From assembly GCA_028753945.1 (NCBI GenBank), contig JAPNXP010000004.1:3472001-3536000 (forward strand): a stretch of DNA of 64,000 nucleotides, given 5' to 3'. This document shows positions 1-64,000 of the stretch, one piece after another. Position 1 is the stretch's first letter. The number at the start of each line of letters is the position of its first letter. The position numbers were made by a program, and so were the translations under genes. Source of the DNA: Hexactinellida sp. DTS-2022. Lineage: Eukaryota > Porifera > Hexactinellida. The notes under the pieces were generated by a model. It was not told the origin of the DNA. It ran no database searches and saw only the letters and a program-made list of their open reading frames with translations.

Positions 1-32
1 ATATTTGTTTTGAACTACTTCAGAAAGATTAG

Positions 33-239
33 ATGAATAATTCTTATATTGAGTTTCTATATAGAGGAGGGCTCCAGTTACCAAAAGTACTTCTTTATCA
101 GTATGTAGAAACTGCATTTTGTATACTCGAATCGTTTGAATCGCAGATATTAGCAACTAAGCTTCCAACTAAACATGTAATGCTCCACCTACTTGCACAG
201 GTATCAGTTGAATGGGATTCTGGTTTTGTGTGCTGCTGA
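33..239 (+). pseudogene. C-terminal relic of P-element-like transposase (family 2)
   Basis: A 68-codon open stretch contains YIEFLYRGGLQLPK, resembling the 'DRGxLxxPS' C-terminal block of THAP9/P-element transposases, seen in copies A and B as DRGSLKWPS and DRGRLKYPS. The following 'LYQYVETAFCILE' resembles 'LYYYEAAFCVIEE' decoded near 6740-6775, so both belong to a second P-like family distinct from copies A-C. Only the C-terminal tail lies in the window; the 5' part is off the left edge. It is followed by the same terminal repeat (from 371) that follows the other family-2 relic. The fragment is non-functional. Family assignment is moderately secure, based on short motifs and shared 3' sequence. 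Confidence 0.5.
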
Positions 240-370
240 TGGTTGTAAGAGAGTTCATTCGATTATAACACTACCAGACTGATTGTTTATGTTTATTATC
301 ATTATAATACATTATGCGACATTGAATTCCTTTATGTGTATACTGTATACATGTGTTTTAGTTGTTGCTG

Positions 371-532
371 ACGTCATCGTTAAATGGCGCCTAAACCGAA
401 GTTCTGAGAATCTTGAATACTACTAATGGGTTTACCATACTCTATTAAGTCAAATTCACAACTTCTCTAAGCATAGATCGAATTAGAGTGAAAATCATAA
501 ACTGGCCTCTCTTTTTTATTCGTTGGTTGGCT
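371..532 (+). repeat. Terminal repeat of P-like family 2, copy 1
   Basis: Shares a gtcatc..aaatggcgcctaaa block and a later aagcatag..ctggcctct block with 7031-7210 and 36937-37120. It lies just downstream of a P-like C-terminal relic, as copy 2 does, which suggests it is the 3' end of that element. Sequence 533-1100 shows no recognisable feature. Confidence 0.5.
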
Positions 533-1108
533 GCTTTCCCACCTGTATTATATATCTATGGGTACTCGTAGCCCTAAGGGGTATGCGTCTATGAGTACTT
601 CAAGGTGGCAAGTACGAACGACCAATTATTTTACATAATTTACTAAGTAATTCTGGAAATGTATTCGTTGAGTTTTCTCTTTGCAAAATTAATTTGCCAC
701 ATTGATTGACAGTCATATATCATCACTTGAACAATACGATATGTCAACTTGTTGTTACGATAACAAATTTTAACAATAGGAAATCAATAAAATGTTTGAT
801 TGGCCCAATTACTGCTTTCTTACGTAATTTCTTGTGGCTGTTTCCTATAAACAACTAAAATTGATTCCTAGTATAAATTAACCAAGTAAGCATAAATCTA
901 GTACAATTTGTAAATTCATTATAATGATCTCTATTTTCATTTCTCCTTAATTAAATTTTTTTTAACCTTGTTGCAAATGGATTCAGGAGGAGAGAAGATA
1001 AATTATTCCAATTAATACATCAAATTTGGTTTCACGAACTCAGTTTATTATCTGTTTTAAGACACTTTTTTATGATAGTATGAAACCAAGCCTCCTTTAA
1101 AGCCATTT

Positions 1109-1327
1109 ATGCATGTCACCCCGAGCTTAAAGACAGACGTTCTGTATTTTCAAAGGAAAGAAAATGGCATAAAACAAGTCAGCTTAGATACGACTGCGAC
1201 ATATAAGCAACAAACAATTTCAGCTATTGAAACTACTTATATTATTTCTTTGAAAATTGCACTACAGAAGAAACTTCATGCAATTGACGTAAGTTTGATC
1301 CCTCCTTGCATCAAATATACTATGTAA
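1109..1327 (+). pseudogene. hAT (ZBED5/SCAND3-type) transposase fragment
   Basis: A 72-codon ORF reads TDVLYFQRKENGIKQ, then a segment ETTYIISLKIALQKKLHAI and VSLIPPC. This resembles the stretch of ZBED5/SCAND3-like hAT transposases in which a 'FF.RK' block precedes 'ASY.v..rIAk..K.HtI.e.LI.PC'. No dimerisation domain or catalytic residues are visible nearby, so it is an isolated relic. The next ~800 bases (1330-2130) hold no further gene I can support. The call rests on a single conserved segment and could be wrong. Confidence 0.4.
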
Positions 1328-2136
1328 TTATTGCTAGGTGAGATATAACAAATATATTAGCGTATACAAAAAATTGAAGATATAGATCAACGATTCTCAT
1401 GTTGTAGCTCACCGGCTTAACCTTGATTCTGGGATGTGGTGGTCAAAGAATGCATATATATCTGTCATTGACTGAAGTTCGTTCACTTGAGATGCTAACT
1501 TTTCTCCCCAATTATTGCCTGAGTTTTCTTCTCAGGATTACGAAATCAATGTTATAAAAGAGTTAATCAAACTTACATACTACAGCCCTAAAGGGAGATA
1601 GAAGTACTCTTCCAGGGCATTAAGCTTCACTTTACTATTGCGGTACACTTCTAGCTCTGGATACAATTTCCGTAAGTAACACTTGCCTCTTCCGTTCGAA
1701 ACTCTCCTAAAAAGCCCGAATTCCAACTCTATTCAATGTGGTAATGCTTTATCAGGATTGAAAGACAATGATCTTATTGGTAGTGATGTTGATTTGCTAC
1801 TCGATGAAATGCATCTACAACAACAGGTATTCTTACTTATTACCAAATACCATAGATGACTAAAGTATAAGGATAGACCATTACAAATGAAAACTACGCC
1901 AAGGATGAGTGCGAAGGCCATTTTGTTACCCAACCACAATTTAAATTTTTGTTGTAAAAATCACATTCAACTATCAGTTTATAAGAGTTTAATTCAAAAA
2001 ATATGGCTGTTTCACTATTATTTCTTGTGATATGTATCCTTCATTTATTAAGTGTCTACAATAATATATATTTTAGATTTATTTCATGATAATTCACTTT
2101 ACAATAATATTTACATGTTCAATTAATTAGCAAATT

Positions 2137-5099
2137 ATGCCGAACAAATGTTCAGCTCCAGGATGCAAAGGAAACTACAGCTCTACTGATGGCTATGTGT
2201 CTGTATCCAAACTACCTACTGATCCTGAGCTAAGACACAAGTGGATAAGAGCGCTACATCTGGTAGATATTAACCAATACACATATGTATGTGAAAAACA
2301 TTTTCGTGAGGAAGACATTGCTCGATCCTACTCAGTACCATCTGGAACTAATGGTACACTTCAAGAAACTCCTCGCAAAGTACCAGTGCTTTGCAAAGGC
2401 GCCGTTCCTTGTTTTCTGCCTGGCTGCCCTAAGTATCTTTCAGCACCTGAATCATCTAAGTCATGTAAACGATTGAAAGTGGAGTTAAAAGAGGAGCAAT
2501 TCTTTGCTCAGGTTATACAAGAAAGTCAGAAAACATTCAAGATTGATGAAGAGAGATATGGTATAGCTACTTTGGATGACTTGAAACAAAAGCTTCATCT
2601 CATCTCTCTTAAAAACTGGCTACGTTGGTCTACCAATCAAGATTCAGTTCATTTTATACTTCCAAATATTCACAATTCTAAGATCACAGTCGAAGCCACC
2701 CTTTCGATTAATTTCAATCTAGGTACCAAAGCATTTTACCATTACGAACCAATTGCTATATCCCTCAATTGTTTGACAGATATACGTCAAATTGAAATCC
2801 TTTTGATTGAATGTAACTCCTCTGTGAGTGATATTTGTCAATCAGATCCTGTACGATATCACGTTAATTCAGCGAGGAAACACATTATTGAAGCAATCGA
2901 TCAAATTGAGAAATATAATCGTGAGACAGAGTCAGGGTTGGAGTTCATAAACCAAGAGCATGTATCTGTTTCTACGTACCTTCCTCGACTACAATTCGTT
3001 TTATGTCAGATTGAGAATGTTATGGTTCCCAAAAATAGGCGCAGATACAACATATTGACCCAGGTATGTCAATTGATAACTTTTACTATACTGTACTTAT
3101 AGTTTATACTCATTTTGTATTTAGATTTTGTCCCTCAAGGCCCATATCTATTCTCACTCTTGTTACAGTTATTTACAGTCCCTTGACTGTTTATCTCTTC
3201 GACATTTTCACACCTTACAGAAATTATACGATCCAATTGGATTAGAAAGTGAATACTTGATTTTCCTAGAAAATGCGACAAGAGAATTCTCTGAACAGCA
3301 AAAGAATGTTATTGTGCAAATAGATGAATTCCATGTCAAATCAGATATTTCGTATAAAGGTGGTAAAATTATTGCACCTACATTGAACATGGAGGATCCT
3401 ATAAAGACGGTATTAGCAATTATGCTTTCGAGTCTTCATAAAAAATGGTCAACAATTGTTCGTCTAGTCCCCCTTTCTTCTACCAAAGCATCAACACTAC
3501 ATCTCACTATAACATCTGTAATTGACGACATCGAAAAGTGGGGTCTCTTTGTTCAGGTACTTTGTACTGATAACTACCCCCAAAATGTTAATATATTTAA
3601 ACTGTTTTCTCCTGATAAAAAACTCTCTCCTATTGTTATCCTGTCGACCCTACTAGAAACCATTTCTTGTTTTTTGATCCTGTTCACATTTTGAAGTGTA
3701 TTCGGAATAATTGGCTTAATACGAAAGATTTCAATTACACTTTTATTTTTCCTAATTTTGGTGATATATCTACTGACTCCATGAAGTATCCTCTTACTCA
3801 ATGCAAGGCTTGTTTTGAAGACATACGAATACATTACAGACAAGAGCAACATTCTTTCGCCAAAATTGCTCATCCACTGACAGCTAAATCATGCTGGCCT
3901 TCTAGTTTTGAACGTCAAAATGTAGAACTTGCTCTCAAAATATTTAATGAGTCAACTAGTGCTGGTCTAAAAATTCAAGATAATTCACGAAACGACAACT
4001 CAAAAACGAAATCAGCAGAATTTATTTCTATTATAGTGAACTTGTGGAAAATATTTAATGTTAGTACACCTCAGAAGGGAACACGTTTGAATGAAGAATT
4101 TTCAAAACCACTTATAAGGGATGATCCTCGCTTCTCATTTTTACAGCGTATTGTATTTTGGATCGATGCTTGGGAAGCAACCACCAAAACAAATAAAGCA
4201 TCATTATCCCGCCAAACCTTCACTAGTTTGAGGCACTCATGCTTAGCCCTACCTCTTATAATTCGCCATCTAACTACCAATTGCGGATTTTCTTATGTTT
4301 TAACTACTTTTCTACAGAATGATCCGTTAGAACATCATTTTGGACTGTACAGACAGATGTCAGGAGCTAACTATCATATTTCCTATTGTCAAATACTTGA
4401 GTCTGAACGTCGACTGAAAGTTTCTAGCATATTAAAACTGTACCAATCGAGTACAGAGCAGATTTCTATTCAAGAGTTTATCAGTAAATTCTCAGAATGT
4501 CCAGATAGTGAACAAAGTCCTCCAAATGTATCATCTCAAGTCATAGAGGAATTGCATAACCAACACCTTTTATTAGAAACTATTGAGTACAATTCTCAAA
4601 CGCTGCAAGCATTAGCATTTATGGCTGGGTATACAGTACATCAATATTATAAGCGGTCCACTAAATGATCTGCATGTTTGAATTTTCTCACCATTGATAA
4701 AGAACTTTTGATAGAAGAACCCCAGGATTCAAGATATGCTTATTTGAAAATTGTAGACAGAGGCTCACTCAAATGGCCTTCAGATGTTATATTAGAATCA
4801 GTGGTTATTCTATGGAAAATCTTTGTTTCGATTGATAGCAACAAATCCCTTTTGTCAGTCCTAGCCCAAGGATCTTCTAAACAGATTTTGGTCTCTATAG
4901 GCATTAAATATGTAGAAAGTGAATATAGTGAAACCTGGAGAAATACATGTTCTTCTTGCAGTACTGTTTATTGGGATATTTTAAGACAATTGTTAGTGTA
5001 ATGGCGAACTGTCTTATATCAAACAAAATTAAAAATTACAATTCTCAGCTGGCTGCTCGTGGCGATTCACGCAAGGCAAAGAAATTTTCTCACCTTTAA
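2137..5099 (+). pseudogene. THAP/P-element-like transposase, copy A
   Basis: THAP9/P-element-like transposase, which binds transposon ends through an N-terminal THAP zinc finger and cuts with an RNase H-like DDE domain. The start MPNKCSAPGC shows the C2CH finger (C5, C10, C52, H55), with W36 and AVPCF after it. Exon 1 is 2137-3063; a 61-bp intron (3064-3124, gtatgt..ttag) joins in frame to exon 2. Candidate catalytic positions are D in IDEFHVK (3323), D in TDNYPQN (3569) and E in DPLEHHFG (4330). FDPVHILKCIRNNW marks the GTP-binding insertion. Breaks: a one-base loss near 3640, an in-frame TGA at 4666-4668 where copy B has a Cys codon, and a frameshift near 4996. After it the tail reads NYNSQLAARG.. 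to a stop at 5099. The order of motifs is intact but the gene cannot give a full protein. TIRs were not found. Confidence 0.8.
3064..3124 (+). other. Intron of copy A transposase
   Basis: The donor cag|gtatgt and acceptor ttag|attttg join phase-0 codons (..ILTQ|ILSLKAH..). Copy C has a 62-bp intron at the same codon (62573-62634). Copy B has continuous coding sequence there. Confidence 0.75.
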
Positions 5100-5511
5100 A
5101 ACTTATTAGTTATTACTTAATACTAACTCATGTCAATATATGCACTATGATAACCTTATTCTTTGGAAAAGATTTAGAATGTACGCTTATTCTCAATAAT
5201 TTATATTATAAAATATATTGAAAAGCCTTCACGCTCATCCATGGTTATTTAATGGTCTATCCTTTTACTTTAGTCATCTATGCTAATACCTTTACAATTT
5301 TTGAGTTTAGCTATACCCTTATATAGCTTCACTTTGATGGCAAACCCATTATTGGATGTGATGTGAGCTGGAAATGTATAAGAGCATACTATGTTTTATG
5401 GTAATTTATCTAAATAAAACAATCCCGTTTATACTAAAGTCAATACCGTACCTATTGTTAAACTATCATCAACCATTATTTCTAATGGATTTTAAATTGC
5501 TTCACTAACTT
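5100..5511. other. Spacer between two P-like relics
   Basis: AT-rich, with no ORF, inverted repeat or known motif that I can support. It presumably holds the 3' flank of copy A and the 5' remains of the next relic. Confidence 0.3.
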
Positions 5512-6830
5512 AACTCAAACTAATTTCTATACTCGTGCTGTAATTGCTGATAATCATCGAAGTAACATTAGTGCATACCAACGCCTGCTAAACAATTATT
5601 CCATTCAGAAGAAAAGGAATTGTATATTTAATCCAAACGATGCTGTTGAACACATATCTGATTTTTACACACTGACAGTACATTTCATTAGAACATATGA
5701 AACAATTTGTTGGCTTCTCGATATTTTAAAGTTCCTCAGAGTCACCTCTTATTCCATCATTTATATCATACTTTCCCGGCTGGTGAAGTTCATTGGTCAC
5801 GTCTACATTCAATCCATTCACTTGACAACGTACAGTCTGCACACCTTAGACTAGCTCTAAAAATAAATTACTCAGTTCTTCATCCTGGCAGCAATAAACA
5901 ACACGTTCCCTTAGCGTTAGCTATTTTCGAACCTACCACAACTACGGCACTTCTCCAATACGTTCCCAACGATACTGACACACCAGCACTTTTGAAATCA
6001 TTTCCAATCATGGTGGCTGATAGTGAATGTATAGGAAAGGTTTCTTCCTAATACTGTCGGTAGCTTCTTGATTTCGAATGACGATAAAATTGATTTTTAC
6101 CTAAATTGAATGAGTGGCTTATCGAATGGAGAGATTGGTTTAACTCTAAGTTGCCAATTGAAAGTGAAAGTGAAAATGAAAGTGAAAATGAAAGTGGGTT
6201 TTTTTCTATCTATACCTTGGACCCCAGGGCATCTATGACTTTTAACAAAACAGACAATCAATGCTCCTATTTGCACTAATAATTTTATAGCTGACTTGTG
6301 TAGTGATTTGCTGGAGAGTGGCTACCAATTTGTTCTAACTGGAAGATTGCAAACAGATGCTCTAGAAAGAAGATTTTCACTGTTTCAGCGGATGAGCGGT
6401 GGCCGCTTCTTAATTAGCTTAAGAGAAGCTTTACAATCGGAATCTATAGTCAAGATGAAATTTTACTCATACAAAATTTAGAAATGGAAGATTTTGCATA
6501 TTTATCTACAGAGAAAGAAACTAAATTCCAACAGTTCTTTGGAGAGTAAATGTGGATAATTTTGATCATTTGTAGTTATCTGATAGTCAAGGCATGTGTC
6601 TGTTTACATCGCTGGTTATATCACTCATAAGTTGTTGAAGATTACACACTGTGACAACTGTCTTGTTTGACTCGAAGAAGATCAAGTCACATGACAATAT
6701 GTTGATACTTTAAACAAAGGACGACTTAACCATCAATGTCACTCTATTATTACGAAGCTGCATTTTGTGTAATTGAAGAGAATCAAAATGTGATTTGTAG
6801 TTAAAAAAGATCAGTCATACAGCGTAAGGA
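5512..6830 (+). pseudogene. Decayed P-element-like transposase (family 2)
   Basis: Broken blocks in the order expected for a P-like transposase: NFYTRAVIADNHRSN (around 5525), a shifted 'VHFIRTY..NNLLASRYFKVP' block (5680-5740), HIHSLDN and LALKINYSVLHPGS (5815-5895), then TGRLQTDALERRFSLFQRMSGG (6335-6405). The last is the catalytic-Glu region, parallel to DPLEHHFGLYRQMSG in copy A. Near 6720-6775 'LYYYEAAFCVIEE' parallels the relic at the window start. The THAP finger and first catalytic Asp region are missing and several frameshifts are present. The protein sequence is quite different from copies A-C, so it is a separate P-like family. It is a dead copy. Confidence 0.6.
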
Positions 6831-6949
6831 CCAAGTTGAAGCTTTCAAGAGTCGTCAACCACAAAATTTTTGAATTTAATTTGTTTTTAAAACATAGTAT
6901 ATTGATAACATTTCGACTGTGTAATTCATTGTGCAGATTGAATTAACAA

Positions 6950-6975
6950 TATCTCTCTCTCTCTCTCTCTCTCTC
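6950..6975 (+). repeat. (CT)n microsatellite
   Basis: A run of about a dozen TC dinucleotides between the family-2 P relic and its terminal repeat. Confidence 0.9.
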
Positions 6976-7030
6976 AAATTGTTACTTACAATATACAGTA
7001 TTACTGTATTAGTATGATACTATATTTAGG

Positions 7031-7210
7031 ATGTCATCATTTATTTGGCGCCTAAATCCCATACTAGTAGGGTTACTGAAAACTTTTTCAGTGGTCGCAA
7101 AAGATTCCTCATATATTGAAACCTGTTAAAGTTAAATGTTTATTATGTAAGAGGCTTAGTAGATCTAAAATTAAAATAATAAAATTTGACTCCTATTTCT
7201 TCAATCTGTG
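7031..7210 (+). repeat. Terminal repeat of P-like family 2, copy 2
   Basis: gatgtcatcat..ttggcgcctaaa followed by a gtaagaggcttag..tttgactcctattt block, matching 371-532 and 36937-37120. It lies just downstream of the family-2 transposase relic. Confidence 0.5.
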
Positions 7211-7814
7211 CACCAAGTCTAGCTGTATTTAAAGTGGGCTATGATTTACGTAGAGTTATTCGACTATCTGGTATTTATATCTAAAAGCAGAATTTCTATT
7301 TTCAAATTGTCTCATAACGTTTATAAATTGTATATTTAATTAGATAATTATATATAGTTCATGTATTACCTCCATAAAAATGTACTTTCTAAAATAATGT
7401 CAATATATTTTAGTTAGCATATCGATTTATGTCAACATCCATGAAGAAGCTCGTCAAATGTAGCGCCATTCAGTTTCTATGTGTATTTATATAATATCTA
7501 TGTTATGACTTATGAGTAATTAATAAATTCCTACTTCATACGATGAAATTAAATATATCTAAGGCTTTCCCCTTGTTAAGTACATATATCCTTGGCTATC
7601 AGCTGATAATAACTATATGGCAATACATAAATTCGTCATTCGTTTACTATAGATCATAAAAACTTGATCGAAGAAATTTCCCAGTTAACCTGAACTTATG
7701 GCGAAATAATAGTTCATATAATCCAGCTACATACCTTAAAGTTTAAACCGTTTGTTCATTTTTATGATAAAACGCACCAAATTGTATACATGCACTTTGA
7801 TACATACACTTATG

Positions 7815-7975
7815 GGAGCAGCGCTTGTGCCGGATATTCGGAGGTTGTCGGATTTCGGAGGTTGCCCCCACATGCATTATTTATATTGGAAAGTCAATCG
7901 GGAGAATAGTTTTGTGCCGTATCTCGGAGGTTGTCGTATTTCAAAGGTGCCGCTTTTAGAGGTTTACCTATACTA
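7815..7975 (+). mobile_element. MITE relic, cggaggttg family
   Basis: Contains repeated cggaggttg(t/c)cg units, gggagaatagttttgtgccg, and ends in agaggtttacctata. The same parts occur in the better preserved MITE at 33880-33976. The left inverted repeat is no longer clear. 7211-7814 holds nothing recognisable. Confidence 0.5.
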
Positions 7976-8207
7976 GGCGTTTGTCGTAATTATATCAATT
8001 TGAATTTTTTCTACTCCACCGAATTTAAACCTTAACATGCAGGAGACTAATTAAATAACCAATTGCATCCGAAATCAATTAGGAATCTATGTAGAAACCC
8101 TATTAATTGAATGCAGCTTACTACGCTTTATATTTAAGTTTAACGGATCAAAGAATCGATTTTTTCGAGTTCACATTTAGATAAACTGTGAAGATCATGC
8201 TGAATTG

Positions 8208-8702
8208 GCTAATTTTCACTTAATCAAATCAAAATCCAGGCTAATCGGGTCAATACCGTAAACTGGGATGACTTAGGCACATGGATTTAACGTTGGCATA
8301 GAATTACTGAAATCACGAAATTATTTAACACCAAGTAGAAAGTAGATACGTATAACTTGAATTGCTAAGAATTTAAGAATCTACAATGATGCATCTAAGG
8401 CATTTACCTCATATAACAGCGATATTTCAAAGCAAGTGTTCATTTAGAATATTATGTAACCTTTGAGCCAAATGCATTATCAAGATTACAAATATCTATT
8501 TGCAAATATGACATTTTAATCTCCATGTTCTGGATAGAAACAAAACTATATTTCCCTGATTATCTTAACCTGATCAATCAGTCAATATAAGTTTTACATA
8601 CGTTAACCTAGTTTGGGCCAACGCCAACCTTCGGGGCCTAAGTCACCCCAGTTTACCTGAAAAAGCTTTTGACCCGATTAACCGTTAAGTGAAAATTAGT
8701 GG
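8208..8702. mobile_element. Foldback MITE with nested inverted repeats
   Basis: The left arm (~8208-8281) has ctaattttcacttaa, taatcgggtcaa and gtaaactgggatgacttagg. The right arm (~8618-8702) has the same blocks inverted: cctaagtcaccccagtttac, ttgacccgatta and ttaagtgaaaattag. About 340 bp of unrelated sequence lies between the arms. No coding potential. Confidence 0.65.
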
Positions 8703-9321
8703 AAACGGCGGGTGGTTTACAAACTGCGCGATCCAATACTTTGCTAGCTATATTTTATGGAAATTAAGATAGAAAAGCCACCCTACTCTTTAAAACCATT
8801 TATCTTTTAGAAAGATTCAAATCCTTGGGCTTACAACGACCCTCTGGCGATTAAGTTTCATAACAAAGGCGGCGGTATGAAGCAAACTTTCGAAAAACCT
8901 CTAACCAGAAGGAAAAGGCTACATGACCAGAGTTGATATTGATTATCAAAAATTTTCACACTGAAATAAAAAAGCTTTCAACTTTTTGATTTATATTATT
9001 TTTGTAGGTAGTTGTAATTTATTAAAAAAATCAATTTCAATTAATTGAGATGCACATACCTTATTTACTACCTAACTAACGTTTGGACTCGTACACTTGA
9101 ATTTCTAATTTGCTGCTAATAGATTAGATCAGTACTTCCCAAGCCGCTAAATTCCTCTAGGAACGCAAAAAATAATGACATTAAATAACGTTATAGTGAT
9201 TTTGTGACATGTAATCTTCATGCAAGCGTTATTGTAATATATGTACTATGATCTACATGCATATGCGTAGGAATAGGGCACGGCCCCCCAAACAAGCAGC
9301 CCCCCAGTTAGTTTACATATA

Positions 9322-9468
9322 CAGTGGTGTTCGTCTAATAGCAAGTCGCATTTTGCACGAAATTTCCTTGCAAATAGGCGAACTTGCTATTAGAGGAACA
9401 AATTTAACATTAAATGCTCGCTTGGGGACAAAAAGTAACTTGCTAATTGTATTAGGCGAACACTACTG
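9322..9468. mobile_element. pogo/Tc1-like MITE with TA duplication
   Basis: 147 bp. The TIR CAGTGGTGTTCGTCTAATAG is answered by TATTAGGCGAACACTACTG and flanked by TA on both sides. A CAG..CTG end and TA target are typical of pogo/Tigger-type elements. 8703-9321 holds nothing else. Confidence 0.75.
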
Positions 9469-11436
9469 TAATTTGAAAATGCTTCTCTTTTTTGTCATTT
9501 CTGTATAGTCATTTAGATTAAATTATTTATAGATTATGGCTCAGTATTACTGATTATAGTTTATCTAAGGCATATTTTTACGCATAGCCTACTAAAGGTA
9601 AGACCTGTTCACTACTTTCGACCAGGGATAACAGGAAGTCGATATTTCTGTAAAGGGACGTTGCATTAAATCGAAATATTGTGTAGTCGATAGCTTGACT
9701 CAGTTTTTTAGTATGTTGTCGGTACACTTTTTATATGAGGAACCCTAATTCAAACTTGAGGCTGAAGACAAACTGCGACTACACTAGTTGCGATAGCCAT
9801 TTTCATCTTTCACAAATTCAAAGTTGCACTAATTCCACAGAGGATTCGGTTCTTAATTTTATAGGTCTGTCCTCAGTTAAAATATAGTACATTTGGTAGA
9901 CAGTTCTGAACACTTTGAAAACATTTACAGATGAAAATGCATAACAAGCATTAAATAATTTGTAATTTCACTTTCAATTGTATGATTGATCCATAGAAAA
10001 TTTAAAAATTGATTAAGTTAGTTTTGGCTACAATCAGAAGGAAAATATTTATTTGTAGACGTATTGAAGAATTTCATTATAGAAGCTATATTCTTTCTAA
10101 TAAAATCAATTCGTTAATTATCGAGTTTCAGAATCTTCATTAGATACTTTACTATCCATTACTCACATTATAATCCGAACTAAACGTCTGCCTGTATATT
10201 CCAAAATTGTGTTTGATCGGATCATTCTGGACAAAGAATGTAAGCACAATAAATTTACGCTCCTGCGTCTAATAATCTACAAGCTTAGGTAGCCTTACAC
10301 ATTAATTATGAAAGTGTGTTTTGTGAACTTGCCCTGAGTAATTGGTAGTGCTCTCTACTGTTCTAGTCAAATGATAAAAGTAGATAATAGCTGAAAAAAT
10401 CATCATTTCGTTTATGTGGCAAACTATCCGAACAGTTGAGACTATAACCTTTCCAAGTTGTCTTAATGCTGAAAATTTTCCCAACAAATTAAATCAATAC
10501 TTACTGGTCTGTCCTCTAGCAATTTATCTTGATGGATTTACTTGGTAGTATGACCAGCTATATTTAAAAATCCTGAGCAAGTATTACACTCTGTGGTTCG
10601 AATCTGGAGGCAACAAATCCTGTATGTCAACAATGAAGTAAGCTTTGCAACAGAAGATTGCTCAAATTTATAGAGTAGGACAAAATTAAATAAAATTAAA
10701 AATCCAATAAATTGCATTTGGCTGATTCTGACATATTTACAATGCAATAATTCAAAATCGATTAATCAGAATACAAGCTAGGGAAAATATCAGTGAAAAA
10801 CTATTATATTTTGTTGAGTAATATTTCGAGTTTTCAATTTATAATCAAGCGTCTAGATATGTGTTTATCGTTAATTATAGACTCGGCATCAAAATGTTTA
10901 ACACAATAAGTCGGCATTTGTAAATTAGTCAAATCTCACGTATTTTTTAATTAATAAGGCGTATACATTTATCTTGTATATTTGGTGTCAGGCATCTTTG
11001 AATACTGGTATTCCACTGTGGCCATTGCAGTACCCAGCTGACACATAAGTACGGAACCATAGTTTGGCATAGCAAATGAGAATTAATGGCACTATTGTGT
11101 CCTTATAAATCCATTTCTCCACATAAATATTTGGAATAACGTCAGAGGCAAAAGCTAGAGATTTCTGAAAATATTTATGATATAAAAACATCAATAGAAA
11201 TAATCTTACCGTTGCAATCTAAAATCACCGTGAATTCTTGGCAACCACCTACTCGACACACCATATTGGGTATAATCCTAAATCCTTAGAATTACACTGA
11301 GTTGTTTACTGACACTAGGATGCTAAAATTTAAACAATCTTAATAATTAGGACCCTCCCTAAATGATATTTTAAAAATAGTATATTATGATGTCCAAATG
11401 CGCTGAAAATTTGAAGTCAAATGGACATTTTTTTGT
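9469..11436. other. Non-coding AT-rich stretch
   Basis: No supported gene. A minus-strand pair of short ORFs (about 11260-10988) with a possible donor ggtaag and acceptor tttcag could be a two-exon relic (CRVGGCQEFTVILDC.. then KSLAFASDV..), but I do not recognise the protein. Confidence 0.3.
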
Positions 11437-11725
11437 GAAATTTAGTGATTACGTCATCATGCGATAATGAGTAAGCATATTGGAAATCTGGTCCGCATCA
11501 TTAATGTCCATGTTCTTAAAGTTTCAGATTTTTATCTCTTAGAGGGCGCGAATTATGTGCAATTAAGTGAATTTTCAGGGTTCTCGAAATGTGACAATGA
11601 CGTCGTCATAACTTGCCGAGGTGTGAGAAATTTGAGTGGAAACTTCAAATAGTTGTCGGGTGCCAAAAGTTACACCTATATGCCAAAAATCACATTTGGA
11701 AACCGGAAACCTAATGCTTTTTAAA
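11437..11725 (+). repeat. Dispersed repeat R-A, copy 1
   Basis: Shares gtgaaatttagtgattacg, tcttagagggcgcgaatta, gggttctcgaaatgtgaca and ccaaaaatcacatttggaaa with 33345-33795 (opposite strand) and 44755-45090. Unclassified interspersed repeat. Confidence 0.6.
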
Positions 11726-11828
11726 TTTTTAAATTGGAGCCTCTCAGCCTCCAGTTTTTTTTCAACACTTTGTGAGTTTCCCGTCCGGGTATTCTAGAAT
11801 TCCGTGCTTCAGCCAATGTATATATATA

Positions 11829-12548
11829 CAGTAATACCTCGTTTTACGCATTTTTTTTTACGCGTTTTCGTTTACGCGGAACAATTATTTATGACCAAAA
11901 CTTTTTTTACGCGATCCTCGACTCGTTTTACGCGGTTTATCTATGATTTTCATACAATTAATTCTCTTTTTTATGGATATTTTCGATAATTTTTAAGATT
12001 TTTCCAAAAAAACAAAAATGATGATTTAGAGATAGTAGATAGTTAGGGATATGTATTTGTCGTATAGTAAGTTCATCCAAATATATTATTGGTCAAATGA
12101 ATACATATTTGCTTCACTATTCACACTAGAGATACCCGGTTGTGGGAGGTACCCGGAGGTGTAGGGTTGCGGTGTGAAGGGAATTTAATTCCCTTCACAA
12201 CACAATTCCCTTTCTGTGGGAATTCCCAAGTATTCTCACAAGTTGGTTTCTATCAGGATTCCCATAGGTTAAAATAATTTCCATTCAAAACGATATTGGA
12301 AATCCTATGGGAATTCCCATGGGATTAACATACACACGGAAACCTTGGCTATCTGAGAGGTCCGGATGTTGGATTTGTAGTGTTTAAACACTAGGTATTT
12401 AAAATTTTATTCGATGTTTATAATATTTGGAAACGCATCTATTGGTTTAATATGTGTTACTATGAGAATGAACCGTTTTTTTTACGCGATTTCGTTTTAC
12501 GCGGGCTTTTCAAGGAACGCATCTATCGCGTAAAAAGAGGGATACCTG
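11829..12548. mobile_element. pogo/Tc1-like non-autonomous element (tacgcg family)
   Basis: 720 bp between TA duplications (11827-11828 and 12549-12550). Left end CAGTAATACCTCGTTTTACG; right end CGCGTAAAAAGAGGGATACCTG. Both subterminal regions repeat 'tttacgcg'. The middle (about 12130-12360) holds an unrelated patch rich in gggaattccc inverted motifs, possibly a nested insertion. It abuts the left TIR of the Ginger element starting at 12551. Confidence 0.7.
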
Positions 12549-12550
12549 TA

Positions 12551-12720
12551 TGTTGCAGTGTGTTAGAGATTTTCGGGTGTTCGCGTACACACGGATTAAT
12601 TAACGGGTGTACGCGTACACACTAAAGTTTATGGTGTGTACGCGACACACGAGATAAATTTAGTGTATTAGAAATAGCAATATCATATGGGTCACCAATA
12701 ATATCACATTTGAGTAATTA
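12551..12720 (+). repeat. Left TIR of the Ginger/GIN element
   Basis: TGTTGCAGTGTGTTAGAG.. followed by three CGTACAC-type palindromic blocks (ttcgcgtacacacgg, gtgtacgcgtacacac, gtgtgtacgcgacac), then ATAAATTTAGTGTATTAGAA and ccaataatatcacatt. It matches 28838-29004 inverted over its full length. Confidence 0.8.
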
Positions 12721-13207
12721 ATTAATTAATATTCATTTCTAATACGATAAATACGTAATCATCATCATCATGTCAGCTGTTGGTGTTTTTGATCTTTTGA
12801 AGTTCGCGAAACGTTTCCATGTACGTCTGTTGGGATGACGCTAGATTCTTCTGATCCTCCTCAAATATTTAAATGTTGAAGTTGAAAGCATTATTCATAT
12901 TTTCGACATTCTACTCTCAAAGAATGGACTTGGCAAAACATAATTTTATAAACTCTCTATCGAATCTACCCTCTACAAATCGCTCCGAGTTGTACACGAA
13001 GGAAGAAATTACTCAAAAGATTGAATTAATTTCGGGACCCGTGCCTTCAGATAGAGCGGGAAGAATTCGCATGCAGAGACTACATTTGCGATTCAAGATA
13101 GTGCCATGTCAAGGGGCCATATCTGAGGAGGAGTGAAGGTGAGCATAGCCAAGATAAGCGTGTACTGTCGATTGAAGAACTAAATCTATATTATTAAATC
13201 TCGATTG

Positions 13208-13242
13208 TTGTGTGTGTGTGTGTGTTTGTTTGTTTGTTTGTC
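13208..13242 (+). repeat. (GT)n(GTTT)n microsatellite
   Basis: gtgtgtgtgtgt followed by gtttgtttgtttgt, at the start of the Helitron-like copy. The same tract is shorter at 43731. Confidence 0.9.
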
Positions 13243-13316
13243 CGGATTGTATTGAAGTGATGGGGGACTAGAAACCGCATTTATAATTGAGATAGAGACT
13301 AAGTTCCAAATGTTAT

Positions 13317-13880
13317 AATTGGTAAACAAATGTTATAATTGGTAAACAAGTATGCTGAACACGAATTTCGCATTTACAAATTTATGATATGAATATTTAT
13401 TTTTGTTGTTTACACAAAATAGGTAAACAAATTTATGAAAATTCAAAAATAACCTAGAAGTTAGCTTTCAACGGCTATTATTGGTAAACAAGTATGCTAA
13501 ACACGAATTTCGCATTTATAAATTTATAATATAAATATTTGTTGTTGTTGTTGACACAAAATAGGTAAACAAATTTATGAAAATTCAAAATCAACCTGGA
13601 AGTTAGGTTTCAACGGGTATTATAGGTAAACAAGTGTGCTTAACACGAATTTCGCGTTTATAAATTTCTAATATGAATAATTGTTGTTGTTGTTTACAGA
13701 AAATAGGTAAACAAATTAGTGAAAATTCTAATCAAACCAAAAGTTAGCTTTCAACGGGTATTATTGGTAAACAAGGATGCTGAACACGATTTTCGCGTTC
13801 AAAAATTTATAATATGAATATTTGTTGTTGTTGTTGTTGTTTACACAAATAGGTAAACACATTAATGAAAATTCAAAATC
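13317..13880 (+). repeat. Tandem ~150-bp units in Helitron-like copy 1
   Basis: About four units, each with ggtaaacaag(t)atgct.aacacgaatttcgc, aatatgaatatttgttgttgttg, tttacacaaaataggtaaac and tgaaaattcaaaat.aacct.gaagttag. Fixed spacing is not enough for CRISPR; the units are diverged minisatellite copies. Confidence 0.85.
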
Positions 13881-13897
13881 ATAACGTCCCTTGCTAC

Positions 13898-14064
13898 CAT
13901 AGGCGTCGTAAACCGCCCGGGTGCCCGGAAATGTCAGGGCGGGCCGAAGGGATTGTCCCCATGCTACTAACACTATACTCCGAGTTTACCCGGAGTTTAC
14001 CCGGACATTACCCGGAATTTCCGGGCGGCCCGATGGATTGACCTTTGCATTTACGACGCCTATG
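13898..14064 (+). mobile_element. hAT-type MITE, CATAGGCGTCG family, copy 1
   Basis: TIR CATAGGCGTCGTAAA..TTTACGACGCCTATG, GC-rich inside (ccgcccgg, tttacccgga). The 8-bp duplication CTTGCTAC is at 13890-13897 and 14065-14072. The sister Helitron copy is uninterrupted here (ccctttcttccatt), which confirms the boundaries. Confidence 0.9.
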
Positions 14065-14397
14065 CTTGCTACCATTTCCCATGGTAGAAAGTGTGAGGAG
14101 TAAGGCCGCACAGCGGCCGTTAACTTGAGGTGCGTAGCACCGATCTGTCGCAATGCGACCGAGACCGAAGGGCTCGTGATGTTATAAAACGTGTACATTT
14201 GGAACATAACCACGTTAGGAGAGATGGTTTGCATAAAGATGGTACAGGAGTATCACGGCATAACAGAGAAAGCTTGTGTTTTTATTCTTAGCAGTTGTGA
14301 AGAACATCACCTTCGAAAAGCCAATAAATCGGGAAAATCTTTAGTCGTCAAGCCAATTTCATCCACAAGATTTATCTCCAGGTGCCAAGTCGATTTG

Positions 14398-14776
14398 TAG
14401 TCGGGTCAAAATATGAAGCAAATACCCCAAACCCCAAAAAATTGCAAGAAATTGTTTTATTACATTTTTCCATAGTATCATGTATGGGGAATAACATACT
14501 AAAAGTCTAGCGAAATCGGGAAACCAAAAGTGAAAAAAAGTGGTCCAAAATTTGGTGCTCGGTCGAAAATCACCGGTTTTGTGTATCAAATTTTCCATTA
14601 AAAACAACCCATTGTTGTCATATTCGTACTCAGCATCAAATTTCCGGCAATTTGATATATATATTTGACCTTTTTTTTCTTGAATCCTCCCTAACAACGG
14701 CCTGGTAATGGAAAATTTATTATCTCCATTTGGTAGAAACCATATCGAGTGACCCCTTGTTTTTCACGGCTGGGGG
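14398..14776 (+). repeat. Left TIR of the Academ-like element
   Basis: TAGTCGGGTCAA.., aaaaaattgcaag, tgtatggggaataacatact, gtctagcgaaatcggg, gttgtcatattcgt, aaaccatatcgagtgacccc. All recur inverted at ~22575-23111. Confidence 0.8.
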
Positions 14777-15397
14777 TATGTTAAATTCTTAATTAAATGG
14801 AAATAAATAATAAAACGTTTTATTTTGTATTGTTTTTCCCATGTTGTCTTGAAAATTATTTCCAAATAATTTACTAACATTTATATTAACATATTATATA
14901 TTGATATGAGCGCGAGCCAAGAAATTTTCCCTTTGTGTGAGAATGAGGTGGAAGGATACACAAGAGTGGTCATTGGTGAGAAAGGAGCAGTAGGGAACAA
15001 CAGGGCAAGCATTGAGAGTGGTGACACCATCGTGGTAATTGCGGGGATAGGCGTTCACAAGTTTTGTCGGAAAAATTATGTCAACAACACATACATCGAG
15101 TTATATAATAAGAATGCCAATCTAAGACCACCAAAACAATTAAAAAGAAGTGCACGTGTTTCCTCAGGACCATATGATAGTAAGATAGACTCTGTTCTGT
15201 GGAAATGTAGTAGTGAAGAGCACTATTAGTGCGAATTATGACAATTTTAGCTATGTCAAAACTGATTCATTCGTGCAGTAGATTTTCTCACATTATAAAC
15301 AACGAAATGATGAATGGGTCTTTACTGTGCTAGGGCAAATCGAGTACTTTCGGAGAGACATGCGTGCTGCTGATAGTTTGTACCATCGTTCATGTGA

Positions 15398-16004
15398 CAG
15401 GGTTGGGTTCAATTATAATTGTAATTACTTCAATTACAATTAATTACGTTTTTGAAATAATTGTAATTGTAATTGAAAAACACTAATCGCTATAATTGTA
15501 ATTGTATTTGAAATACACAAATTCCTATAATTGTAATTGTAATTATAAAGCACCAATCCATTTTGGAAATTTTGATTGTAATAATTTGTCTTTAAAGCAG
15601 ACCGAAAAATTGTCGATTACACGTTTTCTAGTGTTATTTATTAATAAAATTATTAGACACCAGTATGGCTTGGCTTGACATTTTTGCTAGACTTCTAATA
15701 AGGGGATGATTTTACATGAATAAATGGCTTCTCTTTGTATTCATGAGGGTATATACGTAAATATTGAGCACTCAACCATCTACTTGCTCATAGGATTGGG
15801 TTCAATTATAATTGTAATTATTTACTTTTTTGACATAATTGTAATTGTAACTGTAATTGAAAAACACATAAGTATAATTGTAATTGTAATTGTAATTGGA
15901 AAACACAAATCCTTATACTTGTAATTGTAATTGTAGTTGAAATTCTAAGGATAGCGTAATTGTAATTGTAATTGCAATTAAAATTATAATTGAACCCAAC
16001 CCTG
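15398..16004. mobile_element. hAT-type element filled with TAATTG repeats
   Basis: 607 bp. The TIR CAGGGTTGGGTTCAATTATA is answered by TATAATTGAACCCAACCCTG. A perfect 8-bp duplication TCATGTGA lies at 15390-15397 and 16005-16012. Most of the element is runs of attgtaattgtaattg. It interrupts the Academ-like coding sequence (SLYHRSC|..HFRTIRD). Confidence 0.9.
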
Positions 16005-17315
16005 TCATGTGACATACATTTTCGAACAATCCGGGATATTCCTATACAGCACAAAGCAGAAGACCCTATTCACAGGAAACAAAGGAAGATTGGGAGGCCA
16101 AAGGACAGTGACCAAGATCAAGCCTTCCGATTATTGTGCTCCTTTGAGGAAAATGATGAAGAAAAATTGACAATCACCTGTCTTGCGAGTAAGATGAAGG
16201 AGTATCTGAAAGAACCAGATTGTGTCGCCTATGATATTCAGTATCTGAAGTCGAGACTGTTGAAACATTATGGGGAGTCTACGTATATTCATTGCCGAGG
16301 GTGAAGGGTTGCCTGATATTGTAACATTCCGCGAGAAGACTATTCAAATCCTGAGAGAATACTTCAGCTTACCAATAGTGGATGATGAGGAATCCCAGAA
16401 GAGACTCATCATAGAGACTGCAGCTTGACTTGTCAAGAGTGATTGATATGTACCCTGGGGACAAGACATGTGTTTTCTCAACACTTGAGTATCTGTGCAA
16501 GCTTTCTTTCGAGCACAAAAGCCCAGCAATTAATCACCGACAAGCCTGCATTTGAAAACCTATTGCAGAAAATAGAGAAGTTATATACTAAAACATTGAT
16601 GGGCGAGTTTGATTTCAATTCACTCATCCAATCCGAGTGCTTAAAGGAAACGACCCGCGTGTTGTCCACCAAAACACATGAACTATCCGCTCGATCTGAA
16701 ACTAGCAATCTGTGGCTAAGTTATAAGCAAAAGGTAGGAGTTGCCCGGGAGCTGATTGGAGCAGATCGGTCTGTTTACCCATATTTGCAGCAGCTGGACA
16801 TGCAAATTATCTGAAAACTGCCTACCTCTACCTCCAGGCCATGAATGAACTAGAAAACGAAAACCCGTCTGTATTCCATAAGTTCTCGAATGGCTTCCAC
16901 GTAATCAGACGTAGTGACCAGTATTGGGCAGGCCTCGGTTGCGATCTGGGTATCGAGTAATCTCTTATGCGGTCGATTAAAAGTATAGGGGGCCACTCGA
17001 GGAAGCGGAATGACCGAACATCAGCGAGCTCTCTGGACTATGTCTTCACATGTGTTAGCAAACTACAATGATGCATAGCCTACTCTATAAAAGCCAGACA
17101 GTAAAGTTGAAATATAGTACCAGGGATGCAGTAGTAAGTGGGCATTTATAACCAACCATAATTATTAGCAATCTTTGTTTCATTAATTGTTCACATGCCT
17201 ATCTTTATAATTATACTAGTATTATATACGCGCATAATACATATTTTTATCTCGTTCCCTACTATAATTAGTCTTTTGGGTTCCTAACTATTAGATACTA
17301 TTTTTTACGTTCAAG

Positions 17316-20165
17316 ATGCCGAACAGTTGTTTAGCTCCGGGCTGCCAGAGTAACTACTACGAGTCAGACGACCGAGTTATCGTTTTCAAAATGCCAACAA
17401 ATCACCTGAACTGAAACAAGCTTGGATCCGGGTCTACGTCGTGATGATATTGCTGACATGAAGGTAGTGCGAGTGTGCAATTAAACATTTCAGGGAAGAA
17501 AACATAGAAGCGACGCATAAAGTACCCAAGGAGACGGAACGTTCACAGAAGTACCTCGTGACAGGCCTAAGTTGAAAGAAGGCGCTGTTCCATGTTTGCT
17601 GCCTGGATGTCCATCTTATTATTCAACAACATCGAAAACGAAGCGGACTCGCTTGTCATACGACTCAAAGGAAGAGGAATTGCTGAATAAAACCATACAG
17701 ATGAGTTTGATTGCTGAGACAGAGGAAACATATAAGTATAAGATCAATACTTACAGGATCTAAAAGATAAGTTGACTCTCGTTTCTTTACCTAATAATTG
17801 GTTAGTATGGTACCGTGATAATCTTGCCACATTTATTCTCCCCAGTCTATAGAACGGAATATATCAGTCGACCTCTATCTTGACTTTAATTGTTTTCTAT
17901 CCGCAAATGCTTTTGCGAATGGACAAAATATTTTTATTTCTGCCAACTCAATAACTGATATCCGAGAAATTGAATCAATTCTTTGCGAAATATCTTCGAA
18001 ATACACCTCTAAGTATATTAACAACTGTCATGAATATCATATACATCGAGCCAAAGAACACATTATTGAGGCAATTTCTCATATAAACAAAATGGCGGGG
18101 TTGAAATACATTCTTCCGATATAGAAAAGCTTCAATTTATCATTTGTCAGTTAGAAAATAAACTTATCCCAAAAACAGACGAAGGTATAATGTAATTACA
18201 CAAATAATGGCTATTAAAACTCATCTCATATCTCCTGCTAGCTATAGATATCTTCAAGGTTTAGACTGTCTATCTCTACCACACGTTCATACATTGGAGA
18301 AGCTATATTCTTCTTTTGGTCTCGAGAATGATTTTGTGCATATCTTAGACAGGCTACTTCGTCATTTACTCCTCAGGAACGGAATGTAATTATTCAAATG
18401 GATGAGATACATGTCAAATCGGAAATATCTTACAAAGGTGGAAAGGTATATGGCCCAAACTTAAATCCTGAAGATCCAACGAGAACAGTTTTCGCAGTTA
18501 TGGTATCCAGTCTTCATAAAAAGTGGTCTTGTATTTCTCGTTTGCTACCATGCGCATCTATCTCTGCCGAAAAAATATTTCCTATCATAAAATTTTCCAT
18601 TATCGATATTGAGCATTGTGGTTTGAGCGTTCAAGTTATAGCAACTGATAACTACCCGTTGAACGTTAATCTCTTTAAATTGTTTTCTCTCAAAAATAAG
18701 CAGGAGATTAAAGTGCCTCACCCTGTTGACAATCACAGAATTCTATTCCTTACGTTTGACTTTGTTCATATATTGAAGAGTATTCGCAACAATTTTGCTA
18801 AATCAGAAAGATTTTGAGAAAACATTTCAATATCCAAATCTCGAAAATTTTGCAGTTGATTTTGCCAATATCCTCTTAAAGTCCATTCAGCTTGCTTCCA
18901 AGATATACGTCTTCTTTATAACTCGGAAAGTCAAAGTTTAGCTAAACTAGCCCCCCATCTTACCTTGAAAGCTTGTTTTCCTTCTGCTATAGAACGAGAA
19001 AATGTCAAATTGGTTCTGAAGGTCGTTAACGAATTAACACTAGCTGCTCTAAGAATTCGAGACGAATCTCGGTTACCTGAAAATCGTAAGAATACTTCTG
19101 ACTTCATATGTATCCTTCTTTCATTATGGAAAATATTCAACATCAATACACCGTTTAAGGGTATCCGTTTAAACGATAGCCTCTCGAACTCTTTGATCCT
19201 TAATGATGAAAGATTCTTATACTTGACTCGTTTAGCATTTTTGTTAGATGCTTGGGAAGCGTTACCTGGGAAACTAGGAAAATTGAGCAAACAAACATTT
19301 ACTAGTGTTAAGCACGCATGCAATGCACTACCCGAAATCACCAACCATTTAATTCAAAATTGTGGGTTTTCATACGTTCTATCTTCCTTTTTGCAAACAG
19401 ATCCGCTTGAACATCATTTTGGACTACATCGTATGATGTCGGGGTCGAATTACCATATATCTTATCTACAAATTCTAGAAACCGAACGTCGTCTCAAGCT
19501 ATCCACTGTCTTCAATATTTTTTCTCAGCAATCGTACTCTTCCTTATCCATTCAGACATTCGTCAAATCCTTTTCTACCCCAGATTTTAATAATCCTGAT
19601 CATGATGACTATATAATTTTAGATCCGTTCCTTGAAGATATAGGCGATTTATCATCCATCGAATTTAATACACAAATTCTTCAATCTTTAGCGTTATGCA
19701 GTCACAAATACTTGAAACATCACCAACCTTGTCATGTCTGCCTTGATACGTTGACATTTGATAAAGAGTTTCTATTCGATCTTGACTTTCCTTCGGAGTT
19801 TAAGCTCCTCCATTTAACAGATCGTGGTCGACTGAAGTATCCATCTGAACCGCTTCTTTCTGTTGTAATTATTCTGTGGAAAATATTCGTTCTAATTGAA
19901 AGTGATGACAACCTCTTGACTAAACTTGTAGAAGGTTCATCTAGAGAGATTCTTGTACAACTCACATTAATCTTCATAGGAGAAATTGGTGACAATGATG
20001 TTTGGAGATGTAAATGTGTTAATTTCGATACTTGTAGGTGGAAGATCGTGCGCCAACTTATATTTACTGCAGCAAATTGTATTATCGCAAATAAAATTAA
20101 AAGATTATAACTCATTAGTAAGTTCAAGAGCAATTGATAAGCGTAAATTAAAGAAGTTTTCATAG
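17316..20165 (+). pseudogene. THAP/P-element-like transposase, copy B (intron-less)
   Basis: The start MPNSCLAPGCQSNYYESDDR gives the THAP finger, followed by at least three frameshifts before 17570. AVPCLLPGCP ends the THAP region. From 18207 the frame is good: IKTHLISPASYRYLQ, MDEIHVKSEISYKGGK with the first Asp (18401), ATDNYPLNVN, FDFVHILKSIRNN, QTDPLEHHFGLHRMMSG with Glu at 19409, CHVCLDTLTFDKEF (intact CxxC where A has a TGA), and DRGRLKYPSEP. One extra A near 20105 shifts the end; the alternative frame gives DYNSLVSSRAI..KKFS ending 20165, parallel to copy A. At the intron site of A and C, copy B reads RRYNVITQIMAIKTHL without a gap. A dead copy, but the closest to intact over the catalytic half (381-codon ORF at 18965-20110). 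Confidence 0.8.
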
Positions 20166-20266
20166 ATTTGTTCAGACTAGTTTATTGTTGTTTGTTTTAG
20201 TTATTGTCCGCTCAGAAAGTCAAGTCCAAATGTCAGAGAGAGAAGATGGGAGTATGTTAGATTTAC

Positions 20267-20723
20267 CAGGGTTGTATCAACTCATTTTGAGTTGGCAAAA
20301 CAACTCATTTTTTGTCTACCAACTCATTCAACTCATTCATTTTGCTGTTACCAACTCATTCAACTCATTCAAGAAAATGAGTTGATTCTGCCAACTCATT
20401 TTTTATTAAACTAATTGTAACTAACGTATATCTTAAATCTTCAGTTTAATAATACATTTACAGCTGCGTCGGTCGGCTCTCAAAAGTGATCCGGCCAAAT
20501 TTGGATCTCCCTACGCATTAATGTTACGACAAAGTAAAAGTTGTCTGGCCATGGTCGGAAGTAGGGTTGTATCAACTCATTTTTTGTCTACCAACTCATT
20601 CAACTCATTCATTTTTCTGTTACCAACTCATTCAACTCGTTCATTTTGCTGTCACCAACTCATTCAACTCATTCAAGAAAATGAGTTGATTCTGCCAACT
20701 CAAAATGAGTTGATACAACCCTG
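20267..20723. mobile_element. hAT-type element, CAACTCATT family, copy 1
   Basis: 457 bp. TIR CAGGGTTGTATCAACTCATT..AATGAGTTGATACAACCCTG with 8-bp duplication AGATTTAC (20259-20266, 20724-20731). Filled with accaactcattcaactcattc repeats. Nested in the 3' part of copy B. Peptides predicted inside are repeat artefacts. Confidence 0.9.
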
Positions 20724-21573
20724 AGATTTACATTGGACAATTGTAGATGATCGTGTGTGTCGTTCTAATTTGTAATTGTTGATTTTGTGTTTGTATTTAT
20801 ACTATGATTAAAATACGCGGATAGAGTTTCTCATAGTTTCTCAATAAGGGGTAAATAATATCAGTTATGTCTATAGAGAAACATAACTTAAATTACAATA
20901 TTGTTATAATGTAATATAGAAAAAGTCCACTTACTACTTCATCCCTGGTACTTTTACTGTCTGGCCTTTTATAGAGTATGCTCTTCATTGGGAGTAAGAA
21001 GGATTTCCTTTCCAATCAAGTCAACAAACAGGCCCTCATCTGTCTCATTTCTGAACGTATGAGGAAAAGAGGTGGCCACGTCATACAAGCTGAGGGAGAT
21101 GCCGATGTTACTATTGTGAAGGCAGCAGTATCAATGACATCCTTCAAAACAACAACTCTTGTTGCACTGCACATTTAACAACAATGCAAATAAGATTTAT
21201 TTCCGCTCTGATAAAGGGATACCAACAGTAGTGTATGACATAAGGGTCATAAAGCAGATGCTTGGAGTCAACATCTGCCAAAGTCTGCTGTTTCTTCACG
21301 CATTCACCGGATGTGACACAACCTCCAGCATTTTTGGGCTCGGGAAAAGTCTGCATTACACAAAATGATGAAAGAAGATTCCGTCTTTTAAAGCTACGCT
21401 AGGGTATTTCCTACACCAAAGCAAGACCCTCTGTGATAGTAAGCACTGGTTGCAAATCCATGATTGCATTGTTCAATGCAAAGCCCGGTGACAGTCTTCG
21501 TGACTTGAGATATAATATCCTCTGCAAGAAAGTTTGCGGCCTAAAGCTTCGTGACACCAGAAAGGCTGCCACC

Positions 21574-22098
21574 CAAGGGTGTAGCCAGGGGAGCGCCATT
21601 GCGCCCCCACTTTGTTCCCATGCGCCCCTTGAGGCGCCCCCACTTGGAATTGGGATAGATCAATAGATTCAATAGATATGTTTTTGATATTAAATAAATA
21701 ATATGACACATTTACAATTTGAACTTGTAACCATAAATATATTGGAAACTTTGCAAGTTTCATGTAAGGTATTAAATATTCAGTGATATAATTTCATAAT
21801 TATTGTCTCTATTGCCTATTGGTGTGAAGCTATAAAAATTTTGTGATAGTGGAACAATGTTTGCATTGCAAACATTGTTCCACTATCATAAAATTTTAAT
21901 GAATGATTATTCATTGATTGCCAACTTTGCAATCAATGAATAATCATTATTACATTGTGAAATGATATGAAGTGATAATCCATCAGAGCCTAAAAGAACG
22001 AGCCCGGGATGTAAAATATACTATGTTAAACAATATAAGAAATGCGCCATCAGTTAATGTTGTGCGCTCCCAGTTCAAAAACTCTAGCTACGCCCCTG
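21574..22098. mobile_element. hAT-type element with internal hairpins
   Basis: 525 bp. Ends CAAGGGTGTAGCCAGGGG and CTAGCTACGCCCCTG; duplication CTGCCACC/CTGCCACT (7 of 8). It splits DTRKAAT|AATTVSATKF of the Academ-like protein. It contains gcgccccc blocks and two long hairpins at 21836-21948. Confidence 0.8.
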
Positions 22099-22574
22099 CT
22101 GCCACTACTGTTTCTGCAACGAAATTTCACTCTCTGAGGAATTATCTCCTGGTCATGTTGTGGAAGGACATGGCTGACGGTATCGAGGTCACCGAATCCG
22201 AATGGGGATGGGACTGCCAAGGTAACAGCCTAATCCCAGTCATGATGGACACTAATCCTGCACCCGAAGCAATTTTGAAAATGATACACTATAACTGTTC
22301 TACCGGCTGTAGTACACACAAGTGTAGCTGCAGGAAACAAGGACTTAACTGTTCTCATGTATGTGGACGATGCCAAGAACACAACTGTGACAACATGGGT
22401 GAGTGTGTAGCATCATGTCACATTTCTTCTTTATCATAATCTGATGCATCAGATGATGATAATGAAGAAATGTGACAGTATCTATCTGCTAAGTCTCCAG
22501 GCGTAAACTATAATATTTCAAAATTAAACCGTTAGAGTATTTATATTAGCTAATTCGTACTCGGTAAACATAGC

Positions 22575-23111
22575 CGAGGGTAACAAGGGGTCACTCGATA
22601 TGGTTTCTACCAAATTTCGAGATCAGGAATTTTCACATTCCTGCCCGTTGCTATGGGTTCCCATACAAAATTCTCCCAATATGGTTAAAATATATATCAA
22701 GTTGTCGGAAATTTGATGCTGAGCACGAATATGACAACAATGAGTTGTTTTAAATGCAATTTAAATGGCTAACGTGGATACACAATCCAGCGATTTTCGA
22801 CCGGACACCAACTTTTGTACCCCATTTTTTTCACTTCTGGTGTCCGATTTCGCTAGACTTTAGTATGTTATTCCCCATACATGGTTCTACGGAAAAATCC
22901 AATAAAACAATTCTTGCAATTTTTTGAGGTCATACAGCACAGGGTTTCATCCAGTCGTTTGGAAGGATAATATTCTAGGCGCGCGAAAATCGTGAGATGG
23001 ACGTAATTCAAATTGAGTATTTTAGGCGCGTATGAGCGAGCTCAAACTTGATCTAGGCGCTTAGAAAATTTTGGCTGGATGAAAGCCTGATACAGCATAT
23101 TGACCCGACTA
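22575..23111 (-). repeat. Right TIR of the Academ-like element
   Basis: Inverted match of 14398-14776 with the same landmark blocks, interrupted by the MITE at 22940-23089. The outer end TTGACCCGACTA meets the TTG duplication. Confidence 0.8.
22940..23089. mobile_element. hAT-type MITE in right TIR
   Basis: 150 bp. TIR CAGGGTTTCATCCAG..CTGGATGAAAGCCTG with perfect duplication ATACAGCA (22932-22939, 23090-23097). Internal taggcgcg motif repeated. Confidence 0.9.
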
Positions 23112-23483
23112 TTGATTGATTTTCGAGATATGTCCGAGTAACACAACATGTCAGATTCTGGTATCCCTTTAAGTGGCTCTTGGTTTACCAGGACCATTAC
23201 ACCAAATACCTTATCATTTTGCCTCTGAATACAAGTCTGCTGCAGAAGTAGCAAACATCCTTGAAGAAATCTTCTGCGACATCGGCCCACCTCATATTCG
23301 CCAGTCAGATAATGGGGGTGAATTCTGTAATTATACTTTATTATCATTAATTGATGAAAAGGGCCTTCTACAAAGATCATCCACGGCAAGCCTCGCCATC
23401 CAGAAATCCAAGGATCAATAGAGCGTGCGAATAGAGAGATTAAAAATGCTCTAGGGTCAAAGATGAGGAATAGTCCTAATTGT

Positions 23484-23720
23484 TAACGGAGACTACGACG
23501 ATGGGAAACTGTAGACTAGTAGCGTACATAACCTACTAGTTGGGTTTCGTTCCATTACAGGAACTCATTAGGAGGGTGACCCTCGACCCCATGACTCCAC
23601 TCACGCCTGTGGGTGGTCACGCTTCCTTATTGCCACGGTGTCTCCATCACGACACTCGTGCCTCCTGCCGGGTGTGTCTCCATAACAACACTATCCCGAC
23701 CCCGATACTACACTAATGAT
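23484..23720. mobile_element. 237-bp insertion of unknown type in GIN gene
   Basis: Non-coding sequence between integrase blocks (..KMRNSPN and WVKYLKR..). TTGT flanks both sides (23480-23483, 23721-23724). Inside, ggtgtctccatcacgacact is partly repeated as gtgtctccataacaacact. A loosely tRNA-like A/B box pair (tagtagcgtac, ggtttcgttcc) hints at a SINE but is weak. The frames on the two sides do not match exactly. Confidence 0.4.
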
Positions 23721-24653
23721 TTGTGCTGGGTCAAATACTTGAAGCGTGTACAGTTCGAAAGAAATACAACATTTCATTCTACTATTGGGATGACGCCTTG
23801 CGAGGCTCTATATCACCATAAACCATCCTTCGGCCTTTCTGATATCGGACTTCCTGAAGAATGTGCTTCTGACATTCGTACAGAAGAAGACTTAGAAGCT
23901 CTCATTGAAGAAATTAATGCTCCTATAAACAACCTACTTCCCAGTGCAATCCCGACTCATAGTGATATATCACCCATTTACACGTTCTAAGTTTTCAACA
24001 AATAACAGCGAAGTCGAGGTTGATTCTATTCAGTCACCAGTGCTAGATTCATGTCTACATGATATTTCACAACCCATTCTTGATGAAACTCATATCTTCG
24101 TAACTAATTCCTCTCCTGGCACATTGAACTGCGTAGTTTGTAATTACAAACAAGCGGTGTCCATTCTTGTCCAGGTTGTAATAGATTCGTCCATGTCTAT
24201 TGTAGTAGGACCGAAGGGGAAGAAGGTTTCGGATCCCCTGTTTGGTGTGCCAAATGTGACCTTGAAAATGTAACCAAACATTCAAATAATGTGAGATCTG
24301 GGATCAAGAGAAAACAGGAGAAACTACACGATTGTATCATTTCATCTGCAGCTAAAAAATTTCAACCAGCTGCTGTCGGCGATAATGTAGTCGTCCCTTT
24401 TGAAAGGCCTGATAAAATGCATTCTCTTAGCCCACGAAATATACTAGCTGTAGTTACAGATATTTCGGAAGACATCTACACCATTGGCACGAGAGATGGC
24501 ACACTAAATACAAATTACACAAGAAATCAGTTCGAAGTCTGCTCCTCTAATACGTTTATTCAGACTTCGAATGTCCCATAAGCCATAATTTCTCAAACTT
24601 CTGCAATGCGAAAGGCTTCATTCAGGAATTGAGAATAATTCTTTTTGCAGATG

Positions 24654-25987
24654 CAGGGACTTCTTTAATATACAGGGCCGTAGCCACTGGTCAGGTTGGT
24701 CAGGTTTCAACCTGACCACTTTTAGTTGGTTGGACAGGTTAACATGAACCCTTGGCCCTGTTGGTACTGTATCCAGCCCGGTCTAACCTGACCACTTTTA
24801 ATTGGTGGCTACGGCACTGATATAGGACTGTAAACTTTGTTTTACGGTAAAATTAGCGTAGGCCTAAAACAGTATTGTTACTTATTGATATCTCGTAATC
24901 CGCTAATGCTAGACACAGGAAATGTATTATTGTCGTATACGAAGTCATATTTTGGGAGTCCAACGGTCATATTGGTTAATCGAAAATATTTTCGGAATGT
25001 AAGTTATGCGATTTTCACACCCTTCCATATATGGTAATATTGTTAAAATCTCGAGATTACTTAAATTTATGCATATGAAATGTATCATTTTCGTACAGGA
25101 AATCATATTTTGGCAGTCCAACGGTCATATTGGTTTATCGAAAATATTTGTGGAATGTAAGTTATGCGATTCTCACACCTTTCCATATATGATAATATTG
25201 TTAAAATCTCGAGATTAGTTAGTTTTATACATATAAAATTTATTATTGGCGAATGGGAAATGGGAATTCATATTTAGGGACTCAGTAGATCACATTGATT
25301 TACCTAAGGCGTTCCCTTAGCCAAATTATTATTTTGGCACTCTCCACAGGAGGATTGCCGACCCTGTTTTGTAGTTTAGCTAATTCTTACCTATCAGATA
25401 TTTGTCATTATGTTCCTCCTGTCAAAACCTCCTCTAATCCTGCTGTGGAGAGTGCCAAAATAATAATATAGGCTAAGAGAACGCCTTAGGTAAATCAATG
25501 TGATCTACTGAGTCCCTAAATATGAATTTCTATTTCCCATTCGCCAATAATAAATTTCATATGTATAAAACTAACTAATCTCGTGATTTTAACAAAATTA
25601 CCATATATAGAAAGGTGTGAGAATCGCATAACTTACATTCCACAAATATTTTCGATAAACCAATATGACCGTTGGACTCCCAAAATATGATTTCCTGTAC
25701 GAAAATGTACATTTCATATGTATAAAGTTAAGTAATCTCGAGATTTTAACAATATTACCATATATGGATGGGTGTAAAAATCGCATAACTTACATTCCAC
25801 AAATATTTTCGATAAACCAATATGTCCGTTGGACTCCCAAAATATGACTTCCTATACGACAATAATACATTTCCTGTGTCTAGCATTAGCGGATTACGAG
25901 ATATCAATAAGTAACAATACTGTTTTAGGCCTACGCTAATTTTACCGTAAAACGAAGTTTACAGTCCCTATATTAAAGAAGTCCCTG
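24654..25987. mobile_element. Foldback element, ~1.33 kb
   Basis: Near-complete palindrome with ends CAGGGACTTCTTTAATATA and its complement. Arms run 24654-~25366 (including a nested MITE) and ~25437-25987, with a loop of about 70 bp. Each arm carries two ~180-bp direct units (tccaacggtcatattgg, atcgaaaatattt, ggaatgtaagttatgcgat, cttccatatatg). Flanks gcagatg/acagatg suggest a 7-8 bp duplication. It is inserted in the last Cys-rich codons of the GIN integrase (gcag|..|agatgtaagcattg). Short ORFs in the arms mirror each other and are not genes. Confidence 0.8.
24674..24822. mobile_element. MITE nested in left foldback arm
   Basis: TIR CAGGGCCGTAGCCAC..GTGGCTACGGCACTG. The right arm is uninterrupted at the matching site (ttaatatagggactg), which fixes the insertion. 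The apparent duplication is ATATA (5 bp). Internal aacctgaccacttttagttgg is repeated. Confidence 0.75.
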
Positions 25988-26107
25988 ACAGATGTAAGCA
26001 TTGTAAGATAACAACATGTCCATGCAAGAAGTTATCCAGAAGCTGTGGCACTAAATGCCACAAAGGTATAATATGCTTCAACAAGTAAATTATCGATTAG
26101 TCGTTGG

Positions 26108-26426
26108 CAGGGGCGGCGCCAGCACAGCCCCAGTGGGGGGGCGAAAGGGGGGCGGACCAATGCACTGGAGGGGCAAACCCAATAGTTGTAAACATTCCAA
26201 AATTCACATTCAAACCAAAATCGATATTTTTAATGACAAACTTGGTTAAATAATCTGTCCTATAATAGTGTACGGTGGTGCAAAACGGCAAATTATGAAC
26301 TCCCTGTCCAGGGCATTTAGCATTTCCGCATTAACATTAAGTACTCCTATAACAGACAAGCGAGTTCCCGCCCCCCCCACAGGGGGGGCGGCCGCCCCCC
26401 CGCGCCCCCCCCTCGCGCCGCCACTG
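26108..26426. mobile_element. hAT-type MITE, GC-rich ends
   Basis: 319 bp. CAGGGGCGGCGCCAGC..GCGCCGCCACTG with perfect duplication GTCGTTGG (26100-26107, 26427-26434). It lies 19 bp after the GIN stop codon. Confidence 0.9.
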
Positions 26427-26990
26427 GTCGTTGGATAACTTTCCATTAATTTTAGTAGGATGAAATTTCAACTATCTATTGACAGTATCGTGTAGTAACC
26501 AGTATCGAATTTTTGCCTATTAATTCAATCGATATTAATCTAATAATTTGAGAAATACATACGTAACAATTTTATATTCAGTTCAACAGGATGAATTAGA
26601 AAGTATTCATTAAACAAACAGAAAATATATCAAATCTTACACTTAGGTAATGTACTAAATTAATAGAGTCCACCTACACCACCGTTTTCCGTTAAAGATC
26701 GGCCGTTAGGATAAATTAAATAATTGTTGCTATTATAACGTTTCAGTATGATGTCGTTAAATTAGGTAAATGTTGGAAAAGTGAAATTCGTATTAGTGGA
26801 ATAATGTGTCTAGCAGTAGTAAACCTTCTTGTCCAGATCATTCTGCCACCACAACCTGTATTATTTTCTTCAACCCAGTTAATTAGTAAGTGGTTGATGC
26901 TGTCACAAAATATTAGTTCAGGTGTCACAAGTTTTGGCCCTAAGCAACTAATCTCCCAAAGCCAAATTAGTGCGATAAGTATTATACATA

Positions 26991-27106
26991 CAGTATACTC
27001 CCGTTATAATCAAGTCGGATATAGCGAAGTACCTGCTTATAACAAACTCCGCTTATAACGAAATGAAACTATGGTTCCAAGCATTCGTTATAACGGGAGT
27101 TGACTG
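26991..27106. mobile_element. pogo/Tc1-like MITE, CCCGTTATAA family
   Basis: 116 bp. CAGTATACTCCCGTTATAA..TTATAACGGGAGTTGACTG between TA dinucleotides. gcttataac motif repeated inside. The stretch 26435-26990 holds nothing recognisable. Confidence 0.85.
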
Positions 27107-27231
27107 TACTATATATTTTGCATTTAGTACAATGTGTCAAACGTGTTTTGTGGTTATACGCAGTGACCTGCAACATTAATATTCAGGTAGTATTTAAAGT
27201 ACACTTAAATTTGTTTGAATATGCTATAATT

Positions 27232-27404
27232 CAGTGGTTCTCAACCTGGGGACCGCAAGCCAAAGGGGTCAAAGAATGATTTTAAGGGTTCCGCCGCGTA
27301 ACCTATCACGATAATAGTATCATATAATTAGTACATGTTTTGGTTCGCAGAAGATTTTTTACTACTACCAGGGGTCCGTAATATTTAAATGTTGAGAACC
27401 ACCG
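27232..27404. mobile_element. hAT-Charlie-like MITE
   Basis: 173 bp. CAGTGGTTCTCAACCTGGGG..GTTGAGAACCACCG. Flanks CTATAATT/CTCTAATT match at 7 of 8 bases. The end sequence resembles Charlie/MER5-type termini. Confidence 0.8.
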
Positions 27405-27867
27405 CTCTAATTGAGGAGTTTGAAGAATACATTTCCAAATTTTTGTAGCCATTTTGGGATCGCAGATTTGTTTGCTCCAACCTGCCTATCCGTAATGGCA
27501 CAATGGTATATTACTAGTTGCTACTAATTACAAATTAGAGTGAAACTTGCTCATAAAGGGCACCCAAGGTACTGGATAAAAATGATCATAACGACGGTTA
27601 TGTATAGATTACCGCTATGTGCAAACGACCATTATCCAAGATTCTAATATCCATAACACAAATCTTGTTTTTTTTATTTTTTATTTGAGACTAACTTCTA
27701 ATTTATAATATGAATATTGAGTGTTGCTGTTTACAAGGGGGCTATAGCCCCCCTACTTTTGAAATAGGGGGGCTCAGCCCCCTACTTTCCCCCTCATATA
27801 CATTATACTAATTTAAATAATACTAGTAAAGAACATTTCAGTAACTATCTGCGTTAGTGAGTGTCAC

Positions 27868-28271
27868 GAGAGGAGTAGCTATGGGCGGTTCAGGCGGTTC
27901 ATTGAACCAGGGCCCTCGATGTCTCGGGGGCCCCCAAAGGCATACATATCAACCTATTTGAGTCATATTCCTGTACAGGGCTCAAATTTTCCCCTGTACA
28001 TTGGCCAAATCCCTGTACACCTCCCAAAAATTTTTCTCGCTCGCTGCGCTCGCTCTTCCAGGGAATTTCTATACACTTTTACGTATATAAAAATTATCAC
28101 TTTGGAAAGGAGAAAGCATAGAATTATATACTGTATAGGGAATCTCTGTACGGTTGGCAGGTATGCTGAAAGGTTCCAAAATTATCCATATGCAGATATC
28201 AGATATACTTCAATCATACTTCGTCAAATTGCGTTTGAACCGGGGCCCCCGAAACCTTACCTACGCCACTG
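27868..28271. mobile_element. hAT-type element with GGGGGCCCC ends
   Basis: Right end GGTTTCGGGGGCCCC (read inverted) to CTACGCCACTG; the left end GAGAGGAGTAGCTATGG is a decayed version. Perfect 8-bp duplication AGTGTCAC (27860-27867, 28272-28279). It hosts a nested CCCTGTAC element. Confidence 0.75.
27941..28165. mobile_element. CCCTGTAC-repeat element, copy 1
   Basis: Left end catacatatcaacc and right end GGTTGGCAGGTATG; internal ccctgtaca repeated. Flanks cccaaagg/ctgaaagg match at 6 of 8. Same family as 41123-41950. Confidence 0.7.
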
Positions 28272-28837
28272 AGTGTCACCAGCCACTTGATATTCAATTT
28301 GGTATTATTTGTTGATGTTGTTTTCTCAATACTTTATTTATTTGGATAATGACTTAGATATCTGGAAATGACTTGAAAATTGATTCAAATTATTTTATGT
28401 TGTTTTTTGAATTTATTTACGATTTGTTATTTATTTGAATGATCTGAGAAATTAATTGAATATTGAAATTTTGTAATATCACTTCATTCACCATGAAACT
28501 ATAATATGGCAAAGAAATGTCAGTCCTCGCTATGATCTTGGAATATTTATTATTTAAACAATTGTAAATACATTGATATACTTAATGTAGCAAATACTTA
28601 TTTCGAATACTAATTGTGATTTTGTGGCCAATCGTAGGATTTACAATACTCATAGAGTCATAGTCATAGAGTATATATGTCGACCAAATATTTCGTTCTC
28701 CTATTTGAAGGTGGACATAGTTACACAGGTTAGCCCCCCTAGTTTTTATTAGCTTCCGCCGCCACTGGATGTTTACAAATATAGGTAAATAAATTAATGG
28801 ATATCAAAATGGACCTAGAAACTTACTACAAGCTGCT

Positions 28838-29004
28838 AACTCTAATGTGATATTATTGGTGACGCATATGATATTGTTAATTCTAATACACTAAATTTAT
28901 CTCGTGTGTACGCGTACAAACTATAAACTTTAGTGTGTACGCGTACACCCTTTAATTATTCAGTGTGTACGCATACACCCGAAAATCTCTAACACACTGC
29001 AACA
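28838..29004 (-). repeat. Right TIR of the Ginger/GIN element
   Basis: Inverted match of 12551-12720, ending ctctaacacactgcaaca. Includes gtgtacgcgtac blocks and ctaatacactaaatttat. Confidence 0.8.
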
Positions 29005-29696
29005 TATACACTCAATCTATAAACTGAATACACACGGTATCAATTCGTTGTGCATATTTTATCCAGGTGTGTGGGTCACAACAATAAATCGTGAAAATAT
29101 GCACAAAGATTGAAATTGTATTGCTGCTAAGAGTTATTGAGTTGAAACTTTCAGGGTAGACGCATATACTATCCTACTGTTTAGAAACGCAATAAAATCA
29201 ACGAATAACCACCAGTGAGGAGATTTAGATGACACAAGAGGGTCCTTAATAGTCAAAAAGAAAATCATATCTTAGACTCTGTCAAGAAGAATTAGAGTAT
29301 ACAAACTATGAGAAACCCAGTTACTAAAATTGGCATATACATGTATATGTAGTTATCATAATGAATCTCAAACTTTACATTAGGGGTACATAACAAATTC
29401 CCCTTCCTGAAATTCCTGGTCCAATAAAATTTGCTGAGTGAGCATGTCTTATTTTAGTTTATTTCTGATTGAAGATACTTATACTACTTGTAAATATAGC
29501 CTCAAAGCGGATATGAAAACTACAAAATTGAAATCAAGACCTGAAATAAAACAATTTATTTGAAAGAAATTATATTATTAGTTATTTAAAATATGGGGAA
29601 ACTTTCTTCGTTACCGTTAATTAAGTTAGTTATCTCCTCCAGTATAGAAGCTTGTATTATTGAACAGAAGAGTTTACTAAGCAAGCTGCTGCAAAA
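29005..29696. other. Non-coding stretch
   Basis: No ORF or repeat that I can support. Confidence 0.3.
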
Positions 29697-29957
29697 GTGC
29701 ACCCTCGCTAATCCAAACCTCGCTAGTCCGAACAGGAGATCAAAAACTATTTTTCGTATAAATTTGGGGAAAATCTTAAATAATTGTATCTTACTATGGA
29801 ATTAATCTCGGAGAAAGTGTTTTTGTTAGTATACTATATGTTTTGTTCGGATGATTGGGGTGTCATTCTATAGATTCCTATAGAAAATGTATTACTTCAC
29901 TAATTGGAACAGAAATTCTTGTTTCGGAACACCTCTGTTCGGATTAGCGAGGGTGCC
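29697..29957. mobile_element. Tigger-like MITE
   Basis: GTGCACCCTCGCTAATCC.. answered by GGATTAGCGAGGGTGCC, with internal ttcgga copies. The outer CAG/TA boundary is blurred on the left (aaaagtgcacc) and clear on the right (ccagta). Confidence 0.65.
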
Positions 29958-30768
29958 AGTATCTAATATCAGTCTAAGTATGTAAGCTTGTATTTATAAT
30001 CCTATAAAATTGCATGCATTACGTTTCTCATTTCTGGATTTTGAATTTCTAATTTTAACATTATATTGAATTGATATAACGCTAAATATATCTATGAAAT
30101 CAATACGCTGAAGTAATGATTGAAACACTTATAGACAAATTTTATTATATGTAAATGAAATACCTAGAATGGTTTTTATGCTTCAAAACATATTATTTGA
30201 ACATACTAGATCAGGAATCGCATATATTTAGGATAATGGATATTTTTTGCTAAAACAATTTAATTTTTAAAAATATAATGTATCAATTATCTAAAACGTG
30301 TTTAAATTGGGTTTACGTGTCATCAAAATACAAGGAAGATTTCAAGTTGATTATTCAGTTATTTTTCAGCTGATATACTGTGTATTGCGGGGGCGTTCAC
30401 ATTTGTCAGAATTTTGGAGTTGGCATCTGTCAGAGTTATCACCGACCTTTACTTGTCCGAATCAATAATTGATCGACTGTCACTTGTCCGAATACATATT
30501 TAGATAGAAGTTCACTACGAAAATATATTTAAATCGACTGTCAATTGTCCGAATCAATACTACTTCGACTGTCAATGTAGCTAAAGAATCGATGAGCTTC
30601 GGCTATCCTGTCTCATATGCCGTTCTATTAATGGGTTTATATAGTTGCCTGCCCGACACTTTTAGGGCCATCCAGGCATCGGTTGAGGTGCAAAAGTACT
30701 TGCACTGTGATTCCATTACGTGCAGGGTTGGCATTTAATTTGGTGCCAAGTCTCTGGCAAGATCTTTT

Positions 30769-31362
30769 GGCCTGTTGTATGCCAGAATGACTCGCATGCT
30801 AGAATGACACAAACCATGGATATTCACTATTTATGCTAGAATGACACGCTCTACTAATCATCTAATGACTGTTAGAACTTCACAGGTTTCTCAGTTCATT
30901 CAGACAATTACATTTCACTTTTTGTTATGGCTTCTTTATCTTTAGATTTATAATATAGTACTGTATTATTGGTGCAGGAATATTTATTAGAACAGTATTC
31001 TACCAAAGTAACCAAACAATTTAAATACCGAATAATCGGTGTTAATACCTATCTCAATGTCTTAATTTTAAACATACTTGTTGCTTTTTCTATCAGCGAA
31101 TATTGGTTTTAAAATAATGAAATCAAATACGAAATCTTAGAATTCATTAAAACAAATAGTACCTGTAATTAATGCTATTTTAAAATCTAAAGATAAAGAA
31201 GCCATAACAAAAAGTGAATGTAATTGTCTGAATGAACTGAGAAACCTGTGAAGTTCTAACAGTCATTAGATGATTAGTAGAGCGTGTCATTCTAGCATAG
31301 ATAGTGAATATCCATGGTTTGTGTCATTCTAGCATGCGAGTCATTCTGGCATACAACAGGCC
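30769..31362. mobile_element. Foldback element, 594 bp
   Basis: The arms 30769-~30955 and ~31178-31362 are near-perfect inverses (ggcctgttgtatgcc.., aaccatggatattcacta, gactgttagaacttcacagg). A loop of about 220 bp separates them. Each arm has three gctagaatgacac-type units. No clear target duplication. Confidence 0.8.
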
Positions 31363-31864
31363 ATATAAAATTCCTGGATAAATCCCAAGTTTGGGTACCG
31401 TAAATATTTTACCTCCTTCAAATAATACCTCATCATTGAATTATACTATGGCTGACACCTTTAGGGTGCCATAAAAATTTAACTTCTATAGAAAAAGTTC
31501 CGACCAAGAAAATCCTAGATAATCCCCTGGTTCCATTGTATATAATTTAGGTTCAGATTTTCACAAATTAATTACAGTGAGAGACCAAACTTATAAACAA
31601 AACTACTACTTTGTGTTCAGTTCATATACATTCAAGCTTCTAGCAGAATAATAACTATTGTAGAAAATTCAACATGGATGTTGACATAAAACTCTATGTG
31701 AACTAAAAAATAACAAAGGTTTTTAATTTAGGTTTTTATGGAGGTGTTAATCTCATTAACTATGTAATTAGTCAATTAAATATATAATTTCTGAACATCA
31801 CAAGGTAATTATAATATACAAATTCAGATTTCAGATTTGAATAACACATTGATAGAATTACTCT

Positions 31865-32372
31865 AGTTGCTTAGTTCTTAATCATTACGCGATTATTTTT
31901 CACTGAGATACTGCGACAATGACATTTGTACCCCTTATGCCACAAGTGGCACGCGGCAGGGACTCTTATACCAGAGTGGACCATGAGTCAACATTGGTGA
32001 CCCATCTGGCCCATCGAATTTTTGACCCATGACCCATTGACCCATCAAGTAACGCTTTGACCCATCGTGTTACCCATTGACCTTGTTAAATATCTATTTT
32101 TATATCTAAACATTATGTAACACAATCCGACTTACAATATATGTATGATGCTTGTCAATCAATTTGGTAGACTTCTAATACCAAAGAAATACCCTATAAT
32201 GATTATGGGTTAATTTGATTCGTACTATAACTGGACGAACATCGAAATTCCAAATGGTTCATGGGTCACAGAGCCGTGACCCATGACCCATCTGACTCCT
32301 CAATTTAAGTGCCCCATATGACCCAATACCCATCGACCCATGGTCCACTGTCTTATACCACTTCATGGATAT
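31865..32372 (+). repeat. Dispersed repeat R-B, copy 1 (interrupted)
   Basis: ctagttgcttagttcttaatcatta, gcgattatttttcactgagat and accacttcatggatatt match 48838-48970 on the opposite strand. The hAT-type element 31972-32350 sits within it. Confidence 0.6.
31972..32350. mobile_element. hAT-type element filled with GACCCAT repeats
   Basis: 379 bp. Ends CAGAGTGGACCATGAGTCA and CGACCCATGGTCCACTG; perfect duplication TCTTATAC (31964-31971, 32351-32358). At least ten (t)gacccat units on both strands. Confidence 0.9.
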
Positions 32373-32781
32373 TGAATAAAAATTTTGAATATTATATGTA
32401 TAACAAGTTATTAAGTCATTTCAGAGTAGTCTAGGCAGCGGTTAATATGCAATAAGAAGACCCGTGCGTATGGAATAATATTCCAATTATTCAAATACTT
32501 TTGATCTCTTGCGTTATATGATTTTATTTTCACACTCTATTAAGTAAATTATTAAATAACTCCTATTTTATGAACTCACATTTTATTATGTTATTTATTA
32601 AATAACTATTTTATGATCATTGTGCTCAAGTAAGTAACAGTTTATAATTTACAGTTCTGATAACTTCATATTCAAACTAATTATTGATTCATACAAGTAA
32701 CAGTAAATCTAAATATTAATTCGGACAACTGACAGTCGATCAAATTTTGATTCCGAAAGTTAAGGTCATGATAATTCTGAC

Positions 32782-33206
32782 CAGACCTGGGGCTGATTAC
32801 TAGTGAGTGATTACGATTACGATTACATCCTTCGGAAAAAGCTTGATTATGATTACGATTACGATTACAGGAAATGTTGTAATCGATTACAATTTCATTT
32901 TCTTTACGATGCAATTACGATCATTCCGATTAAGCCCCGGAGTTTCATGCGCACGAAAAATAAGGCCCGTGTGCATGGGGGTAGCTACCAAGAATTATTT
33001 GTGCAATGAGATCAGCGAACCCTCATTCTTATTCAAAGTTATTGTGGAAAATTTGGGAGGCCTGGTGCCATACCTGGGACTGATTACTAGTGGGTGATTA
33101 CGATTACGATTACATGCTTCAAAAAAAGCTTGATTATGATTACGATTACGATTACAGGAAAAGTTGTAATCGATTACGTTTGCAATCGTAATCAGCCCCA
33201 AGCCTG
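32782..33206. mobile_element. hAT-type element filled with GATTAC repeats
   Basis: 425 bp. Ends CAGACCTGGGGCTGATTAC and GTAATCAGCCCCAAGCCTG; perfect duplication ATTCTGAC (32774-32781, 33207-33214). It consists of two similar modules (32782-~32945 and ~33070-33206), each with tgattacgattacgattac runs and a cttgattatgattacg core. Confidence 0.9.
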
Positions 33207-33344
33207 ATTCTGACAAATGCAAACACCAAAATTCTGACAAATGCATCCACTTCGTGCATTACAATATAGGATTATTGCTAATTACAACTGAAATTAAAAC
33301 ACAAGGCTGGGTATATATGTATATATATATTTGTTTGTATGTTC

Positions 33345-33795
33345 CGAGTTGATTGAAGAAAGTGGACGGTTTCCAAATGTGATTTTTGGTATATAGGGGA
33401 AGCTTTTGGCACCCGCCAACAAGTTGATGTTTCCACTCAAAATTTCTCACACCTCGACAAGTTATAACGTCATTGTCACATTTCGAGAACCCTGAGAATT
33501 CACTTAATCGCACATAATTCGCGCCCTCTAAGAGATAACTTCTGAAGATATAATAGAATATGCACATTAATGATGAGGACACGTTGGTCACACCAGATTG
33601 CCAATATGCTAACTCATTATCGTATGATGACGTAATCACTAAATTTCACATTGTAAATTCGACTATATAGGCCTATTTTTGCTTGATAATGCATGTTAGA
33701 AGTATATAAACCACACATACCAAGTGCGGAGCGGTTGGTGTGTGTGGTTGTGTTCTGCCGCGAAGCGACCTAGCAAGCAAAGCGCGCTAGTTACA
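33345..33795 (-). repeat. Dispersed repeat R-A, copy 2
   Basis: On the minus strand, shares ctagcgcgctttgcttgctaggtcgcttcgcgg.-type start, the gtgattacgtcatca block, aattcgcgccctctaagaga and ccaaatgtgatttttgg with copies at 11437 and 44755. Confidence 0.65.
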
Positions 33796-33879
33796 ACTGA
33801 AATTGACATCTTTTTCTCAAGAAAGATTGCATATTTTAAATGATTCGCGTGTCGTTCTTAATGGGTTCCACATGAATAC

Positions 33880-33976
33880 AGGTAAACCTCCCAAAGCGGC
33901 ACCCATCGGGAGAATGATTTTGTGCCGCTTCTCGAGGTTGCCGCTACTCGGAGGTGCCGCTTTGGGAGGTTTACCT
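33880..33976. mobile_element. MITE with GGTAAACCTCCC ends
   Basis: 97 bp. AGGTAAACCTCCCAAAGCGG and its inverse CCGCTTTGGGAGGTTTACCT; internal cggaggt(t)gccgc units. Related to 7815-7975. Confidence 0.85.
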
Positions 33977-34352
33977 ATAGTATGATTATTATTATCTGTA
34001 ATTCCTGTTTTATACCATCCGGGACTGATAAATACGTACAAATACAATAGTTGCACGACAAATCGATACTTATTAAAAAGAATAAATCCAAATGCTATTC
34101 ATGTTAAACGAATTTTCAGTAAATTATTCACAATATAAGAATATATTCAACTGCATTCTGCTTGCTACTCTACAGGGATACATATAAAAATATTATAAGG
34201 ATTTGGAAACCCGTATTGATTCCATATGGATTTGAAAATCAGACATGGATTATGGACTGGCTTTGGTATTTTAATTCTGGTTGAAATGAATTATGGACCG
34301 GTTTTCGATAAGGATTCCGATCCATTCCGATCCTCTGGGCATGGGTCATGGG

Positions 34353-34497
34353 CATAGGAGTCGTAAATGCAAAGGTCAATCCTTCGGGCCGCCCGGAAAT
34401 TCCGGGTAAACTCCGGGTATAGTATTAGTAGCATAGGGGAAACCCTTCCGGGCCGCCCGGACATTTCCGGGCACCCGGGCGGGTTACGACGCCTATG
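34353..34497 (-). mobile_element. hAT-type MITE, CATAGGCGTCG family, copy 2
   Basis: 145 bp. CATAGGAGTCGTAAA..GTTACGACGCCTATG with perfect duplication GTCATGGG (34345-34352, 34498-34505). Same family as 13898-14064 in opposite orientation. Confidence 0.9.
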
Positions 34498-34937
34498 GTC
34501 ATGGGTCACCAATGTATACAATACAATATGTGATGAGTCAGCATTTTGTGTGTGCATGTAGGTGTTCATCCAACGCCAACCAATTCATTCGAATAACAAA
34601 TTTGCAAAATTCTAAAAACACATATTTTTGATGTTGTCATCATAACCTTAAGATGTCAATACCCATTTTTCAGGGTCAGGAATGATTGGTTTTTGAATGT
34701 TTGTTACTACATATAATATACCATTTTTGAGAATTAATTACTACGGTAGAATGTGGTTAATCCGACCCCATAAAATCCGGAATTCGCCTTAATCCGACCC
34801 AAAGTTTCTTTCCCAATCAACGTCGTATAATTGAAATTTACTCTATTTTCCGAAATTCGCCTTAATCCGTCACAAATCTCCTATCTCAACGAGTGTCAGA
34901 TTCAGTGTTCTTGCTATGCCTCTTTTCGTGGGTGCAG

Positions 34938-35437
34938 CAGGGTTGTATCAACTCATTTTGAGTTGGCAAAACAACTCATTTTTTGTCTACCAACTCATTC
35001 AAATTTCCTTCACCAACTCAATCAACTCATTCATTTTGCTGTTACCAACTCATTCAACTCATTCAAGAAAATGAGTTGATTCTGCCGACTCATTTCTATT
35101 AAACTAACTGTAACTAACGTATATCTTAAATCTTCAGTTTACTAATACATTTACATCTGCGTAGGTCGGCTCTCAAAAGTGATCCGGCCAAATTTAGATC
35201 CCTACGCATTAATGTTACGAAAAAGTGAAAGTTGTCTGGCCATGGTCGGAAGTAGGGTTGTATCAACCCATTTTGAGTTGACAAAACAACTCATTTTTTG
35301 TCTACCAACTCATTCAACTCATTCATTTTGCTGTCACCAACTCATTCAACTCATTCATTTTGCTGGCACCAACTCATTCAACTCATTCAAGAAAATGAGT
35401 TGATTCTGCCAACTCAAAATGAGTTGATACAACCCTG
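34938..35437. mobile_element. hAT-type element, CAACTCATT family, copy 2
   Basis: 500 bp with CAGGGTTG..CAACCCTG ends and perfect duplication GGGTGCAG (34930-34937, 35438-35445). By eye identical to 41409-41908. Confidence 0.92.
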
Positions 35438-35811
35438 GGGTGCAGTACCCCCTATATCGTGGCTAAATAGACATAGTCTACCCCCCTATAGTGCCTAAAC
35501 AACTTAACATACCCTCAGGGGCGGCCATAGGGGGGGGGGGCGAGTAGGGCGACCGCCCGGGCGCCACTCCTTGGGGGGCGCTTAAGCCCCACCTGGTTTG
35601 TTGCGATCTCATAAAGCGAGCACACCTCTTCAATGTATGAGCTGATTGAGTTACTGGTAGCCTGGTACGATCAAGATTTACAAAGTTCGGCACGCCTGGT
35701 TGCCCAAAATATACAACATTTCCTTTGCGACTATTGTTTGGTTATAACCAGGGTGGAAACAGCTCGAATGTTAACAGCAAATAGCAATTTATGCTGTTAA
35801 CAACAATTTTT

Positions 35812-35926
35812 CAGGGCTTTTCACGAGTAATTTGATTGACTCAAAGACTCGCGTGTCACAATGAATCATAGAGTGAAATGACTCGGTGACTCGAGTTGAA
35901 AAGATCGTGATTCATGAAAAGCCCTG
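35812..35926. mobile_element. hAT-type MITE with GACTC repeats
   Basis: 115 bp. CAGGGCTTTTCACGAG..CATGAAAAGCCCTG; perfect duplication CAATTTTT (35804-35811, 35927-35934). gactc occurs repeatedly inside. Confidence 0.9.
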
Positions 35927-36044
35927 CAATTTTTAATCATTCATATTCTCGATTATAAAGAGAAGTAACTTTCAAATTTATTGTCACAAAAGTGTTGAAG
36001 AATAATGTCATGGAAGTGAAAAAAGTATGGGGGAGATATTACAT

Positions 36045-36344
36045 CAGAATTGCACGCGGGGTGGGTTATCCCACAATTCCGCAGGCTTTGCGGGCCTAAA
36101 TCTTTATTGCAGGACATTGGCTCGCAACAAACCCACAACAACCTGCACAATATGTACTACTCAACGACTAGGAGAGTCAGGTAAGTCAATGACCAATTAA
36201 CACCCACATTGTTAAACTTTATTGATTTACCCCCATTTTACTTTAATTTTAGTATTCTTAGTTTATAACTTCTTGCAATTTGCACTCGGGCCGTGCGGGC
36301 CGCGGACCATTTTCACTTAAAATTTCGGCCCGCGTGTAACACTG
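36045..36344. mobile_element. hAT-type MITE, CGCGGGCC-rich
   Basis: 300 bp. CAGAATTGCACGCGGG..CCCGCGTGTAACACTG; flanks TATTACAT/GATTACAT match at 7 of 8. Inside are gcgggcc motifs on both strands. Confidence 0.8.
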
Positions 36345-36689
36345 GATTACATATGCTACAGCAAGGTGTTCAAATTTCCTTAACAGCTATTAACAAGCTG
36401 TTATTAGCAAATACGAGCCGTTATAACATGAAATTCGAGCTATTTACAGCTACACAAGAGTATTTAAGAGCAAATAAGCGCTGTAAACAGTGTGGTAGAA
36501 TAGGAACTTGGAAAGATTCAAATTCCCTTCGTAGGGCGCGTGCAGAAGGTTGTCCTCGCCCGGGGCGCCAACATTGATTCAGTATTCAGAGTCTTTAGTA
36601 TGCGAATGATAAGATCAAGAGATCTGTATTCGTCTATTACCCATATATTCCCACTTCCTTAGAGCTGGGTATGGGTCCCAGTTTTGGAC

Positions 36690-36808
36690 CAGGGGTGGGC
36701 ATCAGCCCTCCCTAATTTGAGGCTGCCCCCCCTGTGAGTATAAATCCTCATAGAGGTTCCCCCTGAAATACCTCTGCCCTCTGCCGAAAAATCCTGGCTA
36801 TGCCTCTG
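36690..36808. mobile_element. hAT-type MITE
   Basis: 119 bp. CAGGGGTGGGCATCAGCC..CTGGCTATGCCTCTG with perfect duplication TTTTGGAC (36682-36689, 36809-36816). Confidence 0.88.
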
Positions 36809-36936
36809 TTTTGGACAGAGAAATTTTATCAAAGGCCTACTATTTTTCGAAAAAAATATACTAAGTATATTAGCAAAATATCTTCATTATCTCGTAGTTC
36901 TTTTACACTTGAATTGTATAATTATTATATTTGTGG

Positions 36937-37120
36937 TGTCATCATGAAATGGCGCCTAAACAGCTTAACCACAAATCTGAGATTCTCAAAACTTGTTGCA
37001 TTGGACTCGCAGTCTCGCATGGTTGATTACCCCATATACAATGAAAATTATTCCAATAGGAAGCATAGTTTAGCTTAGACTAAAATTACAAAACTGGACT
37101 CTTATTTTTATTTAATGGTC
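36937..37120 (+). repeat. Terminal repeat of P-like family 2, copy 3 (solo)
   Basis: ggtgtcatcatgaaatggcgcctaaac, gcatagtttagcttagactaaaatta, ctggactcttattt: as at 371 and 7031, but with no transposase relic upstream. Confidence 0.5.
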
Positions 37121-37415
37121 GGTTGCATGTGTAGTATATACTATAATGTAGTATACTATATAGTAAGCCATGCTTATCCAATCACACGATCTGTACTTTG
37201 AAACTTCTCGTAGAATCGAAACTGTCTCATTTGGGAGATGAGGAAGTCACGCTGAGTAGCCGTCTGTTTACCATGTGCACAGTGCACCACGATTGCATCA
37301 ATCGTGTTAGACAATGCAGACCCAGGAGGTACTTCAGCCTAAGAGCAGTCGCTACCTATATCGGTTAGATTAAGGAAAAGTCATACCACCTAAGAAAATA
37401 AGGATAATATACGTA

Positions 37416-39176
37416 CCTAGGTAGCCCTCCATTGCGCAAACTATGGGGGGAATGGTGAAGCGCTGTCCGAATGCCTCCATGACCGCCTGGAAAATCTCCA
37501 GGAATTTATTCACATAATATTCGGCGATCTCCACATCAGAAGTTCCCTCACTCCAACAATACGCTGACGAAGCTGTCTAGCTGATTCGTGACGCTCTACT
37601 CGCTTCCACCCTCTTGGGACAGTCGGTAGCTCCAGTCCTAGACCTCCGTCCTCCATCGAGCGCGAATCAAGCGAACAGCTGCGATATAATTCTCGCGCAG
37701 ATTCCTCTGATCCTGCGGAAGTCAATGTCGACAGAAGCAGATTCATCTTTACAGAAATTTAGGTGATCGAGAGCGAAGGGTTCTGAAGTGCGCAATGGGT
37801 GAAGTGGACCAGATGAAACCATTTCTGGATGAGGCGAACCGCGAAGTAGTTTGAGAACTTGCTTAATATCGCAAGGAAAGCTACACTGTCAGAGCGATCC
37901 TTGTTCGTCTCGTCGCGTTCCGTAGCTGGCAAACCAGATCAAAAGACCTTCGTAGTTTTGAAGGAACTTGTCCAGCGAAACCTTGCGGAAAACCCAGCGT
38001 GTCATACACAGATGACGCAACGTTGAGTTGTCGATTTCCTCTCACTGACAGAAGGACTCAAACTGGGCCTCGCGTTTGTGATAGACTTGACGATGCCAAT
38101 ACCTTGCTGAGCGAAAGTGGGCTTGCAGGCGTCTTGGAGAATAAGGTTTAGGCAATGACCGGCACTGTAGGAGTAGACCACTAGAAGAAAGTCTCTCGTG
38201 ATTAGCGTTGCCAAACCTTTGAACTTGCCCCGCACATTCCCAGCTCCATCAAACCCTTGGGATCTGCAGTCATCGAGGCTGAGGTTCACACTGGTAAGAG
38301 CGTTCTTCACAGCGCCTCAAGCCCTCAACACTGGTTTTGTCAACGTGAATGAAGTCCAAAAGAGTTCCATAGGTACGAAGTAGCTTGGCACAATGCGGAT
38401 GCAAACAGACATCTGCTCGTCGTCGTTAGTGATGTCGCTTGTTTCGTCAACCAGAATTCCGAAATCGGGGCAATTCCTGATTCTTTCTAGCATCTTGTTT
38501 ATCGTCAAGCCGTACAAATCTCGATCATGATGTTTTGGCTCTCTGCTGATGTCCAGTTAGTTTTGCGTACAATCCACTCTCGAAGAAACTCACAGCCACT
38601 CCGTTCAACAAGATATAAAATATGTCTAAAACCTCCTTCGTTGGCTTCGTGACCTCGGAATGCAATTCCTTGTCTTGCTGGAGTGCGAATAGTATCAAAA
38701 AAGTTTAATTATCGCCTTGCGGCTTCTTTGCCTCAGTATCTTTGACTGCTTGATGGTGGTGTCAATGATAGATGGTTTAAGGCCCATGAATGTAGCTTGA
38801 GCAGCGCAAGACTCCTTGTGCATTTCGGACTCGTCGTGGCGGACCAGTCCCTCCCCCTTCTCTAGTGCAGTTTCCATGAATCAAAGCTTTGGATGGTGAA
38901 GGCTTCGCGAGTATTCATTGCGCGCCATTTCTTTCCTGAAAGGGAGAACCAATTGCAAACGCTACAGAACGCCTTGTCTACTTTGGGCTTGTACTCAAAC
39001 CACTGGAAACGCTCCTCCCATTGTTCCCGATAGGAGTAACTCTTCTGTCTTTTTGGTGGCCGATCTTCAGTCCCCACAGTCAGCTTACAGACGCTGGATC
39101 CTGGTCCACCTCTTTGTTCAATTGAGTCTTTGGCGGCCTCGACTGGGTCCTCCAACCCTATCTTCTTGATTGGCAC
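37416..39176 (-). pseudogene. hAT transposase relic 1 (ZMYM/DUF4371-like)
   Basis: Minus-strand blocks in hAT order: a TTF/BED-type finger (AFCSVCNWFSLSGKKWRA, near 38985-38940), HDESEMHKESC, the catalytic-core block GILVDETSDITNDDEQM (~38450), CRSQGFDGAGNVRGKFKG and YSAGHCLNLILQDACK (~38255-38120), LAILSKFSNYFAV (~37880), LELPTVPR (~37640), and the C-terminal dimerisation region AEYYVNKFLEIFQAVMEAFGQRF (~37530-37460). Several frameshifts and stops separate them. hAT enzymes make 8-bp target duplications, so an enzyme of this class could have moved the MITEs here, but nothing links this relic to any one of them. Confidence 0.75.
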
Positions 39177-39369
39177 TTTAACTCTGGGTTGCTTTTGGAG
39201 GTAATATAGTGAACTATAAATACTGAAAGGGAACTAAATCAAGAAAAAGATCACACTAATTTACAGTGGTAGGAAATCGCTACCAAAGATACCCCCAGTA
39301 CACCCCAGCCTTCCGACCTTGGGGGGGGGGACCCAACATCGGCGCCTATGGCAGTGGCACCACTGTATG

Positions 39370-40420
39370 ATTTGGCATTCTTAATAAAACCAGTTTCATC
39401 AAGTGGAGTGGCAACTTCAATTTCCTTCATTGTTTTCCCAGGTCCATCATATATCAACCATGTAGAGGGTCTTCTTTAAACACACAATGCTGCTTTGGCA
39501 TCCTCAACTAACTGCTCCACATCAAGTTGGTTGAATTGTGCCAACTGGAATGTTCGAGAATGATTCCCAAGTATAGCAAGACTGTTTGAGAGAATGTAGG
39601 CTTTTCAATTTCATTGCAAAGCCCGTGGGAATTTGCTTCTCCCTCAGCAGCCTCATGCTATAACGTTGCATATACAGCCTTTATGCTTCTCTGAAGAGCA
39701 TCTACTGCATTTTGATGTGACAGCCACCTGTCTCTGTACTGTAGGGCCTTGTAACTTTAAATGAGGTTCATTCAGTGACATTTGCATCTCACAGAGTTCT
39801 GAAGTACGCACAGTACTCCTTGAAAAAAAGATAGATCTGATTCAGAATTCGCTGGAATCTTTGGATCATTGTAGTTGCATTACTAGCATCACAGGCTGTA
39901 AGAGATAACCTGTGTAATACAGTGTGTAGCGATGAATGTACATAGGTACTTGCTTGATCCTAGTCACCACACCCTGTCACATCCCACCATGACTTTCAGC
40001 ACTGAGCCTATCAGTGCTGAAAGCTAGTAGTATACACAGCTCTCTCAAATCTGAAAATTTTGTGGAATGGGATATTTCATGTTTTTGAGATAGTCATGCA
40101 ACGAGCATAGCATCACAAAAGGGAAATTCGACTACTGTCAGTATGTTACTTATTTCCACCATGCGTAAAGCACCATGCGGTAAAGCATAAAGTAGACTTA
40201 TTAGCTACTCTGGTCTCCCACCCCTGATAAATCATCTCACTATCTGCGCGAGCTATGCACGACTCATGTCTCCGAAGTTTGTCAGGTCTATTTCCTGCAT
40301 ATGGCATATTAATAAACACTCCCGAACGGCTTCGAACTTCGTGTTTATTGTGAATACAATACTTACAGGAAGGCCATCTTCTTTCAGCAATAGCTTTCAA
40401 CAATGAGATAATTAGATAAT
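39370..40420 (-). pseudogene. hAT transposase relic 2 (ZNF862-like)
   Basis: Minus-strand pieces: SCKYCIHNKHEVRSRSGVF and NRPDKLRRHESCIARA (zinc-finger region with C..C and H..C spacing, ~40375-40250), then after broken sequence LCEMQMSLNEPHLKLQ, WLSHQNAVDALQRSIKAVYATL (~39740-39670), HEAAEGEAN and PTFSQTVLLYLG. 'RWLSH..AV..L..' is characteristic of ZNF862/KIAA1586-type hAT proteins. It differs from relic 1, immediately upstream in the same orientation. Much of the core is missing or unreadable. Confidence 0.6.
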
Positions 40421-40568
40421 TAGAAAATAATTTTTCTAAGCTAATTATCTCATTACTCAAAGTTAATGAAGTAAAGCATAAATGATGTATTAACAATGAA
40501 TAGGAAGTTACCTATCCCGGATAGATCAGAACTAGCCCAGTTTACATAAAATTGATAGTCTTTGAGCT

Positions 40569-40784
40569 GGTATGCTGGAAATGGTTCGAAAAACCAAAAC
40601 CGGAAATTGTTCGAAAAACCAAAATAGGAAATAGTTCGAATTTTTTAGTGTTGCTACACCATGGATTTGAGAAAATCCCGGCTTGAATCCATGGTCCAAC
40701 AATACAAAAATGAAATTCGAACTATTTCCTTTTTTGTTCGAACTATTTCCTATTTTGAAAAATTCGAACCATTTCCGCATTACC
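40569..40784. mobile_element. MULE-like MITE with 9-bp duplication
   Basis: 216 bp. GGTATGCTGGAAATGGTTCG.. answered by CGAACCATTTCCGCATTACC. Perfect 9-bp duplication CTTTGAGCT (40560-40568, 40785-40793), the length typical of Mutator-like elements. Each arm has three ggaaat.gttcgaa units. Confidence 0.8.
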
Positions 40785-40814
40785 CTTTGAGCTATGGTTC
40801 ATTTTAGGAAATAT

Positions 40815-40964
40815 CAGAGGCGGCGCCAGCATTTTCAGGTAGGGGAGCTCAGGGGGGGCCAGGGGGAATTTCAGGGGGACACACTGTACAACAATGTTAT
40901 TCTAGGGTGGGGCAGCCTCAAAAGGGGGCATTGGCCTATCTGGCCCCCCCTGGCGTCGCCACTG
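40815..40964. mobile_element. hAT-type MITE
   Basis: 150 bp. CAGAGGCGGCGCCAGC..CTGGCGTCGCCACTG with perfect duplication GGAAATAT (40807-40814, 40965-40972). Ends similar to 26108-26426. Confidence 0.9.
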
Positions 40965-41122
40965 GGAAATATACATATCCCTGGAAACCGAGGAATGTGT
41001 CAACATACCATTTATAATTTCAATATATTCTTTCAACAAGCCCTGGGCATCACCATGTTCAAATCTTGAACAATTATAACGCGTTTAACTATGGTAAAAG
41101 CAGGTTATTAAAACACGATATT

Positions 41123-41950
41123 CATACCTGCCAACCTATTTGAGATATATCCCTGTACGAGGCTCCTATTTCCCCCTGTACATTAGCCAAAATCCCTGTA
41201 CACCCAAAAAAATCTTTCTTGTAAAGGTTAAAACAATAGTTTATATATACTGTAAAGGGAATTCCTGTATGCTCGAATAGGAACAGATTATTTAACGAAA
41301 CAAAATGCTATATTTAGATGGTGTAGACATGTTTAGGTAGTAATAGACTGACAATCAATAATTTTTCCCTAGATAAGAATCCCTGTACAAATTTAAAAAT
41401 CCCTGTACCAGGGTTGTATCAACTCATTTTGAGTTGGCAAAACAACTCATTTTTTGTCTACCAACTCATTCAAATTTCCTTCACCAACTCAATCAACTCA
41501 TTCATTTTGCTGTTACCAACTCATTCAACTCATTCAAGAAAATGAGTTGATTCTGCCGACTCATTTCTATTAAACTAACTGTAACTAACGTATATCTTAA
41601 ATCTTCAGTTTACTAATACATTTACATCTGCGTAGGTCGGCTCTCAAAAGTGATCCGGCCAAATTTAGATCCCTACGCATTAATGTTACGAAAAAGTGAA
41701 AGTTGTCTGGCCATGGTCGGAAGTAGGGTTGTATCAACCCATTTTGAGTTGACAAAACAACTCATTTTTTGTCTACCAACTCATTCAACTCATTCATTTT
41801 GCTGTCACCAACTCATTCAACTCATTCATTTTGCTGGCACCAACTCATTCAACTCATTCAAGAAAATGAGTTGATTCTGCCAACTCAAAATGAGTTGATA
41901 CAACCCTGCCCTGTACTGTACAGGGAATCCCTGTACGGTTGGCAGGTATG
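41123..41950. mobile_element. CCCTGTAC-repeat element, copy 2 (interrupted)
   Basis: CATACCTGCCAACC..GGTTGGCAGGTATG with many (a)tccctgtac units. The flanks share gatatt. The CAACTCATT element 41409-41908 has inserted into one of its ccctgtac units, using it as target. Confidence 0.75.
41409..41908. mobile_element. hAT-type element, CAACTCATT family, copy 3
   Basis: 500 bp with CAGGGTTG..CAACCCTG ends and perfect duplication CCCTGTAC (41401-41408, 41909-41916). Apparently identical to 34938-35437. Confidence 0.92.
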
Positions 41951-42032
41951 GATATTTCGCAACCAAAATAGCGATTACGTAATCATATGGTGAAATAGCA
42001 CAATTCTGAAGGATGCTATGTATAGTAGTCTA

Positions 42033-43310
42033 GGGTGTCCCAAAAAAATCGAATTTTTGAAATGTTTATGGGGGACCCCCTAGGAAGTTTCTATGTGTCA
42101 TAAAATGATTGTGGAAAAAATTTCAGGTTTTTATGAACTGATTTAGGGGTCCCGCAATGGCTTCGTAAAATATATTTTTACACCTGTTTTTTGACAATTT
42201 CAAATTTAATTTTTTGCTAGAAACTTGCTTTAACCGTAAACTGCCTAATCGCCACACAGTGTGGCAGTCCCAAAAGACGTAGTAAATATTCTCCAAATTT
42301 CAAAAGATTTCCGATTTAAACAAGTTTTTATATTCTCTATCGATTTCAATCATAAAAAGATTTTTGAAATTTCAAGATGATGACATAGCATAAAAGCGAC
42401 ATCTGCCACTTGAATTAGAAAAATCAAAATGTAAACTTTGGCTGTGCAAACTATGTTAGTTATGGAATTCAATGTATAGTCCCTTTTTAAAATGCTTTAC
42501 TCATGTCTTTATAGAGAATTTTCTTACATTTTTTTGTCATCCATGGTTCAAAAAAACAAACTTTAGTAGTTTTAATATATTGATGTTACTTCAGTAGTAT
42601 GCGTCCGAATCGTTTGAAATATGTTTTCCAAAATGGAATATTATGGCTCCACATGATGCAGTTACCAAAGTTAGACAAACTTCCTTTATTCTTAGCATTT
42701 TTCGTTTCAAAGAAAAATTGTTTGTCACCATTTTGGACAAAATACTGAACAAAATTTTTCCAAATTTTTTTATTGTTGACAAAATATGACTGTCTTGATG
42801 TCTTTTGAATATAGAAGTTCATTCTTTTTATTCAAAAGAATTGTAGTGAATTCGAAATTCATGAAAAAGCTTTCGGCAGTTTTCAGTTAAAAGGCTAACC
42901 TGGGTGAATTGACCATGCAGATTTCAGATTTACCATCGGAAATTTGTTATCTTGTGTACATACGGAACTGAATTTTCTGAATACACAACAACCGTAATAT
43001 GGAGGAAACCTTGCTATTGAAACACAATTTTTTTAAATATGAATTGTACAGATAACAAATTTCTGATAGTGAATCTGAAATCTACGTGGTCGATTCACCC
43101 AGGTTAGCCTTTTAAAGCAAGTTTCTAGCAAAAAATTAAATTTGAAATTGTCAAAAAACAGGTGTAAATATAATTTACGAAGCCATTGCGGGACCCCTAA
43201 TTCAGTTCATAAAAACCTGAAATTTTTTCCACAATCATTTTATGACACATAGAAACTTCCTAGGGGGTCCCCCATAAAAATTTCAAAAATACAATTTTTT
43301 TGGGACACCC
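42033..43310. mobile_element. mariner/Tc1-like element with ~200-bp TIRs
   Basis: GGGTGTCCCAAAAAAAT.. and its inverse, between TA dinucleotides (42031-42032, 43311-43312). The arms share atgggggaccccctagg, aacttcctatgtgtcat-like and ggggtcccgcaatgg blocks out to about 200 bp. A second inverted pair lies inside (aaaggctaacctgggtgaat at ~42890 and its inverse at ~43090). No transposase ORF. Confidence 0.75.
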
Positions 43311-43706
43311 TACATGATTGTCATTGTATACCTTGATACCAAGTTCCTATACAGTTATTGTACCTTATAACGTCTATCATTACAAGTTATGGAGATCAAT
43401 TTAAATAACCTATTTATCAATGAACTTTAAGTAATCCATGGTCCCGAAAAATATACTCAGTGGTATGGCATTATATATAGAACTTATAATAGAAGGTCAC
43501 GTGTAATATTATTTGAAAATGGCAGGAGTGTTGCGATCGAAAGAATCTCGATAGATAATTTTCTAGAATAATTACCCCACAAAATAACCGAGTAATTCGC
43601 GTTTTTCTTAAGGGTCTAAATATTTAGAGCCCGCATTAGGCACTATGTGTGTACCCTGCTACTACAATATCCTGGCGAGAATCCTGGTCAGATTAGGCAC
43701 TGTATA

Positions 43707-44441
43707 TCTATATTATTAAATCTCGATTGTTGTTTGTGTGTTTGTTTGTTTGTTTGTCCGGATTGTATTAAAGTGATGGGGAATAGAACCGCATTTATAT
43801 ATGAGATATAAACTAACTTTCAAATGTTATAATTGGTGAACAAATGTTATAAGGGGTAAACAAGTATGCTGATTTCGAATTTCGCATTTACAAATTTCTA
43901 ATATGAATATTTATTGTTGTTGCTTACACAAAATAGGTAAACAAAAAATGAAAATTCAAAATCAACCTAGAAGTTAGCTTTCAAACGGGTATTATAGGTA
44001 AACAAGTATGCTGAACACTAATTTCGCGTTTAAAAATTTCTATTATTATATTTGTTGTTGTTGTTTACACAAAATAGGTAAACAAATAAATGAAATCCAA
44101 AATCAACCTAGAAGTTAGCTTTCAACGGGTATTCTAGGTAAACAAGTATGCTGAACACGAATTTCGCGGATGAAAATTTCTATTATTAATATTTGTTGTT
44201 GTTGTTTCACAAAATAGGTAACAAATTAATGATAATTCAATTTCAACCTAGAAGTTAGCTTCTGACGGATATTATTGGTAAACAAGTTTAAACTATGGAA
44301 AATGGCAGAAAGGGATGTATATAACGTCCCTTTCTTCCATTTTCCATGGCAGAAAGGGTGAGGAGTAAGGCCGCACAGCGGCCGTTAACTTGAGGTGCGT
44401 AGCACCGATCCGTCGCAAAGCGACCGAGACCGAAGGGCTCG
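43707..44441 (+). mobile_element. Helitron-like non-autonomous element, copy 2
   Basis: 735 bp from TCTATATTATTAAATCTCGA to GGGCTCG, between A43706 and T44442. Three to four minisatellite units; 3' hairpins gtgcgtagcac and gtcgcaaagcgac. Uninterrupted relative of 13195-14176. Confidence 0.8.
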
Positions 44442-44594
44442 TTTATAATTAATTTATTATTATTCACAGTGAATTTTTAAGTCAAACAAGTTCCTTTTAA
44501 ATTATTTTACTTGCTTTAATCCATTGTACTGAAATACTAAAATCAATAGAAGTCTCCACGTATTCACAAGTGGAATTAATATAATTACTAGCGA

Positions 44595-44754
44595 CAGGGC
44601 TGTAGGAAGCCGCCCCCCGAACCCCCCGGCCGGGGGGCCCCCGCATTTAGGGGGCCCCATAAATTAATATAACAAAATTATTTTTATTCATTCCTATGTA
44701 AGGGCCCCTAAAGGGGTCCGGGGGGGAGCCCCAGGATACATAGCTACGGCCCTA
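44595..44754. mobile_element. hAT-type MITE, G/C-homopolymer rich
   Basis: 160 bp. CAGGGCTGTAG..CTACGGCCCTA with duplication ACTAGCGA/ACTAGCGC (7 of 8). It inserted at the edge of repeat R-A copy 3. Confidence 0.75.
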
Positions 44755-45090
44755 ACTAGCGCGCTTCGCTTGCTAGGTCGCTTAGCGACAGAACACAAGC
44801 ACACACCAACCGCTTCGCGGTTAGTGTGTAGTTTATACACTTCTAACATCGATTATAAAGCGTAAATAGGCCTAAATAGTCAAATTTAACAATGTTAAAT
44901 TTTAGTGATTACGTGATTATGCGACAATGAGTAACCGTATTGGCAATCTGGTGTGACCAACGTGTCCGCATCATTAATGTCCATGTTCTATTAAATTTTC
45001 AGATTTTTATCACTTAGAGGGCGGGAATTAAGTGAATTTTGAGGGTTTTCGAAATGTAACAATGACGTCATAACTTGTCGAGGTTTTTTT
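44755..45090 (+). repeat. Dispersed repeat R-A, copy 3
   Basis: actagcgcgcttcgcttgct, tagtgattacgtgattatgcgac, cttagagggcgggaattaag, aatgacgtcataacttgtcga; parallels 11437-11725 and 33345-33795. Confidence 0.6.
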
Positions 45091-45343
45091 GATTTATTTT
45101 TTGATTTTTTGAATGAAATCGATAGAAAGTACAAAACCATGTCTAAATCCGAATTTTCTTGAAATTTGAATTATTTGATCGACCTGTTTTCCTCTTGTTA
45201 CAACGTGTATCAGTTAGGCAGTCTACAGTTAAATGTGAATATTTATCTTCAAAAACCAATAGATCGTTGTCACAGTACAAAATTACCCCTGTATACAAAT
45301 TTTCAGCATTCTGGGACTCGTAGTCTTTCCAATTAGTTCTGGA

Positions 45344-45718
45344 CAGGCATGGGGTCAAGCCCCAAAGGGCTTAAGCCCTTTGGACTTAAGCCCATTTTTG
45401 AGAGGGCTTAAATCCGGACTTAAGTCTTCCTTTAACAAAAGGGCTTAATTCCGGACTTGGACTTAATCCCTTTATAGATGAGCTTCAAGCCCTTTTTCAA
45501 GCTCTTTTCAAGGCACTTATTCAATAAAATACGGTATGGATTTCTAAATAATTAGAGTAAAAGACTTAAGTCCGAACTTAAGCCCTGTATTAAGGGCTTG
45601 AGCTTGGATTTAAGCCCTTTTTGAAAAAGGGCTTAGAAAAAGGGCTTGGGCTTAAGCCCTTCTGATAAGGGATGGGCTTGGACTTAAGCCCTTTTGAAAG
45701 GGCTTGACCCCATGTCTG
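45344..45718. mobile_element. hAT-type element filled with CTTAAGCCC repeats
   Basis: 375 bp. CAGGCATGGGGTCAAGCCC..GGGCTTGACCCCATGTCTG, with more than a dozen gggcttaagccc/ggacttaag units on both strands. Flanks gttctgga/cttctgga (7 of 8) are offset by two bases on the right. Confidence 0.8.
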
Positions 45719-45761
45719 AACTTCTGGACAAACAAACACACAAACAAACAAACAATGTATA

Positions 45762-45944
45762 CAGTCAACTCCGCTTAATAGAGCACCGGTTAATTGGTTT
45801 ATCCCCTTAATCGGGTAAAAATTTCACAGGATTTATAGGACAGAATTACAGTTTGGCTTACAATATTTCGGTTAATCGGTTTCTCCGCATAATCGGGTCA
45901 AAACAACCTGGTCCCGAGGTGGCTCTATTAAGCGGAGTTGACTG
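45762..45944. mobile_element. pogo/Tc1-like MITE, CCGCTTAATAGAG family
   Basis: 183 bp. CAGTCAACTCCGCTTAATAG..CTATTAAGCGGAGTTGACTG between TA dinucleotides; internal ggttaatcggtt motifs. Confidence 0.88.
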
Positions 45945-47468
45945 TAGATAGATTGAATAATAGAGTAAGATTTAACAGTTTTATTCATTATATTTATTTG
46001 AAACAATAGATAATATTTAACAGTTTACTGAATCTGAAGTGTGAGAATATACAGACAATTCTTAAATTCATCTCCAGCCAAAAGGTCTAAAATTAAATTA
46101 TATATTCATACATGTAAATTATATCATTTTCACTATCCATTATTTCATGTTATGAGCCATAATTTAGATTAAATAAAAGTTAAATTCTTTGAAAAAACAT
46201 TGCAACCCCTGATACAAATTAGACTGCCACTCCACACCGACTTTCCAAGTTTTCCCTCCTTAATCTATAAAGGTGTGGCTAGGGCACCTCCAACGGATGA
46301 AACAATAGTAACAATCTAAAATTACAGCTGTGGCGACAGCATATAATTGGGAGGCACTATATATTGATGGTTGGTTGGCTGAAATTGTCTCCAAAATAAA
46401 ATTATGTTTGCCCAGCTGTGATTTAGATGTTTTGTCATGTCATCATCACCATAGAGCTGTTAAACCATTTCAGAAAGGTATTTCGGAAGGCAACGCTCCT
46501 TAGTTGTTTTGGAAGTTACATATTAGCCCATTCATTTCAGTATGATTGTACTTTGACTATAAATTATCGGTGATGAGTCCACATTTTACTGTGCCGACTA
46601 TACTATATAGTATAGTGGCCCAGTTCTAATATCAGCGCATTACAGGGTAATACTATTATACAGGAGTAGAATTGAACACTCCTAACTGTCCTAAGGTCAC
46701 TAGAGTATGAATTTGGTACGCCTAAAAGGTTAGTTTTGTACTACTCTATGGGGACTTTCGGGTACCTAAACGCAACATATCCCAATTTATACACCTCTAG
46801 GCGTATGGCGCGCTCTTGGATAAACCCCTTGTGCCTTGGTATATTATTATTACTGTGCCGACTATACTATCTATAGTGTCCCAGTTCTAATCTTACTGCC
46901 TTGGTATATTATTATAATGCTCCGTATCCTCTCCACAGAACAGAGTTTTAATAGCTCTTAACTGAAATTTTCAAGACAAGTGTCTCGTACTGATGTGCAC
47001 CTGGGGTCACGATTTTTTATTACAATTTTACACCTGTTTAATGTCACAACAGGAGCAATAAATAGTGCGCGAATATTCAATTTATATGCATTCGATGGAG
47101 AATTTAATTCTACAGCCTTTCACAGTAAATAATTTTCAAATTGTTCTTAGTTTGTGCCACAATTCCGTTGCAAATTTCCTTTGTTTACTAACACTTCAGT
47201 TCAATTGAAAGTGTTAAATCTAATTCAACTGTTTCAACTTGTGATAATTATATTGATTCAACTTGTGAGATCGAGTAGGCTTCCATTTTCTAATTGAAAA
47301 CTAAGACTTTACATTACATAACAACGACAGATTAAGTGAATATATTTCATTCTGCAAGAATACTCTTGTGCTATTAATACACTGACGTATTTAATTGAAA
47401 TTGATATAGTCAGTCATATATGTATCAGTATTGAGAGAAGCATCCAGTTTGTTTATAGGCCTGTTGCA
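45945..47468. other. Non-coding stretch with a short duplicated segment
   Basis: actgtgccgactatactat..ccagttctaat occurs at ~46590 and ~46854, and tgccttggtatattattat at ~46829 and ~46901. No gene visible. Confidence 0.4.
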
Positions 47469-47897
47469 TGATATTTTGAGACGCGTGAGATTCTGAGACA
47501 TTCATTAGCAAACCATGGATGGCTATTATAAATTATACAGTGATATTTTGAGACACTATACGTAAAAGGAATTTTTGGCTCAATTTTAGTTTTTATTATG
47601 AATTTAATTCAAGAATGAGACGCGTGAGATTTTGAGACATTACTACTAGCAAACCATGGATGTGCTATTATAAATTATACAGTGATATTTTGAGACACTA
47701 TACGTAAAGTAATTTTTGGCTTAATTTTACTTTTTATTATAAATTTAATTCAAGAATGAGACGCGTGAGATTTTGAGACATTACTACTAGCAAACCATGG
47801 ATGTGCCATTATAAATGATACAGTGATATTTTGAGACACTATAAAAGGAACTTTTCGCTTATTTTACTTTTTATTATGAATTTAAGATTTTGAGATC
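47469..47897 (+). repeat. Tandem repeat, ~140-bp unit, three copies
   Basis: Units anchored by gagacgcgtgagat at 47478, 47618 and 47758, each with agcaaaccatggatg, gtgatattttgagacactat and ttttattatgaattta. Confidence 0.9.
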
Positions 47898-48837
47898 ATA
47901 ATATAGATAAACCCTATACTATTATCAAATTAACTATATAAGAAACATAATACATATGCATCAATTGTCTTATTCTTTACAACAAATAAATAATCAAATC
48001 CTTTCTTATTTTGAAATCAATCCAAATGAATATGACGAAATCATTCACTTTATTCGGGAAGAAAAATATCCTGAGGCATCTCAAGCTTCACGCCATCAAA
48101 ATGGAACTACAAAAGAAGATTGTCCTCCTATTTTATTGGAGATACCATCAGACTTTTCAAGGTAATATTGACTTCCTTATTCCCCTAGACCATTTTTTAA
48201 ATATCCCATGGTTTAATTGACTTCTCCCTTTAGAGAGTAAAAGTGGAAGGCACAGAGACAGATTTGGCAGCTCCATCGCAGTCTGAGTTGGACAGCATCT
48301 ATGATAAAATCCATGACGAAGTCGGTCATCCCTGAATAAATACGACCCTACATTCAGTTCAGCAAAGATACACATAGGCAGGCGTTTCCCAAGACGTTAA
48401 AGAATATGTGAGTTTAATTATTCGGTAAACATTCCTAGGTAGCACGTGGTCCGGTCATGGCCGGACCAGTTGCCATTTACAGCGACATTATTATAAAGGA
48501 TAGTCCATCTTTGGCCGGACCACTTCTGTATTTTGTTCATTCTTTATAAAAATTTCCTCCCTATCTCGTTTCATTTGAACATTATTATTATTATTTATTA
48601 TTCAAATGGGTTATTTTAATTTTGAATCATTTTAAATGTTATGATGCATTCTAACTAAATGTATACTATTATAAATCCACCAAAACTATTTGAAAAACTG
48701 AATTTTTATTTCTGAATTACAATATACTTCTCGTTTGCTTAAAAATCCTGCTGGATTAAAACTATTCTCAAATGAATTTATCTTGTATTATAATTATAAA
48801 TATCATAACATTATGATTTTAAGTCATGTTTATCCAA

Positions 48838-48970
48838 TAATTATCCATGAAGTGGCATCTGTGTCTATGTCACTTGCTACTTGTGGGACAAGTGGCACAT
48901 AAGGAAATGTGGCTGTATCTCAGTGGAAAATAATCGCAAATTCATAATGATTAGAAACTAGTCACTTAGC
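48838..48970 (-). repeat. Dispersed repeat R-B, copy 2
   Basis: Inverted counterpart of 31865-32372, here within a Ginger1 intron: tatccatgaagtggcat, acaagtggcacataagg, tctcagtggaaaataatcgc, aatgattagaaactag. Confidence 0.6.
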
Positions 48971-49331
48971 TTTGTAACATAGTAATACATATTAAATCAT
49001 ACATTAGTAATGGCCTTCTTATATTGAAAAGGTAAAGACTTGCCATATATGTCAGATGACAGCGGCCTTGGCACCCCAACCGCAAAAGAAACTCCAACAA
49101 ATACCACCTCCTTCTATAACGTGGAGACATATAGGAATGGACCTTATATGTGACGAAGACGGCTATAAACACATTATAGTCATTGTATGCTACCTGAGCA
49201 AATATGTTGCAGTACGCCCTCTCAAGACTAAGACTTCACAAGAAGTTATTCTGAATCTGAAGGACATCTATTTCGATATGGGATTACCTGATATTATCCA
49301 GCACGACCAGGGCAAAGAGTTCACAAGCAAT

Positions 49332-49456
49332 GTGAGTAGTATAATGTAATACTGTTCGTTAGATTAGTGATAAGTATCTAATTTTACATACTAACATTAT
49401 AGTATGTATTGTTATTTGTATTTATTTATTGTATTTTTATTTATTGAATTTAACAG
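49332..49456 (+). other. Intron in Ginger1-type integrase
   Basis: The donor aat|gtgagt and acceptor taacag|acattt join EFTSN to TFMEFNQKLG in phase 0, in the middle of the DDE core. An intron here argues against a recent LTR retrotransposon. Confidence 0.7.
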
Positions 49457-51450
49457 ACATTTATGGAATTCAACCAGAAATTGGGTATAGACAATCGTAG
49501 CACTCGTGCTTACCACCCGATGGCTAATGGCTTAGTCGAAGCGCACAACAAGATTCTGAAACAGTTGGTGTTTTGTAATATAATTTTAAGACCCATTTAC
49601 GAATTATCCATATGGAAAACTGATTAAAACGCAGAGTCAGATAGGGGATCATTGGTCCAAACTGCTGAAACAGGCTGTGCTTGCAATGAACTCCTGCAAG
49701 AAGAGATCCCTCGGACAAACTCCATTCAAGGTTATGTGGGGAAGAGAGTCCCGGCATCAAGATTTCTTGTACACCATTAACGACCTGCATACCAACGATG
49801 AGGAAGACTTTGATTTTGAAGAATCGATTTTCTCTGAACTCACAGATCCACTAGATGATATCGAAGATATAAACGACATTTTTTGCCCACCTGATAATTC
49901 CCTCGAAGCAGTTAGCAACATCGATGAATCTCGAACTTCTACACAGCAATAAGCTATGGACTGCATCAATTTTGAACAACTCAAGCAGAAGATACAATAT
50001 GATAAGATAGTTAACACTAGTCGGTTAGTTGAACTGATGACGATATTAAATCCATACATAACACAGTCTATCTTGTTACTAATGTTCGATTCATTCTTTC
50101 GATTATAATTATTTTCATAATTATTCTCTCTGTAATTAGTGCTCTTCTAAAGAAGGATGATAAGATAATCTATACCAACATGCCCAAAACAAAGGAGCAA
50201 ACGAAACATCTCGGGCCTTTACGGTGTCGAAAGCAACATAAAGTCATGTTACAATTTCTAAAACAGAATTAGGAACGAAGAAGGACAGAAAGATTCCAAT
50301 GCATATCACAAGACCTTACTTCGAAAGATCCTCTAGTCCCAAGAATACTAAGAAATTAAGCCTCGATACTAGCATCGGAATCAACACCTCACAGGTAAAT
50401 TCATTGTGATTGAGTTGTTATTTAAAAGATAAAATAGTGTTAATAGTAAAATATTCCTTTTTTAGATGTACCAGAATCTTTTCGGATATTCTACGGAATC
50501 TATATTTCAACACCTTAATAACTTAAAAGTATGCTTCCATTTTCACACCCACAGTCTAATTCATTGAGTGTAATCTTTATTGACACTCATTGTTAAAAAC
50601 AAATGAATATTTTTGGGAATGCAGTATCTAAACACAATGCTATGGAAATCATTTCACGACGCAGTTCCGCTTTGTAATCCATACGACACACCGATGGACC
50701 CAATAATCACAGTGATAGATGAAAATTGGCAGCGTAGTAAATTCGATATGTTGGGGATATCATTTGAATCAGTTTGTAGACAACCATTTAATAGCGTTGG
50801 GAAGTTACTTAGCGATTTTGAACCGTGCGAAGCGGAACATGTCGAAGGAGATGGTAATTGTCTATTTTGATGCATATCCAATTAATTACTGGGAGTGAAA
50901 ACAGCCACCTACTTCTTCGCTCCATCATCTCTCGCTTTCTCGCCAGTGAAGGAACACAGAAACTAGGATGGTATTTTAAAACCAAACAAATGACACCGTG
51001 TAAATACCTTACCACACAAGTACTTATGAATCATGACTCCGTTGGGGAACAGATGTGGAAATTTATGCTGCTTCTGCTATTCTTGATGTCGATGTCTACA
51101 TTGCCAATTACTTCTACACAACGAAAGACTCAGTAATTCGCGAGGTGCGTTGGAGTTTACACAGAGCCACAGATAACCCTACAGCCATCCTTTATATCCA
51201 AAACTACTTCGACCACTATCGGAAACGCGACCTGCAACGGCACATCCCCAGTGGCGAAAGACGAGCTGTTATCTACGATCTACGATGCAAAAGAATGACA
51301 ACTAGTATGTAGGTAAATTATCTGTGGAATCAAGTGAGTTAACATTTTTAATTATCTACTAATATACTTTATACTAAGTAATTAATTAGTTTCTATTTAG
51401 TAAGTCCACCATACACGATGTAACTTTGTTACATCGTATATTATTAAGTA

Positions 51451-51683
51451 CAGTGAACTCCCGTTAAAACAAAGTGCGGACATCGATTTCATATTTGTAT
51501 AAACCAAATTTGTTATAAGCTGATTAAAATTAATTACTCAGAAATTTATGGGGTAAGAAATATCTTCGTTAAAAAGAGATTTCATTATATCGATTTATTT
51601 GACTATAGTATAGTCAAATACAAGGATGTCCGGACCATTGAACTTTGTTATAAGCCGATTTATAGCCGACTTGGAGTTCACTA
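51451..51683. mobile_element. pogo/Tc1-like MITE
   Basis: 233 bp. CAGTGAACTCCCGTTAAAAC.. to GACTTGGAGTTCACTA, between TA dinucleotides. Internal ttgttataagc(c/t)gatt repeated and gactatagtatagtc palindrome. Confidence 0.75.
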
Positions 51684-51724
51684 TAATTGTGTTTAATTTC
51701 ATAGTTTGAGTAATTTACTGTAAC

Positions 51725-52601
51725 CAGGGCCGGATTAAGACTGTGCGGGGCCCTAGGCCATACATTTTTGGGGCCCTCCTAAGACTAAATACATATTAAT
51801 GAAAATAAATTTACTACGTATTATTTTCTTAGACACATGAATCATTACATATCCATCAAATCAACTTTTTTCAAGTTTTTATTCTTGCTAAGTCATCAAT
51901 GATATCCGAGCGATGACTGCATGTCTAACTAGTTAAACTTATATTACGTACTATACATAATACGTTGCCACTGACATAATTATCAAACATTCAGATCACA
52001 TTATTAATTTACGAAATGTCAAACCAGTCAAAGTTATATACGAAAACTATCATTTAATAATTTAGATGTATTAAAATCAATCTAACTTCAATTACAAGGT
52101 AATATTTTGTTTAGAAATAGGTTCTCAACATTAGTAGTCCGACAGCGTAGAACTTCAAAGAACACAACATATATATTTTGAAAGGGATAATACTTATTAC
52201 AAATAAGTGCTCATTAAAAAAGTATTTAAACAACTTAGCGGGAGTGAACGATGAATTAATAAAGGATGTATTAAGTACAATCATATCAATGTTATAGAAA
52301 AGTATATAGAATTTGGTTGCCTTATAAATAGTAGAATTTGCATGCATCAATATCAATTTATAAATTAAATTAGTAACACTATATCCGATAATAACGGACT
52401 CAATATATATATTAGCATCCTTGCTTGACACGATGAGTCCATCTGCCCAATACATGAAGCCTCATTTTTAATAATTTTTGAAAAATTCACCTATACGCCC
52501 CGGAGCCGCTAAAAGCGATGGGCCGCTAAAAGCGATGGGCCCCCCAAAAGCGCGGGGCCCTAGGACATGGCCTACTTGGCCTATGCGGTAATCCGGCCCT
52601 G
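51725..52601. mobile_element. hAT-type element, GGGGCCCTAGG family
   Basis: 877 bp. CAGGGCCGGATTAAG..GGTAATCCGGCCCTG; flanks ACTGTAAC/ACAGTAAC (7 of 8). Subterminal ggggccctagg on both sides; AT-rich core without a credible gene. Confidence 0.85.
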
Positions 52602-54375
52602 ACAGTAACTTAACCTATTTTCCTTTGAGAGTTTTCTTTGTACACTGGGAACCGCATTATAAGGGCGCATCAATTCGATGCTCATTCTGTTATGTCGTTA
52701 CACACATACGAACGTAGGTTAATTTAATTAAAAATTGGGGCCAGTTGAATAGATATAGATATGCGGTTTCCACTGTATGAATGGAGAGGCACAGTGGTTT
52801 AGAACCAAAGAATAGGAAAAAAATAGAATTCGTTTCTAAGCGATTCAATTGATTACTTATTGTTTGAATAAAGCTCATTTCAAATTTCTAAGCAATTGAG
52901 TGCCTAGAAGCAATACAATTGCACTCCAAATATGCATGATCATTTTAGCTGAAATTGTAGTTCTAGATAATTCTAAATTTAGCTTCACTTCAAATACAAG
53001 CGAGAACATTTTATAACTATCCATTACGACTAATTAAGTTTAGTTTATACATTTCAAGTATGCTGAAACTGAATAACCTGTTTTCATTAATGTATTTTCA
53101 ATATTTCGTTTGAGAAATCAAATTCTATATCTGTTGTTACATTTGCATCAAATTTTAATTGATAAAAACTCAAAAGTGCCCATAAAAGTAAACTTCACAA
53201 AACTTCAATTAGATATTGATACAAGATATCCTTAACTATATCTAAATTCATAGTTTAAACTGACACGCCCCGAAACAGTGCGCAACATTGAACATTTTAG
53301 CGAATTCCATTGTCACTTTGTATTGCTATGAAAATGCTAAAACTAATTATTCGCTACTATTCAGTAGTATATCTTATTTGGTTACCCAAATGTATGTAAA
53401 TATTGTATATTAAGAACAACTGAGCACTTAAGTATAATTTCATCAATGAGAGCAGCGAACTATGAACTCATATTGGGATTTTGATATTGAAGGAAGTTAG
53501 TTTTGCACAATTCGGAGGTTATTTAGTGTGTTGCGCAATTGACAGCTATGCTAGAAAAAGTCATCTAGGGTTTATATGAGTTCTAATACACATTATAATT
53601 ACATTCAATAACCATCTATCCCCTTTACATGAGTGTACAAATCCTTATATCCTTTGGGGGAGAGACTTTTACGAAATATTCCCCATGTTCAAGATATTTT
53701 AACAATAACTGTGGGTGAGTATTAAAAGATTGTTAACAAACCAAAAATTTTGTGTTTCATTGATTTACAACAAATCGCCCAGAACTAAACTTAAAAGAGT
53801 GAATACATCATTTTTGACGATGCCATTCAATTCGCAGCTATCAATAACCCATATGCATTTAATACATTTCATATGTCTATCTGCAACCAGGATACCTATT
53901 CTTTACTAACTCCCAATTTAAACCACTGTGAGAGGATAGGGCGGCTGTGTGGGGAAAAGGAGGAGGCCCCCAAAAAGTAATTGGCTAATACAATCAAAAC
54001 TGATTGAAAAAATAGTTTACCTTTTATTTATCTTATAAATATATGTATATCTCTTTCTAGACATTCTCCTCGTTTAAGTATGATACATTTAGAAAGAAGT
54101 TAATCGTTGTGATTATTTCTTTAACCAATTAAATTGGTAGGATAGTAACCATAAGTCGTAAGAAATCACGGAATATACGTATGATTGAAATTCTGGAGAA
54201 ATAACATGGTTTAAATGTCACAGTTTATGTAACTTGCCTGGTGTACCCGCGTGCACACCAGGACTTTCCGTAAACTGCAACATAAACATTTATGAAAAAA
54301 TCGTTTTATATCTCAACAACAATTTTTTTTCTATTATTTTTTAATCGTAATCAGATAAGGTAGTGTTGGCTATTG
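52602..54375. other. Non-coding AT-rich stretch
   Basis: Only short unsupported ORFs; no repeat structure that I can define. Confidence 0.3.
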
Positions 54376-54740
54376 GGTACAATTGCACAATCTTACACCC
54401 CCCTACTTTTTCAAAGATGGTCAAAATCACTGTATGCCACGTGATAGAACCCGTCGAGACATGAAGATTGAGCTAAAGATCACTAAAATCGGTTAAGAAA
54501 TAAAAAAGTTAAAATTTTTTTAGCTCATAAGCCAAACTCTATGGGAAAAATTGAAATCATCACTGAAGCCAAATATACTATAAAATAGTATTGTAGTAGC
54601 ATAGTTATGTGCATACAAGCCAATTTACATGTCTAACACTTCACTTCGTTATTACGGTGTCAGATTCATTTTATCAGATTCCTATTCTAAATTTCAAATC
54701 TCCAGTTTCATATTTATTCTACTAAATGCTAAGCTACATT

Positions 54741-54906
54741 TAAGGTTAAGGCTGAATTCGGTAACCGTTGCTGACATCGGTTAACGGTTAGAGATTTTAT
54801 TAAGCAGTTAGCCGGTCTGTTGAATAACAGCAGAGTTATTGGGAAATTAATGTATAAAGTATTAAAAATTTTTGACTCAGATCGGTTAGCCAACCCCACC
54901 CTTGCG
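54741..54906. mobile_element. Insertion in left Merlin-like TIR
   Basis: 166 bp absent from the matching right TIR (..gctacattattcatt..). Flanked by TACATT on both sides. cggttaac/cggttagc motifs recur inside. Confidence 0.6.
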
Positions 54907-54940
54907 TACATTATTCATTATTTCAACTGTTATTAGATTA

Positions 54941-56886
54941 TTATTTAATTATTCGTCTGTATAATAATTAAAACCTATAACTTGAGACGCGTACCGCCAT
55001 GCTGTAGCTAGCTACGACGATACGTTTAATTTAGGCATACCAAGTTTAAATTGCTTCCTCTGCCCTTCATTATGTACCTGATCAACTGAAAAGTACTATC
55101 TGGTCAACCGAATATATCTGGTTGCCAACCAAATCCCAAATGCTGATATTCTGCATCAACCCGAATATTGTACTAATTGGTTTCAACATTGCTTATTAGC
55201 AACATTTCTCATTATCAACTAATTTTCAGACATGATCTATTTTAGAAAGTTCTCTTAGTAACAACAAATTTACAAATTTATTGAAACTCGATTGAATGTA
55301 TATTTATTTAAATGTGCTTATCCATTAACTTCAGAAAAGATTTGAAGGAAATTTGGATCCAAAAATGTCAAATATGAGAGCACCGTATTTCCGAATTTCG
55401 ATTGTACCCCTATTTTGAATAGACTGAGTTCGAAAGAATCAAATATATACTAGTTGCTTAATGCCTGTTTTATAACACATGCTATTATTATACTGTTTTA
55501 CCAAATGACCACCTACAATAGTAATCTTGGAGATAAATTTGTCAACATTAATAATATTTTATAAATAAGCCCCTTCCAGATTACTGCAATATTCTTACAT
55601 GTGTTGAAATTCCTATCAATAAATACTAGAATGGAAATAAAATCAGAATCCTATGCGCCTTTGTATCATTTCAAGCAGAGTTGTCTGTTACCCCCAAAGA
55701 GGTATCCACATATTAGTTTGTCTAGAAATACTTAGATAATATGAGAAGCGTTGGCGGATTTTAGAAATTCCAGAAGGTTCACATTCATTAATTAAAACTT
55801 CTTCACAACTTCTTCATATCAAATAACATCATCTACATGAATTACATCATTAATAAACAATTCTAAAACATCTCAATCAGGGTTTTAAATCAAACCAATT
55901 ATTTCAAATGATTTGATTTTGGGAAAAATGATTTATTTACAGCCATGCAACTGATACATTTATTTTTATTTCATACAGAGTAAACAAACTTCATGAGTGT
56001 ATATGGAGTTGCTTTTAACTACTCAGAGGATAATTTAAAAAATAAATCGTATATGTTTACCGACCATTATTTCTGCAAACTTCTTGAGCCTAAAATGATT
56101 CTAATCTGTTGTGAATTTATTTCTTAAATTAATAAATCCTGCTTAATGCTTAATAGTCAATATTAATGAGTGTACTATCGCGAAACGACAGACTCCGAAG
56201 AGCTTTTACCAAATTAACTACAATTGAACATAAATTTTCACAAATTAAAAGCTTTTATCACGATTCTTGATTCCTAAAAATTGTTTAAATTTCTTAACCA
56301 ATTATTTAAGAGATTCTTTGATACATGAATCATTAGGTTGGAGTACTTCTTAGGGAAATCAATTAGGATTGGCATTAGTGATTTACCTGAAGGAATTGTA
56401 ATAATTCATAAAAATGAATAATGTTCAAAATTTGGAGCGCCGCGCCGACTCCTGCTCCCCAAATACAAAGTAGGTTCCTCCTGAAATTCGAAGTACGTTA
56501 TTATAATAATGTTCTGTTTTGTGTTATTATGAAACAGAATTATACATAGTATACGTATTTGCAATCATTTCAATGGTTTTTATGCAGTAATGAATGATTA
56601 TAATTTAATTCAATAAGAAACCCTCAATCCAATTGGAAGCACTCTAAATTAGTCAATTGTAGTTCATACTAACTTTTTAAAATTACAATTGGAATGATAA
56701 TTGTTAAGCAATGGTTGGTTTCATAAAAGTTTCATACAAACCACAAGTAGTAAAGACCTTAGATACCTTAAATTCCAAAATGGCATACAAATCACCACTT
56801 ATATTAATATAAAAGAGTTTCAGAGAAGACAATTCTAAAATTTCACATTTACATACCACACGTAATTATTCTTTCATTGATCATTG
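54941..56886. other. Non-coding interior of the Merlin-like element
   Basis: No ORF beyond background, no clear repeats; 5' region of the transposase gene. Any promoter or 5' exon could not be identified. Confidence 0.3.
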
Positions 56887-57831
56887 ATGGCAATTGCTCC
56901 TTCATTCCAACCTTTGATGGTTCCTACAATCTTCCCTACTGATAATGAAATGACACTAAAGCAACTTTTTCGTGCTGTTACTATTGATGAAAATACCTGT
57001 ATCACGTGGTTGCAGACTAATGGACTTTTAGCTAGAGGGATGCTATGTAAATGCGGTAGCATGATGCGTCCTGGTGCATTTTCGGGTATATCAGAAGGAA
57101 AGGGGTGGCGATGTCCGGAAAAAAACTGTAAAAAGTTCGCATCACTGAGGATTGGTTCATTTTTCGAAGGTTCCAATGTACCATTACCCGAATTGGTAGA
57201 ATTTCTCTATTTCTGGGCTGATAATCTGCAAACAACGGCATTTTTACACAAGAATCTTGGTTGGGGAGAACATACAATCACTGATTGGAAGAACTTTATT
57301 CGTGACTTGTGTGTTGAAGTATTTTTAACTAATCCCAAACCAATTGGCGGACCTGGACATATCGTTGAAATAGATGAATCAAAATTCGGTCACAGAAAAT
57401 ATTCCAGAGGTCGTTTACTTTCAGGTCAATGGGTATTTGGAGGAATTGATAGAGATACAAAGGAGGTTTTTATGATCCCTGTACTTAATCGGACAGCAGC
57501 AACTTTAGTCCCGATCATACAGCAGTATATTCTCCCTGGGACTACTATCTACTCTGATGAATGGGCCTCGTATAATTTAATTCCTGCTAGCACATTCCAA
57601 CACTTAACCGTTAACCATAGCGTAAATTTTGTAAATCCCAGCACTGGTGTACATACCCAAACTGTGGAAAGTACTTGGGGTCAAGCGAAAAAAAGGATGA
57701 GGAACTCCATGACTACAAATCCGGAACTATTGGACACCTATCTGGCCGAAATATGTTGGAGAAAAAAATATATAGAAGCTACTTTCTCCAATTTAATTAA
57801 AGAAATAAGGGATCAATACCCAGTAGTTTAA
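56887..57831 (+). CDS. ISXO2/IS1016-type (Merlin) transposase, intact
   Basis: 314 residues, single uninterrupted ORF ending TAA; start chosen at the first ATG (MAIAPSFQPLM), with a second Met at residue 11 also possible. Predicted to excise and insert the surrounding element by DDE chemistry in the nucleus. A zinc-ribbon is formed by C54/C56 (LCKCGS) and C76/C81 (WRCPEKNCKKF). The catalytic triad fits D163 (VEIDESKFGHRKY), D224 (IYSDEWASY) and E261 (HTQTVESTWGQAKKRM), with H256 preceding the Glu as in ISXO2-like domains. GQWVFGGIDRDTKEVF lies between the first two. Length and motif order match a complete DDE_Tnp_IS1595-type protein. It is the only undamaged transposase in the window, inside ~360-bp TIRs, so the element may be young or recently active. 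Confidence 0.9.
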   Translation: MAIAPSFQPLMVPTIFPTDNEMTLKQLFRAVTIDENTCITWLQTNGLLARGMLCKCGSMMRPGAFSGISEGKGWRCPEKNCKKFASLRIGSFFEGSNVPLPELVEFLYFWADNLQTTAFLHKNLGWGEHTITDWKNFIRDLCVEVFLTNPKPIGGPGHIVEIDESKFGHRKYSRGRLLSGQWVFGGIDRDTKEVFMIPVLNRTAATLVPIIQQYILPGTTIYSDEWASYNLIPASTFQHLTVNHSVNFVNPSTGVHTQTVESTWGQAKKRMRNSMTTNPELLDTYLAEICWRKKYIEATFSNLIKEIRDQYPVV

Positions 57832-57982
57832 TTGTACTTCCTGTAATTTGGTAATTGTTAAATTATATTATTAAACAATTGATAATCCACGATGCAGTGG
57901 CTTCCATTTCCTAAATTGTTAATCGATTAGATAAAGTTCACCATACACGATTATAATTTGTTACCTACAATCCAACGAATTA

Positions 57983-58092
57983 CTGTCGAAACCGGTTTAT
58001 TCTAACACCGGTTTTTTCTAACTATTATAAATCGGTTTTTTCTTACTTTATTTCCATGCAAAGAATTGGTTAGAAAAAACCGGTTTCGACTG
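57983..58092. mobile_element. pogo/Tc1-like MITE, AACCGGTTT family
   Basis: 110 bp. CTGTCGAAACCGGTTTATTC..AACCGGTTTCGACTG between TA dinucleotides; aaccggtttttt motifs recur inside. Confidence 0.85.
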
Positions 58093-58154
58093 TACTAAGT
58101 ATCATGTTGCATTTATTCTCTAAACTTATCAACTTAGTTTGTGCTAAACTAAGC

Positions 58155-58468
58155 CAGTGTTCCCCAAACTATTTTTACTAGTGCACCCCCTGATACATGA
58201 AAGTTTGGTTGTGCACCCCCAGGAGATACCTAAGTCTGAATGACTCTATTGACCCCGACTATTTTATGTAATTAATATAATAGACAGGAGAATATTCACT
58301 ACTCACAGAACACAATAGTAATCAATCAATATAGTCAAGTAGTCAGAATGCACTTGCAGATTATAATAAAAAATAGTTGACTTTAAAATGCTCAATATTC
58401 ACTCACTCCTTGTCCCGTGCACCCCCAAGGGGTTCATGCACCCCAGGTTGGCACAATGGGAACCACTG
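58155..58468. mobile_element. hAT-type MITE, GTGCACCCCC family
   Basis: 314 bp. CAGTGTTCCCCAAACT..CAATGGGAACCACTG; flanks AACTAAGC/AACTAAAA (6 of 8). gtgcacccc(c) near both ends. 58469-59194 holds no further feature. Confidence 0.75.
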
Positions 58469-59598
58469 AACTAAAAATTTAAGTCTAGTTCTTACCAGAC
58501 TTATATGATTTTTTCATTTTAATATGCTTGTACTATTTGAAAATTATTTTATTAATTCATTTATTTTACGTACCTCACATTCTTGTAGTATATAAACACT
58601 ACTGTACTATATCCTAATTTTTGGGTGGTGGAATCGTGTTTTGATATTTCACTGGAAAATAATTTGCAATTAAAGAAGGTAATAGATTGATCAAGTAAAA
58701 ATGTTCGTAGATTGCGAGGAAATAATAATTTAAGTTAAGTTTAAGTTTATACAAAACTAAGTTTGCAGATAAGTTTTGCGAAGTTAAGTAAACTTAGCCT
58801 AAACTAATTCAAAACTTTGTTTAGACTTAGTTTAAGTTTATGAAATGATAGTGAATAAGGCCCCTGGTTAATAGATAATAAAACAAACAACAAATAACTT
58901 GGTTTGATTCTAAATGTATATTCAGCTTGTTTAATTAGAATGGAAAGGAATTAACAACTCAGAAATTGCCATACTGTTGGTTAATTTATTAAGACTGACT
59001 GGATTTATGGGATTTGGTTAAAAGTAAGAGAAATCAGGAAAAAGGATTGGGATTGAAAATACAGGGTGACATCTATAACCTGTGAGACATATCCTGAAAT
59101 TTTGAGCTCTTAGTTTCAAAATGAAACTTTGTTCTGTGGAGAGGATACGGACATAAAATATAAACTACCTAAGTCAGTCATTTGAAAACTGACCCACTAC
59201 AATTAAGAATCTAATAACAGTTGAAATAATGAATAATGTAGCTTAGCATTTAGTAGAATAAATATGAAACTGGAGATTTGAAATTTAGAATAGGAATCTG
59301 ATAAAATGAATCTGACACCGTAATAACGAAGTGAAGTGTTAGACATGTAAATTGGCTTGTATGCACATAACTATGCTACTACATACTATTTTATAGTGTA
59401 TTTGGCTTCAGTGATGATTTCAATTTTTCCCATAGAGTTTGGCTTATGAGCTAAAAAATTTTTAACTTTTTTATTTCTTAACCGATTTTAGTGATCTTTA
59501 GCTCAATCTTCATGTCTCGACGGGTTCTATCACGTGGCATACAGTGATTTTGACCATCTTTGAAAAAGTAGGGGGGTGTAAGATTGTGCAATTGTACC

Positions 59599-61680
59599 TG
59601 GAGATGGAGGAGGGTGTGCCTTTATCAGGGACTGAGGCAATCCGTGTGTCCATTGAGCTCTTTTGAATAACCTTCGGGTAAGGTGGAGCCTTTGAGAGAG
59701 CTACAGTAGCGCTATTTACGGGCTTATGTGTCTCGATAGTACTGATGGGCTGGTCAACAGATTTGTTGCTTTTCCGCCTAGCTCAGTTCGTTTCGAACTA
59801 GGTGGGTTGCAGAAGGGGAGATTTTTACTCTACGAGGATTATGTGGGGGAGGAGGAACAAGAGGAGCAGTAGGAGCAGGAGGAAGATTTTCTATTTATTT
59901 TTGGTAAATTTAATTTTTTATTTAGTTTATCTATTTAGTATTATGTTTCATTTGAATTAATTTAGAATATTTATTTTGTTTGTTTGTAATAGTTGTTTTT
60001 GTTTATAGTTAATTAAAGTTGAGTCCTAGCAATTGTTAGTATTATAACCATTTGCTGAATTTGGAAATTATTAGATTAGGAAAAACTAGTCAAATCAGAT
60101 ATACACTGGAAATTGAGTTACTGGTATAACTTGCCTTAATTATCAGTAATTAAGTTAATTAATGAAAAAGGGATAAATATTGCGGATAGAATATAAAATA
60201 GAGTGAAAGACGTTCAAAACAGGTAATCAAGTCCGAAATTGTTATATACCAGCGTCTCAAAACAATATATATTACAGGGTGACAAGATGTCCTTTTGGAA
60301 GGACAGTCCTTTCTTTTAGACTAATTGCCTACATTTTTTGTCCTTATTTGTGCTTATTTACATTGTTAAATTAGCTAAACCATAGCCTACTATATACAGG
60401 CCATTTCACTCATTTGGACCAGGGATAAGATAAAGGCGGGTTTATTTTTCTAACTGTAGCCAATTACAGGGTTGCCAACCCTCCCGCTTTTTAGCCTTTA
60501 TTTCTCCCATCCTCCCGACCTCCCGCCAAACTTTTCAAACTCCAGCTTTCTTGGAAATTTGTCCTATATTAGGATTTTATGATATGTATAAGTAAATAAC
60601 TGAATTTTTTTGCAAAAATTAGTCTATATTACCGTAATAATATAAGGGAATCCTTATATAGAGCTGAGCTTTGTAGAGTTCAGATTTTTCCCATACTAAA
60701 AGCCCAGGCTTACTTTCTAAAGGTCAATTTCAAACTCTGGAAAAAAACTGACCTTTCTCAGTGCTGAATACACATAGTGAAAAACTGAAATCTACTAGAG
60801 CTGAGCTCTATATAAGTAATTTCATAATATAATATACAAGTTCCAAATTTTGTTCTACTCTTGTATGTTAGTTAAGATTCTATAGCCCCCTTATTATTAC
60901 ACTGTACTTATATTATGTTTTAATTCGAATTTGGAAGAAATTCTTAAAAATATCCCGGGTGGCTTACATCCTCCAGAAAGTTGTATTCCAGATATGATGC
61001 TGCATTTTTTCTTTTTTAGTATATATTTCAATCAATGCAACCAAGGGTGGAATAGGCTATTGAATAAATCCTGGACAAGGAAACAATAGTTTACGTTAAT
61101 ATTTGTGGAAATTCATTATCGAAACCGGCGGATTAAAAGAGTCAATATTTACACTTGGGTCAACCTGTGGCAATCTGGAATTAAGACTATTCGATTCTAT
61201 ATTGAATAAGCTTTCAAATGTAACCGGTGGTATTACACGCAACCTAACGCATCGAAATTGCGGTAATAGAGAATACTAGATCGGACAGGGAGAACAATTG
61301 AAAGAGGACAGGGCGAGAAAATAGGTTTAACCATGAACTACTATACATAAGGACTGGAAACGACAATTGAAAACTGGACCATGGACAAAATAGAAGTGCA
61401 TCGATTTTTTTGTCTATTACTATTAATTTTGAACTTTAAACGTGAAATACGTTGGTTTTAGGTGGATTCAAGACTAAACATTGCCTGGAAGTGCATTTAA
61501 ATTGTTTATATTTAAGGTATTATTAACGACTCATAAACATTGAAACTAAATTTTAGTATATGTATTTGCTTTCGTAGTATGTTTGGATTTACTTTTTATC
61601 CGGGATTCTGCTGGCAATAATTGTTACCCTGAACTACTACGTACTAACTTTAATTTATTCTGATTAATTTAGCTTGTCAC
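59599..61680. other. Non-coding region upstream of copy C
   Basis: Includes a purine-rich gaggaggaggaacaagagg patch (~59850), a cagggtgacaagatgtcc start (60276) and a CAGGGTTGCCAACCCTCCCG start (60467) that look like hAT-type left ends but have no visible partner. ttaatttag|cttgtcac before the copy C ATG could be a 5'-UTR intron acceptor; copy A has a similar ttaattag. Confidence 0.35.
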
Positions 61681-62572
61681 ATGCCTAACACATGTTCTGT
61701 TTTCGGGTGCAAGACTAATTACAGAGGCCATCCTAGTGGTACAGTTTTTAAACTTCCTAAAGGTCCACCTGATATAGTCCACGCTTGGATTAGAGCCCTC
61801 CATAGAGAGAAAACAGAAGATCTGTTAACGGATAAAATTTTTATCTGCATTCACCACTTTAGAGAACATGACCTAATAAGAGTCGACAGAATTTTACAAG
61901 CTAATGGGACTTACAGCGAAATACCACGTGAAAGACCTAGTTATCGTCCTAATGCAGTACCTGTAATTTTCAAAATTGCCCATCTCATTTCACCTCAACT
62001 GCTGAGACATCTAAACGCTTTAGCAGAGAGTGCCTCAAGGAAAGTCTAATAGAGGAACAACGAGAAAAAGCGCGTTTTTCCTTGGATTCTTTTGAAGACC
62101 TCAAACAAAAACTATCCATGACAAATTTGAAATACAATTGGGCAATTTGGTATTCTTCATGTAATACACTACATCTCATCAAGCCTCAGTTGTCTAAACT
62201 GTCTGTCAAGATTGAACTACAATAACGATCAATACAGATTTAACCGTTTCAGCGATTAGTTGCGAACAGCAAGTACAGTTGCCTTTTAACAAAATCACGG
62301 ACCTACGACAAATAGAACACCTTCTTGACTATATTCAAGATTTCCAGCCGAATTTTAATGTATTAGAAATTGATCCTGTTCTCAAAAACATCAGAGAAGC
62401 ATCAGAGAGTTTACGATCAGCAATTTCTATTTTAGAAAGTTCACTATCCACAGATGAATTTTTTGAAGAACCTCGTAATACATCTTATTTGCCCAGTCTA
62501 TATTTCCTAATTTGTCAACTCGAAAACTTGCTTGTTCCCGTGAACCAACGGAGGTATAACGTGATTACACAG

Positions 62573-62634
62573 GTTAGATTTTATTAATTAATTTTAAATT
62601 TAAAAATTAATTTCATTTTGTTTTCAATTTTTAG
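62573..62634 (+). other. Intron 1 of copy C
   Basis: 62 bp; acacag|gttaga..tttttag|actatt joins RRYNVITQ to TIALKAHL in phase 0. Homologous position to 3064-3124. Confidence 0.75.
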
Positions 62635-62869
62635 ACTATTGCCTTGAAAGCACATTTAATTTCACCTGCCTGCTACAAGTTTCTTCAATCATTAGACAGT
62701 CTCATTCTCCCGACAACAAGATCTCTTCGTCTCTTATCTTCTTGTATTGGATTGGAGAATGACTATTCAATTATACTCAAAAACTTAACTGCCAACTTTT
62801 CAGAGAGGGAGCGTCATATTATACTCAATATGGATGAAATACACGTTACATCAGATTTTTCATACACAG

Positions 62870-62947
62870 GTGATTTATAATAATAGTACTCAAGACCCTG
62901 TTTACTATATACATAGTTACTGATAACTTAGCACCTTCATCATTTAG
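62870..62947 (+). other. Intron 2 of copy C
   Basis: 78 bp; phase 1, between SYT and GGKIIG next to the first catalytic Asp. The in-frame stop just after the donor (gtgatttataa) means the frame needs splicing. Copies A and B are continuous here. Confidence 0.7.
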
Positions 62948-64000
62948 GGGGAAAGATTATTGGAGACATAGATCCTACAGCTCCAACTAAAAAAGTATTT
63001 GGTCTAATGGTATCTAGCTTATTCAAGAAATGGTCACAAGTTGTGAGACTTTGTCCCTCCAATTTTTCTACTGCAGATGAACTTTATCCGTTTGTGAGAT
63101 CTGTTATTATAGATATCGAAAGATGTGGTCTATTCATTGAAGTACTCATTGCAGATAATTTTCCAATGAATGTCCGTTTATTTAAACTTTTTTCCTCAGA
63201 TAAAAAGACTCTAGCCCCTGAAGTTCCACATCCAATTAGTTCAGACCGAACACTCTTTATTCTTTTTGATTTTGTACACATACTAAAATCGATACGAAAC
63301 AACTGGTTGAACTTGAAAGATCATGATCGTACATTTATATATCCCGACATCCTACTCTATCCCTCGTTCAGTGAAACTAATATTTTGAATAAGGCCAAGT
63401 TTAATGACATACGATTATTGTACAAGTATGAGGAACACTCTACCGTTAAACAAGCTCATAGGTTAAATTCTAAGGCCTGCTGGCCTACAACTTTTGAACG
63501 CCAAAATGTAAATATAGCACTTCCGGTGTTCAATGACTCAACATGTGCAGCTCTTAAGATTCAAAATGATTCTCGTTCCGGATTTAAAAATGACACTCCA
63601 TATTTCGTAGATATTGTTAACAAAATATGGAAGATATTCAATGTAAATGCACCCTACAAACATGTACACTTGAAAGATGAATTCTCTAGTCCGCTTATGG
63701 ATGATGATTGGCGTTTTGGGTTTCTTGATTTGATCTCTAGATGGCTTGACAGATGGAGTTCAACCATTTATAGGGATGGCAAACTTAGTCCACAAACCTT
63801 TGTGAGTTTTCGTCACTCATGTATAACTCTTCCTTTAATTGTTTCTTACCTAGTTAAGAATTTCGGATTTTCCTATGTTTTATCTTCGAGACTTCAGAAT
63901 TACCCGATAGAACACCAATTCGGGATAATTATATCGCATGATGAGTGGTGCTCAATATCACATTTCTTATACCCAAATATTAGAAAGTCAACGCCGCCTA

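Follow-up and report, generated by a model that had tools for sequence, protein, structure and literature searches.

Results

A Ginger2 element and its contents

The window, a stretch of 64,000 nt from Hexactinellida sp. DTS-2022, contains a single Ginger element as the outermost of a set of nested transposons (Table 1). The element spans 16,454 bp, of which about 3,798 bp (~3.8 kb) is its own sequence, with the coding region divided into five blocks (12551-13184, 14177-14397, 23115-23480, 23718-24653 and 25995-26107) and a SCAND3-type zinc finger (Pfam PF23663) encoded downstream of the integrase. Its inverted repeats (12549-12715 and 28839-29006) align at 93% over 168 nt, and their 30 outermost bases are identical. 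The original prediction of terminal repeats around a five-block integrase gene is thus borne out, as is its count of at least seven element classes at the locus.

Table 1. Mobile elements and terminal repeats at the Ginger2 locus (window coordinates; TIR, terminal inverted repeat; empty sites are counted in Ginger2 loci).
Feature	Position	Strand	Evidence
Ginger2-type DNA transposon, outermost	12551..29004	+	TGTTG...CAACA ends; TIRs; six other copies with both TIRs
Ginger2 left TIR	12551..12715	+	
Ginger2 right TIR	28839..29004	-	
TA-type element in Ginger2 left target duplication	11829..12548		TA on both sides
Helitron-type element, 142-bp tandem units	13185..14176	+	inserted between A and T; empty site 8/11
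hAT-type MITE within Helitron	13898..14064		duplication CTTGCTAC
Academ-like element, internally deleted	14398..23111	+	duplication TTG; empty site 8/11
hAT-type MITE within Academ-like element	15398..16004		duplication TCATGTGA
P element within Academ-like element	17074..20980	+	96.5% to L061; no target duplication
hAT-type MITE within P (fourth layer)	20267..20723		duplication AGATTTAC
hAT-type MITE within Academ-like element	21573..22097		duplication GCTGCCAC
LTR-like element (probable solo LTR)	23481..23712	+	TG...CA; duplication CTAAT; empty site 8/11
Large palindromic element CAGGGACTTC...	24654..25987		imperfect duplication 6/7; empty site 7/11
147-bp MITE within palindromic element	24673..24819		5-bp duplication ATATA
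hAT-type MITE	26108..26426		duplication GTCGTTGG; empty site 7/11
TA-type MITE, Ginger2-family passenger	26991..27106		in 7/8 loci searched, not L031
hAT-type MITE, Ginger2-family passenger	27232..27404		duplication 7/8; in 8/8 loci searched
hAT-type element I6	27734..28767		duplication GCTGTTTA/GATGTTTA, 7/8 bases
hAT-type element within I6	27868..28271		duplication AGTGTCAC
CATAC... element within 27868 element	27941..28165		flanks agree 6/8 bases

Six other genomic copies have both TIRs enclosing the same integrase, and five of these span 3.5-5.7 kb, which answers the search for uninterrupted copies that had been proposed as a check. The copy C17 is 12.8 kb long, and short relatives of about 520 bp have similar ends. 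Four of the six full copies are flanked by exact target duplications (ACTA, TTAA, TAGA, TATA), and the duplications of L032 and L029 agree at 3/4 and 2/4 bases. The window element has the duplication TATA once the TA-type insert in the left duplication is allowed for; the full RTATAY target site is present in some copies only.

Protein domains were sought in frames of L030, L033, L060 and L061 together with separate fragments from the window. The L033 Ginger2 frames encode an H2C2 finger and a DDE core (rve match, E 1.2e-8), with neither YPYY nor GPY/F motifs. The integrase is similar to those of retroviruses (best PDB E 2.1e-12), as expected for Ginger, and four scanned frames of other copies gave integrase, zinc-finger and weak HTH matches only. 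By its ends, its target duplication and the absence of YPYY and GPY/F, the outer element is a Ginger2; the label GIN, under which it was first described, was right as to a Ginger element and is replaced here as to class. Two other assignments were rejected: Ginger1, for lack of a CCGG/CCGT duplication, YPYY and GPY/F, and an LTR retrotransposon or provirus, since the ends are inverted rather than direct repeats and the scanned frames have no reverse transcriptase.

Empty sites and single inserts

Insert junctions were examined in 11 Ginger2 loci, among them L034 and L035, each of which covers half of a single element. Each junction read through in 7-8 of the 11, the remaining loci giving no match, while six mismatched flank pairs used as controls gave 0/11 each. 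Both host junctions that had been predicted to be continuous, at the Helitron (tested with a flank that included 8 bases of the Helitron itself) and at the Academ-like element, were so in 8/11 loci, with no match in the other three. The bases ctaaa described to the left of the Helitron are present in the window, and three other copies printed have ctata.

Helitrons insert between A and T without duplication, beginning with 5′ TC and ending with 3′ CTRR. The Helitron-type element here has the A/T insertion and the 5′ TC; its 3′ end is CTCG, as in a second window copy (43703-44442); the copy around L030 ends in CTAG. Of 1690 first-look candidates for the 3′ end, 40 were scored. The MITE that it contains is absent from the second window copy and from copies L067 and L069. 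In the left target duplication of Ginger2 lies the TA-type element, which we take to be pogo/Tigger-like. Its left end has 39 other matches listed (40/148 candidates scored), 25 of them starting within 2 bases of the TA and none beyond it; at the right end 27 of the 39 other matches listed stop at the TA and the rest within 8 bases of it (40/159 scored).

hAT-type MITEs typically have an 8-bp duplication and CAG...CTG-like ends. Exact 8-bp duplications flank six hAT-type inserts (Table 1), and the insert ends are variable. A solo LTR is expected to have TG...CA ends, a 4-6-bp duplication and, elsewhere, relatives paired around an internal region. The element at 23481-23712, probably a solo LTR, has the TG...CA ends and the duplication CTAAT, and 40 other matches at 76-98% (40/81 candidates scored); of three other copies, one (L053) is flanked by a duplication agreeing at 4/5 bases and two (L054, L055) have flanks that disagree. 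A further copy of the palindromic element, in L039, is free of the 147-bp MITE, which recurs with a 5-bp duplication at a different site in L029. In some loci the passenger at 27232 is interrupted close to its left end.

The main stack: Ginger2, Academ-like, P and MITEs

Genome searches scored part of their candidates, and absence from elsewhere means absence among the matches listed. Academ elements make 3-4-bp target duplications and encode a protein with an XPG-type nuclease, though not in every lineage. The duplications of the window element (TTG) and of its relative L060 (GCA), which has a 1475-aa open frame, fit that length. No XPG domain was matched in Pfam at E<=1 (whole protein) or E<=10 (C-terminal part); the protein gave weak matches to DUF6589 (0.0019) and DUF6770 (0.043) only, none in NCBIfam or PHROGs and none usable in PDB. 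The name Academ-like follows the 3-bp duplication and is provisional.

P elements combine THAP and TNP-like RNase H domains in their transposase and make 7-8-bp target duplications. Copy L061 has both domains (THAP, 4.3e-16; TNP-like_RNaseH_N, 1.4e-10) and the 7-bp duplication CCCGCAG, whereas the window copy is broken and has none. About 790 bp of host sequence beside it is missing relative to L060; this gap, the lack of a P duplication, and the imperfect Ginger2 duplications of L029 and L032 are among the points that count against the history outlined below.

The matches to ten other P copies stop exactly at the insertion point of the MITE at 20267, and among the matches listed none spans the MITE-in-P junction (40/305 candidates scored), which was seen in the window only. 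Likewise, no P element lies near an Academ-like element outside the window among the places listed (40/245 and 25/25 scored). The L060 copy has neither P nor these MITEs; it is the sole other copy covering the 21573 site. The MITE at 15398 is absent from L060/L045 (one place) and from L047; in L046 the site is occupied by about 570 bp of different sequence, which gave no match. These data support the nesting of a hAT-type MITE in P, P in the Academ-like element and the latter in Ginger2, as originally described, with the deepest stack counting four layers rather than the five claimed. Nesting alone does not tell which came first, the entry of P into the Academ-like element or the entry of that element into Ginger2. 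The order of events that had been read from it, with the inserts arriving after the Academ-like element reached Ginger2, is preferred but unproved.

The 3′ stack is a composite

A parallel stack near the 3′ end had been read as a Helitron unit at 27700, an element at 27736, a hAT at 27868 and an element at 27941. Other Ginger2 copies run uninterrupted through the unit at 27700, which hence belongs to the Ginger2 family itself. The next element, I6, exists but starts at 27734; its empty site is spanned in 8/11 Ginger2 loci, though in L033 and L037 one flank is just 30 and 22 bases long. The nesting of the two inner elements was confirmed, but the I6/27868 junction was also matched at 8 other places, and in part at one more, and alignments continue through the CATAC element in all five loci fetched (L073-L077). 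One other composite locus has an exact 8-bp duplication surrounding the whole, and I6 occurs without the 27868 element in L064-L066. I6 therefore arrived carrying both inner elements already, and their order is not an order of events at this locus.

Discussion

The window differs from the copies compared by 75/3148 private substitutions in Ginger2, 74/1788 in the Academ-like element (four rows, two of which, L060 and L045, are one place), 20/1315 in P, 4/225 in the LTR-like element, 3/591 in I6 and 0/96 in the Helitron 3′ end. We consider it very likely that a Ginger2 with passengers was followed by about eleven insertions, including one pre-assembled composite. The parts of this account that were observed are empty sites, target duplications and the presence or absence of inserts in the other copies examined. 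A Ginger2 already containing two small passengers would have entered an AT-rich site, duplicating TATA, and it and the elements within it would then have received the insertions: a Helitron, itself receiving a MITE; the Academ-like element, receiving two MITEs and P, with a MITE entering P; a probable solo LTR, the large palindromic element and a hAT-type MITE; and I6 as one composite with two layers inside. The 147-bp MITE may be a twelfth insertion, and the TA-type element would have entered the left target duplication. Where neither of two inserts lies within the other, their order in time is tentative; the Helitron and the I6 composite would be the youngest. Decay without selection would explain the pile-up.

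Were every layer, the 3′ stack included, to have inserted here successively, the locus would record a five-level local chronology. The nesting order is in the sequence as first described, and no second instance of the main stack turned up at the places scored. For the 3′ stack this reading is contradicted by the recurrence of the composite, complete wherever fetched and once enclosed by its own exact duplication, unless all other composites descend from that in the window; L063 retains a stretch of about 24 bp, close to the left end, that is missing from the window I6, which speaks against such descent. With the 27700 unit shared by other Ginger2 copies and four layers at most, we regard the reading as very improbable. 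Less improbable, though still unlikely, is that P and the MITEs were inside the Academ-like element before it entered Ginger2. Private changes are more frequent in the Academ-like element than in its host, so it had diverged before arrival and could have gained inserts then, and the I6 composite shows that stacks travel whole. Against this, none of the other Academ-like copies listed contains P, L060 is without P and these MITEs, and the window copy is internally deleted, although the enzyme of another copy could have mobilised it.

A functional transposon trap, such as a small-RNA cluster keeping inserts by selection, might account for a load of 16.5 kb where five other complete copies have 3.5-5.7 kb. 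The length of C17 indicates that chance suffices, and the genes of Ginger2, the Academ-like element and P all point the same way, unlike what a silencing cluster would need; we give this explanation very little weight. Least credible of all is an artefact in which the assembly stitched unrelated repeats together. The region is highly repetitive, but it has no N between 11800 and 29400, exact target duplications flank 10 of the 16 elements that lie within 12551-29004, and empty sites in other copies match closely. The first two of these make a join, which had been named as a possible refutation, very unlikely.

Insertions after Ginger2 arrival, with one inherited composite, remain our preferred account. 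Nested stacks in this genome probably move as units: the three-layer composite (I6, hAT-type, CATAC) has reached several sites, which its first junction puts at nine or ten, and two passengers travelled within Ginger2. If so, transposon load did not prevent mobilisation, and the depth of a stack is larger than the count of insertions that took place locally. Nesting between Ginger2 and two other families runs in both directions, with reciprocal cases elsewhere. The locus is a clear instance of a common process and of ordinary biology; it yields a nesting order for Ginger2, Academ-like, P and hAT-type MITE within one genome, and a worked example of how local and inherited nesting are separated by comparing junctions across copies of the host element.

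Ginger2/Tdd elements are described as having TGTNR termini, TIRs of about 50-180 bp, a 4-bp AT-rich duplication (RTATAY) and a protein with an H2C2 finger and DDE core, lacking YPYY and GPY/F, while Ginger1 has a CCGG or CCGT duplication with both motifs (Bao, Kapitonov and Jurka 2010, PMC2836005). The present element shares the Ginger2/Tdd termini, duplication type, finger, core and absence of both motifs, and its 168-nt TIR is within their range; it differs in the SCAND3-type finger after the integrase, of which the Ginger2 description in the passages of PMC2836005 makes no mention. Interruption analysis, or transposition-in-transposition, derives relative order from which element interrupts which (PMC3014933, PMC2517846). 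The relative order here comes from interruptions in the same way, except that one stack came to the locus already assembled, for which such a reading must allow.

The outer element and its copies

The 112.4-Mb genome (18 contigs; the window is C13:3472001–3536000) was searched for relatives of the outermost element, whose two inverted terminal repeats are 168 nt long and 93% alike. With the left repeat as query, the best 40 of 59 candidates included at least 20 close matches (91–100%; some cover the repeat only in part, and two are those of the window itself) and a second, looser group about 75% alike. As the original prediction held, these repeats flank the integrase gene: the same integrase lies between both facing repeats at six other places, on contigs C5 (4.8 kb), C1 (5.7 kb), C11 (5.1 kb), C17 (12.8 kb) and C3 (two copies, 3.7 and 3.5 kb). 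Termini read TGTTG...CAACA. Four of these six full copies have perfect 4-bp duplications (ACTA, TTAA, TAGA, TATA), and those at loci L032 (3/4) and L029 (2/4) are imperfect. Three short elements of 522–525 bp (L041–L043) have Ginger2-like ends about 75% identical to the window repeat; L041 and L042 are flanked by exact TATA duplications and L043 is not.

Pfam models matched in two frames of another copy, L033: the integrase core at 1.2e-8 and a zinc finger of SCAND3 type at 6.1e-10. The top NCBIfam match was IS481, at 64 bits versus a cut-off of 224, and the closest solved structure was foamy-virus integrase (2.1e-12). The element is a DNA transposon: the ends are inverted, and no reverse transcriptase was found in the four frames of other copies that were scanned. 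An H2C2 finger and DDE residues were found in its protein; YPYY and GPY/F motifs were looked for there and are absent. Under the description that Bao et al. 2010 (PMC2836005) give, the outer element is Ginger2, not Ginger1. Its integrase family is large in this genome, with 102 matches, many listed with long, putatively open frames; the frame of L030 is 640 aa in the match listing versus 216 aa by ORF listing, and the intactness of listed frames is thus putative.

The four bases next to Ginger2 are TGTA at its left end and TATA at its right. Its left-hand flank consists of the terminus of a TA-type element bounded by TA at either side, the site of which reads ...TATATATA. Among 39 other matches listed for the left end of this element, none starts beyond the left TA and 25 start within 2 bases of it; among 39 others listed for the right end, 27 stop exactly at TA, the remainder being at most 8 bases off. 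If the TA-type element is read as having entered the left duplication afterwards, both sides of Ginger2 have TATA. The right flank of Ginger2 found itself only among the matches listed, which were filled by the left flank.

Features of the nested locus. Joined flanks: loci spanned out of 11. Private substitutions: counted only where three or more other rows were available at a site, and to be read as rough upper bounds on insertion age
Feature	Position	Joined flanks	Private substitutions	Remarks
Distant P-like stretch	3296–4418			Second in window; ~63% identical to P at 18374–19497
TA-type element	11829–12548
Ginger2	12551–29004		75/3148 = 2.4%	Other copies 0.2–2.1%
Terminal repeats	12549–12715, 28839–29006
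Helitron	13185–14176	8/11	0/96 (3′ end)
Helitron unit	13327–13893
Academ-like element	14398–23111	8/11	74/1788 = 4.1%	Two of four rows are one place; duplication TTG
P element	17074–20980		20/1315 = 1.5%
hAT-type MITE in P	within P			457 bp; exact duplication AGATTTAC
LTR-like	23481–23712	8/11	4/225 = 1.8%
Palindromic element	24654–25987	7/11
TA-type MITE	26991–27106
hAT-type MITE	27232–27404
GTCGTTGG MITE		7/11
Ginger2 3′ end	27700–28838
I6 (hAT-type)	27734–28767	8/11	3/591 = 0.5%
Further copies of P-interrupting MITE	34938–35437, 41406–41908			~88%
Second Helitron-family copy	43703–44442			Same 142-bp units, CTCG end

Insertions into Ginger2 and the main stack

At six insertion points, 80-base flanks were joined and aligned to 11 Ginger2 loci (ten places); the Helitron flank included 8 Helitron bases. 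Remaining rows gave no match, six mismatched flank pairs gave 0/11 each, and the empty site of I6 was spanned in L033 and L037 by short stretches only. Read-through had been described at the Helitron and Academ-like junctions, and each is continuous in eight loci. The Academ-like insert lies one codon past the codon of the first catalytic aspartate. Two MITEs, at 26991 (7/8 loci searched) and 27232 (8/8), are shared across loci and so are carried by the Ginger2 family. The C1 copy (L030) is itself inside a MITE that is inside a Helitron, and the C17 copy is inside an I6 element, reversing the window arrangement.

The nesting of a hAT-type MITE in P, P in the Academ-like element and the latter in Ginger2 was recovered as described; the main stack has four layers, not the five levels counted originally. 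Compared with its relative L060 (GCA duplication, open frame of 1475 aa), the Academ-like copy lacks ~761, ~286 and ~790 bp, the P element coinciding in position with the third gap. No XPG domain was found in the Academ-like protein, and the superfamily name Academ is unproved. The P element is 96.5% like the copy L061, which has THAP and TNP RNase H domains and a CCCGCAG duplication; the P copy in the main stack has no target duplication. Among the best 40 of 305 candidates, ten other P copies match as far as the MITE insertion point, and no other match spans the junction. Among the P places listed (all 25 candidates scored) and the Academ-like places listed (best 40 of 245 candidates), only at the window locus do the two lie near each other. 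A local order of events is favoured but unproved, since P could already have sat in the Academ-like element by the time the latter inserted into Ginger2.

A composite near the 3′ end

Within I6 lies the 27868 element, and within that the 27941 element. Among the best 40 of 120 candidates, the I6/27868 junction is matched through at at least eight other places (81–95%) and partially at a ninth, with I6 sequence alone at 20 and 27868 sequence alone at 10. Alignment continues through the inner element in all five fetched loci (L073–L077), two of which align to the composite over its full length at 91%. One of the five, L076, coincides with L063, where an exact 8-bp duplication, ACGAAGAT, surrounds the composite. 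I6 occurs without inner elements in L064–L066, and the AGTGTCAC site is single in the L064 and L065 sequences. This recurrence and the L063 duplication indicate that the composite exists apart from the window locus and moved as a unit, so the predicted reading of the 3′ stack as local history is wrong. The 27700 unit, originally assigned to a Helitron, is continuous in other Ginger2 copies and belongs to that family. It is about 80% alike over 73 bp to the Helitron 142-bp unit, and by this likeness sequence may have been captured between the Helitron unit and the Ginger2 3′ end, in either direction.

Relative ages and overall interpretation

The Academ-like value of private substitutions lies above that of its Ginger2 host and therefore reflects pre-insertion divergence. 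Judged from the counts, the Helitron and I6 look like the youngest inserts. Nested transposons in one Ginger element are confirmed, and the nested-insertion explanation as a whole, in which the main stack is inferred to have formed in this order at the locus, is very probably correct. Other copies should be consulted before nesting order is taken as local history; nested transposons themselves are a known kind of arrangement.
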